Positions 1 to 56,984 of a stretch of 56,984 nucleotides of DNA are shown in pieces. The first letter of the stretch is position 1. The number at the start of each line of letters is the position of its first letter. A program made the position numbers and the translations under genes. The stretch comes from a bacterium. Lineage in GTDB: Bacteria; Electryoneota; AABM5-125-24; Hatepunaeales; Hatepunaeaceae. The DNA is taken from assembly GCA_021734165.1 (NCBI GenBank), contig JAIPJL010000007.1, positions 1 to 56,984 on the forward strand, in the 5' to 3' direction. The notes under the pieces are model-generated. The model had not been told where the DNA came from. It made no database searches and saw only the letters and a list, made by a program, of their open reading frames with translations.

Positions 1-28
1 TAATTCGTAATTCTTAATTCGTAATTGT
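1..28. repeat. Short AT-rich direct repeat at window edge
   Basis: The unit TAATTCGTAATT occurs at the first bases and again after a few bases (TTAATTCGTAATTG). It abuts the dispersed repeat that begins at 32. The array may continue left of the window. Confidence 0.5.
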
Positions 29-31
29 TTC

Positions 32-122
32 GTCACTTTCCGTCACATTTCCGTCACACCCTCTAACCCATACCCGGTAAGGCTTACCGCTGATTCTGTG
101 ACGATGTGACGATAATTTTGCC
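32..122. repeat. Dispersed intergenic repeat, copy 1
   Basis: This stretch of about 90 bp is closely similar to 39546-39636 in the same orientation. The first 37 or so bases are almost identical (TCACTTTCCGTCACATTTCC and onward to CTCTAACCC). The middle diverges, and the distal TGTGACGATGTGACG (97-111) is identical. The CGTCACA-rich left arm is roughly complementary to that right arm, so the element can fold into an imperfect hairpin. It lies 3' of the protease gene that ends at 199. Confidence 0.75.
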
Positions 123-198
123 TACCCTGATTCTTTGCCGAAAACTGTGACGAGATTTGACTTATGCAGACACTTGTAACTCCTGAAAATCTATTCTA

Positions 199-2307
199 TC
201 ATTTCACCAGCGCAAGTTGTTTCACCGCAAATCCGCTGTTGTCGGTAACTTTGAACCAGTACAATCCTGATGGTACGTTCTTCAACTCGTTGGTAATCAC
301 CAGCCGATGTTCTCCGGGATTGCTAATATTTCGCTCCGTTGACCAGATCCTCCTCCCCGTGAGATCATAGATCGTGAAACTCATCAAACCCGCTGATGAA
401 GTCCTGAAGCGCGCCGTGAACGATGCGTTGAACGGATTGGGATAAACGGCTTCCAATGATAGAATCTCAGGGCGTAATACTCCGGGATTTGAATCATACA
501 CCGCTGTTAAAGCCCTCACAGCATCGATCTTACCCCAACCCCATGTGTTGTTCGGTACTTCCTCAGTAAATTCATCAGTTCGTGCGCTTGAGAATATGCG
601 CTGACGCAGGAGGCTGGGTGTGTAGTCATCCATCATCTGAACAATCAAAGCCGCAGTTCCTGCTGCGGCAGGTGATGACATCGACGTACCCTGAAGAGCT
701 ATGTAATCGGCAGGCAGACCGCTGTCACCTTCGCTGGATATTATGTATGTATCTAACCAGCCTTCAAGCAAATAATTATTGGCATCTCTGCATGAGATAG
801 TTCGTTGTCCAGGCGCTGTGATGTCAGGTTTCATCAAGCCGTCAATGCGGGGTCCAAGTGAAGAAAAAGATGCGATACTCCCCTCGCTGCCTAACGCTCC
901 ATGTGGTTCACCGTGATAATCCGTCCATGCTCCTCTTGAAACATAAGCGCCAACAGAAATACAACTATCGGCTGTGGATGGAAGCCCAACGGTATGGCTC
1001 TGCACATGATGCGCAAACTTGAATGACCACCAACTGGTTTCCGCATAAATATGAAACTCCTGATCTCTATCAGAATGGTTTATAACATCGATGAAAAACG
1101 AAGAGCTGTCTTGCGGGAAAGGATCGGTCGGAATATATAATCTTGATCCCGTTCCGCGTGGACTAATCACTTGATCTGTTTCATGAAAATCAATTAGTTC
1201 ACCTTCACCATCGTATATGCGAGCTGATAATTCAACAGACTCTAAGTGAACTCCCTGATACCAAATTAGATAGTAGTTACTGTATGCTTCCTCCGCTACA
1301 TGTTTGACTATCACTTGTATTAACTCGGATGTGTCATCTGCAGCAACGGTATTCATATAGTGTTCTGCAGCGAATCGTGAATTGCCGGCAGACATGAAAA
1401 CGGTAGTACCCTCACCAACCGCCCAGTCAACAGCCTGTTCCTCTTCGGACGAGCCATCGTGAAATGCATCCCATCCACCGTAACTCATTGTGATAATGTC
1501 AGCGCTCCAGTTCATCACCGCTCCGCGAATCGCTCCGACAACTGCCGCTGAAGAAGCGCCGGCTGTCGAGTCATCGCCAATCTTCAAATATATCGGATCC
1601 ACATTCGGCGCCATTCCCATCCATTTACCATTAGAGAGCGTTCCCGAACCGAACACCGTTCCAGCAACATGAGAACCATGCCCTGAAGCAACATCGCTAA
1701 TGTCCTCGCTTGTGTCAGGGTAGTCTGCATAGTCCATTGTAGCAAACGGTTCAGGCAGGTCATCATGGTCAAGATTGAAACCGGAATCGAGGACTCCAAC
1801 GCGCACTCCTTCACCTGTAACAGGTGGATCGTATTCCCTGACGGTGGCTGCACCTGTTTCGGAAGCAGTTATATCATTTAGCGGCTCCAATTGTCGATAA
1901 GCAGCAGTAATCCTCTCAACACTCCCATCCTTGACCAGCGTTCTGATAATGGATGATTTAGCAAGCGCCAGCATGAATCCGGTCGGATGCGCTCCCACAG
2001 GTGGTATCCATGAATATGTATAGAGTACTACTCCCCTATCTTCCAAATCTGTAATCTGCTTGGCAGAAGGAAACGCTTTGAAATGAAAAAATACCCTTAA
2101 AACCGGATCTGTTTCAACCGGCAGATTATTAGCTTTAAGCAGTGATTCGCTTATGTTAGATGATCCACTACGATATTGCTCGATTAAAAAGAGGTCTTTT
2201 AACAGTATCGGATCAAGATTGTCTATTGGAGCTGATAGCGCCTGACTTGAGAGCATTAAAGTCATGATGAGAAACAGTAAAACTGAAAACCATTTGTAAT
2301 TAAACAT
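199..2307 (-). CDS. Secreted subtilisin-like (S8) protease with C-terminal sorting domain
   Basis: This is a predicted secreted serine endopeptidase of 702 residues. It has a signal peptide (about 1-26, ending SSQALSA) and a pro-region to about 155. The S8 triad is visible as Asp174 (GVLDSGF), His210 (SGHGSHVAG) and Ser542 (GTSMSSP), with oxyanion-hole Asn309 (SAGNS). Between Asn309 and Ser542 lies an extra segment of about 120 residues (about 325-450), rich in predicted beta strands and absent from the three neighbouring proteases. The C-terminus (about 615-702) is a FlgD/type-IX-like sorting domain with YPNPFN and a terminal LALVK. It is the most divergent and shortest of four tandem S8 genes. 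The substrate is unknown. The type IX secretion machinery is not in this window, so that export route is inferred from the C-terminal domain. Confidence 0.92.
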   Translation of the reverse strand: MFNYKWFSVLLFLIMTLMLSSQALSAPIDNLDPILLKDLFLIEQYRSGSSNISESLLKANNLPVETDPVLRVFFHFKAFPSAKQITDLEDRGVVLYTYSWIPPVGAHPTGFMLALAKSSIIRTLVKDGSVERITAAYRQLEPLNDITASETGAATVREYDPPVTGEGVRVGVLDSGFNLDHDDLPEPFATMDYADYPDTSEDISDVASGHGSHVAGTVFGSGTLSNGKWMGMAPNVDPIYLKIGDDSTAGASSAAVVGAIRGAVMNWSADIITMSYGGWDAFHDGSSEEEQAVDWAVGEGTTVFMSAGNSRFAAEHYMNTVAADDTSELIQVIVKHVAEEAYSNYYLIWYQGVHLESVELSARIYDGEGELIDFHETDQVISPRGTGSRLYIPTDPFPQDSSSFFIDVINHSDRDQEFHIYAETSWWSFKFAHHVQSHTVGLPSTADSCISVGAYVSRGAWTDYHGEPHGALGSEGSIASFSSLGPRIDGLMKPDITAPGQRTISCRDANNYLLEGWLDTYIISSEGDSGLPADYIALQGTSMSSPAAAGTAALIVQMMDDYTPSLLRQRIFSSARTDEFTEEVPNNTWGWGKIDAVRALTAVYDSNPGVLRPEILSLEAVYPNPFNASFTARFRTSSAGLMSFTIYDLTGRRIWSTERNISNPGEHRLVITNELKNVPSGLYWFKVTDNSGFAVKQLALVK

Positions 2308-2367
2308 GGTATTATCCGTATTTGATAAGTTGCTAAGTGGAAAGAATATTACTACGATATGTATAGT

Positions 2368-2432
2368 CAGTAGCCCGGTTTGCCCTCAAGCCGGGATTTA
2401 TAATTCTCGGATTTGAGAAATCCGGGCTACTG
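2368..2432. repeat. Palindromic intergenic element (CAGTAGCCCGG arms)
   Basis: CAGTAGCCCGG (2368-2378) and CCGGGCTACTG (2422-2432) are perfect 11-base inverted arms. An inner CCGGGATT / AATCCGG-like pair strengthens the fold. The element fills the gap between two S8 protease genes. It resembles REP-type extragenic palindromes and could act as a terminator or mRNA-stabilising hairpin for the gene ending at 2443. Confidence 0.7.
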
Positions 2433-2442
2433 CACTACAAAA

Positions 2443-5079
2443 CTACTTAACCAGCACTAACCTTCGCTCAACTGGAGCATGTCCTGCTGCGCTGAGTCTG
2501 GCAAAATATGTTCCCGATGGCGTTCCCTCCGCATTCCAGACTGCCTGATGATTTCCAACAGATCCTGAACCGGATGCTATAATGGATATCTCCCTGCCAT
2601 TAAAATCTGAGATTGTTAGCTTATATTCAACTGAATAAGGTAATGTAAAATCCAGACTGACGAATCCATTAAAGGGATTAGGATAAGCTGCATCTAATGC
2701 TAATGTCAAAGGAGTTGCATTGAAATCATCGAAATTAACTGCATTATCTTCAATGTTCATAAACCAGTTGTAAATTAATCTCATCACTTCATGTCGAGGC
2801 GTATAGCCGTCACGCTCAGCTATGCTCTCAAATGAGAAACCAAAATACATCAAATGGGCATCGGTCTCAGGATGAATGCGGTAAACAGCAGCACAACCAT
2901 TCGGTTCACGATCCTCAAGTGATCTATATATTAACAGACTATCAGCGTCATTAATTGGAATCATTGAAGTCGGAGAATTGAGAGCATCACTATTGACGTC
3001 ATTTCCAAATAGAATCATAGATTCCGCTGATTCGAGTGGAGTTCCCGGCAGTCCGAATGCAAACCGAGCGCGAACTGAATCCGTTTCATGCCTGGCGCCG
3101 AACCAGTTTTCAAGCAACTCTTGATTCAATTCGGAGTCACCAATCTTTTTACCGACGAGCATCACATTAGCGCCATCCTCAAGGGCATACGTTAACTGGA
3201 TAAGATCAAGCTCGTCGAGAGGCTCTTCTGAATCTCCGGTAAACCAGATTATCATTGGGTATTCATTTAAATAATCAAATCCTGGTGATGATTTTTTTGA
3301 AACATCCCAGTTAACCCAGCCGAGACCCATTTCTTCAATAGATGTCTTATAATATTCATCCACCTCCTGCCCTGAGTCATCATCAACCAGTAGTATGTTC
3401 GGATAGCCAATAATAACTTCATATTCAGTAATTATTTCGACCTGTCTCGGCTCAGCGGTAACTGTAAGTGTGAAAAATGTCGTATGAGCAATAGCGTCTT
3501 CATTCATCGTAATAACAAATGGTTCATCCTCGTTTGAAAAGTCTTCACCGGGTCCAAGATTCGGAAATTCAATAATTTCATTTTCAATCGCTATGGAATT
3601 ATCATCTGTACTAAGTGTAAGCCAAAGTTCCTCAGTTTCAGTTCCTCTAACGCTGTTCTCAATGGAAAAAATAATTTCAGCGCTCTCACCCGGCTCAATG
3701 CGACCATTATCGTTATCATCATTATCAATTTCCATTTCTTCTATTACTAACATCGGTCTGTCACCCAACGCTAATGACTCATAAGCATTGATCCTTCCGG
3801 CGCCAATGTTATTTACGTTTATATCATCAGCGCCATCGAGCAGCAAGGCAGTAGCCTCAGCCACCGTGTAGTCTGGATAGCAGGCCCTGATTAGAACCGC
3901 AACTGATGCCGCAAACGGGCAAGCCATTGAAGTGCCATCCATATAGACATATCTATTACCAGGGTACGTGCTCGCGATAGCCACTCCCGGCGCAGAAATA
4001 TCAACCCAATCACCATAATTTGAGAAATTTGCCCTTCGATCATTTGAATTTGTAGCAGCAACAGCAATAGCGTTTTCATATCCTGCCGGATAGGAGATGG
4101 CGCTTGTGTTTTCGTTTCCTGCAGCGCATAAGACCATTGCATCATGCTCAACGGCATAGCTTATTACATTCATTTCCGCATTGCCACTTTGGTAACCTCC
4201 CCATGAACAACTTATAACCTTTGCTCCATTACGGGCTGCATATTCAATTCCCTGATAACCATAATATATATATCCTCCATCACCGGTTCTGACAGCCATA
4301 ATACTACAACTATGACCTACACTGGCAACTCCAAGATTGTTATCGGTTACTGCTGACGCTATACCGGCACAGTGAGTTCCGTGACCATGAGTATCATCAG
4401 GATCATTATCGCTACTCATGAAATCCCAGCCGTAGAAATCATCTATTCTACCGTTCCTGTCATCATCCTCATTGTTTATCTCATCATTTTCTATAACACC
4501 GTTTCCATTCAAATCTTCACCAGGATTAATCCAGATGTTTGCGGCGAGATCGGGATGGTTCATGTCGACACCCGAATCGATAATTGCAACAGGCGTTTCT
4601 TTGTTACCTGTGCATATTTCATAAGCTTCATTCGCATGGCAGAGATCAAGCCCATACTGATCATCACGATGTGGATCATTAGGCGCTGGAAATTCTCGAT
4701 AGATCAACCAAGGTTCAGCCCATTCGACACCGGCAAGCTTCGATAAATCCGCAGCTATTTCCTTAACAGAAAATGATTCGGGGAAATACATGTTGTATAT
4801 TTGAGCCAGATCGGTGCCATCTTTTATCGGAGGTAAACAATATGGATAAGCTCTCTCTATTGATATTGCCTGAATATCATCCATGAATTGATCAATGTGT
4901 ACGACGCCAAGTCGTTCAACAGATTGATCACCTGTGTCAACATAATATTCCGGTGTAATCCTCAATACAACAACACCCGGTCTCCATTCGCATTCCCAAG
5001 GTATATCGTCGGCGAGCGATCCTCCGGCAAGCAAAAATACTATGCAAAGAACGACAATAAAAAACGTAAATTTCTTCAT
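2443..5079 (-). CDS. Secreted S8 protease, multidomain paralog A
   Basis: This 878-residue predicted secreted protease has a signal peptide (1-23), a fervidolysin/I9-like pro-region (about 30-130) and an S8 catalytic domain (about 135-440) with Asp168 (IIDSGV), His233 (HGTHCAG), Asn322 and Ser384 (GTSMACP). An Asp/Asn-rich insert between Asp168 and His233 (NPGEDLNGNG, NDNDPDD) probably binds calcium. Then come a beta-rich domain with another acidic loop (NDDNDNGRIEPGE, about 451-464), a Rossmann-like domain starting at LLVDDD (about 563-568), and a sorting domain (YPNPFNG to the terminal LVLVK). The same order of domains recurs in the next two genes, so these are recent tandem duplicates. They probably degrade extracellular protein for nutrition, but no substrate can be inferred. 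Confidence 0.92.
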   Translation of the reverse strand: MKKFTFFIVVLCIVFLLAGGSLADDIPWECEWRPGVVVLRITPEYYVDTGDQSVERLGVVHIDQFMDDIQAISIERAYPYCLPPIKDGTDLAQIYNMYFPESFSVKEIAADLSKLAGVEWAEPWLIYREFPAPNDPHRDDQYGLDLCHANEAYEICTGNKETPVAIIDSGVDMNHPDLAANIWINPGEDLNGNGVIENDEINNEDDDRNGRIDDFYGWDFMSSDNDPDDTHGHGTHCAGIASAVTDNNLGVASVGHSCSIMAVRTGDGGYIYYGYQGIEYAARNGAKVISCSWGGYQSGNAEMNVISYAVEHDAMVLCAAGNENTSAISYPAGYENAIAVAATNSNDRRANFSNYGDWVDISAPGVAIASTYPGNRYVYMDGTSMACPFAASVAVLIRACYPDYTVAEATALLLDGADDINVNNIGAGRINAYESLALGDRPMLVIEEMEIDNDDNDNGRIEPGESAEIIFSIENSVRGTETEELWLTLSTDDNSIAIENEIIEFPNLGPGEDFSNEDEPFVITMNEDAIAHTTFFTLTVTAEPRQVEIITEYEVIIGYPNILLVDDDSGQEVDEYYKTSIEEMGLGWVNWDVSKKSSPGFDYLNEYPMIIWFTGDSEEPLDELDLIQLTYALEDGANVMLVGKKIGDSELNQELLENWFGARHETDSVRARFAFGLPGTPLESAESMILFGNDVNSDALNSPTSMIPINDADSLLIYRSLEDREPNGCAAVYRIHPETDAHLMYFGFSFESIAERDGYTPRHEVMRLIYNWFMNIEDNAVNFDDFNATPLTLALDAAYPNPFNGFVSLDFTLPYSVEYKLTISDFNGREISIIASGSGSVGNHQAVWNAEGTPSGTYFARLSAAGHAPVERRLVLVK

Positions 5080-5123
5080 TACTTTATCCCAGTTAAAGTA
5101 AAAATCAAATTTTTAAATCTAAC

Positions 5124-7778
5124 TTATTTTAAAAGTACTATCTGTCTTTCAATAGACTCTCTACCCGGTGTTGACAACCTGATAACATAACTCCCGGATG
5201 GCATATCAATAGCATTCCATACGACAGTGTTAAGACCTGCATTGCCAATTCCTTCACTAATCGTTCTTATCTCTCGTCCGGTTAAATCAAAAATAGATAG
5301 CAAATATTCACTACTAACGGGAAGCTGAAATTCTATCCTGACTTTCCCGTTGAAAGGATTCGGATAAGCCGAACAGATAGCATAACTGCTCGGCACTGGT
5401 AGGTATAAATCGTTTGGAACAGCATTATCATTAAGCGCAAACCAATCCAATATCAACCTGAAAACATCCTGACGTGTTGCAAACCATTGACCTGTTGATA
5501 CTCCATCAAAAGCAAATCCGAGATACATTAGATAAGCCCCTGTTTCCGGGTGAATCCTGTAAACGCCACCGCAGCCGGAAGACCAGTCATGTTGTTCTCT
5601 GATTTTGTAATAGAAAAGACTGTCAGCATCTTCAACCGGAACAATAGAAGTTGGAGATAGTTTTCCAAGACCACTACCATCCGCTCCTTCAAGCACCATA
5701 GAATCTACCATCGCTACAGGAGTTTCCGGTAATCCATAAGCGATTCTGGCGCCTACTGAGTCCTCTTCATGATGCGCTCCGAACCAGGTTTCCAGCATTT
5801 CACGATTTGCTTCATCATCACCAATCCTGTTGCTTATAAGCCACATATCAGTACCACCTTCAAGCGCAGTCAACATTCTCTCACGTTCAGCATCGCCAGC
5901 AGGTTTATATGTATTCCCTGTGATCCAGATAATCAGAGGAAATTCTAACATCGCCTGTGAACCAATCTTATAGGGATTTGAAGTATCCCAAATCAACCAG
6001 CTATAACCTTCATCATCAAGCGAATTTGTGTAAAATGTATCAATTTCAGTTCCCCCATCACCATCAACCAACAATACATCAGCATGTCCAACCGGAATCT
6101 TAAATTCCTTTTCGATCTCAATCCCGACTGGCTGTGCATTAACAGTCAATGTGAATTTAATATTATGAGCTTCAACGTGTTCCGCAATTTCGACTATAAA
6201 TGGATTATCTGCATTGGAGGTCTCTTCATCTGCATTAATGTTTTCAAGTTCTGCAAATTCGCTGATAATAGTTACAAGCGAATCATCGGATGAAATTGAA
6301 GCAGTAAGTGACTCAGTTTGAGTACCACCATCCCTGTTCATAATTGATGCAACAAGACTAATTGTCTCGCCAGATTCAAGATGATTATTACCATTATCAT
6401 CATGCGTAATTTCAAGAACACCAACCGACAGTCTTGGAGCATCCCCATTTACTAATGATTGGAAAGCGTTAATTCTGCCTACCCCAAGTTGACCTTCAAA
6501 TCTATCATTCAGAAAATCGATATTATCAGCGCCATCAAAGAGTAAATGCAAAACTTCCTCTCTTGAAAGATCTGGATAAGCGGCTCTAATCAATAGCGCA
6601 ACTCCAGCCGCAAACGGACAAGCCATAGATGTGCCATTTTCACGGGAATAGCCACCGTTTCTGACGGTACTTAATACTTGTACACCGGGAGCTGAAATAT
6701 CAACCCAGTTTCCATAAGTGGAAAAATCTGCTTTCACATCTTCATCATCAGTAGCAGCAACCGCCGTTATACTATCATAAGCAGCGGGATAATGTCTTTG
6801 GCTTGAACCTGTGTTTCCTGCTGCTGCAAAGACTACTACATCATTTTCTGCTGCATAGAAAATTACATCCTGTTCTTGATCACTACGCGCTCCTCCACCC
6901 CATGAATTGCTAATTACATCTGCTCCAGCCCGCACTGCATATTCAATCCCCTCATAACCATGTGTTATTGATGCTGCAGAACCTACACGAACCGCCATGA
7001 TAGAGCAACTATAACCAACACTCGCGACGCCTTCACCGTTGTTGGTAACTGCCGATGCAATACCCGCACAATGAGAGCCATGCCACATGACGTCATCGGG
7101 ATCATTATCATTTGATGGAAAATCCCATCCATAGAAGTCATCTACTTTACCGTTATTATCATCATCGTGATCATTTCTCTCGAAGTCACTTATTGAGCCG
7201 TTTCTATCTAAATCTTCACCAGGATTAATCCATGTATTAGCAGCAAGATCAGGATGATACCTCTCAACACCGGTATCGACTATTCCGATAACTACTCTAC
7301 TATCCCCCGTCGTAATCCCATAAGCGAGATTTGCTTCGCATAAGTCTAATCCATACTGCTGATTACGCCGCGGATCATTCGGTGCAGGATCTATATGGTG
7401 AATATATTTAGGTTCTGAATAAACGACGCCTGTTAACCTCTCAAAATCGTTACAAACGCTTTTTACGGAAATCGATTCAGGAAAGTAGATTAAATAAATG
7501 GACGATAAATCTGTCCCATTCTTAACCGGCGGCAGACAAAATGGATAAGCTCGTTTGATGCTGTCGGCGCTTATGTCATCCATATAACTGTCAATGTGCT
7601 CAATTCCCAGCCGATTCACCGTTTCATTGCGGGTGTCAACGTACCATTCTGGCGACAGCTTAATATAGACTACTCCTGGAAAATACTCCCCATCACTCGG
7701 AAGTTCACCTGCAAAAGTCTGTATAGAAACTATGATTAAAACAAAAAGAAAAAAGAAAGCACGTAAGTAACTCGGCAT
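5124..7778 (-). CDS. Secreted S8 protease, multidomain paralog B
   Basis: An 884-residue paralog of the flanking genes. The signal peptide is about 1-23 and the pro-region about 30-130. The catalytic residues are Asp168 (IVDTGV), His233 in a slightly altered WHGSHCAG context, Asn322 and Ser384 (GTSMACP). The calcium-type acidic insert (NPGEDLDRNG, NDNDPDD), the beta domain with DDNGNNHLESGE, the LLVDGDGG Rossmann-like domain and the YPNPFNG sorting domain ending IVLLK all align with paralog A. Only 44 bp separate its stop from the start of the gene at 5079, so co-transcription is plausible. All catalytic residues are intact, so there is no sign of decay. Confidence 0.92.
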   Translation of the reverse strand: MPSYLRAFFFLFVLIIVSIQTFAGELPSDGEYFPGVVYIKLSPEWYVDTRNETVNRLGIEHIDSYMDDISADSIKRAYPFCLPPVKNGTDLSSIYLIYFPESISVKSVCNDFERLTGVVYSEPKYIHHIDPAPNDPRRNQQYGLDLCEANLAYGITTGDSRVVIGIVDTGVERYHPDLAANTWINPGEDLDRNGSISDFERNDHDDDNNGKVDDFYGWDFPSNDNDPDDVMWHGSHCAGIASAVTNNGEGVASVGYSCSIMAVRVGSAASITHGYEGIEYAVRAGADVISNSWGGGARSDQEQDVIFYAAENDVVVFAAAGNTGSSQRHYPAAYDSITAVAATDDEDVKADFSTYGNWVDISAPGVQVLSTVRNGGYSRENGTSMACPFAAGVALLIRAAYPDLSREEVLHLLFDGADNIDFLNDRFEGQLGVGRINAFQSLVNGDAPRLSVGVLEITHDDNGNNHLESGETISLVASIMNRDGGTQTESLTASISSDDSLVTIISEFAELENINADEETSNADNPFIVEIAEHVEAHNIKFTLTVNAQPVGIEIEKEFKIPVGHADVLLVDGDGGTEIDTFYTNSLDDEGYSWLIWDTSNPYKIGSQAMLEFPLIIWITGNTYKPAGDAERERMLTALEGGTDMWLISNRIGDDEANREMLETWFGAHHEEDSVGARIAYGLPETPVAMVDSMVLEGADGSGLGKLSPTSIVPVEDADSLFYYKIREQHDWSSGCGGVYRIHPETGAYLMYLGFAFDGVSTGQWFATRQDVFRLILDWFALNDNAVPNDLYLPVPSSYAICSAYPNPFNGKVRIEFQLPVSSEYLLSIFDLTGREIRTISEGIGNAGLNTVVWNAIDMPSGSYVIRLSTPGRESIERQIVLLK

Positions 7779-7854
7779 GATGTTACTCCAAGTTAATGAT
7801 CTATAACACGGCTCAAAAGTATTTTCGCATTCAAACAGCCTTACAAGTTGCCTT

Positions 7855-7875
7855 CCCCCCTACATAGTAGGGGGG
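7855..7875. repeat. Perfect 9-bp stem hairpin (C6TAC/GTAG6)
   Basis: CCCCCCTAC, a three-base ATA loop, then GTAGGGGGG. A further G6 run follows at about 7883-7888. It sits in the 245-bp gap between two protease genes. In the minus-strand transcript it lies between the stop of the gene ending at 8024 and the next start, so it may be a terminator or stabiliser. No clear T-run follows it. Confidence 0.75.
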
Positions 7876-8023
7876 AATAAAAGGGGGGTTTCCTTAGTCT
7901 AAATCAACTTTTAGTTTTGCTTATACGAAAATACTTTCAAGCACTGCTATAAATCTTTTTACTAAAATTAGCGCCTAATCTCTTAAACACTTATAAACTT
8001 CATATCCTTGCAAAACACTGCTA

Positions 8024-10669
8024 TTATTTAACAAGAATGAGACGCTTCTCAATAGGTAAATACCCAGGCATTGAAAGCCTGAGAAAATACACCCCTGAAG
8101 GAATGTGTCCACCATTCCAAACCACTGTATTAATTCCTGCTTTACCAATTCCTTGCTTGGTAAAATCGACATCCCTGCCAGAGACATCGTGAATCGTCAA
8201 TATATATCTACTTATGACTGGAAGTTGAAAATCAATTCTCACACTACTATTAAATGGGTTAGGATATGCAGCATTCAATTCAAATTTATCAGAAATAGCC
8301 TGGAAATGTTCTGGTGTAACATCGTTATATTCTGACTTGAACCACTCGTAAATCCGGTGAATAACTTCTGATCGCTGATCGTTACCATCTCCTGTCCCTT
8401 CAAAAGCAAATCCCATATAAACGGTCTTAGATTCGCTTCTCCGATCATACCTATAAACGGATGCAACACCACCATATTCTTCTGTAAAATCATCATAGTA
8501 AATAAGCAAACTGTCACCACCATTAACCGGAACTATTGATGAAGGTGAAATCGTACCGTATTCGGCAGCATCGTTGCCTTGCAGATTAAGGACAATGTCC
8601 TGAAGAAATCCATTATCGGGATGTCCCCTAACCTTAGAGTAGGTGAACATGACTGAATCTTCATCTTGTTCAGCGCCAAAATTGTCAATTAAAAATTGAC
8701 CGTATGCATCTTCATCATCTATATGATTTCCAATAAGCAGGATATTAGAGCCTTCAGAAATTCCTGATTCTATCTGCCTTAATTCAAGATCATCAAGAGG
8801 TTCTTCAGCATTACCTGCTGCCCAAATTACCATTTCATAATCAGAAAGCACATCACCATCGGGCGGAAGATCCGATTCTGTATCCCAGTGAACCCAACCG
8901 AGATCGATATTTTCAATTGCCGAATAATAGTAGTTTTCAGCATTCTCTCCATCGTCATCATCAACAATCAGTACAGCAGGATGACCTATAATAAACTCAT
9001 AATCCTCCGTGATGTTGATTTCACCGGGATTTGCAAATATTGAGACTTCTAACGATGTAGTATGAGGAATAGCATTCTCATCAACATCTATTACAAAAGG
9101 TTGGTCCAGATTTAAAAAGCTCTCGCCAGGTTCAAGATCAGGAAATCTCACATTTCCGTTTATAATTTGCAGTGATAAATCCGTGCTACTCAAATTTACT
9201 ACGATTGAGTCTGCATTTATTGCATCAGGACTATTAGCGAGATTGACGGAAAGCTCAATCTGCTCTCCTGGATCAAAAGCGCCGTTATCGTTTCCATCAC
9301 GAACAATTTCAACACTTATAATAGTAAGAATCGGTCTTCGACCTAACAGCATTGAGTTGTACGCATTTATGCGTCCGGCTCCAAGCTGCCCTCTATATCT
9401 GTCGTTAATTTCATCAATATTATCTGCGCCTTGCAGCAGACAATTTGCAGTTTCATCCACACTCATCCAATCGTAGGTTGACCGGATTAGAATAGCAACA
9501 GAAGCCACAAATGGACATGCCATTGAACTGCCACTCATCAACTGGTAACGGTCTCCCGGTCTGGCGCTAAGTATCTCATCGCCAGGCGCTGAAACGTCAA
9601 CCCACTCACCATAACTTGAATAAGCAGCTTTACGATCATTCTCATTTGTTGCAGCGACAGCAATAACGTGTTCATAAGCGCCGGGGTATTGAGGATCATC
9701 CGTTCCAACATTACCGGCAGAAGCAATAACCATCGCATCATTTTCGTAGGCGTAATCTATCACATCTTGTGCCTGTTGGATGAATTGACTACTACCCCAG
9801 GAACAACTTATAACCTTAGCGCCTGCTCTAACTGCATACTCGATACCGGGAAAACCGTAAGAAATGGTTAGACCGGAGCCTGCCCGAATTGCTATAATAC
9901 CACAGCTATAACCAACACTGGCGATACCGATCTCATTATTAGTTACTGCTGAAGCAATCCCTGCACAATGCGTTCCATGACCATGCCTGTCATCAGGATC
10001 GTTGTCATCACTTTCAAAATCCCAACCGTGAAAATCATCGACCATTCCGTTATTATCATCATCTCGATCATTACGTTCATTGTTATTAATCACGCCATCA
10101 CCATTAAGATCTTCACCAGGATTAACCCAAAGATTTGCTTCAAGGTCTTCATGATCCAAATCTACACCATTGTCAACAATAGCTATCAAAAACGATGGGT
10201 CACCTGTGCCCAAATCATGTGCATCATTGGCGTCAACCAAATCCAAACCGTATTGATCATCTCGACGGGGATCATTATGTTCTAAATTAATATGACTGAT
10301 ATACCAAGGTTCCGCGTATTCGACTCCGTTCAACTTGTCTATGTCTTCAGCGATTAATAGAGGTGAATATGCTTCTGGAAAATAGATCGTGTAAATACGG
10401 GTTAAATCTGTTCCACCTGGCAATGGAGGCAAGCAATCTGGATAAGTTCTTTCAATTTTTGTTACCCCTGCTTGTTCAAGGAATTCATCAATATGCGAAA
10501 AACCTGTAATCCCTTTTCGAACATCATTCAAGTCAGGAACGAATTCGGATGAAAACTTGACTATCATCCTACCAGAAAGATATGATAAATCAGATGAACC
10601 GCTATCTGCCAGTAAATTGCAGGTAAATAACAATGATACAACAATTAAAACTATGGAACAAAACTTCAT
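8024..10669 (-). CDS. Secreted S8 protease, multidomain paralog C
   Basis: An 881-residue paralog and the promoter-proximal member of the quartet. The signal peptide is about 1-21. The catalytic residues are Asp166 (IVDNGV), His231 (HGTHCAG), Asn320 (SAGN) and Ser382. The nucleophile motif reads GSSMACP instead of GTSMACP, a conservative change. The acidic insert (NPGEDLNGDG, DDNDPDD), the NDNGAFDPGE loop, the LIVDDDDG Rossmann-like domain and the sorting domain (YPNPFNS, terminal LILVK) match the other paralogs. It lies 104 bp downstream of the MFS gene, on the same strand. What the LIVDDDDG domain does is unknown. Similar domains occur in other large secreted FCB proteins. Confidence 0.92.
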   Translation of the reverse strand: MKFCSIVLIVVSLLFTCNLLADSGSSDLSYLSGRMIVKFSSEFVPDLNDVRKGITGFSHIDEFLEQAGVTKIERTYPDCLPPLPGGTDLTRIYTIYFPEAYSPLLIAEDIDKLNGVEYAEPWYISHINLEHNDPRRDDQYGLDLVDANDAHDLGTGDPSFLIAIVDNGVDLDHEDLEANLWVNPGEDLNGDGVINNNERNDRDDDNNGMVDDFHGWDFESDDNDPDDRHGHGTHCAGIASAVTNNEIGIASVGYSCGIIAIRAGSGLTISYGFPGIEYAVRAGAKVISCSWGSSQFIQQAQDVIDYAYENDAMVIASAGNVGTDDPQYPGAYEHVIAVAATNENDRKAAYSSYGEWVDVSAPGDEILSARPGDRYQLMSGSSMACPFVASVAILIRSTYDWMSVDETANCLLQGADNIDEINDRYRGQLGAGRINAYNSMLLGRRPILTIISVEIVRDGNDNGAFDPGEQIELSVNLANSPDAINADSIVVNLSSTDLSLQIINGNVRFPDLEPGESFLNLDQPFVIDVDENAIPHTTSLEVSIFANPGEINITEDYEFIIGHPAVLIVDDDDGENAENYYYSAIENIDLGWVHWDTESDLPPDGDVLSDYEMVIWAAGNAEEPLDDLELRQIESGISEGSNILLIGNHIDDEDAYGQFLIDNFGAEQDEDSVMFTYSKVRGHPDNGFLQDIVLNLQGNDAAEYGTISPSSIVPVNGGDSLLIYYDDFTEEYGGVASVYRYDRRSESKTVYMGFAFEGTGDGNDQRSEVIHRIYEWFKSEYNDVTPEHFQAISDKFELNAAYPNPFNSSVRIDFQLPVISRYILTIHDVSGRDVDFTKQGIGKAGINTVVWNGGHIPSGVYFLRLSMPGYLPIEKRLILVK

Positions 10670-10773
10670 TAAAACCTCAAATCACGTAAGAAAACAAACG
10701 CCTAACGTTCTAAAATACAATATTTTTGGGTCATATACAACAAGTATTCAGTTTGTTGAACTTTGAATGATGC

Positions 10774-12063
10774 TTATAATTGTACGTCAGTATTTACATT
10801 AGATTTGATGTAACCGGCTGGTTTGAGTCCTATAGCTGATATGACCGTAATCAAACCAATTATTATGACCACAGCAAACAATGTTAAGTAGCCAAAACTA
10901 TCAACCAGCAAGCCTGCCAATCCTGACGTTAATAATGTCACTGCAAGCGTGCTGTTAGTAAATCCGATATACATAGGGCGTTTATCTTCCGGCGCATGTT
11001 GGAGAATGTAGTTGTTACCACCGAGCATCATCCCGGATATAACACTTCCGGATGTGAAAAATGTCAGAGCATAGATTATTTCAGGAATTGAGAAAAAATA
11101 TTGAGCAAATACGACAACGGGCGGAACAATTGTAAGTATTGAAATCAATCTCAATACAGCTCGATTATGACCTTTATCAGAAAGCATAGCCCAGATTACG
11201 TTGGTAGCCAATTCACCGGCATATCTTGAAGCCATAAATGCTCCAATCCAGAAGGGTGAAAGATCATATCTTTGCTGTGCAAAAAGAATATAGAAAGGCA
11301 TTCCTGCATTCCAGAGCATTATCAGATGCCTGGTTGTGAAGTACCTGCGAAACGCTTTATCATCACGGAGCAAACTGAAACTCTTGGCAAGATATTCACT
11401 CAGACGAATATCTTGTTTATCCGGTATTGAAGGTTGCTCTCTCACCAAGCAGAACGCCGTAACACCTAAGGTGAAAATGACTGTCGATAAAGCAAACAAC
11501 AGAGCAAAATTGGCTGGAAACGTCAGATTATCTAAAATTGGATTTATTACAAAGAAACCCGATGCTATGCCAAACATGGAACCAAGAAAAATACGCCAGC
11601 CAAAGAAACTACCTCGTCCCGGACGTCCTCCAACAGATGTTGTTGGCACCATCTTACCAACTACATCAAGAAATACCAGACCGGCAAGTCCTCCGGTTGT
11701 GGCATGAATTGAATAAAGGATGATGAAGAGTATTAATAGTAAATTTGGATGAGTAGAACCTAACAAAAGTGTTGAGAGTGCAACCAAGCCGAGCGCGAGC
11801 AACCTGATTATACTCATATTCCTATAGAAGGGAATCCTAAATTGTCTTCTGGCAACCAGTTTTGCGCCAAAAACCTGAGGCGTGAACCAACCGATCATGT
11901 GAAGCGAAGAGCCAATCCCTATCAACCAATTCCAATCTGTCAACATGGAAATAAAAAGCGGCATCACAGTTGAAGGATTTATCAGGGAAAAGGCGCTACG
12001 GAACAGTAATCCATTTATAATGCCAAGATAATAGGTGCGTTTGCTTTTACTTTCCTCTGTAAT
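10774..12063 (-). CDS. Major facilitator superfamily transporter (probable ATT start)
   Basis: This is a polytopic inner-membrane protein with roughly 11-12 hydrophobic segments and an MFS-like layout (two six-helix halves with a central polar loop near PSIPDKQDIRLSEYL). The substrate is unknown. The first in-frame GTG (11967) would begin inside the first membrane helix. The reading frame continues upstream through a credible N-terminus (KSKRTYYLGIINGLLFRSAF) back to a stop at 12067-12069, with no ATG, GTG or TTG. The best candidate is ATT at 12061-12063, seven bases after a GAGG, giving about 429 residues, a normal MFS length. It follows the methyltransferase by 26 bp, so it is probably the last gene of the long envelope run. 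Confidence 0.82.
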   Translation of the reverse strand: MTEESKSKRTYYLGIINGLLFRSAFSLINPSTVMPLFISMLTDWNWLIGIGSSLHMIGWFTPQVFGAKLVARRQFRIPFYRNMSIIRLLALGLVALSTLLLGSTHPNLLLILFIILYSIHATTGGLAGLVFLDVVGKMVPTTSVGGRPGRGSFFGWRIFLGSMFGIASGFFVINPILDNLTFPANFALLFALSTVIFTLGVTAFCLVREQPSIPDKQDIRLSEYLAKSFSLLRDDKAFRRYFTTRHLIMLWNAGMPFYILFAQQRYDLSPFWIGAFMASRYAGELATNVIWAMLSDKGHNRAVLRLISILTIVPPVVVFAQYFFSIPEIIYALTFFTSGSVISGMMLGGNNYILQHAPEDKRPMYIGFTNSTLAVTLLTSGLAGLLVDSFGYLTLFAVVIIIGLITVISAIGLKPAGYIKSNVNTDVQL

Positions 12064-12070
12064 TACTTAT

Positions 12071-12074
12071 CCTC
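12071..12074 (-). promoter_or_regulatory. Shine-Dalgarno GAGG before an ATT start (MFS gene)
   Basis: On the minus strand GAGG is followed by ATAAGTA (7 nt) and then ATT, ACA, GAG, GAA. Spacing is ideal. No canonical start codon exists in frame between the upstream stop and the first membrane helix. Confidence 0.6.
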
Positions 12075-12089
12075 AAGTTTGGACATATC

Positions 12090-12674
12090 TTATACCGCTT
12101 CAGCAACAAACAACGACTGCCAACCTGCATGAACAGGTTTTGGATGTAGAAGTCGCCAACCTGTTATTTGAAGCATTTTAACTATTTCATCATCATTTCT
12201 GATATTCACATCCGGTGAAAATAGTTTTCTTAATCTGTTCATTAACAATGGCGGTGAGCCGGTAAAAAGAATCTTTCCACCATCTGAAACCAAATTACGC
12301 CACTTAGAAAAAACTTCCTCTATGTCTGTTAAATACTCGGTCAATCCGAGCGCTACAATGCACTCAATAACGCAATCAGAAAAGGGAGGATTAATGGCGT
12401 TGGCAACTACTCTGTTTATATCAGGATTTTTAACAAAACCGGTTGAAATATCTAAACAAACCAGATTTTCCGGTCTTTTAACCAAATCCCAGAATCCTCC
12501 GTTTCCCGCTCCTATATCGATTGTCCAGCCTGAAACTGAAGACATATATTCATTCCAAAGTCTCGCCGCTGCCTTCCACTCAGATAATGCAATTACTTTA
12601 CCAGGACCAGAAAGCCCACGAATTCTGTAGCGCTTGGCGCGTCGATCCCAGATTGATTTCATCATTTCTGACAT
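12090..12674 (-). CDS. Class I SAM-dependent methyltransferase
   Basis: A 194-residue protein. The SAM-binding motif I reads TIDIGAGNGGF (about 51-61), followed by an acidic residue at the end of strand 2 (LVCLDIS) and a later GGKILFTGSPPLL strand typical of small-molecule or lipid/sugar methyltransferases. The start overlaps the 3' end of mutM by 13 bases, implying translational coupling. The target cannot be named. The position after a glycosyltransferase block hints at a glycan or lipid acceptor, but that is only context. Confidence 0.8.
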   Translation of the reverse strand: MSEMMKSIWDRRAKRYRIRGLSGPGKVIALSEWKAAARLWNEYMSSVSGWTIDIGAGNGGFWDLVKRPENLVCLDISTGFVKNPDINRVVANAINPPFSDCVIECIVALGLTEYLTDIEEVFSKWRNLVSDGGKILFTGSPPLLMNRLRKLFSPDVNIRNDDEIVKMLQITGWRLLHPKPVHAGWQSLFVAEAV

Positions 12675-13459
12675 TTAGTGCAAAAATATGTGCTTCGCTG
12701 ACCAAGCACAATCTTTTCAATTGGTTTTCCACATATTCTGCATGGTTTACCGTTGCGAGCATACACTTTAAGGAATTCCTGAAACGCTCCGGATTTGCCG
12801 TTTGACAACTGGAAATCTCTGAATGTTGTGCCTCCGGCTTCTATTGCGGTTGACAGAACTGTCATTATTGCATTGTGAAGTCTTTTAATTTCTGGTTTTT
12901 CTAAGCTGTTTGAAGATATTAAAGGGTGAATACCAGCGGTGAACAGCACTTCAGAGGCGTAGATATTGCCAAGTCCTGCTATCAAATGCTGATCAAGAAT
13001 GGCTTGTTTGACAGGCTGTTTTCGATTACCAAGAAGAGTACGTAACCCTTTGACAGTAAATTCCGAATCAAAAGGATCAATTCCCAATTCCTTCCATGGT
13101 GGTGAACCATCCTTTATAATCCAAATACCACCAAATGTTCTTATATCTCTATAGAGAAGTACTCCGTTATCAAGTTCAAACTCAATACGAATATGTGTTG
13201 GAGCTTCGGAAAGGTCGTTTTTCCAAAGGAAGGTTCCTGTCATGCGGAGATGGGAATACATCATTAAATCATTTTCCAGCTCAAAACAAATATATTTACC
13301 GCGCCTATATATATCTGTGAATTTTCGTCCGTTGATTGAATTTATATCACCACTACGAATAATACGCGGTAAATGAACAAGCGTCTTGTTAATAACATGT
13401 CCAACGATTTTTTCACGCAGCATTCTACAGATATTTTCAACTTCCGGTAGTTCAGGCAT
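12662..13459 (-). CDS. mutM: Formamidopyrimidine-DNA glycosylase (Fpg/MutM)
   Basis: A base-excision repair enzyme that removes 8-oxoguanine and formamidopyrimidines and cleaves the abasic site. At 265 residues it has the family's usual length. The N-terminus MPELPEVE carries the catalytic Pro2 and Glu3. A central helix-two-turn-helix region follows (KQAILDQHLIAGLGNIYASEVLF). The C-terminus is the four-cysteine zinc finger (CRICGKP and YFCTKCQ) that ends most Fpg proteins. Its stop and the neighbouring glycosyltransferase start are packed tightly, so this repair gene rides in an envelope operon. Confidence 0.95.
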   Translation of the reverse strand: MPELPEVENICRMLREKIVGHVINKTLVHLPRIIRSGDINSINGRKFTDIYRRGKYICFELENDLMMYSHLRMTGTFLWKNDLSEAPTHIRIEFELDNGVLLYRDIRTFGGIWIIKDGSPPWKELGIDPFDSEFTVKGLRTLLGNRKQPVKQAILDQHLIAGLGNIYASEVLFTAGIHPLISSNSLEKPEIKRLHNAIMTVLSTAIEAGGTTFRDFQLSNGKSGAFQEFLKVYARNGKPCRICGKPIEKIVLGQRSTYFCTKCQK

Positions 13460-14380
13460 TCAATTTCCAATCTCATATCGACCGGGAACAGCGCCTCCGG
13501 TTAAGCCTTTGCAAATCCCAAGCCATAAGGCCGATATAGTGTTCTTTCGTCCCATCATAAGAAGTTTTATGCTGACAGCAATACCCCCAATCAGGCCACC
13601 GATAATCAAAGTTGGATATTCATAAAACTTTGCCCAGCGTTTCACAATAATTGCATTGCTTCTACCTCGATGAAAGGCTTTAAAAGATGACAGCTCTCCA
13701 CCTGATGAAACAGAAACACGATGATAGCATCTTGCTTCCGGTATAGTCCAAAGCCTCCAACCAAGCCTATTCATTCTGATACTTAAATCAACGTCTTCAG
13801 AATAGATCCCCATCGAAGTATCAAAACCGCCAACCTGCTCAATACATTCTGCTTTAATCAGAAATGCGCAGCCTGTCAGATAATCGCATTTATTTCTTCT
13901 ATGTTTGACTGAATCGAATTTCTCACGAATGTATTTATGCGCAATCTGCCCTTTCCATAAGGAAACTACCCCACCACCAAACCAGATCAAATCCCTATCA
14001 CCATAATAAAATATATAAGGCGCTACTGCGCCAACACGAGGATGATCATTCAGAAACGACACCATCTCGGAAATTGCATCCTCAGCCAATGTTGCATCAT
14101 TATTCAGAAACAGCACGAAGTCGGATTTGTCTTCTAAAGCTCTTTCAAGTCCTTGATTTGAGCCAATTGCAAATCCAGCATTTCTTTGGTTACGAATCAA
14201 GACGACATCAGGATAATGCTCCAAAACAGACTCTGAAGAGCCGTCTGAAGAGCCATTATCAACAACAATAACTTCCAAATTACGCCATTTTGTTGTATAG
14301 CAGGATTCTACAGCTTCAAGCAGTAATTTACGTCGATTCCAGTTGACAATCACAACAGCGACTTTGGTTATGAGTGACAC
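13460..14380 (-). CDS. GT2-family glycosyltransferase (rhamnosyltransferase-like)
   Basis: A 306-residue family 2 transferase. It has an N-terminal nucleotide-sugar fold (VVIVNWNRRKLLLEAVESC), an early acidic pair (VVDNGSSDGS), a DxD-like FLNNDATL and an ED-type catalytic motif (YSEDVDLSIRM). A hydrophobic segment near 245-265 (LIIGGLIGGIAVSIKLL) could anchor it to the inner membrane. It most resembles rhamnosyl or WbbL-like transferases building surface polysaccharide. The neighbouring GT4 and GT2 genes, six bases apart and overlapping, suggest one glycan pathway. Sugar specificity cannot be read from sequence. Confidence 0.88.
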   Translation of the reverse strand: MSLITKVAVVIVNWNRRKLLLEAVESCYTTKWRNLEVIVVDNGSSDGSSESVLEHYPDVVLIRNQRNAGFAIGSNQGLERALEDKSDFVLFLNNDATLAEDAISEMVSFLNDHPRVGAVAPYIFYYGDRDLIWFGGGVVSLWKGQIAHKYIREKFDSVKHRRNKCDYLTGCAFLIKAECIEQVGGFDTSMGIYSEDVDLSIRMNRLGWRLWTIPEARCYHRVSVSSGGELSSFKAFHRGRSNAIIVKRWAKFYEYPTLIIGGLIGGIAVSIKLLMMGRKNTISALWLGICKGLTGGAVPGRYEIGN

Positions 14381-14386
14381 TGCTTT

Positions 14387-15514
14387 CTAACCTCTTATCT
14401 CATGCATAAACCACATCAATTTACTCACATAACTATCCCAGCTCAGCTTGTTTCGCATACTTGCTATTCCTTGCGTTAAATCAGGATTGCCAAGAACAAT
14501 AAAATGATGACGGATAGCAGCAGCTAATTCTTTTGGATCATTGGAATTGATTAAATAACCGCTCCTCCCATCATCAACCATTTCAGGCAGCCCACCTACA
14601 TTAGTCACAACAACCGGTCTGCTACAACGCAATGCTATAGGTATAATGCCACTCTGTGTTGCTGATAGATAAGGCAGAGTCACCAGATCGGCAGCTCGAA
14701 ACCAACTTGAGACCTCTTCGTTTGGAACATATTCATCAACTAACCTGACTAATCCTAAAGGCAACTTCTTGATCAATTTCACAATCGCATCACGACCGGA
14801 ATATATCTCACCGACAATAAGTACTTTCAATCGCGGTAAATCAGCGATTAATGATAACGCTTTCAGTAAAATTTCTACACCTTTGTATTGTCTAATTAAG
14901 CCAAAATACAGGATTACTCGATCATCTTCACTAAGTCCAAGCTTCTCACGAGCAAGTGATTTTGGTTCATCTTCACCTGGAAATATGTCATAAACTGGAT
15001 GGAAAAGGGTCACTGATCGACTACCCGGTAGAATATCCAGTAGTTCAGTCTTTTCCTGAGCAGCATGAACCACAAAACCATCCATTCTCATTAATCCCGA
15101 TTTAACCATTTTTCGTCTGAAGCTACTTTGCTCATGAGGCGCAACATTATGACATATACAAATCTTTTTGATATTTTTGTTAAGGCTTCTTATTATGCCA
15201 CGATACGCAGGAGCAAAAAACGGATGCCACCAGTGAAAAACAAGAGCTTCAACTCCCTTATGGCTGATAATTTTCCCTGCTCGACGCCAGGAAAGTGGAG
15301 ATATTGAATCAACTATTCGTTCTGATGGAAATGAAAAACATTTGGAACTCTTATCAAGTTGTGTTTTTCCGGGGAAAAGCAGATTTGGATATAGACGGGA
15401 GAAGTTATAAAAATAACACTCCTGAGATTGGCTTAATTCCTGAGCGAGCCTGGTTGCGAAGTGGGAAATTCCACCCCGATATGGGAATCCCGGCGCTACG
15501 AAACCGAGTTTCAT
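14387..15514 (-). CDS. GT4-family glycosyltransferase
   Basis: A 375-residue GT-B fold enzyme. The glycine-rich N-terminal motif (GFPYRGGISHFATRLAQEL) and the C-terminal donor-binding region (YFGLIRQYKGVEILLKAL, then RPVVVTNVGGLPEMVDDGRSGYL) are characteristic of family 4 retaining transferases. No signal peptide or clear membrane helix is visible, so it should act at the cytoplasmic face. Its start overlaps the 3' end of the upstream GT2 gene by four bases, indicating coupled translation. Acceptor and donor are unknown. Confidence 0.9.
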   Translation of the reverse strand: MKLGFVAPGFPYRGGISHFATRLAQELSQSQECYFYNFSRLYPNLLFPGKTQLDKSSKCFSFPSERIVDSISPLSWRRAGKIISHKGVEALVFHWWHPFFAPAYRGIIRSLNKNIKKICICHNVAPHEQSSFRRKMVKSGLMRMDGFVVHAAQEKTELLDILPGSRSVTLFHPVYDIFPGEDEPKSLAREKLGLSEDDRVILYFGLIRQYKGVEILLKALSLIADLPRLKVLIVGEIYSGRDAIVKLIKKLPLGLVRLVDEYVPNEEVSSWFRAADLVTLPYLSATQSGIIPIALRCSRPVVVTNVGGLPEMVDDGRSGYLINSNDPKELAAAIRHHFIVLGNPDLTQGIASMRNKLSWDSYVSKLMWFMHEIRG

Positions 15515-16476
15515 TCCTCTTCAGAGGATTCAATATCGGAATCTTCTCGCAAAGGAGGCAGTTGATTGCTTTCCTCTACTACCATTTCACCGAGCAATCC
15601 TAATGTGAAAAGTTGAACTCCGGCTACTACGCCAAGGACTCCTATCTGTAGCAATGGGCGGTTGCCTATCCAGCGACCATGAAACCAGCCTATAGAAAGA
15701 TAAATAATTATCGCTAAACCGATTACAAGGCTTAACAAACCTATACTGCCAAACAGGTGGAGTGGTTTGCTAAGAAACTTCATCCGAAAGAGTAAGGTGA
15801 TCAAGTCAAAGAAACCAGCTATAAAACGATATAGTCCAAATTTAGTCTTTCCATGCAGTCTTGGGTGATGTTTTACGGCAAGCTCACCGACGCGAAAACC
15901 TCTCATGTATGCTATTACTGGAATAAAACGATGCCTTTCGCCATACATTCTGATTTCTTTAACTACTTCATTCCTGTATATCTTTAAACCACAATTAAAA
16001 TCATGTAAAGGAATGCCTGAGAGTAATGATGTCACTCCATTGAAAAGCTTTGAAGGAATGGTTTTTGTGATTGGATCGTGCCGTTTTTTCTTCCAGCCCG
16101 ATATTAAGTCATAACCTTCATTTAATTTTTTTATTAGATTAGGAATTTCCGCTGGATCATCCTGAAGATCAGCATCCATCGTTACAACATATTTGCCGCT
16201 TGCCGCCTTGAAACCAACAGCCAATGCGGCTGATTTACCTTGATTCCTCCTCAGAGTAATCAATCTGACTCGCTTATCCTGCTCGCGTAATGTCTTTATA
16301 ATGTCATTAGAGCTATCAGTGGAGCCATCATCAACAAAGATAAATTCACTGTTCTGGTAATTGTCTTTTACAGCCTGATCAATCTGGCTGTAAAGTTCCC
16401 GAAGCGATCCCTCTTCATTTAGAAAAGGAATGACAACTGAGAGAATAATTTCCTGATCAGTATCTAAAATGGTCAT
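15511..16476 (-). CDS. Polyprenyl-phosphate glycosyltransferase, GtrB/DPM1-like GT2
   Basis: A 321-residue protein with a cytoplasmic GT2 domain (VVIPFLNEEGSLREL, VDDGSTDSS, MDADLQDDPAEIP) followed by two membrane helices (about 235-265 and 275-295). This is the GtrB/dolichol-phosphate-mannose synthase architecture that moves a sugar from its nucleotide to undecaprenyl phosphate. The conserved LQDDP and RNQGKSAAL motifs make the family call firm. It overlaps the preceding lipoprotein gene by four bases and probably supplies lipid-linked sugar to a surface glycan. Confidence 0.92.
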   Translation of the reverse strand: MTILDTDQEIILSVVIPFLNEEGSLRELYSQIDQAVKDNYQNSEFIFVDDGSTDSSNDIIKTLREQDKRVRLITLRRNQGKSAALAVGFKAASGKYVVTMDADLQDDPAEIPNLIKKLNEGYDLISGWKKKRHDPITKTIPSKLFNGVTSLLSGIPLHDFNCGLKIYRNEVVKEIRMYGERHRFIPVIAYMRGFRVGELAVKHHPRLHGKTKFGLYRFIAGFFDLITLLFRMKFLSKPLHLFGSIGLLSLVIGLAIIIYLSIGWFHGRWIGNRPLLQIGVLGVVAGVQLFTLGLLGEMVVEESNQLPPLREDSDIESSEEE

Positions 16477-17222
16477 GATATGCCTGCTCTTGTCTTATCA
16501 AAGTTCGCTTTCACTTTTCTGTACTTAATGTATAACTCTAAATCATTCATTTTAATCTTTATTCTATCAGGGAAATAATCGCTTTTACTATCCGATTCAA
16601 AAGTCCGTATATAGCGCTTTTCACCGTTATTCCAAAGCTCCTCTCTAATCACTCTTAATGTTGAATAATCAAGCGAGACAACTAAGCTGTCTATCGTATC
16701 ATTTCTATTGGACAATAGAGAAAGTGAACCCGAATCCCCATTATCACCTCCTGCTAATCTCCAAGCGGTATCACCATCAAACGGTAAAACAGGTAATAGC
16801 AGAGTCGTAATATATGACAGATTTGGAAAACTTGCTTCAACTTCAGGAATATCTATAGGTTCATTTTCTTTGGCATTCATTATAGTTCCATTTTGAGGAA
16901 GACTAATCTGAAAACCATCGTTAATTGATTTGATAACTGCAAGTTTTATTGATAAAGGACCAAATATTTCTACCTGCCATCCGTTTTGCAGAGAGTATAG
17001 TACGTTACCAGATAATCTATACCTTCCTTTTGAAGTAGTGAGAAAGAAATCGGTTTCTGCTTTAAATATTTTCAGACTTCTGCTACGTTCAGTAAGTCTT
17101 ATTAATGCTGACTGTGGTGAGTCAACACTGATATTTTCAAATCGTGGGTAAGTAGAACAACCTGAAAGTATAAAAACAAAAACTGATAACAATCTAACGA
17201 GCGAGACGTGCGTATTCTTCAT
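16473..17222 (-). CDS. Outer-membrane lipoprotein, LolB/DUF4292-like
   Basis: About 249 residues from the chosen ATG at 17222, which gives a clean lipoprotein signal peptide (MKNTHVSLVRLLSVFVFILSGC, lipobox LSGC). An ATG further upstream at 17303 would add a highly basic 27-residue leader inside the TPR gene and is less likely. The mature part is beta-rich (GRYRLSGNVLYSLQNGWQVEIFGPLSIKLAVI, then repeated strands to the end), like the half-barrel folds of LolB and DUF4292 proteins that bind lipid or lipoprotein. The chosen start overlaps the TPR gene by 29 bases. No clear Shine-Dalgarno precedes it, so it may depend on coupling. Confidence 0.65.
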   Translation of the reverse strand: MKNTHVSLVRLLSVFVFILSGCSTYPRFENISVDSPQSALIRLTERSRSLKIFKAETDFFLTTSKGRYRLSGNVLYSLQNGWQVEIFGPLSIKLAVIKSINDGFQISLPQNGTIMNAKENEPIDIPEVEASFPNLSYITTLLLPVLPFDGDTAWRLAGGDNGDSGSLSLLSNRNDTIDSLVVSLDYSTLRVIREELWNNGEKRYIRTFESDSKSDYFPDRIKIKMNDLELYIKYRKVKANFDKTRAGIS

Positions 17223-18588
17223 TTTCAGGATCAAGTTCCGCCGCCTGCTGCCAAGCTTTCCTCGCCTTTTTTTCGTTGTTAAGCGCTTTATAAATATAGC
17301 CAAGATGCTCGTAGAGTTCGGCTGAATCAGGCGTCATCTTCATAGCAATTTTGATCTCTGACAAAGCTTCCTCATACCTGCCAATTCTGTAGTAAAGCCA
17401 GGCGCGTGTATCAATATAGGATGCGGAATTTGGTTCAAGCTCAAGCGCTTTATTAACCATCTTCAGCGCATCCTCAATGCGGTGGTTTTGCTCAGAGAGC
17501 ATGTAAGCATAGTTATTCAGTACTGTTGCATTTTCCGGATCAATAGACAACGCCTTCTCATAAGCTGCAGCTCCTTCATACCATTCGTGCAGCTCATGGT
17601 GCAAGTAACCCTTTGTTAGAAAAGGAGAGAGCCTGGTGCTGTCAATTTCTATTGACTTTTCAGTTGCTGCCAAGGCTTCAGGAATTTGCCCTTCATGCTC
17701 AAACACTCCAGCGCGAATATCATAAAGCTGTGGTAAATCACCAAACCTGTTGATTGCATCTTCAGATGTTTTAAGAATCAGATCAGAATCTTCCTGCTCA
17801 CTTAAAGCGAGTAGTAGATTGAACCAGTATTTAATATTTGTACTATCATATCCAACTGCAATTCTGAAATATTCTTCTGCTGTAATCCAATCCTCTCTGC
17901 TTACAGCAAACCCACCTAATACAAAGTATATATCATGTCTTGTTGTATCAAGCTCGATTATATGCTTCAAGTTTGCCTCTGCCGAATCAATATCCCGCAA
18001 TGTTAAATATATAATGCTTATCTTCTGATAGACTTCTGGATCCGGTTCAAATCTTGACAAATATTCATCATAAGAGCTAAGAGCTTCATCGTATCTATAG
18101 CTTGTTTGTAATAATGCAGCCAGTTTTAAAAGCTCCATCCTTTCTAAATGTCGTGCAGATTTAATATCCAGATAGCAGTCGGCAGCATCACTGCGTCTTT
18201 CAAAACGCAGATAATAATCTGCAAGATACTTCAGTAATTCATCATCTTTGACGCCAATCTTCCAGCCCTCTTCGAGAACAAGCATAGCTTCACGCTGTCC
18301 TCCAAGCTGATTATAGATGCGCGCCAAAGCTACCCTGACAGCAGATGAATACTTGTCGTTTAAAAGAGCAAAATTATATTCAGCAAGCGCTTGTAAATAA
18401 TCTCCTGTCTCCTCATAAACTGTAGCATTTAAATAATGATCAAGCGCTGCCTCGTGCGACAGCGAATCATTCATCTGATCAATAACTTCAGGCAATGTTG
18501 TTACTTCTGTCTGTTTAGCGGTACAGCCATAGAAAAACAACAGTATAACAAACACTGAAAATCGTAATATATGTGAATGTTTAATCAG
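17194..18588 (-). CDS. TPR-repeat lipoprotein (probable CTG start)
   Basis: About 464 residues, mostly tandem tetratricopeptide repeats (for example the AAAYEKALSIDPENATVLNN and LEPNSASYIDTRAWLYY units), a scaffold for protein-protein contacts. The N-terminus is a lipoprotein signal with lipobox FYGC. Starting at the first GTG (18555) leaves MFVILLFFYGC with no positively charged n-region. The frame extends to CTG at 18586-18588, giving LIKHSHILRFSVFVILLFFYGC, a proper signal peptide. A GAGG lies ten bases before that CTG. ATT (18583-18585) is a second possibility. It starts just after rseP and is likely anchored in the outer membrane. Confidence 0.8.
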   Translation of the reverse strand: MIKHSHILRFSVFVILLFFYGCTAKQTEVTTLPEVIDQMNDSLSHEAALDHYLNATVYEETGDYLQALAEYNFALLNDKYSSAVRVALARIYNQLGGQREAMLVLEEGWKIGVKDDELLKYLADYYLRFERRSDAADCYLDIKSARHLERMELLKLAALLQTSYRYDEALSSYDEYLSRFEPDPEVYQKISIIYLTLRDIDSAEANLKHIIELDTTRHDIYFVLGGFAVSREDWITAEEYFRIAVGYDSTNIKYWFNLLLALSEQEDSDLILKTSEDAINRFGDLPQLYDIRAGVFEHEGQIPEALAATEKSIEIDSTRLSPFLTKGYLHHELHEWYEGAAAYEKALSIDPENATVLNNYAYMLSEQNHRIEDALKMVNKALELEPNSASYIDTRAWLYYRIGRYEEALSEIKIAMKMTPDSAELYEHLGYIYKALNNEKKARKAWQQAAELDPENEEYARLAR

Positions 18589-18606
18589 TTTCTTAAATCC
18601 TCTTTC

Positions 18607-19680
18607 TTAGTCACTAAATATTTTAAGTATATCATTATAGGACACAACAACCAATAGCAAAATAATCGCTGCAAATCCAATACGCATTAGATTAATCTTA
18701 AACTTCTCAGGTATCGGACGTCTGATCACGGCTTCGATCAGGATAAACAAAAGGTGCCCTCCATCGAGCATCGGAATTGGGAGAATATTCATAAAGGCAA
18801 TAGCAGCGCTTATCATCGCTATAAAGCCAAGGAAAGTGAGTAATCCCGAACGAGCTGTCTCACCGGACATTTTCGCAATACCAATCGGACCCGCGATCTC
18901 TTTAACGCTAACTTTTCTGCTGATGATAGCAACTAAAGATTTGAAACTAAGATCCATGATGAAACCAACCTGTCTGGCGCCGTAATAAGCAGCCTTAATC
19001 GGTCCTACCGGTTCACTTATGAAAGTACCAACAACTCCGATCTTCCCTACTGTATCGGTATCCATAGTTGACAGATTAAGTTCCGGTGTGGGCGCTGGGA
19101 TTATTTCAGTAGTCATAAGGCTGTCTTCACGCCACCAACTAATCGAGATCGGCAATCCCGCATAGCCTCGTACCTCTTCGGTCATCTCCTGCCAGTCAGC
19201 GATCTCTTTTCCGTTGATGTTAACAATCCTGTCACCAGGCGCTATTCCTGCATCCGCAGCCGGATAATCAGGACTAACCATTGTAACCGTCGTTCCTGAT
19301 AGACTGCCTACGCCCTGATGCCAGGTTAAACCACTGTAAATCACCCATGCCAGCAGTAAGTTCATTATAACACCGGCAGTTATAATAAACACCTTGCGAA
19401 TAAGAGACTGCTTCATAAAACCACGCGGATCGTCAGGATCATACTTCTCATCAAAGGATTCATCTATCATACCAGACATCTTAACATAGCCACCCAATGG
19501 TACCCACGCCAGTTGATATTCAGTTTCACCGATCTTTTTACTAATCATCTTAGGTGGAAAACCAAGTGAAAACTCCTCGACGCGTACACCACAGATCTTT
19601 GCTGCCAGAAAATGACCTAACTCGTGTATAAAAATAATTATACCGATTACAATTATGAAAGATACTAATGTTGTAATCAT
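18607..19680 (-). CDS. rseP: Site-2 protease RseP (intramembrane zinc metalloprotease)
   Basis: Cleaves membrane-anchored substrates such as anti-sigma factors within the bilayer. Its 357 residues contain the zinc motif HELGH (19-23) in the first membrane helix, one PDZ domain (about 125-195, with GIAPGDRIVNINGKEI), and the second metal-ligand motif LDGGH in NILPIPMLDGGHLL. The length and single PDZ match the shorter RseP form rather than the two-PDZ enterobacterial one. It lies directly downstream of dxr, an order common in many bacteria, which strengthens both calls. Confidence 0.96.
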   Translation of the reverse strand: MITTLVSFIIVIGIIIFIHELGHFLAAKICGVRVEEFSLGFPPKMISKKIGETEYQLAWVPLGGYVKMSGMIDESFDEKYDPDDPRGFMKQSLIRKVFIITAGVIMNLLLAWVIYSGLTWHQGVGSLSGTTVTMVSPDYPAADAGIAPGDRIVNINGKEIADWQEMTEEVRGYAGLPISISWWREDSLMTTEIIPAPTPELNLSTMDTDTVGKIGVVGTFISEPVGPIKAAYYGARQVGFIMDLSFKSLVAIISRKVSVKEIAGPIGIAKMSGETARSGLLTFLGFIAMISAAIAFMNILPIPMLDGGHLLFILIEAVIRRPIPEKFKINLMRIGFAAIILLLVVVSYNDILKIFSD

Positions 19681-19782
19681 TTATTTCCTATGTTTGTACT
19701 TCTGTATTGCGAGCTGTCGATTATGTTTTGTATCTCGGTTTTCAGCAGCTCGTTTTGATCAACATCATAAAGACTGTTTTAC

Positions 19783-20943
19783 TCAAATACCCTTAAATTG
19801 TTCCGTAACGAATCGCCTCGCCCAACTATCAGCTTCTATCACCTGCTCAATATCTTCTGCCTTTGACGCAATATGAGCATTCAAAGCCATGTCAACCAGT
19901 CTGGAAATATCACCAAACTTAATTCTACCATCGAGAAACAGTTCGACTGCCGCTTCATCCGCTCCATTAAGAACTGCTGTTGCCATACCCCTTGTCCTAA
20001 GCGCTTTAAATGCCAAATAAAGACAAGGATAGCGTTGTTCTTCGACCATACTAAATTCTATAGCAGGCCAGTTAATCGGATCGTCATCATGAGGTTTATA
20101 CGACAGCCTTCCCGGATAACCCAACGCATAAGCAATCGGATGACGCATATCGGGAGTTCCTAACTGCGCTTTAAATGAACCGTCAACAAACTCAACCATT
20201 GAATGTACAATCGAAACCGGATGTATGCGAACATCAATCTTATCTTCAGTAATTCCAAAAAGATGATAAGCTTCAATAACCTCAAGTCCTTTATTCATCA
20301 AAGTAGCTGAATCTATCGTAATCTTCCTGCCCATCTTCCAAGTCGGGTGCTTAAGCGCTTGTGCAACATTTGCATTCTTAATTTCGTCAATCGGTGTTTC
20401 ACGAAACGGACCACCAGATGCGGTTAATATCAATCTTGCTACATCGTCAACATTCTCACCTCTCAGACACTGCCAGATAGCGCTATGTTCGGAATCTATA
20501 GGCAGAATCTTAGCGCCGGTCACACGAGATATTTTATTAAGAATTTCACCGGCAAGAACCAGCGATTCCTTATTTGCGAGCGCTAAAGTGATCCCTCGTT
20601 TTAAAGCATGATAACTCGGCAGTAATCCTGCAACGCCAACTAATCCGTTCACACAAATATTATAATCAGCTTGCTCGGCTGCGCCACTTGCAGCGTCATC
20701 ACCGACTTCAATCCGAATATCACTTCCACCAAGCTTATCCTTAAGGATTTTATACCCGTTATAATCAGCAATTGTTACAATATCCGGTTTCCATTTCAAT
20801 GCTAAATCGGCTAACTCATCAGCCTTTTTCCCTGCCGAAAGAACAGCTACTTTGTATCCCCCAATATGCTCTATCACATCCAATGTTTGTCTTCCGATAG
20901 AACCTGTGGCTCCAAAGAGAGCAAGTCTTTTTTCAGAATTCAA
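19783..20943 (-). CDS. dxr: 1-deoxy-D-xylulose-5-phosphate reductoisomerase
   Basis: Converts DXP to 2-C-methyl-D-erythritol 4-phosphate with NADPH, the committed step of the non-mevalonate isoprenoid pathway. It has 386 residues. The NADPH motif GATGSIG is at 11-17, followed by NKESLVLAGEI and the metal/substrate motifs PIDSEHSAIWQCL, TASGGPFR and MNKGLEVIEAYHLF, all canonical. The start is TTG at 20943 (MNSEKRLALFG), placed 24 bases after the preceding stop with only a weak purine stretch as ribosome site. Isoprenoid output would feed the polyprenyl-phosphate glycosyltransferases downstream. Confidence 0.97.
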   Translation of the reverse strand: MNSEKRLALFGATGSIGRQTLDVIEHIGGYKVAVLSAGKKADELADLALKWKPDIVTIADYNGYKILKDKLGGSDIRIEVGDDAASGAAEQADYNICVNGLVGVAGLLPSYHALKRGITLALANKESLVLAGEILNKISRVTGAKILPIDSEHSAIWQCLRGENVDDVARLILTASGGPFRETPIDEIKNANVAQALKHPTWKMGRKITIDSATLMNKGLEVIEAYHLFGITEDKIDVRIHPVSIVHSMVEFVDGSFKAQLGTPDMRHPIAYALGYPGRLSYKPHDDDPINWPAIEFSMVEEQRYPCLYLAFKALRTRGMATAVLNGADEAAVELFLDGRIKFGDISRLVDMALNAHIASKAEDIEQVIEADSWARRFVTEQFKGI

Positions 20944-20967
20944 GTTAGAATTTTCTTTCGATTTCTT

Positions 20968-21801
20968 TTAAGGACGACTTAAGTTATGATTATCATCAGG
21001 CGCTGTATCTATTGATGCAATTTCGAAATTTGCTCGCGCGTCGTGTATTGCTTTAACCTCAACTTCCAACCAATTAGCATTTGTAATCTCTAAACTCATT
21101 ACATCAACAATAGATAACTTTAACATCTCAATCAGTTTATAAAGTCCGGGTAAGTCTTCCGACAGTGTATCAAGTGAGCAGGCTTCATTTCTTAGATTAC
21201 TTTTTATATCTGATACTGCATTCTCGGATAGTTCTACAACTTCAACAATGTCCGCAGGATCACCCGTTAATTGTATCGATCCATGTTGAAGAAGACTATC
21301 ACGATAAACATGTTGAGCAGCAGCAGCTACTTTTTTTCCCTTAACGCTGACTTCGCCTCTTACCCTGGCGTCGAGGCACAAACCGGTTTTATAATTTGTT
21401 TTACGCTTGGGAGTCAGTTTTGTTATATCGGTTTCAATACCTAACTTTTCCATTGTAGTACTAATTGCAGAGCTGATATTATTATACAACCAGTGCAGCC
21501 TGCTAAATTTATCATGGGCTGATTTAAGTATTAAAGAGTAACTCAAATCTTTTCGATGCAGCAATGCTCTCCCGCCGGTAGAACGAAAAACCACATCCCA
21601 TCCGCGTTTCCTGCACTCAGGAATGTTCACTATATCGGATTTCTGATGGCATCCAAGCGAAATTGCAGTTGGTTCCCAAGTGTAGAATCGCAATACTGCA
21701 TCGTATTCTTTATCAATGATCGTACGGGCGAGATAATCATCCGCAGCCATGTGAAACCAACCAGGATGACTATAATCGACAATATACCGTGTCCTTAGCA
21801 T
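20968..21801 (-). CDS. Lipoate-protein ligase / octanoyltransferase family protein
   Basis: A 277-residue member of the BPL/LplA/LipB fold. Typical motifs are the early LGCHQKSDIVN, the RSTGGRALLH loop that matches the RRxSGGGxVxH ligand-binding signature, and KGKKVAAAAQ with the conserved lysine. It could attach lipoate to carrier domains or transfer octanoyl groups (LplA versus LipM). Sequence alone does not separate these. The start codon directly follows the lpxA stop (TAA then ATG), indicating operon membership. The target protein is not in the window. Confidence 0.85.
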   Translation of the reverse strand: MLRTRYIVDYSHPGWFHMAADDYLARTIIDKEYDAVLRFYTWEPTAISLGCHQKSDIVNIPECRKRGWDVVFRSTGGRALLHRKDLSYSLILKSAHDKFSRLHWLYNNISSAISTTMEKLGIETDITKLTPKRKTNYKTGLCLDARVRGEVSVKGKKVAAAAQHVYRDSLLQHGSIQLTGDPADIVEVVELSENAVSDIKSNLRNEACSLDTLSEDLPGLYKLIEMLKLSIVDVMSLEITNANWLEVEVKAIHDARANFEIASIDTAPDDNHNLSRP

Positions 21802-22584
21802 TTAACCTTTGAAAATGCCTCTTTCACTGCTTTCAATAAACTCTACAATTTCTTTAATCTCACTTGTTTGTTCCATCTCGGATTTGATGGTTTCTAATGC
21901 CTGTTTAATATTCATAGGTGATCGATAAATATAATTGTATGCACGTTTTATGTTTGTTATAACTTCTGTGGTAAAACCTTTACGTTTTAACCCTACGGAA
22001 TTTGGTCCGTAGTATCGAAGAGGCGCTCCATTGGCAAGTATAAAAGGCGGTACGTCCATAGGTATTCTTGAGCCGCCGCCGATGTAGGCATATTGACCTA
22101 TGTGCGTGAATTGGTGAATAAGTACTAATCCACTAACTCCGACGTCGTTAGCAATTGTTACATGTCCTGCCATAGTGACGCCATTTGCAAGTATAACATT
22201 ATCGCCGATATGACAGTCATGGGCAACATGCGCATACGCCATTAAAAGGCAATTTGAACCAACTGATGTTACGCCGCCACCACCAGATGTGCCCCTGTTT
22301 AATGTGCAGTATTCTCTTATTACAGTTCCACTACCAATTTCAAGAGCTGATTGTTCACCCTCAAACTTCAGATCCTGTGGTATTGTACCAAGAATTGCCC
22401 CATTGAAAACTTTGCAATCCTCTGCAAGGATAACTCCTGATGAAATCTGAACATGAGCGCCAATATTGCAATTATCACCAATCTTTGCATTATCTTCAAT
22501 TATGCTAAATGGTCCAATTTGGATATTTTCGCCGAGTTCTACGTTATCACTAACTAAAGCGGTTTTATGTATATTCAAGTTCAA
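21802..22584 (-). CDS. lpxA: UDP-N-acetylglucosamine acyltransferase LpxA
   Basis: Performs the first step of lipid A synthesis, O-acylation of UDP-GlcNAc from acyl-ACP. The 260 residues match the family. The N-terminal two thirds is a left-handed beta helix of hexapeptide repeats (IGPFSI, IGDNCN, IGAHVQ, IGDNVI). AYAHVAHDCHIG (116-127) includes the catalytic His122. The C-terminal helical part (KRKGFTTEVITNIKRAY) binds the acyl carrier. The start is TTG at 22584, placed immediately after the preceding stop, with GAGG nine bases upstream. lpxB, lpxC, lpxD and fabZ are not in the window. Confidence 0.96.
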   Translation of the reverse strand: MNLNIHKTALVSDNVELGENIQIGPFSIIEDNAKIGDNCNIGAHVQISSGVILAEDCKVFNGAILGTIPQDLKFEGEQSALEIGSGTVIREYCTLNRGTSGGGGVTSVGSNCLLMAYAHVAHDCHIGDNVILANGVTMAGHVTIANDVGVSGLVLIHQFTHIGQYAYIGGGSRIPMDVPPFILANGAPLRYYGPNSVGLKRKGFTTEVITNIKRAYNYIYRSPMNIKQALETIKSEMEQTSEIKEIVEFIESSERGIFKG

Positions 22585-23280
22585 TTACAATTTCCTCTTG
22601 CCAAATGTGTATCGATTTTGATGTTTAACGTTATGAATAATGATTGCTTCACTGAGTTGAGACGAAATATTACTGTAAATTACTACAGTTTCTATTTGTT
22701 GTATATCAAAAGACGCTGGTTCCATTTTAATTACTTTAGCTTCTTGTTCAATTACACTGACTTCACCTGAAAGGTTAAAAGTCAATGTGATTACTGTTCC
22801 AGGATAAATACCGGCAACATCTGATTTTGATGCAATAAATTTCAATCCACCACCAGAAACATCTTTAATTATTCCATGTTTGTTTTCAGTCTTTGCTTTC
22901 TCTGAAGTATTTTTCTGACTAAAAACCAATTTCGTTGGAATGTTTAATCTTAGCCATTTTCTACGTAATTTATGTCTTATTCTATCAATATGCTTTGGAT
23001 GTTCAATCTGGATCACTGGCATGGAACCTAAGCGTCCTTCACTAATAATTAAAGACGAAAAACGATACTTAACCATCCCACGCCGATATTCTATCCCTAT
23101 TCTTTCACCAGGCTCTACATTAAATACACCTCTATCCATAATAGGACGATCGATGAATATGCCTTCCGTAGTGATATCTTCAACTCTCACTAAAAATATA
23201 GACACGTCATCACCAGAAGAAACACGAAATTCCACCTGTTCACGAATCTGTAACAATTCCGGCATATCAACAATCTTCAA
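22585..23280 (-). CDS. PilZ-domain cyclic-di-GMP receptor, YcgR-like
   Basis: A 231-residue two-domain protein. The N-terminal YcgR-type domain (about 8-95, with QVEFRVSSGDDVSIFLVRVEDI) is followed by a PilZ domain (about 98-220). The c-di-GMP-binding signatures are both present: the arginine motif R107-x3-R111 (RKWLR) and D140-x-S142-x2-G145 (DVSGGG). It should therefore bind cyclic-di-GMP. The output is unknown; YcgR itself slows flagella. The start is TTG at 23280 with GAGGA seven bases before it. It sits between pyrF and lpxA in one tight run. Confidence 0.88.
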   Translation of the reverse strand: MKIVDMPELLQIREQVEFRVSSGDDVSIFLVRVEDITTEGIFIDRPIMDRGVFNVEPGERIGIEYRRGMVKYRFSSLIISEGRLGSMPVIQIEHPKHIDRIRHKLRRKWLRLNIPTKLVFSQKNTSEKAKTENKHGIIKDVSGGGLKFIASKSDVAGIYPGTVITLTFNLSGEVSVIEQEAKVIKMEPASFDIQQIETVVIYSNISSQLSEAIIIHNVKHQNRYTFGKRKL

Positions 23281-23290
23281 TCTGCTATCC

Positions 23291-24079
23291 TCAAGCTATG
23301 AAATGTTCATACAATTTTAATGCTTCTTCACGCGCTCTCTCTCCGAAATCTCTCTCAGAGGATGCGTAAATAATACTGCGAGAAGCATTTACAAATGCTG
23401 CAGATGCGTAATCAGCTAATTCTAATTTAAGCGCATCTATATCGCCCCCCTGCGCCCCAATACCTGGTATAAGCAACGGCATATCAACGGCAGTTTCAAG
23501 TATCTTATTCCAGTACTGGGTTTTTGTTGCTCCAACAACTAAACCGACATTGCCTAGTCTGTTTAGCCTCCTTGCTAACCTGACTACATGAATATACAAT
23601 GGCTCACCTTCGCAAACGAGGCTTTGAAGATCAGATCCACCCGGATTAGTCGTCAACGTCAGAATAAAGATTCCCTTTTCTGGATTCTTTAAAAATGGTT
23701 CTATTGAATCAGCGCCAAGATAGGCGTTTACCGTTGCAGCGTCAAAGGAGAGTTTATCAAAAATCGACGTTGAATAAGCTGCTGCTGTTGAACCTATATC
23801 TCCTCTTTTGCCATCAGCGATCACAATACAATCATCGGGTACTAATGATACAACTTGTTTTAACTGATCCCAACCTTTTGAGCCAAAAACTTCAAAAAAA
23901 GCAAGATTCGGTTTATAGGAAACAGCAATATCTTTGGTTTTGTCGATTATCTCACCACAAAACTCAACCAAAGGTTGTTCCGATGTCCGAATATGCTCAG
24001 GAAGTTTTTCCCAGACTGGATCAAGCCCAATACAGAGGTTTATTTTTTTATAACTTTTTACTTTTTGAGCAAAATTCAT
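23291..24079 (-). CDS. pyrF: Orotidine 5'-phosphate decarboxylase
   Basis: Last step of UMP synthesis (OMP to UMP plus CO2). The 262 residues match the longer bacterial/archaeal subfamily, with the catalytic Asp-Lys array in IADGKRGDIGST (Lys91, Asp94), the N-terminal GLDP motif at 18-21, and the phosphate loop IPGIGAQGGD near the end. It opens the long minus-strand run. A perfect 7-base inverted repeat lies ten bases upstream of the start. No other pyrimidine genes are near. Confidence 0.95.
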   Translation of the reverse strand: MNFAQKVKSYKKINLCIGLDPVWEKLPEHIRTSEQPLVEFCGEIIDKTKDIAVSYKPNLAFFEVFGSKGWDQLKQVVSLVPDDCIVIADGKRGDIGSTAAAYSTSIFDKLSFDAATVNAYLGADSIEPFLKNPEKGIFILTLTTNPGGSDLQSLVCEGEPLYIHVVRLARRLNRLGNVGLVVGATKTQYWNKILETAVDMPLLIPGIGAQGGDIDALKLELADYASAAFVNASRSIIYASSERDFGERAREEALKLYEHFIA

Positions 24080-24088
24080 AAAAACCTG

Positions 24089-24108
24089 TTGTTAACGATG
24101 TTTAACAA
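24089..24108. promoter_or_regulatory. Inverted repeat upstream of pyrF (operator-like)
   Basis: TTGTTAA (24089-24095) and TTAACAA (24102-24108) are perfect 7-base arms around a 6-base spacer, centred about 20 bases before the pyrF start and directly before its short AGG ribosome site. It could be a dimeric repressor site or a small leader hairpin. No regulator is identified. Confidence 0.4.
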
Positions 24109-24203
24109 AAATGTGCTTTATATCTATTTCTTGTATTAACAAACAGATAATTCTATTAGAAGAACTCTGAAGAACAATTTCTTCTTTTCATTTCTGTTTA
24201 TTA

Positions 24204-24231
24204 TTGACACAACTACAAAATTTAGTATAAC
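24204..24231 (+). promoter_or_regulatory. Candidate sigma-70-type promoter
   Basis: TTGACA (24204-24209), a 16-base spacer, then TATAAC (24226-24231). It would give a 5' leader of about 180 bases before the gatD start. FCB bacteria may use a different consensus, so this is provisional. Confidence 0.4.
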
Positions 24232-24418
24232 CTTAATATTTTATTAAATTTACAGCTAAAAATCAACTGATAATGGTAAATATTTATAAGTACTTTATGT
24301 TTGCATGTTCTGATTAAAAGACCTGCTTGATTTTAGCTTGTGATTTCTTTATACTGAATGCATTATGATAGATCATAAATCTTCATTTAACAAGTAAAAG
24401 AAAGTTAGAATACAAACA

Positions 24419-25804
24419 ATGGAAAATAACGATAATAAAGGCTACCGTGGCGCAGCTTTATCCATTTTAAATAAATTTGATGTAAGCGTCTGGAATGACG
24501 TTGAAATAGAGACAACGGATGGAGTTTTCTCAGGGATAGTCTTACCAAGAAGTGAAACAGCCGATGACCGGCATATCGTACTTAAACTCATTACCGGCTA
24601 TAACATCGGCATTGAAGTTGATACAATACAAGGTTTTACATCATACGGTTCAAAAGAAGCTCATTACAAGATTCCGGAAAAGGAATTCCCGTATGATCCG
24701 ATCAAACCAAATGTCGTACTTCTCGGGACAGGAGGCACTATTGCTAGCAGACTTGACTACCGTACAGGCGCTGTAATACCTGCATTTTCACCTGGTGAAT
24801 TATATGGCGCTGTTCCGGAGCTTGCTGATGTTTGCAATCTAAAAACAATTAAACTCTATGGCGTTTTCAGTGAAAATATAACACCCGAACACTGGGCTGG
24901 AACTGCTAAGGCTATTAAACGCGAAGTTGAAAATGGCGCTCAAGGTATAGTTATCGGTCACGGCACCGATACCATGCACTATACCGCAGCAGCATTATCA
25001 TTTATGATTCGCCAGACGCCTGTTCCAATTGTAATGGTTGGATCGCAACGCTCCTCAGACAGACCGTCATCTGATGCAGCATTGAATTTGATAAATGCGA
25101 CATGGACTGCCGGATATTCGGACATAGCTGAAGTTCTGGTTTGTATGTTTGGACCGACCTCTGACGAATATGCTCTGTTACATCGCGGAACCAGAGTTCG
25201 AAAGATGCACTCCAGTTACCGTTCAACTTTTCGGACTATCGGAGACACACCGGTCGCAAGGCTTGCTAATGGTGAAATTCACATGATTAAAAATGACTTG
25301 CGTAAAAGATGCCCTAAAACTCCTCTGGAGATAGACACGGTTTTCGATGATAGAATCGCTATCGTATATTACTATCCTAACATGAAACCGGATATTATCG
25401 ACTCACTCGTAGATAATGGCTATAAAGGAATCGTGATAGCTGGCACTGGGCTTGGTCATGTTAATAAACCGCTTTATCCTTCATTGAAACGAGCAATAAA
25501 AGAAGGTGTTCATATATACATGACGGTTGAAACTCTCTGGGGTTATGTCCAGATGTATGTTTATGATACTGGTCGTGATATTATGGAGTTAGGTGTTGTG
25601 CCCGGCGCTAATATGCTGCCCGAAGTCGCCTACGTTAAACTTGGCTGGGTATTAGGACACACTCACGATCGAGAGAAAGTTGCGGAAATGATGCTCACAC
25701 CCTATGCAGGTGAAATAACAGAACGAGAAGCTGTGGACGGATACCTTATCATGCAGGGTGGACTGCCTGAAATGGAAAAATTCCTTAAAGAGGTTCACGT
25801 CTGA
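24419..25804 (+). CDS. gatD: Archaeal-type Glu-tRNA(Gln) amidotransferase subunit D (GatD)-like asparaginase
   Basis: A 461-residue protein with an N-terminal small beta domain (about 20-75) fused to an asparaginase domain. This two-part layout distinguishes GatD from ordinary asparaginases of about 330 residues. The catalytic residues are present: Thr104 in GTGGTIAS, Thr183-Asp184 in HGTDTM and Lys261 in RKMHSSYR. Stretches such as SRLDYRTGAV and SQRSSDRPSSDA are strongly GatD-like. In archaea GatD releases ammonia from glutamine for the GatE kinase/transamidase. No gatE is present in this window, so the bacterial role may be transamidation with a distant partner or a stand-alone amidohydrolase. 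Confidence 0.88.
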   Translation: MENNDNKGYRGAALSILNKFDVSVWNDVEIETTDGVFSGIVLPRSETADDRHIVLKLITGYNIGIEVDTIQGFTSYGSKEAHYKIPEKEFPYDPIKPNVVLLGTGGTIASRLDYRTGAVIPAFSPGELYGAVPELADVCNLKTIKLYGVFSENITPEHWAGTAKAIKREVENGAQGIVIGHGTDTMHYTAAALSFMIRQTPVPIVMVGSQRSSDRPSSDAALNLINATWTAGYSDIAEVLVCMFGPTSDEYALLHRGTRVRKMHSSYRSTFRTIGDTPVARLANGEIHMIKNDLRKRCPKTPLEIDTVFDDRIAIVYYYPNMKPDIIDSLVDNGYKGIVIAGTGLGHVNKPLYPSLKRAIKEGVHIYMTVETLWGYVQMYVYDTGRDIMELGVVPGANMLPEVAYVKLGWVLGHTHDREKVAEMMLTPYAGEITEREAVDGYLIMQGGLPEMEKFLKEVHV

Positions 25805-25838
25805 ACCAAAAATCCTTTAAGCATGAGGTTATTCAATA

Positions 25839-26720
25839 ATGAACAACTCAATAATACATGAACCACACATGAACAAATATCCGGAAACCGGCACAAAGGA
25901 AATGAGACATAAGATCGGAGAAGAACTAAGATCTGCAAGGAAATATATGCAGCTTAGTATCGAACAGGTTTCAATTAAAACCAAGATTAATCCACGCTTT
26001 ATCGACAGTATCGAGGAGGGAGACTGGTCATTTCTGCCATCAACTTATATAATGGCATTTATAAAATCTCTTTCGGCAACAGTCGGACTGCAATCTAAGA
26101 TCATTGATCAGTATCTTGAAGAAATGAACAGTAAGAATCTCTCGAATATTGTATCGGAAAATTCAGTAGGTGAGACTGTTCAGAGTAATGGTTATGCTAT
26201 TAGTGGTTTCACAACATGGATTGAGAAAAACAGGTCTATGGTTTTTTTCGGCGCAGTTGCTGTGGTTATAGTAGCGCTTATCATTTTATACCTAACCGTT
26301 CCGGATAGATCCTCAAACCGTTTCCTTAAACAAAACGATTCTATAGCTGAAAAAGCGCCGGAAACAAAATCCGAACCGGTAATCTCGCATCTCAAGACAG
26401 ACACTACTAAAACCACACCTGAAATGGTTGTTGACAAAGCAATTCCTTTAGTACCTACTAATGATAGCGCTACTTATTCTCTGTTTATATACGCTGAAGA
26501 CACTTGCTATGTCAAAGTTGAGCAAACTGACAGCCTCTTATATGAACGTACACTCTGGCCCAGAAATAAAGTGGAAGTCAATCCATCCGAAGAAATTAAA
26601 ATTTCATTAGGGAATGCACCGGGAGCTTTGCTTATCCTTGAAGGGGATACGCTTGAACGTTTCTCAGAAGGGCGCAGAGTCAGAGTCTGCAGGATTGATG
26701 AAAATGGATTTGTCAGGTAA
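25839..26720 (+). CDS. rodZ: RodZ-like helix-turn-helix membrane protein
   Basis: 293 residues with an N-terminal Cro/C1-type HTH (about 25-85, IGEELRSARKYMQLSIEQVS), one membrane helix (about 134-154) and a periplasmic DUF4115-like beta domain (about 215-290, YVKVEQTDSLLYERTLWP). This is the RodZ layout, in which the HTH contacts MreB and helps set rod shape rather than binding DNA. mreB is not nearby. It starts 34 bases after gatD and precedes lysS, so the three may be co-transcribed. The alternative is a membrane-bound transcription factor. Confidence 0.8.
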   Translation: MNNSIIHEPHMNKYPETGTKEMRHKIGEELRSARKYMQLSIEQVSIKTKINPRFIDSIEEGDWSFLPSTYIMAFIKSLSATVGLQSKIIDQYLEEMNSKNLSNIVSENSVGETVQSNGYAISGFTTWIEKNRSMVFFGAVAVVIVALIILYLTVPDRSSNRFLKQNDSIAEKAPETKSEPVISHLKTDTTKTTPEMVVDKAIPLVPTNDSATYSLFIYAEDTCYVKVEQTDSLLYERTLWPRNKVEVNPSEEIKISLGNAPGALLILEGDTLERFSEGRRVRVCRIDENGFVR

Positions 26721-26765
26721 TTTTGATAATAGCAAACAAATCAACAATTTAGTATTTAAGACATT

Positions 26766-26772
26766 AAAGGAG
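26766..26772 (+). promoter_or_regulatory. Shine-Dalgarno AAAGGAG before an ATA start (lysS)
   Basis: AAAGGAG is followed by TAAGAA (6 nt), which includes an in-frame stop, and then ATA (26779-26781). The next in-frame ATG (26815) is 12 codons further on and has no purine-rich site at proper distance. Confidence 0.65.
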
Positions 26773-26778
26773 TAAGAA

Positions 26779-28299
26779 ATACACACAAAAGAAACAGAAG
26801 ACCTTAATCATGTAATGCAAGCTCGTCTTGATAAACTTAATAAGATTAAGGAATTGAATATTGATCCTTTTCCGCACAGTTGCGAACGAACGCATAATAC
26901 CGGTGAGGTTTTAACAGATTTTGATAGTCTTAAAGAAAATGAAATAACTATAAACTTGACCGGCAGATTAGTCTCTCTGCGACTGATGGGTAAAGCGGCA
27001 TTCGCTCACCTACAGGATGAAGATTCAAAATTACAGATTTACATCAAACGTGATATTATCGGACAGGAAACCTGGCAGCTTTTCAAACTGCTTGATATTG
27101 GTGATATTATTGGCGTATCTGGCAAGCTTTTCATAACACGCACGGAAGAGCGCACACTTGAGGTTTCCGCTTTATCGTTGCTTTCAAAAAACCTGCGACC
27201 ATTACCATCCACTAAGGAGAAAGACGGGCAAAGGTGGCATGAATGGTCTGATAAGGATGAAAAATACCGTAACCGCTCGGTTGATCTTATAGTAAATCCT
27301 GACAGCCGCGAAGTGTTCTGGAAGCGAAGTCTTATTATCAGTGAAATTCGCAGGTTTCTTGACGAGCAGATGGGATTTATTGAAGTGGAGACTCCGGTGT
27401 TGCAACCGCTATATGGTGGCGCTACAGCTCGTCCTTTCGTCACTCATCATCAGGCGCTTGATCGCCAATTATATTTGAGAATCGCCGACGAACTATATTT
27501 GAAACGTCTCATTACAGGTGGTTTTAACCGTGTTTACGAGATTGCCAAGGATTTCCGCAACGAGGGTCTGGATAGATTCCATTCACCTGAATTCACTATG
27601 CTTGAATGCTATGCTGCTTACGAAGATTACAAATTCTGCATGAAACTGCTTGAGGATTTGCTGCCACAGCTTGCTGTAAGCATTCACGGTTCAACCTCGC
27701 TCAAATGGGCAGGACACGATATTAACCTGTCTGCGCCTTATAAGCGTGTAACGATGGTTGAACTTGCACGTGAGAAGACAGAGATTGAGATCGTTAATCG
27801 AGATCGCGACGAACTCGCTGGTGAATTAAAGCAACTTGGCATAGCCATCGAACCTGAATGGGGAACCGGTAAGCTGATTGATGAACTGTTCTCAGAAAAG
27901 ATCGAACCGGAACTGATCCAACCCACTTTTGTAATTGATTATCCTGTAGAATTATCTCCACTTGCTAAAAAGCATCGTAAAACAGATGGTTTGGTTGAAA
28001 GATTTGAACTGTTTATTGGTGGACATGAGTTTGCAAATTCGTTTACCGAACTTAATGATCCTATTGAGCAAAGACTAAGGCTTGAGGAACAAGCAAGACT
28101 GCGTGCAGCCGGTGACGAAGAAGCGTCTCCTGTTGATGAAGCTTTCCTGCAATCGCTGGAGATTGGTATGCCTCCAACTACAGGATTGGGAGTCGGTGTA
28201 GATCGCCTTGTAATGCTGTTAACAGGCTGTGATTCTATTCGGGATGTGATCCTCTTCCCCACTCTGCGTGATAAGCATCAGGACAAACCGCCTCAATGA
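26779..28299 (+). CDS. lysS: Lysyl-tRNA synthetase, class II (probable ATA start)
   Basis: Charges tRNA-Lys with lysine. From ATA at 26779 the protein has 506 residues, the family norm. From the first ATG (26815) it would lose the start of the N-terminal helix (HTKETEDLNHVMQARLDKL). An OB-fold anticodon domain spans about 60-150. The class II core has motif 2 FRNEGLDRFHSPEFTMLE and motif 3 GLGVGVDRLVMLLTG. It is followed by the LolC/E permease, whose ATG overlaps the lysS stop by four bases. Confidence 0.95.
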   Translation: MHTKETEDLNHVMQARLDKLNKIKELNIDPFPHSCERTHNTGEVLTDFDSLKENEITINLTGRLVSLRLMGKAAFAHLQDEDSKLQIYIKRDIIGQETWQLFKLLDIGDIIGVSGKLFITRTEERTLEVSALSLLSKNLRPLPSTKEKDGQRWHEWSDKDEKYRNRSVDLIVNPDSREVFWKRSLIISEIRRFLDEQMGFIEVETPVLQPLYGGATARPFVTHHQALDRQLYLRIADELYLKRLITGGFNRVYEIAKDFRNEGLDRFHSPEFTMLECYAAYEDYKFCMKLLEDLLPQLAVSIHGSTSLKWAGHDINLSAPYKRVTMVELAREKTEIEIVNRDRDELAGELKQLGIAIEPEWGTGKLIDELFSEKIEPELIQPTFVIDYPVELSPLAKKHRKTDGLVERFELFIGGHEFANSFTELNDPIEQRLRLEEQARLRAAGDEEASPVDEAFLQSLEIGMPPTTGLGVGVDRLVMLLTGCDSIRDVILFPTLRDKHQDKPPQ

Positions 28300-29603
28300 A
28301 TTACGAGTTCTTCATAGCCAACCGCTACCTGCGGTCAAAACGTCGGTCGGGATTTATTTCGCTTATAACCTATATATCTGCAGGTGGGATAATGATCGGC
28401 GTTGCTGCATTAGTAATAGTAATGTCGGTAATGAACGGATTTGAGAGCGAAGTCAGGGATAGAATAATCGGTCAGGACGCTCATCTGAAAGTCACTCTTT
28501 TCCATGAAGAGCCGATGAAAGACTGGCGTCAGACAATGGACAAACTTAAAGAACTACCTCATGTAGAAGGCTTGTCGCCATACATTGACGGAAAAGGCAT
28601 GCTGCGTCGCGGCAGATCGATTGAAGGCTCTATTATTAAAGGAATCGACGAAAAAACAGTTGGGCAGGTTGGTGAACTGCCGGAGAAGATCATTGCGGGT
28701 GGACTATTTCTTAAACCGCGACCTAAACCTAAATCAAGTTTTATAGATTCTGTAAGCGAAAGCTGGCAGGCAAATTCGGGTAACTTACCTGTTTCAAAAC
28801 CCAAAGGCAAACCGATTGCTGGTATCATCCTTGGGCGTCAGATTTCTTTCCGCCTCGGTGTGACAATCGGCGACACGCTTATTGCAGTGAGTCCGCTTGG
28901 CATGACGAGTATGCTCTCGACGCCAAGCATGGCGAAGTTCATTGTAACCGGAGTGTTTGAAACAGGAATTTACGAGTATGATGATGCTTACAGCTTCATT
29001 TCAATCGAATCCGCACAGGAACTATTCGAGCTTGGCAGCGCTGTTTCCGGTATCGAGATGAAGCTTGATAAACTTGAGAACGCTGTCAAGTTGCAAGGGA
29101 TAATCGAAGATGAACTCGGCTACCCATATTTCCCGCGCACCTGGTTTGACATGCACAAGACACTTTTCACCTGGATGAGGTTGGAAAAATGGCTGTACCT
29201 GATTTTACTTTCACTGATTATCATGGTTGCTGCTTTTAATATTGTATCAAGTCAGATAATGATGGTACTTGAGAAACGGCGTGAGATTGGTATTATGAAA
29301 GCAATCGGCGCTACTCGTGAAGGCATCATGCGGATTTTTCTGTACGAAGGAATTATAATAGGCACTGTTGGTACTGCAGCGGGAATTTTACTCGGATATA
29401 TCGTTTGCTGGGCGCAACAGACTTACAAATTCTTTTCACTGCCTGGTGATGTATATCTCTTAACATATTTCCCGGTTCGTATGCAGCTTTTCGACTTTAT
29501 CATCATAGCAGTAGTTTCAATGTTGTTGACAATTTTAGCAACAATCTATCCGGCAAGACAGGCAGGAAGCCTGGATCCGGTTGATGCAATTAGATATGAG
29601 TAG
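28296..29603 (+). CDS. LolC/LolE-family lipoprotein-releasing ABC permease
   Basis: 435 residues with a first membrane helix (about 22-46, ITYISAGGIMIGVAALVIVMSV), a large periplasmic MacB-type domain, and a FtsX-like trio of helices at the C-terminus (about 300-425) ending in PARQAGSLDPVDAIRYE, a signature of LolC/E. It should form the transmembrane part of the complex that extracts lipoproteins from the inner membrane for transport to the outer one. Its usual partner ATPase LolD is not adjacent. It is translationally coupled to lysS. Confidence 0.9.
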   Translation: MNYEFFIANRYLRSKRRSGFISLITYISAGGIMIGVAALVIVMSVMNGFESEVRDRIIGQDAHLKVTLFHEEPMKDWRQTMDKLKELPHVEGLSPYIDGKGMLRRGRSIEGSIIKGIDEKTVGQVGELPEKIIAGGLFLKPRPKPKSSFIDSVSESWQANSGNLPVSKPKGKPIAGIILGRQISFRLGVTIGDTLIAVSPLGMTSMLSTPSMAKFIVTGVFETGIYEYDDAYSFISIESAQELFELGSAVSGIEMKLDKLENAVKLQGIIEDELGYPYFPRTWFDMHKTLFTWMRLEKWLYLILLSLIIMVAAFNIVSSQIMMVLEKRREIGIMKAIGATREGIMRIFLYEGIIIGTVGTAAGILLGYIVCWAQQTYKFFSLPGDVYLLTYFPVRMQLFDFIIIAVVSMLLTILATIYPARQAGSLDPVDAIRYE

Positions 29604-29665
29604 CATGATCCAATAGAGTGTTGTCATGTGTCCTCGATATCTTTGAATATTCAGAAACGAAGCCC

Positions 29666-29749
29666 GTCATCCCCGCGCAGGCGGGGATCCAGACAAGGTA
29701 TGTACTTAATAATGCCCATGTTATGGATTCCAGTTTTCACCAGAATGAC
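29666..29749. repeat. MITE-like palindromic element (GTCAT...ATGAC)
   Basis: The left end GTCATCCCCGCGCAGGCGGG contains a perfect stem-loop (CCCCGC / GCGGGG). The right end TGGATTCCAG...AGAATGAC is a degraded inverted copy of the left, giving terminal GTCAT/ATGAC. Similar elements are scattered through many bacterial genomes as non-autonomous repeats. It sits between the LolC/E permease and ggt genes, in an otherwise empty 228-bp gap. Confidence 0.65.
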
Positions 29750-29831
29750 ACATTTTTAGGCATTAACAATGAATAATTCGAAGAACTCGTTGAAACGTGA
29801 ACTCTAAACCTTCACATTTTAACAAACACTT

Positions 29832-31490
29832 ATGAAACAACTTTTTACATTACTACTTTTACTTAGCTTTAATACAACCTTCGCAGCCTATCGTTCACCC
29901 GCCTGGTCGGAAAACGGCATGGCAGCGACTCCACACCCGGAAGCAACGAATGCAGCCATTGAGATGCTCGAAGCCGGTGGAAACGCAATTGATGCTGCCG
30001 TAGCCGCAGCGTTTGCTTTATCTGTCGTTGAGCAGTATCACAGCGGTCTTGGTGGTGGTGAATTTGCAGTATTCAGAATCGCCCGAACAGGTAAAATCTA
30101 TGCTCTGGACGCCAGAGAATGCGCCCCATCTAAAGCAACTGCTGATATGCTCGACAATGTTGAAGAATCATGGCAGGGAGGGCTTGCAGTTGGCATCCCC
30201 GGCAGCGTCAAAGGCAGAGTTGAACTTGTGGAGAAGTACGGAAAGCTGTCTCTTAAAGAAGTCATTGAACCTGCTATAAAACTGGCTGAAGACGGATTTG
30301 AGATTGACAGGATTCTCGCCGACAGGATCAAAGGCAAGCAGGATCAGTTTGCTGAGAATGAAGCTATAACCAAAGTATTTTTCAGAAAAGGAAGCCCCCT
30401 GCAACAAGGAGAAATTCTCAAACAACCTGCCTTAGCCAAAACCCTAAAGACAATAGCCAAAGACAATGGAAAATCATTCTACAATGGTGAGCAAGCAGAG
30501 CAAATTGTAAAAGCCTGCCATGGTGGAGATGGCATAATAACACTTGAAGATATGTCATATTATAAAAATATTTGGCGTGATCCGATCAGGTTTGAATATA
30601 GAGGTTATGAGATTTATTCAATGCCTCCTCCCTCCTCCGGTGGAGTTTGCCTTGCACAAATTTTAAATATACTTTCAGGTTTTCCGATGAATTATGTTGA
30701 GCAGGGCAGCGCGGAATCGTATCATCTGATGGCGTCTGCTTTCGAGGCGTCTTTTGCGGATAGGTCAAAGTGGCTCGGTGATCCGGATTTCAACGTTATT
30801 CCGATTAATGAAATGATCTCACCTGCTTATACTGATGAATTACGTGAAAACATAGACCGTCATTATCGCATTCCTATTGAGAAAGCAGGAGACCCCTGGA
30901 CTATTGATACTCAGCAAAACACCAGTCACCTATCCGTTATCGACAAAGAAGGAAATATGTGTTCTATAACGACATCAGTGAATTCGGCATTCGGCTCTTG
31001 TGTTTTCGTGCCTGAAATGGGTATATTCCTCAATAGTACTATGGATGATTTTTCCAAATCTGATGACGAACCGAACAAATACGACCTCGTCGGCGGAAAC
31101 GTTAATTCCATTGAACCCGGAAAAAGACCACTTTCAAGCATGTCTCCAACGATAGTGCTTAAAGATGACGAACCTTGCATGGCAATAGGCAGTGTGGGCG
31201 GTCCGAGGATAATCACTTCTGTCGCTCAGATTTTAATCAACGTAATAGATTATGATATGGATATTCAAAGCTCTATTGATGCACCTCGTATTCACATGCA
31301 ATGGAAACCTGATAAACTTTATATCGAAAAAGACGTATCACCGGATGTTATGAATTTGCTAAGAAATCAAGGATGGAATGTTGTTGAAGATGGCAGATGG
31401 TCGATCAGTCAGGGTGTTATGTTAAAAGATGAAAACTATTATGGCGCTGGCGACGCCAGAGGTGTCGGTGACGCAAAAGGCATTAAATAA
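29832..31490 (+). CDS. ggt: Gamma-glutamyltranspeptidase
   Basis: A periplasmic or secreted Ntn-hydrolase that cleaves gamma-glutamyl bonds of glutathione and related peptides. Its 552 residues include a signal peptide (1-18). The autoprocessing nucleophile is Thr364 in QQNTSHLSV, and the substrate-binding motif PGKRPLSSMSPTIV is present downstream, as is the oxyanion region GSVGGPRI. Length and motifs are normal. It begins a new transcription unit after the repeat-containing gap and precedes trxB. Together they suggest thiol metabolism, but this is only proximity. Confidence 0.95.
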   Translation: MKQLFTLLLLLSFNTTFAAYRSPAWSENGMAATPHPEATNAAIEMLEAGGNAIDAAVAAAFALSVVEQYHSGLGGGEFAVFRIARTGKIYALDARECAPSKATADMLDNVEESWQGGLAVGIPGSVKGRVELVEKYGKLSLKEVIEPAIKLAEDGFEIDRILADRIKGKQDQFAENEAITKVFFRKGSPLQQGEILKQPALAKTLKTIAKDNGKSFYNGEQAEQIVKACHGGDGIITLEDMSYYKNIWRDPIRFEYRGYEIYSMPPPSSGGVCLAQILNILSGFPMNYVEQGSAESYHLMASAFEASFADRSKWLGDPDFNVIPINEMISPAYTDELRENIDRHYRIPIEKAGDPWTIDTQQNTSHLSVIDKEGNMCSITTSVNSAFGSCVFVPEMGIFLNSTMDDFSKSDDEPNKYDLVGGNVNSIEPGKRPLSSMSPTIVLKDDEPCMAIGSVGGPRIITSVAQILINVIDYDMDIQSSIDAPRIHMQWKPDKLYIEKDVSPDVMNLLRNQGWNVVEDGRWSISQGVMLKDENYYGAGDARGVGDAKGIK

Positions 31491-31545
31491 AATCAGCAGT
31501 TAGAGTTTAATTGCAGTAAAACATGCAAAATAGAGGAATTTTACT

Positions 31546-32487
31546 TTGGAAGAAAACAAACATTATAAAGTTGTGATTATCGGTTCCGGCCCAGCAGGAC
31601 TAACCGCAGCAATCTACACGGCAAGAGCAGACCTGAAACCACTCGTTATCGAGGGTGTTCAACCAGGAGGTCAGCCAACGATTACCTCTGAGATCGAGAA
31701 TTATCCTGGCTTCCCTGACGGTATTCTGGGACCACAAATCATGGATAATTTTCGCTTACAGGCAGAAAAGTTCGGTACAACTTACATTACTGATGCTGTT
31801 TCAAAAGTCGATCTGAAGCAGCGACCCTTTAGAATAACCATAGGCAGAAAAGAGATTACATCAGATACCATTATTATCTCGACTGGCGCATCAGCAAGAT
31901 TGCTTGGATTGGAATCAGAAAGCAGACTGATGGGTCACGGCGTCTCAGCTTGTGCAACATGCGATGGCTGGTTCTTTCGTGATAAAGAGATAATTGTTGT
32001 TGGAGGCGGTGATTCAGCCTGCGAAGAAGCTGTTTACCTTACGAAGTTTGCCTCTAAAGTCACTTTAATCCATAGACGCGATGAACTAAGAGCTTCAAAG
32101 ATCATGCAACGACGCGCCATGAATCATCCAAAAATTGAGATTCTCTGGAATCATGTCCCTATTGAGTTTATAGCCTCCGAAACTGGTGGACTCGACAGCG
32201 TTAGATTAAAGAATACACAAACAGGTGAAATTCATTTTCTCAAATGTCAGGGCGCTTTCATCGCAATAGGACATCAACCAAATACCGAGCTTTTCACGAA
32301 TTCACTTGAACTTGATAAAAACAACTATATCGTTACGCAGCCTGGCACAACAAAAACCGCAATTCCCGGTGTTTTCGCATGTGGAGATGTCCAGGACAGC
32401 ATATACCAACAAATGGTCACTGCCGCAGGCAGTGGAGCTATGGCTGCAATTGACACAGAAAGATTCCTAACTGAAGAGGAAGAATAA
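31546..32487 (+). CDS. trxB: Thioredoxin reductase
   Basis: An NADPH-dependent flavoenzyme that reduces thioredoxin. It has 313 residues, with an FAD motif GSGPAGLTAAIY (13-24), an active-site disulfide CATC (Cys136, Cys139), an NADPH motif VGGGDSACEEA, and a C-terminal FAD motif ACGDVQDSIYQQ. The start is TTG at 31546 with GAGGA upstream. It is followed within two bases by a lipoprotein gene. Confidence 0.95.
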   Translation: MEENKHYKVVIIGSGPAGLTAAIYTARADLKPLVIEGVQPGGQPTITSEIENYPGFPDGILGPQIMDNFRLQAEKFGTTYITDAVSKVDLKQRPFRITIGRKEITSDTIIISTGASARLLGLESESRLMGHGVSACATCDGWFFRDKEIIVVGGGDSACEEAVYLTKFASKVTLIHRRDELRASKIMQRRAMNHPKIEILWNHVPIEFIASETGGLDSVRLKNTQTGEIHFLKCQGAFIAIGHQPNTELFTNSLELDKNNYIVTQPGTTKTAIPGVFACGDVQDSIYQQMVTAAGSGAMAAIDTERFLTEEEE

Positions 32488-32488
32488 C

Positions 32489-34105
32489 ATGCCTTTTAGA
32501 AAACTATATTTGATTAAGACGTTTTTTATAGTATTTACCCTATTTCTGCTGAATGGTTGTGGAAATGAAAACTATAAAACCGGTCTCTACTGGCTGAATA
32601 AAGAAAATAATCCGACGATGGCTGCCCGTTATTTTCAGAAATCCATTCTCGATAATCCCGATAATTGGAAAGCGCATCAAGCACTACTAAATGCAATGTC
32701 GCAGCTCGACGATCTAACCGGATATGAAAAGCAGTTAGTGGAAACATTCAACAGATTTCCAAATAAAACCAAAGATGATATCGTTTACAACGCTTCAGTA
32801 AGAGCAATCGGTGAAGAGAAATATAACCGTATTATAGGTCCGGTTGAGCAAATCAAATTGGGACGTGAACTCGGAAAAAAGGGCGATCAGCCGGAAATCT
32901 TAGCCCGTATCACCATGTCATCCTGCCGGATGCAGGACACACTTGCAGCTATTGATTACTTCAAGCGGCTCCTTCTTGTTTCCAGTGAAACGGATGTACT
33001 TGACAGCGTAAGCCAGGAGCTTGGTTATTTAATTGGTCCATCCGGTGTTAAATGGCTTGAGTACGAAGTCCAAATTGCAAAAAATCCGGACAATGTCGAA
33101 GCGCGCCTTGCTCAGATTACTGCCGGTCTCGTTGTAGGTGATTCTGCTGGTATTCGCAAAAAACTTAGCGAACTTATACAACAAGTTTCGGATCTCACGG
33201 AAAAACACAACTTATCAAAGCAATTTGGTTTGATTACAGGTATTGATCCCTTCCAGTCAAAACGTCTCGTTAAAGGCTGGGATGCTTCTTTTGCTCCTGA
33301 TGGAAATTCCATTGTTTATATCAAAGACCTTGGAAAAGCCAAAGAGCCAGACCAATATATTTATACGGCAAATTCCAACGGTGGCAATGAAACACCCGTA
33401 ATGAAAGGCGCTCAGCAAAGATTAAGTTCAATTGCCTGGCCATGCTATTCACCTGATGGCAGATGGATTTACTTCTTCGGTTCTCGTGATGTAGGATGGT
33501 CACCCGATAATAGCTCTGCAAGATTTTTTCTTTATCGGGTTAAACCACGCTATGGTTCAGTTCCACAGAAAGTTGTAGATGTAGATTTAATACCGGCAAT
33601 GCCTAAATTTAATCAAGATGGTTCTATCTACGTCATCAAACAAGATGTAGGCAGCCAACGGGCTTCGGTAGAAGTTATCAGAATTCATCCCGCTAAAAAC
33701 AAAACAGAACATATCAGTCGAATTGGTGAACCTGTCTCAGGAGCAACATTTACCACAACCGGAGATTCTGTTTTATTCATTACAGATCGCGGGCTTTTCA
33801 GGCGATCTATTGAAGGGGGAAATATTACTGTCGATTTAGCGCTAAGAGGCATACTAAGTCCTTTCCTTTCTCCTGATGGTGAATCCATTCTGGTTTCAAA
33901 TCGAAAAGGACATGCGCTGCTTATCAACCGTCGTTCCGGAGAAATCAGCTTTCTCGGATCAACAGCAACAACATTCGGCAGCTTCTATAAAAACAGCAGT
34001 CTGCTCTTAACTCAAATTAAAGATAATAACCGCTGGGTTGCCAGATTTAATCTTCTGAATAATCCTGATAAAACCAATGAGTTCATAGCAGCCTTAAAAA
34101 AGTAA
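32489..34105 (+). CDS. Lipoprotein with TPR-like N-terminus and TolB-like beta-propeller
   Basis: 538 residues with lipobox LNGC (Cys24). An N-terminal helical region (about 25-250) has TPR-like spacing (AARYFQKSILDNPDNWKAHQALL). The C-terminal half has repeated PD40/TolB-type blades (DASFAPDGNSIVYIKD, CYSPDGRWIYFFGSRD, PFLSPDGESILVSNRKG). Such proteins usually act as periplasmic scaffolds. The start is one base after the trxB stop region. The exact role is unknown. Confidence 0.72.
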   Translation: MPFRKLYLIKTFFIVFTLFLLNGCGNENYKTGLYWLNKENNPTMAARYFQKSILDNPDNWKAHQALLNAMSQLDDLTGYEKQLVETFNRFPNKTKDDIVYNASVRAIGEEKYNRIIGPVEQIKLGRELGKKGDQPEILARITMSSCRMQDTLAAIDYFKRLLLVSSETDVLDSVSQELGYLIGPSGVKWLEYEVQIAKNPDNVEARLAQITAGLVVGDSAGIRKKLSELIQQVSDLTEKHNLSKQFGLITGIDPFQSKRLVKGWDASFAPDGNSIVYIKDLGKAKEPDQYIYTANSNGGNETPVMKGAQQRLSSIAWPCYSPDGRWIYFFGSRDVGWSPDNSSARFFLYRVKPRYGSVPQKVVDVDLIPAMPKFNQDGSIYVIKQDVGSQRASVEVIRIHPAKNKTEHISRIGEPVSGATFTTTGDSVLFITDRGLFRRSIEGGNITVDLALRGILSPFLSPDGESILVSNRKGHALLINRRSGEISFLGSTATTFGSFYKNSSLLLTQIKDNNRWVARFNLLNNPDKTNEFIAALKK

Positions 34106-34115
34106 CAGGATAGAT

Positions 34116-34946
34116 ATGCAGATCGGAAAATTTAAAATTACTCCCTTAGAATTGGGTCATTTTCGCCTTGACGGCGGAGCTATGTTTGGCGTAATACCAA
34201 GAAAGCTTTGGCAAAAACACCATCCTGCTGATGAGAATAACACCATTGATATGGTTATGCGCTGTATGTTGATTGAAGTCGGTAATAGAAAGATACTTGT
34301 TGATACCGGGTTCGGTGAAGGTCGTCCTGAAAAGTTTAAGAAGATATATAATTACAACTATGAAATAAATCCTGTGCATGAAGCGCTTAAAGTTTCAGGA
34401 TTAACCACAGATGACATTACCGACGTGATCATCACCCATCTTCACTTCGATCATAACGGCGGTTCAACAAAGAATAAGGCTGCTACACCGGAGCCAACTT
34501 TCGCAAATGCAAGATACTACCTTCAGAAAAAACAGGTTGAACATGCCAGAACACGTTTTGAGCGTGATAAGGCAAGTTACTTCCCTGAAGATTTTGAACC
34601 ACTAATTGAAGCCGGAGTAGCGACAATAGTCGATGGTGAATGGGAATTAATGGATGGTATAGACTGTATAATCTGTAATGGACATACTCCAGCGCAGCAA
34701 CTGCCAAGAGTCAGAGATAAAGGACAAACACTCATTTATGCAGCAGATCTGATACCGCTCGCTTCGCAGTTCCCCCTTCCCTGGATTATGAGTTATGATT
34801 TAGAGCCTGTTGAAACCCTCGAAGAGAAAAGACGAATACTGACCAAAGCAGCAGAAGAGGAATGGATATTTTTCTTCGAGCACGATCCGAGTCACATCAC
34901 CGGAAGGGTTGTCAAATCAGAAAAGGGATTTGCGCTGGAAATGTAA
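34116..34946 (+). CDS. Metallo-beta-lactamase-fold hydrolase
   Basis: 276 residues with the zinc-binding motif HLHFDH (His108, His110, Asp112, His113), further ligands in NGHTPAQQL and YAADLIP, and a C-terminal FFEHDPSHITGRVV that supplies a final histidine. Overall layout resembles quorum-quenching lactonase/YtnP-like enzymes, but the substrate cannot be assigned. It ends the plus-strand run, facing the restriction gene convergently across 38 bases. Confidence 0.85.
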   Translation: MQIGKFKITPLELGHFRLDGGAMFGVIPRKLWQKHHPADENNTIDMVMRCMLIEVGNRKILVDTGFGEGRPEKFKKIYNYNYEINPVHEALKVSGLTTDDITDVIITHLHFDHNGGSTKNKAATPEPTFANARYYLQKKQVEHARTRFERDKASYFPEDFEPLIEAGVATIVDGEWELMDGIDCIICNGHTPAQQLPRVRDKGQTLIYAADLIPLASQFPLPWIMSYDLEPVETLEEKRRILTKAAEEEWIFFFEHDPSHITGRVVKSEKGFALEM

Positions 34947-34984
34947 GCGGATTAAACAGATTGTGCTGTTCTGCGAAAGTATTA

Positions 34985-37501
34985 TTACTCACCTATAATC
35001 TCAGCAATCTGTCTCTTCCACGATTCCTGATGCACAACCTTGAATATGAATTGTTTTTCTGGAAACCGTAAACCCAATTCAGTCCATTCAGTTACTTTAC
35101 CAATCTTATTCAAAATTTCGAACAACTGCTCTTTATAACGAGTATCAGGATTTCCCGCTAAATGAGCGCCTTTTGATTCAATTACATATACAGTGCTTCG
35201 TTCATCAACTTCATCAGTATGAGCTAAGAAGTCAGGAAATACTCTGTTTGGCTGCCATCCCTGAACACTATAACCGGCGCGTGAGATATTCCGATACCAG
35301 AAAAGAAGCTTGACCTGTTTGTCAAGACATAAAGCTATATCTCTTTCAAAATCATTATAATCGGTGCGATCCTCAACTTCCCAAAGTGATCGCTGTAAAC
35401 TTTCAGTAGGACTGTGTGATAATAAATGGACATCCTCAGGCACTAACTTTGTGGGCTTTTTGTGAGGTTTTCCTTCGCTGTTTCTTATCAGATAAAAACA
35501 CAGTTTTTTACTGTCAAGCAGAGATTTGAATATCAGCTCAGCCTGCTCATCGCGATAAAGATAGAGTTTCATTCGTAATTCCTCGATGAAGAAACTCAAA
35601 TTAGCGCCGACCAGATGACGACTATATCGCCCTGTAAGACTATCAAGGCACTTTCGGGCAATATCATAGGCAATCCAGGGATTCGGCACAATATCGGAAA
35701 TTTGACGAGTAAGGAACACCGGATCGGGTTCAAGATAAACAATCCTTTTCGACAATGTCGTTCGTTTTACCGTATCAATAGGATTTTCAGACAGACTTAT
35801 CGCTTCCTCAATATCAGCCGCAGGTATTTTTTCTAAAGGATAATTATTTAGAAAGGCTAAATCCAATTTCGACCAGTCAATAGCGCTTAACAAATCCATA
35901 TCATAATCAAGAGAACGCGGTTTGGGGGGTGCATTAATAACAAATCGAGGCAGGTAAATGTTATCGGCATATTTCTTAAAATCGGATCTATAACCGACCT
36001 CAACCAGTTTACCACTTGAGTTTAAGTCACCCAATTCCGCTCTTATTTGACCACCAAGATCTCCTAAGCCTTCACCCTTAAGTGCATTTCTAATTTCATC
36101 AAGCAGCTTATGAGTAGATGAGCGTCTGCAAATAATATAACTTTCATCAAGCGCAGAGTTTCCCGTCTTTGTGGCATAAGGCTGTCTAAGGATTCTTCCC
36201 ACAAGCTGGGTTATAGCCAATTTTGCCTTGGGATTTGTAAGTACCGTCAATATATATGCAAAAGGACAATCCCAGCCCTCCTGAAGAGCCTGTTTAGTTA
36301 TTATAAAATTAATGGGACAATCCGGACTCATCAAATCCTTATCGCTGATCTCATCCAATCCACTCACCTTTACAGCAACCTCTTCGGGGGAATGGCCCGC
36401 CTCTTTTACTAAAAAATCTCTTACATCCTCAGAGTGAATACGGTTTCCATCTCTTTGATCCTTACCGGTTCTCTCCGCCTGAATTAGGCAAATAGGTCTT
36501 ATATAAACACTTTCATTTGATCTGAGTTTTTCGGCTTCAGTTCTTAAGTGCTGCCATTTAGCCAGAGTTTCCCTCATAGTATCGCGCCAGTCTTCGCTTG
36601 CCTTGGTCGTCACATGAATATCCAGCTTTATCATTCCCTCTTGAAGCACGTCCATACCACTAATATCAACAAGAGTGTTGGAAACACCTTTTATCGGTGT
36701 AGCGGTCAACTCAACGACAATACTTGGATTTAAACTGAATATCGTATCCCTGGCAAGAAAACTCGAAGCTTTTTGTCCCTCGTCAAGAATCAATATCGGT
36801 CTTAGCATTTTCATCACATTCCCAAGCGAAGTACGCGCTCCTCTCCGGTCAAACATATCGCTCTCGCCAACGTCCAAACCATGTTCGGCGATCAAAGGTT
36901 CGTAGAGGTCATACCTTCCCTCTTCAGGAAAAAAGTCAATGTACTTACCACTTTCTCTAAAAGCTTTCAGATAATCCTGGTTCTTTCGGTTTGCGGATTG
37001 GAGCATCATCAGTAATACAACAAGTGAATCTCTAACATCCTCCCTGGTAAATTTATCATTCTTTTCAACAATCTTCGTCCGACCACCGCTTGCTTTGTCC
37101 AGCGCTTCCCTGTATGAGTGGCTCCTGTCCTTTAACGCTTTCAATGTCTGTTTATAGATTTGTTCCGTCGGAACAATCCAGAGTACAATACCTGTGTTAG
37201 TATGTTTTAATACACGGTTTATTGAACCTATGGCGTGACAGGCGAGCAGGGTTTTCCCGCCGCCTGTGGGTATTTTAAGGCAGACATTGGGAACAGGTTC
37301 CCAAACAGCATTTGATCTTTTTACATACAGACTCTTTGGGAACATTTCCTTCCACGCTACTTCAGCGCAATCAGGTAATATGCTGCCTGCTTCTTTAAGG
37401 GCTGGATAAAGGTGGCTGATTTTACGTTCTTTCTCAAGAAGCTTGATAAGAAACGCTTCAAACTCTCTTAAAGCGCGAATCTGGTATTTTTTAAGCTGCA
37501 T
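34985..37501 (-). CDS. res: Type III-like restriction subunit (Res): SF2 helicase plus nuclease
   Basis: 838 residues. The N-terminal SF2 helicase has Walker A PTGGGKT (78-84) and a DEGQ box (240-243), a later TATPIKG motif III region, and motif VI QLVGRILRQP. The C-terminus holds a PD-(D/E)xK nuclease: PD (756-757) and ESK (775-777). Together with the adjacent modification gene this is a type III restriction pair that translocates on or senses DNA and cuts between sites. At 838 residues it is a little shorter than the well-studied enzymes of about 970. Its ATG overlaps the mod stop by one base. Confidence 0.92.
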   Translation of the reverse strand: MQLKKYQIRALREFEAFLIKLLEKERKISHLYPALKEAGSILPDCAEVAWKEMFPKSLYVKRSNAVWEPVPNVCLKIPTGGGKTLLACHAIGSINRVLKHTNTGIVLWIVPTEQIYKQTLKALKDRSHSYREALDKASGGRTKIVEKNDKFTREDVRDSLVVLLMMLQSANRKNQDYLKAFRESGKYIDFFPEEGRYDLYEPLIAEHGLDVGESDMFDRRGARTSLGNVMKMLRPILILDEGQKASSFLARDTIFSLNPSIVVELTATPIKGVSNTLVDISGMDVLQEGMIKLDIHVTTKASEDWRDTMRETLAKWQHLRTEAEKLRSNESVYIRPICLIQAERTGKDQRDGNRIHSEDVRDFLVKEAGHSPEEVAVKVSGLDEISDKDLMSPDCPINFIITKQALQEGWDCPFAYILTVLTNPKAKLAITQLVGRILRQPYATKTGNSALDESYIICRRSSTHKLLDEIRNALKGEGLGDLGGQIRAELGDLNSSGKLVEVGYRSDFKKYADNIYLPRFVINAPPKPRSLDYDMDLLSAIDWSKLDLAFLNNYPLEKIPAADIEEAISLSENPIDTVKRTTLSKRIVYLEPDPVFLTRQISDIVPNPWIAYDIARKCLDSLTGRYSRHLVGANLSFFIEELRMKLYLYRDEQAELIFKSLLDSKKLCFYLIRNSEGKPHKKPTKLVPEDVHLLSHSPTESLQRSLWEVEDRTDYNDFERDIALCLDKQVKLLFWYRNISRAGYSVQGWQPNRVFPDFLAHTDEVDERSTVYVIESKGAHLAGNPDTRYKEQLFEILNKIGKVTEWTELGLRFPEKQFIFKVVHQESWKRQIAEIIGE

Positions 37502-39102
37502 TACTTGAGTCCCCGATACAGCTCATACGGCAGTTGGCAGTACTCAACTCTGTGCATAGCCATGAACTCAGCGGATAAGAATCGCGCAGGGGCGAAAACT
37601 ACCCTGGTTCTACCCTTATGAAGCGGCAAGTTCTCAGCGTAATCAAGAGTCAACGCGCTTTTACGCAGAAACTCAATTTCCGGTTTATAAATCATATAAA
37701 TATCATATTCACGCGCAGATCCTATATAACCGCTCTCCTGATTAATCTTATCAATGTCGATTTCCTCGCCTGTTGCAGTAAAGAAAACATAACGGGCAAG
37801 CTCATCAAAACTCGGTAGATTTTCACCTTCTAATAATTTTTGAATTTCAATCGGTTCACCGAGTTCGAAGTAGGAGAAACCGCCGCCTAAACCATCACGC
37901 AATTCGGTTTTCTTTGCGCCGGGAACGCCGTTAATTACTCTTCTAACTCGTTCTGCCGTAATATCATTCGCATAATCCTCGCACTCAACGAGAATGAACT
38001 TACGATTGCCTCCGTCTTCTTTGTTCAGGTCCAAAACAGCATGAGCGGTGGTGCCGGAACCGGCGAAGGAATCGAGGATGATGGAGTCATTGTCGCTTCC
38101 CTGTGTTATTAATTCCTTTATTAGTGAGACTGGTTTTGGGAATTTAATTGTCTCTTGATCCATTATTATTCTTAATTCTTTTGTTCCCGCCTCAGTAAAC
38201 CCAACCTTAAGTATTGTTGAAAATCCCGTATATTCGTTTTTTCTCTCATTCAGATATCTCTTAAACCTTGGTTTACTGTTCTTATTTTTTGGCCAAATCA
38301 TTCTTTCTTCTTCAATAAGTTTTGCTACAGTTGATGGTTCAAATCTCCATCCATTATCAGGAGATGGTGAGTATTCTGTTCCAGTAGCCGGATTTGTAAT
38401 AATATAGTGCAAATTAGGACGAGCTTCTTTAACAGCGAGACCATCTATTGAGGAACTCATCCACTGACCTCTTGGATCGTTGTCAGGATTTTTATATTTG
38501 GATGTATCAACCTGTGCACCTCTAATACGACAAGTACTTTCTTTTGAATAACACAATATGTATTCGTGATCTTGTGATGCTCCATTTAGTGTTCTACTAT
38601 CAACATTTTGACGTGAATTCCAAATAAATGTAGCTAAATGACAATCATCTCCAAATATTTCATCTATTACTGACTTTAGCCTGTGTACTTCAATATCGTT
38701 TATTGAAACAAATAACAATCCATCATCCTTCATTAATTCTCTAAGTAGTTTCAATCTCGGCGTCATCATACAGAGCCATTTTTCATGTCTCTCTTCATCA
38801 TCAATACCAACTTCCTTACCGAGCCATTCTTTCATCAGAGGGCTGTTGACGTTATCGTTGTATTTCCATCCTTCGTTACCGGTGTTATATGGCGGATCGA
38901 TATAAATGCATTTTATCTTACCTGAATATGTCGGAAGCAGCGCTTTGAGGGCGTGAAGGTTGTCGCCATGAATTATCAGGTTATCGTGAAGGGATATCTT
39001 ATCGGTGAGGCTCTTTTCCGGAACAGGCTTAAGCTCACGAAACGGAACGCTTAAATGGTGATTCCAGACTACTGAGCGACCTTTGAATTGAAGTGTTGGC
39101 AT
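37501..39102 (-). CDS. mod: Type III-like DNA adenine/cytosine-N4 methyltransferase (Mod)
   Basis: 533 residues with catalytic DPPY (69-72) before the SAM motif FAGSG (346-350), the order of beta-class amino-methyltransferases used by type III systems. The roughly 270-residue region between them likely contains the target-recognition domain. It protects host sites and directs Res. It is shorter than the usual 600-700 residues. The recognition sequence cannot be predicted. An AT-rich gap with repeats lies upstream. Confidence 0.92.
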   Translation of the reverse strand: MPTLQFKGRSVVWNHHLSVPFRELKPVPEKSLTDKISLHDNLIIHGDNLHALKALLPTYSGKIKCIYIDPPYNTGNEGWKYNDNVNSPLMKEWLGKEVGIDDEERHEKWLCMMTPRLKLLRELMKDDGLLFVSINDIEVHRLKSVIDEIFGDDCHLATFIWNSRQNVDSRTLNGASQDHEYILCYSKESTCRIRGAQVDTSKYKNPDNDPRGQWMSSSIDGLAVKEARPNLHYIITNPATGTEYSPSPDNGWRFEPSTVAKLIEEERMIWPKNKNSKPRFKRYLNERKNEYTGFSTILKVGFTEAGTKELRIIMDQETIKFPKPVSLIKELITQGSDNDSIILDSFAGSGTTAHAVLDLNKEDGGNRKFILVECEDYANDITAERVRRVINGVPGAKKTELRDGLGGGFSYFELGEPIEIQKLLEGENLPSFDELARYVFFTATGEEIDIDKINQESGYIGSAREYDIYMIYKPEIEFLRKSALTLDYAENLPLHKGRTRVVFAPARFLSAEFMAMHRVEYCQLPYELYRGLK

Positions 39103-39374
39103 AGTAAAATCCGTTTGTAAATTACTACTGCACTAATATACAGTACATTGAACAAATATGCAATTATTTGTTCAGAATATTTTTAGAAAACGTAAACAAA
39201 ACTACTTGTGATCAGATACTGTTTTCTTTAATCGAGGATTTAATCTTTAAATTCAAGATACAACTATCTTGCCTTCATTTCAAGATTGTTTGCTTAACTT
39301 TTATTCATGCCTTAAAGAACTCATCAGAATTGGCTATCTGATTGTTAAACATATAACTTTTTAATGTTCCTGAC

Positions 39375-39462
39375 TTCGCTGGAATGACAGGGGGGGGTGT
39401 CTGCGAGGGAATGACTTTTGATATTGCATTTGATTCTTCGCTGCGCTCAGAATGACAAGTAC
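39375..39462. repeat. GAATGACA-type repeat remnants
   Basis: Three GGAATGACA/GAATGAC(A)-like words occur within about 90 bases (TCGCTGGAATGACAGGGG, GCGAGGGAATGAC, and CTGCGCTCAGAATGACA). The third resembles a widespread bacterial extragenic repeat. The word is shared with the right end of the element at 29666-29749, suggesting one related family. Confidence 0.5.
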
Positions 39463-39510
39463 GGTAAATCATAGTATCTGCATCTTATAACATCAATTAA
39501 TCAATATTTC

Positions 39511-39534
39511 CTCTGTGTCTCTGTGTCTCTGTGG
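39511..39534. repeat. CTCTGTGT tandem
   Basis: Three consecutive copies of CTCTGTGT-like units (CTCTGTGTCTCTGTGTCTCT). It is a simple repeat next to the dispersed repeat; no array of distinct spacers, so not CRISPR. Confidence 0.7.
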
Positions 39535-39545
39535 TTAGTTTTCCA

Positions 39546-39636
39546 TCACTTTCCGTCACATTTCCGTCACACCCTCTAACCCTTACATGGCAAGGGCTTC
39601 CGGCGATTGTGTGACGATGTGACGCAAATTTTACAT
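39546..39636. repeat. Dispersed intergenic repeat, copy 2
   Basis: Same element as at 32-122 in the same orientation, with near-identical TCACTTTCCGTCACATTTCC left part and identical TGTGACGATGTGACG right part (39610-39624). It lies 3' of the outer-membrane protein gene ending at 39760. The middle differs between copies, while the arms that could pair are conserved. Confidence 0.75.
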
Positions 39637-39759
39637 ACACTTGGCGGCAATATACAACAATATTATTCAAATAGCAAACATATATTAGCATATATTAGCA
39701 TATATATAACATTCTCTAATATTTTCTCAATCTCTTACAGTCTATTCAAATTCAAGCTG

Positions 39760-40527
39760 CTACGTTCCTATCCTGAGCCCCAGCCTGATCTGCAGGAAGT
39801 CAACCGCTCCTTCAGCGTCCTTCACCAAGTCATTCTGTGGATCACCGGGTGGAACCAGCGCCGGTTCACCCCAGTATGCAGCAGCGCCGTTCTTCTGGTA
39901 GATGTTAATCATGTGATAAGCGGCTGAAACATCCAACATGAACATGCTGCTGATTTTATACACAAATCCTATTGCAGCCTGCGCTCCCATGTTAGTGCCA
40001 TCATTACTAATTGACCAATTATCAACATGCTGCGTTTCAGACATACCGGGCGGCGCTATGACCTGTTCAAAATCTTGACTGCGGGTAAACTTCCAGTTAT
40101 AGATAACCATAGCAACTGAGCCATAAGCGCGAAATCTCCATAACATTCGCTCGTGGTAAAACCCAAAACCCACCGGAAGCTGCTTGAATGAGCCTCCCTG
40201 TTCAGCGGTGATAACTGTCCTGTAAGGTTCGTACTCCGGCTGAACGTCATGATAACGGGAATCCTGATAGATTTCGTCAGCGCTTAAGTCTGAAAAATAA
40301 GTTTTATTTAATCCTGCAAGCAACAGTATTCCGAATCCGGGCGTGAACTCATAACGGAGGTTAATCTCGCCGGATTGCAGAGGATCCCACCTCTCACCCC
40401 ACCAGCCCATCGGGATGCTCATGCCACCAACTAAACCCACACTGGTTCTCCCAGCGCTATATCCTGAATTAGCTGTGATTATCAAAGCTAAAATTATTAA
40501 AACAGCAGGAATCGCTCTCTGCTTCAT
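39760..40527 (-). CDS. Putative outer-membrane beta-barrel protein
   Basis: 255 residues, signal peptide about 1-24 (ending NSGYSA), then alternating amphipathic strands (TSVGLVGGMSIPMGWWG, EINLRYEFTPGFGILLLAGL, FMLDVSAAYHMINIYQ) and a final strand (VDFLQIRLGLRIGT). This resembles 8-stranded OmpA/OmpW or PorT-like barrels common in FCB bacteria. No specific family is recognised. The adjacent gene on the same strand has a similar character, so they may belong together. Confidence 0.65.
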   Translation of the reverse strand: MKQRAIPAVLIILALIITANSGYSAGRTSVGLVGGMSIPMGWWGERWDPLQSGEINLRYEFTPGFGILLLAGLNKTYFSDLSADEIYQDSRYHDVQPEYEPYRTVITAEQGGSFKQLPVGFGFYHERMLWRFRAYGSVAMVIYNWKFTRSQDFEQVIAPPGMSETQHVDNWSISNDGTNMGAQAAIGFVYKISSMFMLDVSAAYHMINIYQKNGAAAYWGEPALVPPGDPQNDLVKDAEGAVDFLQIRLGLRIGT

Positions 40528-40658
40528 TAGAACTCCTGAAATATAATCAAACGAGATTACGGTCGCAGGTCAACTGAAAATATACCCTAAGCCTAAAATA
40601 TAAACAGCTCGTTATACTTTGTCAAGCATAGTGTGTTTTTTCAATGTCTATTGTGAAA

Positions 40659-41189
40659 CTACCCGATGATTGATAACCTTATTCCAAATCGATCAAGATA
40701 ATTACCGGTTCCCTGCACCGGACAACCGCGGTAAGTAACGCCTGTCACAATTTCAAATACATCTCTGCTTAGTATAATTAATTCAATATCAGACCTAAAT
40801 GAAAAAGAACCAAGCAAAACGTCCTTATTATTATGATTCTTAGTATTTAAAACCGAGAATCCCACACCTGTAGATAGAACGGTATTTAGCCTCCAGATCG
40901 GAATACGAACACTGCGTAAAAACCAGCAATTTGTAGCGTGTAATGATTTCAACTCAGTATTATTCTCAAATTTCGGAGCGTAACTGCTGACGCCAAAATG
41001 ATAAATAGCATTAAAACTATTATTATAGTTTAAAAATACTTCATATTCCGGAACAATTTCTTTCACATCCAGGTTGCCGTTTATCAAAATAGTATTAACT
41101 GCACAGCCTGTAAACCAAGCACACTCAGCTTGATCGGTTGCATACAACGCTGTTAAAATAATTATCATGTTTATAATGAAATATCTCAT
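40659..41189 (-). CDS. Hypothetical exported protein, probable outer-membrane barrel
   Basis: 176 residues with a signal peptide (about 1-23, ending DQAECA). The mature part is rich in alternating strands (AIYHFGVSSYAPKF, TVLSTGVGFSVLNT, VFEIVTGVTYRG) and ends in FGIRLSIIG, a plausible barrel-terminal strand. I do not recognise a family. It may be a short barrel related in kind to the 39760-40527 protein. It is divergent from the lipid kinase across a gap of 136 bases. Confidence 0.55.
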   Translation of the reverse strand: MRYFIINMIIILTALYATDQAECAWFTGCAVNTILINGNLDVKEIVPEYEVFLNYNNSFNAIYHFGVSSYAPKFENNTELKSLHATNCWFLRSVRIPIWRLNTVLSTGVGFSVLNTKNHNNKDVLLGSFSFRSDIELIILSRDVFEIVTGVTYRGCPVQGTGNYLDRFGIRLSIIG

Positions 41190-41312
41190 AACTAAAAACT
41201 AATCAGTAATAAAATTCATAGCAAGTATTATCTGCATTTTCTTTCTGTATTCAATGACAATTGCATAGTTAATTACTTATTAGTATATTTAGGAAAATAC
41301 CACAAAATAAGC

Positions 41313-41318
41313 AAAAGG
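41313..41318 (+). promoter_or_regulatory. Shine-Dalgarno AAAAGG before a CTG start (lipid kinase)
   Basis: AAAAGG, then TAATACA (7 nt), then CTG CGA ACT GTA TTT ATT ATC. The in-frame stop TAA is at 41308-41310, so translation must begin between it and the conserved IINPKSG. Only CTG is a plausible start there. Confidence 0.65.
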
Positions 41319-41325
41319 TAATACA

Positions 41326-42216
41326 CTGCGAACTGTATTTATTATCAATCCAAAGTCTGGTACACCCAAGTTTGTAAGCCGTCTTCATTACTTAATCCGC
41401 AAACATCTTGGGATTAACAACAAACAGGTTAGTATCTATAAATCTAAACACCCCGGACATCCTTACGAGATAGCGTCACGCGCCGCTTCGGAAGGATGTG
41501 ATATGGTCGTAGCAGTCGGTGGTGATGGTACGGTTAATGAGACTGCCAGGGGATTAGTAAATACAGATACCGCTCTTGGTGTGCTGCCGTCCGGATCCGG
41601 AAATGGGTATGCCAGTAACGTAGGTTTGCCAATTCGTCTTGACAAAGCTTTGGAAGTCATCAAGAATCCGAGTTTCCACCGCATTGATGTTGGTTCATAC
41701 GAGGATAAGATTTTCCTTGTGTCCTGTGGAATTGGCTGGGAAGCAATAATCGCAACTCTCTTTGAAGATTCAAAGCTAAGAGGTCTCCTGCCCTATGCCC
41801 GTATTGCATTAAGCACTTTTCTACAATATGAGCCTCAAGAAATCGAAATCAAAGCTCAACCCGGCAATTGGCGCTATAACGGGCGACCATTGCTGTTTTC
41901 AATAGCCAATATGCGCGAATGGGGTGTTGGCGTAACCATAGCGCCTAACGCTTCGGAATATGACGGATTCCTTGATATTTGCCTGCTGCCAAGGCATGAT
42001 CTACTCACAGCAGTCAAACATGCGCCCGATCTTCTCTTTCTGAAGAGAGCTGCTGAAATCCCAGGCTATATAAGTGAAAAAGCTACCGAACTTACAATAA
42101 AGCGAGAATTCCAGGGCAATATACATCTTGACGGCACACCTTTCCCAGCAGGAAATGAAATTAACATCAAAATACTCCCATCGGCACTGAAAATCGCTGT
42201 TAAACCTGACATTTAA
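41326..42216 (+). CDS. YegS/diacylglycerol kinase-family lipid kinase (probable CTG start)
   Basis: Phosphorylates a lipid such as diacylglycerol, probably at the inner membrane. The first ATG (41503) would begin at MVVAVGGDG, deleting the first nucleotide-binding strand. The frame opens at 41311, and from CTG at 41326 it reads MRTVFIINPKSGTPK, the expected family N-terminus, for 296 residues in total. The catalytic core VGGDGTVNE (about 63-71) and the LPSGSGNGYA motif are intact. It is followed within six bases by the aminotransferase. Confidence 0.88.
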   Translation: MRTVFIINPKSGTPKFVSRLHYLIRKHLGINNKQVSIYKSKHPGHPYEIASRAASEGCDMVVAVGGDGTVNETARGLVNTDTALGVLPSGSGNGYASNVGLPIRLDKALEVIKNPSFHRIDVGSYEDKIFLVSCGIGWEAIIATLFEDSKLRGLLPYARIALSTFLQYEPQEIEIKAQPGNWRYNGRPLLFSIANMREWGVGVTIAPNASEYDGFLDICLLPRHDLLTAVKHAPDLLFLKRAAEIPGYISEKATELTIKREFQGNIHLDGTPFPAGNEINIKILPSALKIAVKPDI

Positions 42217-42222
42217 ACAATC

Positions 42223-43311
42223 ATGAAATTTGATACAATCGGTATTTTCGATTACGTTAAACGATTACCAAGTACCGTCATTAACTTAACCGTTAGCGGT
42301 CTCGCAAGTCCTCAGAACCTTTCTGAACTTGGTCTGGATCTGAAAGAACTCCCATTAGTAGGCAAGAACTCCTATGGTTACATCCCGCTCAAGGAAGCGC
42401 TTGCTAATAAATATGGAACATCACCCGATCATATTGCGATAACACCCGGTGCCAGTATGGCAAATTACGCAGTCTGCTCGGTACTTGCGGAACAGGTTGA
42501 TAAAATAATCGTTGAAACTCCGGTTTACCAACCTTTCATTAGCGTAGCTCGCGCGGTAAAAGACGCTGAACCACAAAGGTTTACGCGACATAGGGCTGAA
42601 GATTATCGTATAAATAATGATCAAATAAAGAAACTGCTTAAGTCTGAAAGTCTTGTAGTCGTTTCAAATCCACACAATCCAAGTGGAGTTTATGACCAAC
42701 CCGGTGCATTATCATCGCTGGCAGACATTGTAGCCTGTGAAAATGGCTGGTTATTGGTCGATGAAGTGTTCTTGCCCTTCATCAAAAATGATTTGAAACA
42801 AAACGCTGCAAATCTGCATGAGAGAATAATCTCGACAGGCAGTATGACCAAGGTCTGGGGGCTTTCAACACTCAGGATCGGCTGGGTAATAGCGCAGCCG
42901 GAGCTAATCAGACAAATCGAAATCGCTATGGATTATATGCACGTGGTGATGCCTTTTTCAATGGAATATCTTGCCTGTCAGATACTAAGTGATAAAAGGC
43001 TCGATCATAAACTACTGGAGCATGCCCGTAAAGTCTCATCAGAAAACCTGAAACTGGTAAATTCTTATTTAAGAGATATTCCGGAACTGGATTGTACGCA
43101 ACCCGAAGGTGGAATTTCTATGCTGATCCGTTTTAAGGATGGTAGAAATTCAGAACCATTCACAAACAAGCTGCTAGGCGAGTTTAACACTGCTGTTATG
43201 CATGGGAAATACTTCGAGGTTGAAGATGGTTTCAGGATCAGTTTTGGTGGAGAAAAGGATGTGTTGATACAGGGTTTGGAAGCGATTAAGAAACTAAATG
43301 ATTTACTTTAA
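42223..43311 (+). CDS. PLP-dependent class I/II aminotransferase
   Basis: 362 residues of the fold-type I aspartate aminotransferase superfamily. The Schiff-base lysine is Lys210 in GSMTKVWGL, with NPHNPSG (149-155), Asp180 in LLVDEVF, and Arg218 in LRIGW. It most resembles the histidinol-phosphate/valine-pyruvate branch; the substrate is uncertain. It is closely spaced downstream of the lipid kinase, and ends the plus-strand pair. Confidence 0.88.
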   Translation: MKFDTIGIFDYVKRLPSTVINLTVSGLASPQNLSELGLDLKELPLVGKNSYGYIPLKEALANKYGTSPDHIAITPGASMANYAVCSVLAEQVDKIIVETPVYQPFISVARAVKDAEPQRFTRHRAEDYRINNDQIKKLLKSESLVVVSNPHNPSGVYDQPGALSSLADIVACENGWLLVDEVFLPFIKNDLKQNAANLHERIISTGSMTKVWGLSTLRIGWVIAQPELIRQIEIAMDYMHVVMPFSMEYLACQILSDKRLDHKLLEHARKVSSENLKLVNSYLRDIPELDCTQPEGGISMLIRFKDGRNSEPFTNKLLGEFNTAVMHGKYFEVEDGFRISFGGEKDVLIQGLEAIKKLNDLL

Positions 43312-43360
43312 TCTACATAATAATTAGCAGATAATTCGTAATATAGTTATATTTACAATC

Positions 43361-44356
43361 TTAGTTTGAATTAAATAATGACCCAGGTATTATTGGAGTT
43401 TTAAGTCTATTGCGTAATTTCTCACGCCACAACATTAAAATTTCCTCACTATATGCTCCTCTTGCCTCAATCGGATTTTTATTACTATCGAAACTCTGTA
43501 TTTCAGTATGATAGTAATTCTTCCTCTCAGGTATATGAACAGCTTTTGAGTAAAAAGGTATTGCACGCCATAAAAGAGGATTTGGAATATCAGATACTTT
43601 AAATTCAGCGACTCCCCAATCAATATAGGTTACAATTGTACCATCTGATCTACTATAATAACCACATAATACATCTTCTGGTTTCCCACCATATTTATAT
43701 CTATTGCATGACATATTAGGAACATTTATAGCACCAAGTTCTAGATTATCTGTGTTGATAAAATAACTCTTTGGAAATCTGAAATACAAAGATTCACTAT
43801 CTGAATAGATTTGATCCTCAAGAATCCTATGATTATTTGAATACATTCTGTCAGGATAATCAAAATAGAGAAATCCTTGAATTTGCTTTATTGCATACTC
43901 AAAATCATCAGATGAATCATCTATTGAAAATATAGAAGGTTGATCATTTTGTGTAGTTTTATCATTTTTCATAACAAGTATTTTACCGTTATTATAAAAT
44001 TCTATAAATACTTCACGTAATCTTGCGGAAATCCTAATTATTACACCTCCCATAACAGATGCTAAAATACTATTTGATATTATGTTATTCTTAAGAAGAA
44101 GCCGAGAGAACTTTTTTGCGTTATCTAATGAATCACTATTGGGAATTTGAGCTTTATAACCATCCCAACCTACTGATAGTTTCTCTAACTTTAGAAAGTT
44201 ATTATCAATATTATGAGAAAGTTGTACTTCAGAATCTAATTCACTATTGCTACTCAGTATAGTATTATAATTAATATCATTTATATATTGAGTATTTGAA
44301 ATTGAATCAGATGTATTGTCATTATAGCTTGCTAATTCATGATATTTATGACTCAT
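43361..44356 (-). CDS. Hypothetical protein with GWDGY motif, cassette gene B
   Basis: 331 residues from ATG at 44356, chosen because a GGAG lies nine bases upstream. An earlier ATG at 44392 would extend deeper into the preceding gene. There is no signal peptide. Residues about 45-140 have the pattern LEKLSVGWDGYKAQIPNSDSL...SVMGGVIIRISARLREVFIEFYNNG, which I recall from other unstudied proteins. The C-terminal half is different, ending RLKTPIIPGSLFN. It overlaps gene A by 11 bases, so they are coupled. Both are AT-richer than neighbours. No function is known to me. Confidence 0.6.
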   Translation of the reverse strand: MSHKYHELASYNDNTSDSISNTQYINDINYNTILSSNSELDSEVQLSHNIDNNFLKLEKLSVGWDGYKAQIPNSDSLDNAKKFSRLLLKNNIISNSILASVMGGVIIRISARLREVFIEFYNNGKILVMKNDKTTQNDQPSIFSIDDSSDDFEYAIKQIQGFLYFDYPDRMYSNNHRILEDQIYSDSESLYFRFPKSYFINTDNLELGAINVPNMSCNRYKYGGKPEDVLCGYYSRSDGTIVTYIDWGVAEFKVSDIPNPLLWRAIPFYSKAVHIPERKNYYHTEIQSFDSNKNPIEARGAYSEEILMLWREKLRNRLKTPIIPGSLFNSN

Positions 44357-44747
44357 TACTATCATCTCCATGTTCTTTTTGAAGCATCTCAAATTTTCCT
44401 ACTCTTTTGTAAATCCAATCAGCAATTGAGATTGCAATTTCAATATCCATGTATGCTGTAATTTCAATCTCACGAATAAGTCCATTTTGTGTTACTCGTT
44501 TACTTGGATCTTCCTCACCAAGAGATCCTTCTTCGGTGAGTTTATAAGATGTTTGCTTTGGAATTGCAGCACGTTCGGAAAACAGTGTAAGAACAAATTT
44601 CCCTTTTGGACCAACACCCCCATGCGCACCATCAGCATGTATTGAACGATAAAGTGGATTTTTTATATAGTTAAAAATTATTTCTTCAGGTAAATCAATA
44701 TTTGGTTTTACAGCAACTGTTTCTTTTTCCTTTGATTCATTTTTCAT
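44346..44747 (-). CDS. Hypothetical protein with IHADGAHGG motif, cassette gene A
   Basis: 133 residues. The core reads YRSIHADGAHGGVGPKGKFV, then LFSERAAIPKQT and REIEITAYMDIEIAISIADWIYKRV. The combination (a short strand motif, SERxxIP, and a final strand-helix) recalls a family of unstudied proteins often next to GWDGY proteins. The shape is DUF3467-like, though I cannot show homology. It has a GAGAG ribosome site and is the promoter-proximal gene of the pair. Confidence 0.6.
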   Translation of the reverse strand: MKNESKEKETVAVKPNIDLPEEIIFNYIKNPLYRSIHADGAHGGVGPKGKFVLTLFSERAAIPKQTSYKLTEEGSLGEEDPSKRVTQNGLIREIEITAYMDIEIAISIADWIYKRVGKFEMLQKEHGDDSNES

Positions 44748-44917
44748 GATTCTCTCTCAAAAAATTGAAATTGAACTTAACTTAAGTACTCTTGTAAACG
44801 AAAGATAATAAATATTTGTTCCAGAAAGCAAGAATTACTTTCTAGAGTGTACGAAGAATCTGTTTTTATATAACAACCAAGTATATTTATCATCACTGTC
44901 CAATATAATTTAATTGT

Positions 44918-46456
44918 TCATTTCAAATTTACATTATTCAGAAAAACCTCGATCATTCCATCCATATTATACTTCTTCGCTTCAGCATCAACCTTAATTC
45001 CTAATTCCCTCGCTACAGCCGTTGTTGATGGACCTATCGAAATTACTTTGGACTCAGATGCTACTCTGACAGCGTCATCAGATCCAAGTATCTTAACAAA
45101 GCCCTGTACAGTGGATCCGCTTGTGAAAGTTATGTAATCCGGTGGATTTTCCTTAACGACCTTGATCCAGTGAGGCTCCCAAGATGGCGTCACGGTCTGG
45201 TAAACAGTTACCTGAACCAATTCAGCGTCAAGTTCAGTAACAGTGTTGTCAATCACGTCATCGCTTAGATCGCCACGTACCCTTATCACAGTAGTGTTTT
45301 GTGGATTATCTATCCGCCTTGCTAATTCCCGCGCAAGTTCGCTGCCAAGTGAAACATCGGGCACAAGATCGGGTCTTAATCCCCTCTCCGTAAGCGCTTT
45401 GGATGTGCCCGGTCCGATTGCAGCAATTTTAAAACTATACAGGCAGCGATTGTCATATCCTCTCCGCCAAAGCCCTTCAATAAAATATTCAACACCCGGT
45501 CTGCTGGTAAAAACAAGCCAGCCTGATTTATTGAGCGCTGATTCGACATTTCTCCAGCCATCGTCATCAGTATAAGGTTCAATTTGAATAGTGGGTAATG
45601 GAAGTGGTTCAGCCCCGTGTAAGCGCAACACTTGACAAAACTCTTGAGAAACCTTATAAGGTCTTGTCACCAGTACTCGTTTTCCTGCCAGTTTACCTTC
45701 TTTCCACCAGTTCAGTTCTTTTGAATATTCTGTTACGTTGCCAATTAGTATTATCGCAGGCGCTTTAATTCCGGCGTCTGAACATGCTTTTTCTAATCTG
45801 TCAATTTGTGCGTTCACAATTTTCTGTGAACCGGTATAACCACTTTGAATAATCGCTGCCTTCGTTTTGGGATCGATCCCGCCTTTTGTAAGATCTTCGA
45901 CAATCCTTGGTAAATCACCAACGCCCATATATATAGCTACGGTTCCACTCTTTAACCTGGCAATTTCATGCCAGGGTACCGGTGGTGATCCTGAAACAGC
46001 TTCATGTCCGGTAGCAAGTAAAACCCAGGATGCATCGCGTCTATCAGTCAAAGGAATACCCGCTCCTGCCCCAACAGCAGATAAAGCAGTCACGCCCGGT
46101 ATAATCTTATATTCTATTCCGGTATTCTTCAGAAATGTAATCTCTTCCCCACCCCGTCCGAAGATCAGCGGATCGCCGCCCTTTAATCTGACAACATTCA
46201 ATCCGCGTTCAGCAATCTCAACAATTAGTTTGCTTGTAGCATCCTGCGGTTTATAATGAGCGCCTGCGCGTTTGCCTACATAATATCGCTTGATCCTCTC
46301 AGGCAGCGCTGCGACTAACTCAAACGCTGCCAGATCATCATAAACCACCGCATCACAGTTCTGAAGCGCATCCCAGCCCATGCGAGTAATTAAATCAGGA
46401 TGTCCAGGACCGGATCCGACGAGATAGACTATTCCGGCGTCTTTTTCTTTTTTCAA
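44918..46456 (-). CDS. cobA-hemD: Fused uroporphyrinogen-III C-methyltransferase / uroporphyrinogen-III synthase (CobA-HemD)
   Basis: 512 residues in two enzymes. Residues 1-250 are SUMT (CobA): VGSGPG (13-18), GGDPLIFGRGGEE (93-105) and GIPLTDRRDASW. It methylates uroporphyrinogen III twice to precorrin-2. Residues about 255-505 are HemD (RVLVTRP, VFTSRPGVEYF, AIGPGTSKAL, TFTSGSTVQGF), which closes the tetrapyrrole ring. The fusion channels tetrapyrrole to the siroheme/cobalamin branch. It overlaps the precorrin-2 dehydrogenase by four bases, at the end of the dsr-linked run. Confidence 0.95.
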   Translation of the reverse strand: MKKEKDAGIVYLVGSGPGHPDLITRMGWDALQNCDAVVYDDLAAFELVAALPERIKRYYVGKRAGAHYKPQDATSKLIVEIAERGLNVVRLKGGDPLIFGRGGEEITFLKNTGIEYKIIPGVTALSAVGAGAGIPLTDRRDASWVLLATGHEAVSGSPPVPWHEIARLKSGTVAIYMGVGDLPRIVEDLTKGGIDPKTKAAIIQSGYTGSQKIVNAQIDRLEKACSDAGIKAPAIILIGNVTEYSKELNWWKEGKLAGKRVLVTRPYKVSQEFCQVLRLHGAEPLPLPTIQIEPYTDDDGWRNVESALNKSGWLVFTSRPGVEYFIEGLWRRGYDNRCLYSFKIAAIGPGTSKALTERGLRPDLVPDVSLGSELARELARRIDNPQNTTVIRVRGDLSDDVIDNTVTELDAELVQVTVYQTVTPSWEPHWIKVVKENPPDYITFTSGSTVQGFVKILGSDDAVRVASESKVISIGPSTTAVARELGIKVDAEAKKYNMDGMIEVFLNNVNLK

Positions 46457-47103
46457 TTCTTGTCTCTTGCTTTGGATATTTTATCAAGCCAATTCAGCCA
46501 TATATCAAGATCATTGCTATCAGGTGAATTATCGCTATCATTTATTAAACCAGCATCTGTAAATCGTTTGTAGATATTCCTTTTTTCACCGATGTCATCC
46601 GTACTTTTACACACTATGTCACGAAATCTACTTGCTACAGCTATCCACTCACTAAAACCTTCGGTATATTTCTTAAGTCTGTCTCTTATTTCACCCGCCA
46701 TGAAAGGAGCGCTTCCTCCGGTACTGACTGCCATTACGAAAGGTTCGTTGCGCTCAATCGCCGGAAAAATCACCGTACTAAGTTCAGGTGCATCTACTAC
46801 ATTGACCGGAATACCGAGCCACCTTGCTTCCTCTGAAACCTTCCTGTTAACAGTCTCATCACCTGTTGCAGAAATAACTAAATGCTTCCCCATACAGTCG
46901 CCGGTTTGAAATTTACGTTGTCGATAGGCAAGACTGTTTTTAGAAATTAGTTCTGATAGAGCAGGGGCCACTTCCGGTGAGATTACGAGAATATTAATAC
47001 AACCACCATATAGCAGGACTTCTATCTTTCGCAGGGCTACGCTACCACCTCCTACAACAAGACAGGTCAGGTCATCTGTATTAAAGAATAAAGGTAGGTA
47101 CAT
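46453..47103 (-). CDS. Precorrin-2 dehydrogenase / sirohydrochlorin ferrochelatase (CysG N-terminal type)
   Basis: 216 residues. The NAD motif VVGGGSVALRK is at 16-26, Asp104 in VVDAPELSTVIFPA matches the catalytic aspartate of CysG/Met8p, and MAVSTGGSAP follows. It oxidises precorrin-2 to sirohydrochlorin and may insert iron to give siroheme. In green sulfur bacteria an equivalent gene in the dsr cluster is called dsrV. Its ATG directly follows the hemA stop. Confidence 0.93.
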   Translation of the reverse strand: MYLPLFFNTDDLTCLVVGGGSVALRKIEVLLYGGCINILVISPEVAPALSELISKNSLAYRQRKFQTGDCMGKHLVISATGDETVNRKVSEEARWLGIPVNVVDAPELSTVIFPAIERNEPFVMAVSTGGSAPFMAGEIRDRLKKYTEGFSEWIAVASRFRDIVCKSTDDIGEKRNIYKRFTDAGLINDSDNSPDSNDLDIWLNWLDKISKARDKN

Positions 47104-48294
47104 TTATCCGCCATCTTCATCTTTGATTATTGTATTATTTATCCGCCTTAAAAACTGACGATACATGTTTTTCGACATTGCATCGAGCGCTTTCTGGTCA
47201 CCCTGTCTGAAGCTCTCCTTAAATCGACTCAATATCTCTTTGCGGTCTATTTCAAGCAGTTCACGCAAAGCCGAACTGCTTTCACCAACTGCGCTTTTAT
47301 ACCATAATTCATAGATACGCACCTGCTCTTCAATAAGATCCAGAGCATAAGGCAGATCTACTGCACGAGTGGTTTGAGTCTTATCAAGATATACTTTAAG
47401 ATCATCGAGATCAAGTAGGGTCACATAATCAATGTCACCCACAAGCGGATCAATATCACGAGGAACAGCAAGATCAATCGCTATAATCGATTTACTCGAC
47501 TTATCAATGAAACATTCCGGTTTAATTAAATATCCAGGTGAAGACGTCACCGAAAAGATAATAGAAAATTCCTTTAAAACAGAAGGCATAACTTCAAATT
47601 GAACAACAGAAGCGTTGTATGGACGAGCGACTTTTACAGCAGTATTATAAGTTCGATTAGTAACTGTAATATCAGCGCCTTCGTTCGCTAATCGTGAAAG
47701 AAGCATTTCAGTTGAGTTATTTACACCGATAATTAACGCTTTTTTACCCTTAAGATTTCTGTTGAAATGATCTAAAACCATCTCAATAGAAGCGCCTGCC
47801 AGACTTTGTATGCCGGATCCAATATCGGTTTCATTTCGAACTAACTTAGCAATATGAAAAGCATGATGAAATAACTTGTGGAGATATTTACTTGGACCAT
47901 TAACCGAACAGGCAGCGCTGTAGGCGTCTTTGGTTTGCCCAAGCACCTGATATTCTCCGAGTAAGGGTGAATCAAGACCGGATGTCACCTTGAAAAGATG
48001 TCTGCTTGCGCTTGTGCCATGCCTGACAAAATATATGTCCTCCAGTTGCTTTGTATTTTCAATTCTACGTTCTTTATAAAAACTGATTACAGCATCTTTA
48101 GGATCGATTTTTATCGTATTTTTACAATAGAATTCAATACGATTACAGGTAGCTAATATAACGATCTCCTCAAATCCGGAGATGCGCTTAAAATCCGCAG
48201 TTGCTTTAGCAAGCTCATAGCGTTGAAGCTGAAAAAGCTCCCTTTCTGCAAGGGAGCTGGTTCTGTGATTTATTCCACAACAGATTATTGGCAT
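47104..48294 (-). CDS. hemA: Glutamyl-tRNA reductase
   Basis: Converts Glu-tRNA to glutamate-1-semialdehyde, the first step of tetrapyrrole synthesis by the C5 route. It has 396 residues, with catalytic Cys50 in ILATCNRIEFY, substrate motif SGLDSPLLGEYQVLGQ, NADPH domain (KGKKALIIGVNN) and a C-terminal dimerisation helix. hemL is not in the window. It is the first of three consecutive siroheme-pathway genes, directly following sulfur genes. Confidence 0.96.
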   Translation of the reverse strand: MPIICCGINHRTSSLAERELFQLQRYELAKATADFKRISGFEEIVILATCNRIEFYCKNTIKIDPKDAVISFYKERRIENTKQLEDIYFVRHGTSASRHLFKVTSGLDSPLLGEYQVLGQTKDAYSAACSVNGPSKYLHKLFHHAFHIAKLVRNETDIGSGIQSLAGASIEMVLDHFNRNLKGKKALIIGVNNSTEMLLSRLANEGADITVTNRTYNTAVKVARPYNASVVQFEVMPSVLKEFSIIFSVTSSPGYLIKPECFIDKSSKSIIAIDLAVPRDIDPLVGDIDYVTLLDLDDLKVYLDKTQTTRAVDLPYALDLIEEQVRIYELWYKSAVGESSSALRELLEIDRKEILSRFKESFRQGDQKALDAMSKNMYRQFLRRINNTIIKDEDGG

Positions 48295-48340
48295 TTAATC
48301 ATCGTTGTTTTAATTTTTTAACCTTATGTAAAAATCCGTT

Positions 48341-50008
48341 TTAAGGTAGAAATAATGCGCCACCTGCTAAGATTCCGATGTTGCAGCTCCGTGTTCGTCT
48401 AAGCATTAGCGCTGCATCCCAGGCGCGTCCACCGGTTTGACAGACCGTCACAATCATACCATCACAATTTATCTCATCTAATCGCTTTCGCAAATCCTCA
48501 ACCGGTATCTCTATCTTTGTTTTCTCTCCAACATTCAAAGGTTTCGTTTTAATCTCAGAAGGTATTCTGACGTCCAATATTGTAGTATCATTAGGAAGCT
48601 CATCAAAATCAGCAGGAGAAACAAGCTTTATTCTTGCAGTTCTACTGTTCTCTGCAATAAATGACATATAATGCAACGGATCAAATGGAAGCGCATAAGG
48701 AGGCGCATAAGCATGTTCAATATCTGCAAAATCATCAAGTGTACCACCATTTCTGATTATCTGTGCCGCTTCAGTTAAAACAGGAACAAGCTCCCCTCTG
48801 GTAATTGCCTGAAAACCGAGAACCCGATTATTTGAACGCTCATAAATTACTTTCATGTTAATTGGAGTAGCGTCAGGATAATAATGAAGTCGATCATGGA
48901 AAGTTCCCCAGCATACTTCAGTTTCATAACCCTGCTCCTCAAAATAAGCGCTGTTATAACCAGCAGAACCAACAGTCAGATCAAATACTTTGATCACGTT
49001 TGTACCAACAACAGGTCCAAATTTTGAATCACCATTACATATATTATCACCGACGACGCGTCCCATTCGTGACGCAAGCGATCCCATCGGCCATGTTCCT
49101 GCTTCTCCATCGATAGCGCTTGTGAGTTCTACACAATCACCACATGCATAGATATCCGGATCAGAAGTTTGCAGCTTTTCATTGACTTTTATACCGCCTG
49201 TAACTCCTGTATCAAGTCCAGCTAATCTTGCTAAGCCTGAGTTCGGTGTAACACCCGATGTAAGAATAACCCTGTCAGCCTGAATCATGTCGCCTTCGTT
49301 ATCAAATATACATATCCGGTTTGATTCTTCAATAATCTCTCTGCAACCGCATTCAAGTTGAATTCTGATCCCTTGCTTTATTAGCTCAGCTTCGATTAAT
49401 TTAGCGATTTCAATATCGACAATATTGGAAAGAAGATGATTCTGCAAATCAACCAGATCTACATCTACGCCCCACATTGAGTGAAAGGCGTCACAGAGTT
49501 CCAACCCGATGAAACCTCCACCGACAATAATAACTTTTTCAATCTTGTTCGTTTCTAATTCTTTGCGAAGTTGAATCACATCTTCAGCTCTGGAAAATGT
49601 CAATACACCGTTAGAATCAACTCCAGGTATTGCAGGCGCTACCGGAATACTTCCTGTAGCAATAACAAGTTTATCATAAGGAAATGTAGCTTCTCTCGTC
49701 CCTCCATCAACTTTGCAGCGCACCAATCTTGCAGCGCGATCTATACTTACTACTTCGTGCTTAATTAGAACCTCAACACCCTTCACATCGCGAAAATATT
49801 TCTCGTCCTTGACAGTTCCATTTGGCGTATCAATCAAACGATCAAAACTATCAACATCGCCTGATAGGAAAAATGGAAATCCACAGTTTGATGTTGCAAA
49901 GTACTTATCTTTTACAAGTACCCGCACTTTAGCGTCAGGCTGAAGTCTGCTGATACGGCAGGCAGCTTTAAGCCCCGATGCTGATCCGCCTATTACGACA
50001 ATGTCCAT
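48341..50008 (-). CDS. CoA-disulfide/persulfide reductase with C-terminal rhodanese domain
   Basis: A 555-residue flavoprotein: FAD motif VVIGGSASGLKAACR (4-18), redox-active Cys42 (TSNCGFPFF), NAD motif VIIVGGGFIGLE, and a second FAD motif YACGDCVEL. It ends in a rhodanese domain (about 460-555) with the sulfur-carrying Cys523 in VCQTGGRAWD intact. This layout is that of NADH-dependent persulfide reductase and fused CoA-disulfide reductases. It lies 56 bases downstream of dsrP and 46 upstream of hemA, so a role in persulfide/sulfane-sulfur supply or disposal is plausible. Confidence 0.9.
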   Translation of the reverse strand: MDIVVIGGSASGLKAACRISRLQPDAKVRVLVKDKYFATSNCGFPFFLSGDVDSFDRLIDTPNGTVKDEKYFRDVKGVEVLIKHEVVSIDRAARLVRCKVDGGTREATFPYDKLVIATGSIPVAPAIPGVDSNGVLTFSRAEDVIQLRKELETNKIEKVIIVGGGFIGLELCDAFHSMWGVDVDLVDLQNHLLSNIVDIEIAKLIEAELIKQGIRIQLECGCREIIEESNRICIFDNEGDMIQADRVILTSGVTPNSGLARLAGLDTGVTGGIKVNEKLQTSDPDIYACGDCVELTSAIDGEAGTWPMGSLASRMGRVVGDNICNGDSKFGPVVGTNVIKVFDLTVGSAGYNSAYFEEQGYETEVCWGTFHDRLHYYPDATPINMKVIYERSNNRVLGFQAITRGELVPVLTEAAQIIRNGGTLDDFADIEHAYAPPYALPFDPLHYMSFIAENSRTARIKLVSPADFDELPNDTTILDVRIPSEIKTKPLNVGEKTKIEIPVEDLRKRLDEINCDGMIVTVCQTGGRAWDAALMLRRTRSCNIGILAGGALFLP

Positions 50009-50064
50009 TAAACACCTGAAAATAAATAATATTCATAAATATCCTTAAAACTATACTTTAGTAT

Positions 50065-51219
50065 TTAAGGAATACTGGCTCTGACTGAAAGTACGATTTT
50101 ATACAGCAATGTCACAATCAAAGCACCTATCGCGTAAACACCTAATGCGATTGCCAATTCGTTAAGAGTCGGTACATATCTTGCGACTACATGAAATGGA
50201 TTTGGCACAAAGCCTGCGACGATCATACCCATTCCCTTATCTATCCATATTGAGATAAAAAGCGTGATACAGCCTAAGGCAAGTATTTTTTCATTCTTCC
50301 TGCCAGCCGGAGGTATCAGCAATATCAAAGTAACAATTGCAAGTATTGAAGAAGTCCACATCCATGGTACAAAGAATGTGTTTCCATCAAGACCGACAAA
50401 TAAATACTTGAAATGAGACATATGATCCTCCATCCCACCATAGAAAGTGGTGAATATTTCCATAAGTATCAAAAACACATTCAAACACATGGCGTAAATT
50501 GCAATCACTGCAAGCTTCTGGATTGGTTCCTTGCCAACATCGAAACTGGAAATTTTCCTAAGCAATAAGCAGAGCAGGATTAATAACGCGGGACCTGCGG
50601 AAAATGCAGAAGCAAGAAAACGTGGCGCTAATACCGCTGTCATCCAGAAAGGACGCGCTACCAAACCAGAGTAGAGAAACGCTGTTACAGTATGAATACT
50701 AATTGCCCAGGGAATCGAAATAATAATAAACGGTTTGATCCATTTGGGTGGAGCAGTCAGTTTTCTTTCAGCGCCAAGCGTTACAAAACCTATCAATATA
50801 TTCAAGCAAAGATAACCTCCCAATGCAACCGTATCCCAGAACATTGGAGAATTAGGTGAAGGATGCAGAAATACATTTAGAATGCGAAACGGTTGTCCCA
50901 TATCAACAAAGATAAACAGCATACACATCAGTACAGATGGAATCGCCAGAAACTCACCCAAGATAGTTATCTTTCCGAACATCTTGTAGTTATGAAGATA
51001 GTACGGCAGCACAACCATTACTGCTGAAGCAGCTACTCCAACAAGGAAAGTAAATTGTGCAATATAGAATCCCCATGACACATCCCTGCCAAGTCCTGTT
51101 ACCGTTAAACCACGGTTAAACTGGCGCATATAAAAAAGAAAGGCAATTAGAATCACTGCTCCCAAAAAGAAAAGCCAGCTCCAGTATTTTTTATCTCCAT
51201 AAAATGCTTTTTCAATCAT
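50065..51219 (-). CDS. dsrP: DsrP, NrfD-like integral membrane subunit
   Basis: 384 residues with about ten membrane helices, NrfD/PsrC family. In DsrMKJOP it anchors the DsrO iron-sulfur protein and handles quinones. The sequence starts with a short cytoplasmic stretch (MIEKAFYGDKKYWSW) followed by the first helix. It is seven bases downstream of dsrO. Assignment rests on family plus position. Confidence 0.93.
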   Translation of the reverse strand: MIEKAFYGDKKYWSWLFFLGAVILIAFLFYMRQFNRGLTVTGLGRDVSWGFYIAQFTFLVGVAASAVMVVLPYYLHNYKMFGKITILGEFLAIPSVLMCMLFIFVDMGQPFRILNVFLHPSPNSPMFWDTVALGGYLCLNILIGFVTLGAERKLTAPPKWIKPFIIISIPWAISIHTVTAFLYSGLVARPFWMTAVLAPRFLASAFSAGPALLILLCLLLRKISSFDVGKEPIQKLAVIAIYAMCLNVFLILMEIFTTFYGGMEDHMSHFKYLFVGLDGNTFFVPWMWTSSILAIVTLILLIPPAGRKNEKILALGCITLFISIWIDKGMGMIVAGFVPNPFHVVARYVPTLNELAIALGVYAIGALIVTLLYKIVLSVRASIP

Positions 51220-51226
51220 GACTGCC

Positions 51227-52006
51227 TCAAACTATGTAATAGATTGCTGGATTAGTTCCCAATCCCGGTTTACGAAGGATAGTAAAGTTATTGCTCAAGA
51301 GTTTACGAATATCTGATTTCGGATCATGAATGTCACCAAAAACGATAGCATTCGCCTTGCATGCCTCAACACAAGCAGGCTGCAAACCCCTTGAAAGGCG
51401 TTCATTACAGAAAGTGCATTTCTCAACAACACCTTTCATTCTCGTTGGAAAATCAGTGTTTTGTTCTTCTAATACTTCTCTCGGATCACGCCAATTAAAA
51501 CTCCTCGAACCATAAGGACAAGCAGCGATGCAGTAACGACATCCAATACAACGGTGCCAATCCATCATGACAATTCCGTCTTCATCACGTTTCCAAGTTG
51601 CCTTTGTGGGACAAACACTAACACAAGGTGGATTTTCGCAATGGTTGCAAAGCACTACCGCCTCAATATGTTGGATTTTTTCACTCAGAAATTCATGCTG
51701 ATTATCATTAAACGCATGTCCAAAGTGTTCTTTCCAAATCCATTTAATCTCGTCCTTGCGATTAGGTTTTCCATCGGGAAGAACGAAATTAGGTACATTG
51801 TGAACTTTATGGCAGGCGTCTATACAATCTGTACAACCTTCTTCTTTACTGCATTTTCTGAGGTCTATCGCCATCGCTAACTTCTTACCGCTTTTTGAAG
51901 TCTCGGTTTTAGCAATCTCTGCCAATAATTCCGAAGCGGGAATTGCTACGAGTCCAAGGGTTGAAAGTCCCGTAATTTTGATGAAGTCTCTTCTTTTAAT
52001 ACTCAT
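51227..52006 (-). CDS. dsrO: DsrO, periplasmic ferredoxin-type iron-sulfur subunit
   Basis: 259 residues. A Tat signal is visible (RRDFIKITGLSTLGLVAIPA), so it is exported folded. Four cysteine groups (KCSKEEGCTDCIDAC, CNHCENPPCVSVC, CIGCRYCIAAC, CTFCNERLSRGLQPACVEAC) bind up to four [4Fe-4S] clusters, as in HybA/DmsB-like proteins. It passes electrons between DsrJ and DsrP. Its ATG overlaps the dsrJ stop by four bases. Confidence 0.95.
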   Translation of the reverse strand: MSIKRRDFIKITGLSTLGLVAIPASELLAEIAKTETSKSGKKLAMAIDLRKCSKEEGCTDCIDACHKVHNVPNFVLPDGKPNRKDEIKWIWKEHFGHAFNDNQHEFLSEKIQHIEAVVLCNHCENPPCVSVCPTKATWKRDEDGIVMMDWHRCIGCRYCIAACPYGSRSFNWRDPREVLEEQNTDFPTRMKGVVEKCTFCNERLSRGLQPACVEACKANAIVFGDIHDPKSDIRKLLSNNFTILRKPGLGTNPAIYYIV

Positions 52007-52542
52007 TTTACTGCTACCTCCATCAATTGCGGTTCAGGTATAATGTGACAATCCCAGCAGTATGGATCAACTGACATATATGTATGGCATCGATCACAAA
52101 ACTGCTCTTTATTTGAATGACATTCTATACATGAGTAAGCAGTAATATTATCTTTTAAATGCTTTGCCTTGACTCTTTTAACTTGAATAGTAGAATTTGT
52201 GTCACCTTCAGCCGTAATGCTGTATGAGGTATTCAGGATAGTCTCTACTTCGGTATTAATATAAGAAAGACTGCGATTAAATCTTCTACCGTCAGGAGTG
52301 GTATGAATCCGTTCGCCATCTCGAACAACAAGATCGCGCCATTGATCAAGAACATCCATGTGAGTAGCCAGCATTTCTTCCTTTGGTAAAACACAGCGAT
52401 CTTTACCTTTGACGCCTTTAGTGGCAATCACATAATCCTTTAAGCTTGGATCCTGATCACTTGCGAGATTGTACCAGATTGGAAGCGTCATTATAAAAGC
52501 GAAGATGATCAATCCAATTATAATTTTTCCACCGTTATACAT
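52003..52542 (-). CDS. dsrJ: DsrJ, periplasmic triheme cytochrome c
   Basis: 179 residues from ATG at 52542, chosen because GGAGG lies nine bases upstream. A longer frame from 52575 adds an arginine-rich stretch without such a site. An uncleaved signal/anchor helix (about 5-26) leads to a periplasmic domain with three c-type heme motifs, CIECH, CDRCH and CWDCH, near the C-terminus. This number is diagnostic for DsrJ. The start overlaps the dsrK end by eight bases. Confidence 0.95.
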   Translation of the reverse strand: MYNGGKIIIGLIIFAFIMTLPIWYNLASDQDPSLKDYVIATKGVKGKDRCVLPKEEMLATHMDVLDQWRDLVVRDGERIHTTPDGRRFNRSLSYINTEVETILNTSYSITAEGDTNSTIQVKRVKAKHLKDNITAYSCIECHSNKEQFCDRCHTYMSVDPYCWDCHIIPEPQLMEVAVK

Positions 52543-54151
52543 CTTCTGTCTCCTCCTTTCCTGGTAGCGGATCACTTCTCATATCAAGTGTCCTTTCCTT
52601 TTCGCCCTTGATAACCAGCGCATTACCAACTAACTCGTGAACACTACCAATCTGTACACCAGAAACCCAATAATCAATCAGTGTTGGCAGAACGGCTTTA
52701 TCGATTGCACACATACAAGTAAGCACATTCACACCATGTTTGTCGTGAACATACTTAACAGCGTTTGCTCTTGGAAGTCCACCACGCAGACGCATTTCCA
52801 TGTTCTCTTCAGTTCCTAATCCAGCGCCGCCGCCGCAGCAAAATGTCTGTTCTTTTATGCAATTCTCAGGCATTTCAAAAAAGTTATTGGCAACGCTGTT
52901 AATTATATAACGCGGTTCTTCGAGAATACCCATTGCGCGTGCCGGATTACATGAATCATGGAAGGTTATACGCCATTGATCATTACGGCTTTTATCAAGC
53001 TTAAGTTTACCATTCTTAATTAAATCAGCAGTAAACTCGGTGATGTGAACCATTTTCGTTGATCTGGCATTTTCAAACACCGTACCGGTTATCGGAGATT
53101 TGGGAACTTCAAGGAAATCTGCAGGACCGTTCATAGTATCCATATATTGATTGATGACACGCCACATATGACCACATTCACCACCAAGCACCCATTTAAC
53201 ACCCAGTCTTTTTGCCTCCATGTATATTTTGGAGTTAAGTCGTTTCATCATTTGATTAGAATGAAACAGACCAAAATTTCCACCTTCCGAAGCATAAGAA
53301 CTGAAGGTGTAATCAAGTCCTATTTCATGGAATAAGGCTAAATAGCCAAGGAAACCAAAGTAATGTGGATCACCAAAGTAATCAGCAGAAGGCACTACAA
53401 ATAATATTTCCGCACCTTTTTTATTTACCGGAGCTTCAACTTTAATTCCTATAATGTCTTCAAGATCGTCAACGGCGAAATCAACACTATCCTGAAAACC
53501 ATGCGGCTGAATACCAAGGTGGTTACCGGTACGGAAACAATTTGCAGCAGGTGTGGTAATCCAATCTATCTCCAAGCCAACCAGACTTAAAAGTTCCCTG
53601 CCCATCATGGTTATTTCGGCGGTGTCAATTCCATAAGGACAGAAAACCGAGCAACGTCGGCATTCGGTGCATTGAAAGAAATAAAAGAACCACTCTTTAA
53701 GAACATCCTCTGTCAAATCCCTGGCTCCAGCCATTTTACCCATCAATTTACCGGCAAGTGTAAACTCCTTGCGATAAACTGCACGTAATAGCTCGGCTCT
53801 CAGCACAGGCATATTCTTAGGATCACCAGAACCGATGAAGAAGTGGCATTTATCAGCACAAGCACCACAGCGAACACATATATCCATGAACACCTGAAAT
53901 GTTCTGAATTTTTCAATACGCTCTCTCATTCCTTCAAGGATGATTTTCTTCCAGTCTTTAGGCAACTGCCAGTCATCATCAGTTGGCGACCATTTTCTGG
54001 GATTAGGCAGATCCAGATATTCTACGCTTTTTTGAACAGCCCCCCAGTTGATCTTGCCCTTGCGAATATCCGGTTTCGTATCCATCCACCCTGTACCGGG
54101 TGGTTTATAGTCTATTTGAACCAGCTCTTCTTGTTTTAGCGTTTCTGACAT
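52535..54151 (-). CDS. dsrK: DsrK, HdrD-like iron-sulfur subunit
   Basis: 538 residues, cytoplasmic side of the membrane complex. It has two [4Fe-4S] motifs (Cys92-95-98-102, and Cys161-164-167-171), and CCG-domain cysteines (Cys401 in HDSCNPAR; Cys438-439 in CCGGGAGLGTEE) for the special HdrD-type cluster. It reacts with the DsrC trisulfide/disulfide. The start is two bases after the dsrM stop. Length and motifs are normal for DsrK. Confidence 0.96.
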   Translation of the reverse strand: MSETLKQEELVQIDYKPPGTGWMDTKPDIRKGKINWGAVQKSVEYLDLPNPRKWSPTDDDWQLPKDWKKIILEGMRERIEKFRTFQVFMDICVRCGACADKCHFFIGSGDPKNMPVLRAELLRAVYRKEFTLAGKLMGKMAGARDLTEDVLKEWFFYFFQCTECRRCSVFCPYGIDTAEITMMGRELLSLVGLEIDWITTPAANCFRTGNHLGIQPHGFQDSVDFAVDDLEDIIGIKVEAPVNKKGAEILFVVPSADYFGDPHYFGFLGYLALFHEIGLDYTFSSYASEGGNFGLFHSNQMMKRLNSKIYMEAKRLGVKWVLGGECGHMWRVINQYMDTMNGPADFLEVPKSPITGTVFENARSTKMVHITEFTADLIKNGKLKLDKSRNDQWRITFHDSCNPARAMGILEEPRYIINSVANNFFEMPENCIKEQTFCCGGGAGLGTEENMEMRLRGGLPRANAVKYVHDKHGVNVLTCMCAIDKAVLPTLIDYWVSGVQIGSVHELVGNALVIKGEKERTLDMRSDPLPGKEETEDV

Positions 54152-54153
54152 CT

Positions 54154-55146
54154 TTACTCCTTATCCAGAGGCATTCCGGCTTCCCGCATTACCTCTCTGA
54201 ATTCGTCTTCGTACTCCTCGTATGTATGCATTTTAACCTTAGGATTCCATGGATTGATATGCCTAACCACACGATTGTTATTAGCCAGATTCCTTGTTGG
54301 GCTGAGGAAAATCCCGCCCATGTGCATCAGCTTGCTCAAAGGAAAATAGGAAATCAGAACGGAAACCAGGAATAAATGTATAAAGAAGAGAGAACTAATC
54401 CCATCGGGAACAACCGGATTGAAGCTGAAAATACCGACAGCTATATCCTTGACGCCAATAATATCAACCTTGGTAAAATATCTCATTAAAATCCCTGTTA
54501 CAGCGATTGCCAGTATCAGAAACAGCGGAAAGAAATCTGCAACAAGTGAGATATATCTAAGCTTGCTGTCTGTAAGTCGGCGAAGTACTAAGTAAGTCAC
54601 TGCTGCAACAATAAATATATCGGTCATAAAAACAACCGGCAACCCTATCTGTAGAAACCCATCAAGGTTTTCTAACGCTTTTATGCACCAGGGAACCGGT
54701 TCCATGAAAAATCGGAAGTGTCTGATGAAAATTATTAAAAATGACCAATGAAATAACAATCCACCAAGCCATAGCAGTTGGTTCATACCATAAACAAGTC
54801 TTGGACCGTCTTTGAGAGTAGTCTTGGTGTTCTTAAACAAAGACCTGAATAAAAGAACTTCAAGCGCCATCCTTATAAAAGCGCCAAGCCAGTTATGTGG
54901 ATTCTCAATAGGATTGTTTTTAATCCACGACAACGATTTCTGCTGACCGCAAGTAGTAGGTATTCTAAATGGAACAGGCGCTCTCGCCCATTTGATTACA
55001 CGGTAAACAAAACCAAAAATAAAAATTGAAATTGCCAGATAAGGTATGATAACCGCAAACAAGTAACTAAGACCAAGTGTCTGGGCACCCACGAAGGAAA
55101 TTATTATCAGTACTATAACGGCAACAAAGGAGATTAAGGCATTCAT
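54154..55146 (-). CDS. dsrM: DsrM, membrane diheme b-type cytochrome
   Basis: 330 residues with about five or more membrane helices, NarI-like. It carries heme b and links the quinone pool to DsrK. Hydrophobic segments begin at residue 2 (NALISFVAVIVLIIISFVG), with histidines inside helices (HWSFLIIFIRHFRF, FIHLFLVSVLISYF) as heme ligands. GAGG precedes its start. Confidence 0.94.
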   Translation of the reverse strand: MNALISFVAVIVLIIISFVGAQTLGLSYLFAVIIPYLAISIFIFGFVYRVIKWARAPVPFRIPTTCGQQKSLSWIKNNPIENPHNWLGAFIRMALEVLLFRSLFKNTKTTLKDGPRLVYGMNQLLWLGGLLFHWSFLIIFIRHFRFFMEPVPWCIKALENLDGFLQIGLPVVFMTDIFIVAAVTYLVLRRLTDSKLRYISLVADFFPLFLILAIAVTGILMRYFTKVDIIGVKDIAVGIFSFNPVVPDGISSLFFIHLFLVSVLISYFPLSKLMHMGGIFLSPTRNLANNNRVVRHINPWNPKVKMHTYEEYEDEFREVMREAGMPLDKE

Positions 55147-55332
55147 TCGCCATTGCCTCTTAGGTTTAACATACTGAAGAAAGACTACACTTTTCCGAAA
55201 TAAAAATGTTTTCGTTGTTTCAGATTTCTATCGAATTCAACAGCCGATTTATTTGCTGTCAGCGATTCAGATTTATTTGTCTTTACTGGATTTAAAACAC
55301 ATATCAAGAAATCCTTGAAACAATGTTTTGCT

Positions 55333-55863
55333 TTATTCCGCGCTTACATCCAACTCATTTTCAGGAACAGCATAATTGAATCTACTTAAAATAATGTTAG
55401 TTCTTCTTGATAACTCCTTAGAGCGAGCAAGATATAGCGCTTCTCTGCATTTTTGATAACTATCGAAAGCAAGTAGTATCAAATTATCGATCTTAGATTC
55501 AATTTCCTGCAATTCACCGAAAAGACGATATTCCAGCAATTCGTCTCTAAGTTCATCAATCACTGCCTTTTTCAGCAGAAATATAAAACTTACTGCTTTT
55601 GACGGAGTAAATTCCTGAACAGAGCGTATTCTTATTATATTATCAAGTGAATTGGAGAGTATCTCAGGATCTACCTCAGTTAGAAGGGCTTGTATTAAGA
55701 CCGCGGTATCCTGCTTAAACGTATTTCCAACCGGGTTGGAAAACGGATTTTCTTGATTTCTCAGGAATCCTTGAGCATCCTTCGGATAGGTATTTATAAT
55801 GAGATCCAACCAGATATTCAATATATCCGTTTGTTTCTCTTCTATGAGATCAATTAAGTGCAT
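55333..55863 (-). CDS. RsbRD N-terminal-domain protein in the dsr operon
   Basis: 176 residues, all helical, no signal peptide. The pattern LIDLIEEKQTDILNIWLDLIINTYP and TPSKAVSFIFLLKKAVIDEL fits the RsbRD_N (globin-like sensor) domain. I recall such a gene near dsrMKJOP in sulfate reducers. It may sense a signal or chaperone the complex; no output domain (STAS) is attached. It has 186 bases before dsrM. Confidence 0.78.
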   Translation of the reverse strand: MHLIDLIEEKQTDILNIWLDLIINTYPKDAQGFLRNQENPFSNPVGNTFKQDTAVLIQALLTEVDPEILSNSLDNIIRIRSVQEFTPSKAVSFIFLLKKAVIDELRDELLEYRLFGELQEIESKIDNLILLAFDSYQKCREALYLARSKELSRRTNIILSRFNYAVPENELDVSAE

Positions 55864-55897
55864 AATTGCGTTTAATACCTCTCCGAAGACAAATTGA

Positions 55898-55928
55898 ATT
55901 GTGCGGGATTTTAAAAATCCCGCACAAT
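55898..55928 (-). terminator. Strong hairpin after dsrC
   Basis: A perfect 31-base palindrome: ATTGTGCGGGATTTT, one central base, and its complement. It is 12 bases after the dsrC stop. No long T-run follows in the minus direction, so it could be a partial terminator or a 3' stabiliser giving extra dsrC over downstream genes. Confidence 0.7.
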
Positions 55929-55940
55929 ATCTACATCAGA

Positions 55941-56258
55941 TCAGACACATCCTGTAGGTTTGGCAAGACCTGCAACTTTACAGGCGCCTTTTGCCGGACC
56001 TGAAGGGAATAATTCATAAACTTTCTTCAATGGAAAACCTGTTTCCTTGCAGAGCTTACGAATCATCGGTGCGATACCGAACTTCTGGTAGTAATCACGT
56101 AAGTAGTTTACGAGGTGCCAGTGTTCTTCAGATAATTCCGCTACACCCTCAGTACTGGCTAACGCCAATGCTACTCGCTCGTTCCACTGATCCGGTTCTT
56201 CCATAAAACCGTCTTCATCGACATCGATTTTGACTTCTTCCCACTCAAAGATTGCCAT
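55941..56258 (-). CDS. dsrC: DsrC sulfur-carrier protein
   Basis: 105 residues from ATG at 56258, with AGGAG eight bases upstream. A longer frame to 56342 runs into dsrL and is rejected. The C-terminal arm GACKVAGLAKPTGCV has both conserved cysteines (Cys93 and Cys104), so it is true DsrC rather than a TusE-like form with one cysteine. It carries sulfur as trisulfide between DsrAB and DsrMKJOP. A hairpin follows the gene. Confidence 0.96.
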   Translation of the reverse strand: MAIFEWEEVKIDVDEDGFMEEPDQWNERVALALASTEGVAELSEEHWHLVNYLRDYYQKFGIAPMIRKLCKETGFPLKKVYELFPSGPAKGACKVAGLAKPTGCV

Positions 56259-56293
56259 TTGCTTTTCTCCTATTGCGTTTGTATTTATCTTTT

Positions 56294-56984
56294 TTATTTG
56301 ACTTGTGCAGGATCTTTCATCACAAGGTAGCCACATGGACATGCATTAGCGCATTTATCGCAGCCGTTGCAGAATTCTAATTTAAATTTGTATCCATGGT
56401 CTCCCATAATTGATTTCTCGATTGCATTCTCACCACAGTAACTCCAGCAAGTACCGCAATCAAAACAGGCTCCACAGCTCATACAGCGTTTTGCTTCTTC
56501 TATGACATCTGCTTCCGGGAGAGTTGCAGCTATTTCAGCCCATGGTTTTATATTAACTCTTTCATCCGCTGAAAGCATTTCACATTCATGCCTGAGCATC
56601 TTCTCGTAGTAATCAAGAAGAATCTTATCTGATTTGATTACTTCCCGTTTCTCCTCTTCAGGGAGTTCAATACCTCGGAACTGACAGTGAATTGTCTCAG
56701 CCGCACGGCGTCCTTGATAAATCGCGACTGTTACCAATCCTAAATCAATTACATCGCCACCGCTGAAAGTTTTATCATATTTCGTTTTAAATTCGTCATC
56801 GACTTTTACCCAATCACGACCTTCATGTAGATGATCAAGTCCTCCCCAGTCTGGTTCTTGAGAAATCGCCGATATAACTGCGCTGACCGGAATTGTGAAT
56901 TCATTTCCTTCGATTGGAACTGGGCGTCTTCTACCGGAATCATCGGGTTCGCCAAGTTCCATTTGCTGACAGCGCATCTCAACC
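56294..56984 (-). CDS. dsrL: DsrL, NAD(P)H:acceptor oxidoreductase, C-terminal part
   Basis: The frame is open to the right edge, so only the last 229 codons are present. The visible part has the end of a GltD-like flavin domain (VSAVISAISQEPDW, FSGGDVIDLGLVTVAIYQGRRAA), a linker, and a C-terminal ferredoxin domain with CMSCGACFDCGTCWSYC and CNGCDKCANACPCG. This ferredoxin extension is typical of DsrL. DsrL transfers electrons between NAD(P)H and DsrAB. It ends 35 bases before dsrC. Confidence 0.9.
   Translation of the reverse strand, partial: VEMRCQQMELGEPDDSGRRRPVPIEGNEFTIPVSAVISAISQEPDWGGLDHLHEGRDWVKVDDEFKTKYDKTFSGGDVIDLGLVTVAIYQGRRAAETIHCQFRGIELPEEEKREVIKSDKILLDYYEKMLRHECEMLSADERVNIKPWAEIAATLPEADVIEEAKRCMSCGACFDCGTCWSYCGENAIEKSIMGDHGYKFKLEFCNGCDKCANACPCGYLVMKDPAQVK

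Follow-up and report, generated by a model that had tools for sequence, protein, structure and literature searches.

A persulfide reductase-like gene in the dsr operons of Electryoneota and Zixibacteria

Why does a gene for a persulfide reductase-like flavoprotein lie between dsrP and hemA in a dsr locus, and does it belong there? The question is raised by npsr (48341-50008, minus strand), a gene in the window, i.e., the whole stretch of 56,984 nucleotides analyzed, which is an entire contig (G000:C80) of an Electryoneota genome. The open reading frame starts with ATG, has no internal stops, and encodes 555 amino acids, comprising a flavoprotein similar to NADH-dependent persulfide reductase (Npsr) and a C-terminal rhodanese domain.

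The Pfam matches of the protein are Pyr_redox_2 (residues 1-296; 3.5e-56), the dimerisation domain Pyr_redox_dim (residues 339-434; 7.6e-10), and a rhodanese domain (residues 465-550) with a marginal score of 22.0 bits vs. a cut-off of 22.2. The AlphaFold model (pLDDT 91.7, pTM 0.88) has as its top fold match the Npsr of Archaeoglobus fulgidus (AfNpsr; 6PFZ), with a full-length TM of 0.94 and rmsd of 1.8 Å, and the Shewanella Npsr and the Bacillus CoADR-RHD are lower-ranked matches (TM 0.89). Because the model aligns over its full length with these rhodanese-containing Npsr structures, the rhodanese domain was accepted despite its marginal score. AfNpsr is also the top PDB match by sequence (2e-109, residues 1-553, 36% identity), and the second is 3IWA from Desulfovibrio vulgaris (3.3e-85). 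The redox centre Cys42 (within SNCGFP) and the rhodanese Cys523 (within CQTGGR) align with Cys42 and Cys519 of AfNpsr, as the latter are named in PMC7969121. The protein further contains Y376 and Y434, the two conserved tyrosines near CoA, and a CoA-covering loop at about residues 60-66. It thus has both the arrangement (a PNDOR flavoprotein fused to a single C-terminal rhodanese domain) and the residues of an Npsr, and the description in the initial annotation of a persulfide reductase-rhodanese fusion with intact redox cysteines is borne out.

The other label offered by the initial annotation, CoA-disulfide reductase, did not hold. That enzyme is the best NCBIfam match (TIGR03385), but the score of 325.6 bits is far below the equivalog cut-off of 578.8, and the protein has a rhodanese domain, which CoA-disulfide reductase lacks according to PMC7969121. 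The same paper reports that AfNpsr, the nearest solved relative, depends on NADH alone for the reduction of persulfides and polysulfide, and that no activity was detected on CoA-disulfide, oxidised glutathione or cystine. Based on the sub-cut-off score and this substrate range, the protein is called Npsr here; by analogy it very likely belongs to the persulfide reductase class, and CoA-disulfide reductase is the less likely label. To our knowledge, no member of the Electryoneota/Zixibacteria Npsr clade described below has been studied biochemically.

The dsr locus is located wholly on the minus strand (the initial annotation gave no strand). Read from the right end of the window leftwards, it begins with the C-terminal part of dsrL (56294-56984), which is cut by the contig end and is placed in the same order as the complete dsrL in a related locus (L059). 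This is followed by dsrC (55941-56342; PF04358 and TIGR03342), which encodes both C-terminal cysteines (CKVAGLAKPTGCV); as the homologues are 105 amino acids long, its true start is probably at about 56258. The next gene encodes an RsbRD_N domain (55333-55863; PF14361, 68.4 bits). Such a gene also occurs upstream of dsrM in most other dsr loci examined, and it is possibly the dsrT of other authors. The membrane complex genes come next, namely dsrM (54154-55146; NCBIfam NF038037, 538.6 bits, cut-off 300), dsrK (52535-54151; NF045796, 728.5 bits, cut-off 400), in which the GGECGHM motif has Cys and not UGA, dsrJ (52003-52575; NF038038, 134.9 bits, cut-off 100), dsrO (51227-52006; NF045797, 302.9 bits, cut-off 200), and dsrP (50065-51219; NF045798, 458.9 bits, cut-off 350). 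After a gap of 56 bp comes npsr, and after another 46 bp hemA (47104-48294; PF05201, 139.4 bits), which encodes glutamyl-tRNA reductase for siroheme precursor supply. The last two genes are a cysG N-terminal-type siroheme synthase gene (precorrin-2 dehydrogenase; 46453-47103; TIGR01470, 141.7 bits, cut-off 62.3) and a cobA-hemD fusion (uroporphyrinogen-III methyltransferase/synthase; 44918-46456; TIGR01469, 247.5 bits, cut-off 185). In a scan for promoters and terminators, the interval between dsrP and npsr had no terminator-like site, and hits in other places did not exceed chance level. With its shared strand, short spacing, and an order conserved in related genomes, npsr qualifies as a member of the dsr operon. 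The start of the locus (qmoC-qmoA-qmoB-dsrA-dsrB-dsrD-dsrN) is on a separate contig of the same genome (C114), and joining the two pieces reproduces the gene order of the relative G003 (L059), whose locus is unbroken. Judged by the criteria of PMC10591310, dsrD and dsrL together with qmo genes point to the reductive pathway.

Elsewhere in the window, four large tandem genes (199-10669, minus strand) encode subtilisin-like secreted proteases with YPNPFN-type C-terminal sorting-like ends, three of which are close paralogues. Overlapping helicase-like and DNA methylase-like open reading frames (34985-39102, minus strand) read as a type III restriction-modification pair.

The proposal of the initial annotation would have been refuted by homologs that lack linkage to dsr genes in related genomes; the survey decisively showed the opposite, as such linkage is widespread. 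In the Electryoneota/AABM5-125-24 sample of 39 genomes (G000-G038), with only strong and full-length Npsr counted, 19 genomes have Npsr and 20 have dsr. The two occur together in 18 genomes, Npsr alone in one, dsr alone in two (G006 and G020), and neither in 18 (Fisher p = 5e-8, which treats genomes as independent and overstates the evidence given their relatedness within the phylum). Thus, 18 of the 20 dsr genomes carry npsr, and 18 of the 19 genomes without dsr are also without npsr. The gene is directly after dsrP in 13 of the 18 genomes with both (G000, G001, G003, G004, G007, G011, G013, G018, G021, G023, G024, G027, and G030), nearby in G026 and G012, at a contig end in G029, and on another contig in G016 and G032. 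The six Electryoneota genomes of family f6 have npsr between dsrP and qmoC-qmoA-qmoB with no adjoining hemA, and sat and aprBA lie beyond the qmo genes wherever the contig extends that far. The sole genome with Npsr and no dsr genes found is G002, a relative of the window's family, where npsr adjoins sat and a membrane pyrophosphatase-like gene (L062, G002:C45).

A locus of Candidatus Zixiibacteriota (L080) has the order dsrKJOP-npsr-hemA-cysG, as in the window, and the phylum Zixibacteria was therefore surveyed as well. Among the 119 genomes, with DsrK as the dsr marker and four genomes with dsrK at a contig edge scored positive after locus inspection, Npsr and DsrK occur together in 45, Npsr alone in two, DsrK alone in three, and neither in 69 (p = 1e-26, overstated by relatedness in the same way). 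Accordingly, npsr is present in 45 of the 48 dsr genomes and absent from 69 of the 71 without dsr. For the 40 loci compared, dsrP is directly before npsr in 37 (spacing 8-125 bp; two of the others begin at a contig end), and hemA is directly after it in 33. Four further loci (L244, L250, L251, and L252) agree in the position of dsrP. The usual order across both phyla is dsrMKJOP-npsr-hemA-cysG-cobA/hemD. A long open reading frame in G177 (L238) that resembles a peptidase-npsr fusion is an artefact joined across a masked N-run. True absences of npsr were found in G144, G204, and, in Electryoneota, G006, where dsrMKJOP is followed directly by hemA. As these three dsr genomes have the operon and lack the gene, npsr is dispensable.

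The clade structure is a sounder argument for the npsr-dsr association than the p-values. In a tree of 105 Npsr sequences, inferred with the loop columns excluded, all 59 from Electryoneota and Zixibacteria form one clade (support 100) that splits into a Zixibacteria half (support 94) and an Electryoneota half (92). The copies without linkage to dsr (G002, G016, and G032) also fall within this clade. Most likely, npsr joined the operon before the two phyla separated, or did so once in one phylum, from which the other then received the complete operon. The single clade indicates that npsr is an ancestral and fixed operon member, and the tree together with the synteny in two phyla rules out that horizontal transfer recently placed it between its neighbours dsrP and hemA. 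Consequently, the initial annotation placed the gene correctly, but its term "inserted" is misleading. The pairwise divergence of npsr correlates far better with that of hemA (rho 0.87) than with that of dsrO (0.34); the value for dsrP (0.15) is weak, being equalled or exceeded in 9 of 200 permutations, and is not counted as support. Apart from this clade, the tree contains a separate pair of Npsr from G061 (L078, G061:C97) and G077 (L075, G077:C113; from a phylum of three genomes), both of which adjoin dsrA without hemA. In G061, sat, aprBA, and qmoABC are located upstream of dsrA-npsr. This pair represents a second, separate case of Npsr lying with genes of sulfate reduction.

Conservation within the two-phylum clade was examined in 65 sequences, counting readable positions only. 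Cys42 is kept in 63 of 64, Tyr434 in 62 of 63, an acidic residue at position 187 in 64 of 65, and the rhodanese residues Cys523, Gly526, and Arg528 in all 62. Position 187 corresponds to AfNpsr E183, which is modelled as favouring NADH over NADPH (PMC7969121). The window sequence TPNGTVK aligns without gaps with TTYGAVR of AfNpsr (residues 60-66, over the CoA pocket), which places the protein in the long-loop (Archaeoglobus-type) group, and the loop is seen in every clade member whose stretch is intact. Outside the clade, 18 of 50 relatives have the loop, 11 of them in genomes with DsrA or, once, DsrK, whereas none of the 32 loop-less relatives is in a genome with DsrA over the cut-off (p = 8.5e-7, inflated by relatedness). 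The loop is not a strict marker, as no dsr was detected in seven loop-bearing genomes outside the clade; nevertheless, the long loop there is mostly restricted to Npsr from genomes that have dsr.

Based on these results, the window Npsr is probably a cytoplasmic NADH-dependent persulfide/polysulfide reductase of the long-loop subtype known from A. fulgidus, and its genomic linkage suggests a dedicated accessory role in the Dsr pathway of Electryoneota and Zixibacteria. By analogy with the biochemistry of the family, NADH would reduce FAD and then the Cys42/bound-CoA centre, the rhodanese Cys523 would capture sulfane sulfur and pass it to the CoA thiol, and Cys42 would release the sulfur as H2S. 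The sulfane sulfur may come from persulfides or polysulfides produced in sulfite reduction by DsrAB and DsrC, possibly including sulfur still on DsrC. Npsr could in this way protect the pathway from being stalled or poisoned by this sulfur pool, and NAD+ would be regenerated. The suggestion in the initial annotation that the enzyme may feed DsrC fares less well; loading sulfur onto DsrC would require the enzyme to work against its favourable direction and, with NADH, is thermodynamically unlikely. An Npsr that takes sulfur from DsrC, or from free persulfides, would fit better. Points against the accessory role are the dispensability of npsr, its unlinked position in G016, a divergence that tracks hemA, and the retention in G012 of a gene with a destroyed redox centre.

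A narrower and more tentative reading is that Npsr uses NADH to reduce sulfur bound to DsrC. Acting on DsrC-trisulfide or -persulfide, Cys523 would take the sulfane sulfur and NADH would release it as H2S, such that DsrC is recycled in the cytoplasm in a bypass of DsrMKJOP and sulfite reduction is completed with NADH instead of quinol/membrane electrons. Consistent with this possibility, npsr is fixed behind dsrMKJOP in an operon that also has dsrC and the NADH-linked dsrL. The best hint of DsrC as the partner comes from G132 (L226:8934-11102, on a 522-kb contig), where a dsrC of full length, encoding both terminal cysteines, precedes npsr by 96 bp and cobA-hemD comes after npsr, and where searches of that genome found neither DsrA nor a full-scoring DsrK. 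However, G132 is a single metagenome-assembled genome, many other long-loop Npsr are not seen adjoining dsrC, and in AfNpsr access to CoA is restricted and large substrates are disfavoured (PMC7969121). If such a bypass exists, long-loop Npsr would be a recognisable Dsr-adapted subfamily that includes the puzzling A. fulgidus enzyme. Respiration of S0 or polysulfide is an unlikely function. It follows the interpretation in PMC10439189, in which "NSR" lets the cell use S0 as an acceptor besides sulfate; a helper in sulfur disproportionation would be a variant of it. Precedents in the family are the Pyrococcus NSR and the Shewanella Npsr (cited in PMC10439189 and in PMC7969121), and the habitat of Candidatus Tariuqbacter arcticus, the organism concerned, is polysulfide-rich (PMC10439189). 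On the other hand, A. fulgidus, the host of the nearest characterised enzyme, cannot respire S0 (PMC7969121), and in the genome most like Tariuqbacter (G012) Cys42 and the FAD GD motif are gone, as is part of the NADH motif. Moreover, a separate S0 trait would not predict the strict co-occurrence with dsr. Enzymes of the Npsr family are also soluble and conserve no energy by themselves, which counts against a respiratory role.

We consider it very improbable that the gene encodes a CoA-disulfide reductase or NADH oxidase for redox homeostasis or oxygen defence that lies in the operon by chance, even though CoA-disulfide reductase gave the best NCBIfam score, AfNpsr shows NADH oxidase activity in air (PMC7969121), and the phylum is predicted to include facultative aerobes (PMC9727166). 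That score does not approach the family cut-off, AfNpsr does not reduce CoA-disulfide, a rhodanese domain with an invariant loop of Cys, Gly, and Arg would be superfluous for such a role, and the near absence of the gene from dsr-less relatives is contrary to general housekeeping. Least probable of all is that npsr is a passenger of the siroheme genes hemA, cysG, and cobA that does not itself take part in the flow of Dsr sulfur. The correlated divergence of npsr and hemA and the usual position of hemA as the next gene (33/40) would be expected in that case, but the six f6 genomes have npsr followed by qmo genes, G061 and G077 have it beside dsrA, in each case without an adjoining hemA, and hemA remains where npsr is missing.

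The exceptional genome G012 deserves separate mention. Its npsr (L077:4385-6070, minus strand) has an intact reading frame within the operon and is beside hemA. In the encoded protein, Cys42 is replaced by Asp, the FAD motif GD by GP, the ATG motif by APN, E170 of the NADH motif by Cys, and Tyr434 by Phe, and the rhodanese Cys is retained; its branch in the tree is long (1.08). As judged from its sequence, this is a possible pseudo-reductase, in the one lineage with petBCD-like genes in the position of dsrJOP. G012, with petBCD-like genes in that place, 79% completeness and 2% contamination, is probably the same genome as Ca. Tariuqbacter arcticus, which is reported to have petBCD instead of dsrJOP, 79.91% completeness and 2.01% contamination (PMC10439189). 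If so, the S0 reduction inferred from "NSR" in that organism is doubtful. The dsrK of G012 (L077:10785-12362, G012:C438, minus strand) has an in-frame TGA at the Cys of a CCG-type motif (WGE-TGA-GHAW vs. GGECGHMW in the window). The genome also contains a tRNA-Sec gene, and a SECIS-like hairpin downstream of dsrK has a fold z of -0.15, which is not significant. This gene could encode a selenocysteine DsrK, and the TGA-split reading frame may be the reason why Tariuqbacter was reported to have "two divergent copies of dsrK" (PMC10439189).

The window enzyme extends the Npsr family by a new member, and its operon is likewise a new form of dsr operon. Its recurrence at one position of the operon in two uncultured phyla marks npsr as a probable, overlooked working part of their sulfur respiration. 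Few gene clusters of the sulfur cycle are catalogued as thoroughly as the dsr operons, yet this near-fixed member is missing from those lists and surveys of dsr genes that could be searched. A term search of PMC6018796, PMC7596348, PMC10591310, PMC10504309, PMC8528874, PMC11406059, PMC13293266, and PMC6338057 gave no mention of Npsr in a dsr operon. The text of Vigneron 2023 (PMC10439189) has a single sentence on "NSR" in one Electryoneota dsr operon; no other prior statement was found in the openly readable main texts searched. The remark in the initial annotation that this is not a standard dsr gene agrees with the literature searched except for that sentence. The finding raises the question of whether the sulfur from sulfite reduction is partly released by an NADH enzyme rather than by the DsrMKJOP membrane complex. 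If so, models of energy yield would have to be revised, as would the interpretation of dsr gene content in uncultured phyla.

Compared with known systems, the window shares its core and siroheme-synthesis genes with the canonical dsr operons known from Acidobacteriota and Desulfobacterota (dsrABDNL, C, T, MKJOP, V, and W), but Npsr is not named in the dsr literature searched. Ca. Tariuqbacter arcticus belongs to the same phylum as the window and has its homologue in a dsr operon (PMC10439189); however, that case comes from one metagenome-assembled genome, was read as an S0 reductase, and probably corresponds to G012 with its degenerate redox centre. The Npsr of Shewanella loihica (3NTA/3NTD) and the CoADR-RHD of Bacillus anthracis (3ICR/3ICT) have the same architecture and catalytic residues as the window protein (residues compared for 3NTA only). 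Unlike the window protein, the former is without the loop and is grouped with the short-loop sequences in the tree, and the latter, which is outside the present tree, has no such loop according to PMC7969121. The D. vulgaris protein 3IWA is of the long-loop type and from a sulfate reducer, but it is on a separate branch, and no rhodanese domain is seen in its solved chain of 472 amino acids, the match ending at window residue 456. The closest counterpart is A. fulgidus Npsr (6PFZ, WP_010877907.1; PMC7969121), which shares full-length homology, domain order, Cys42 and the rhodanese Cys, the CoA-covering loop, and the acidic residue for NADH, and its host is also sulfate-reducing. The two differ in their 36% identity and in the window gene being locked into a dsr operon. 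The presence of AfNpsr in its host is described as puzzling, with linkage to dsr not discussed in the accessible text of PMC7969121, and the npsr-dsr linkage reported here provides a concrete context for this unexplained Archaeoglobus persulfide reductase.
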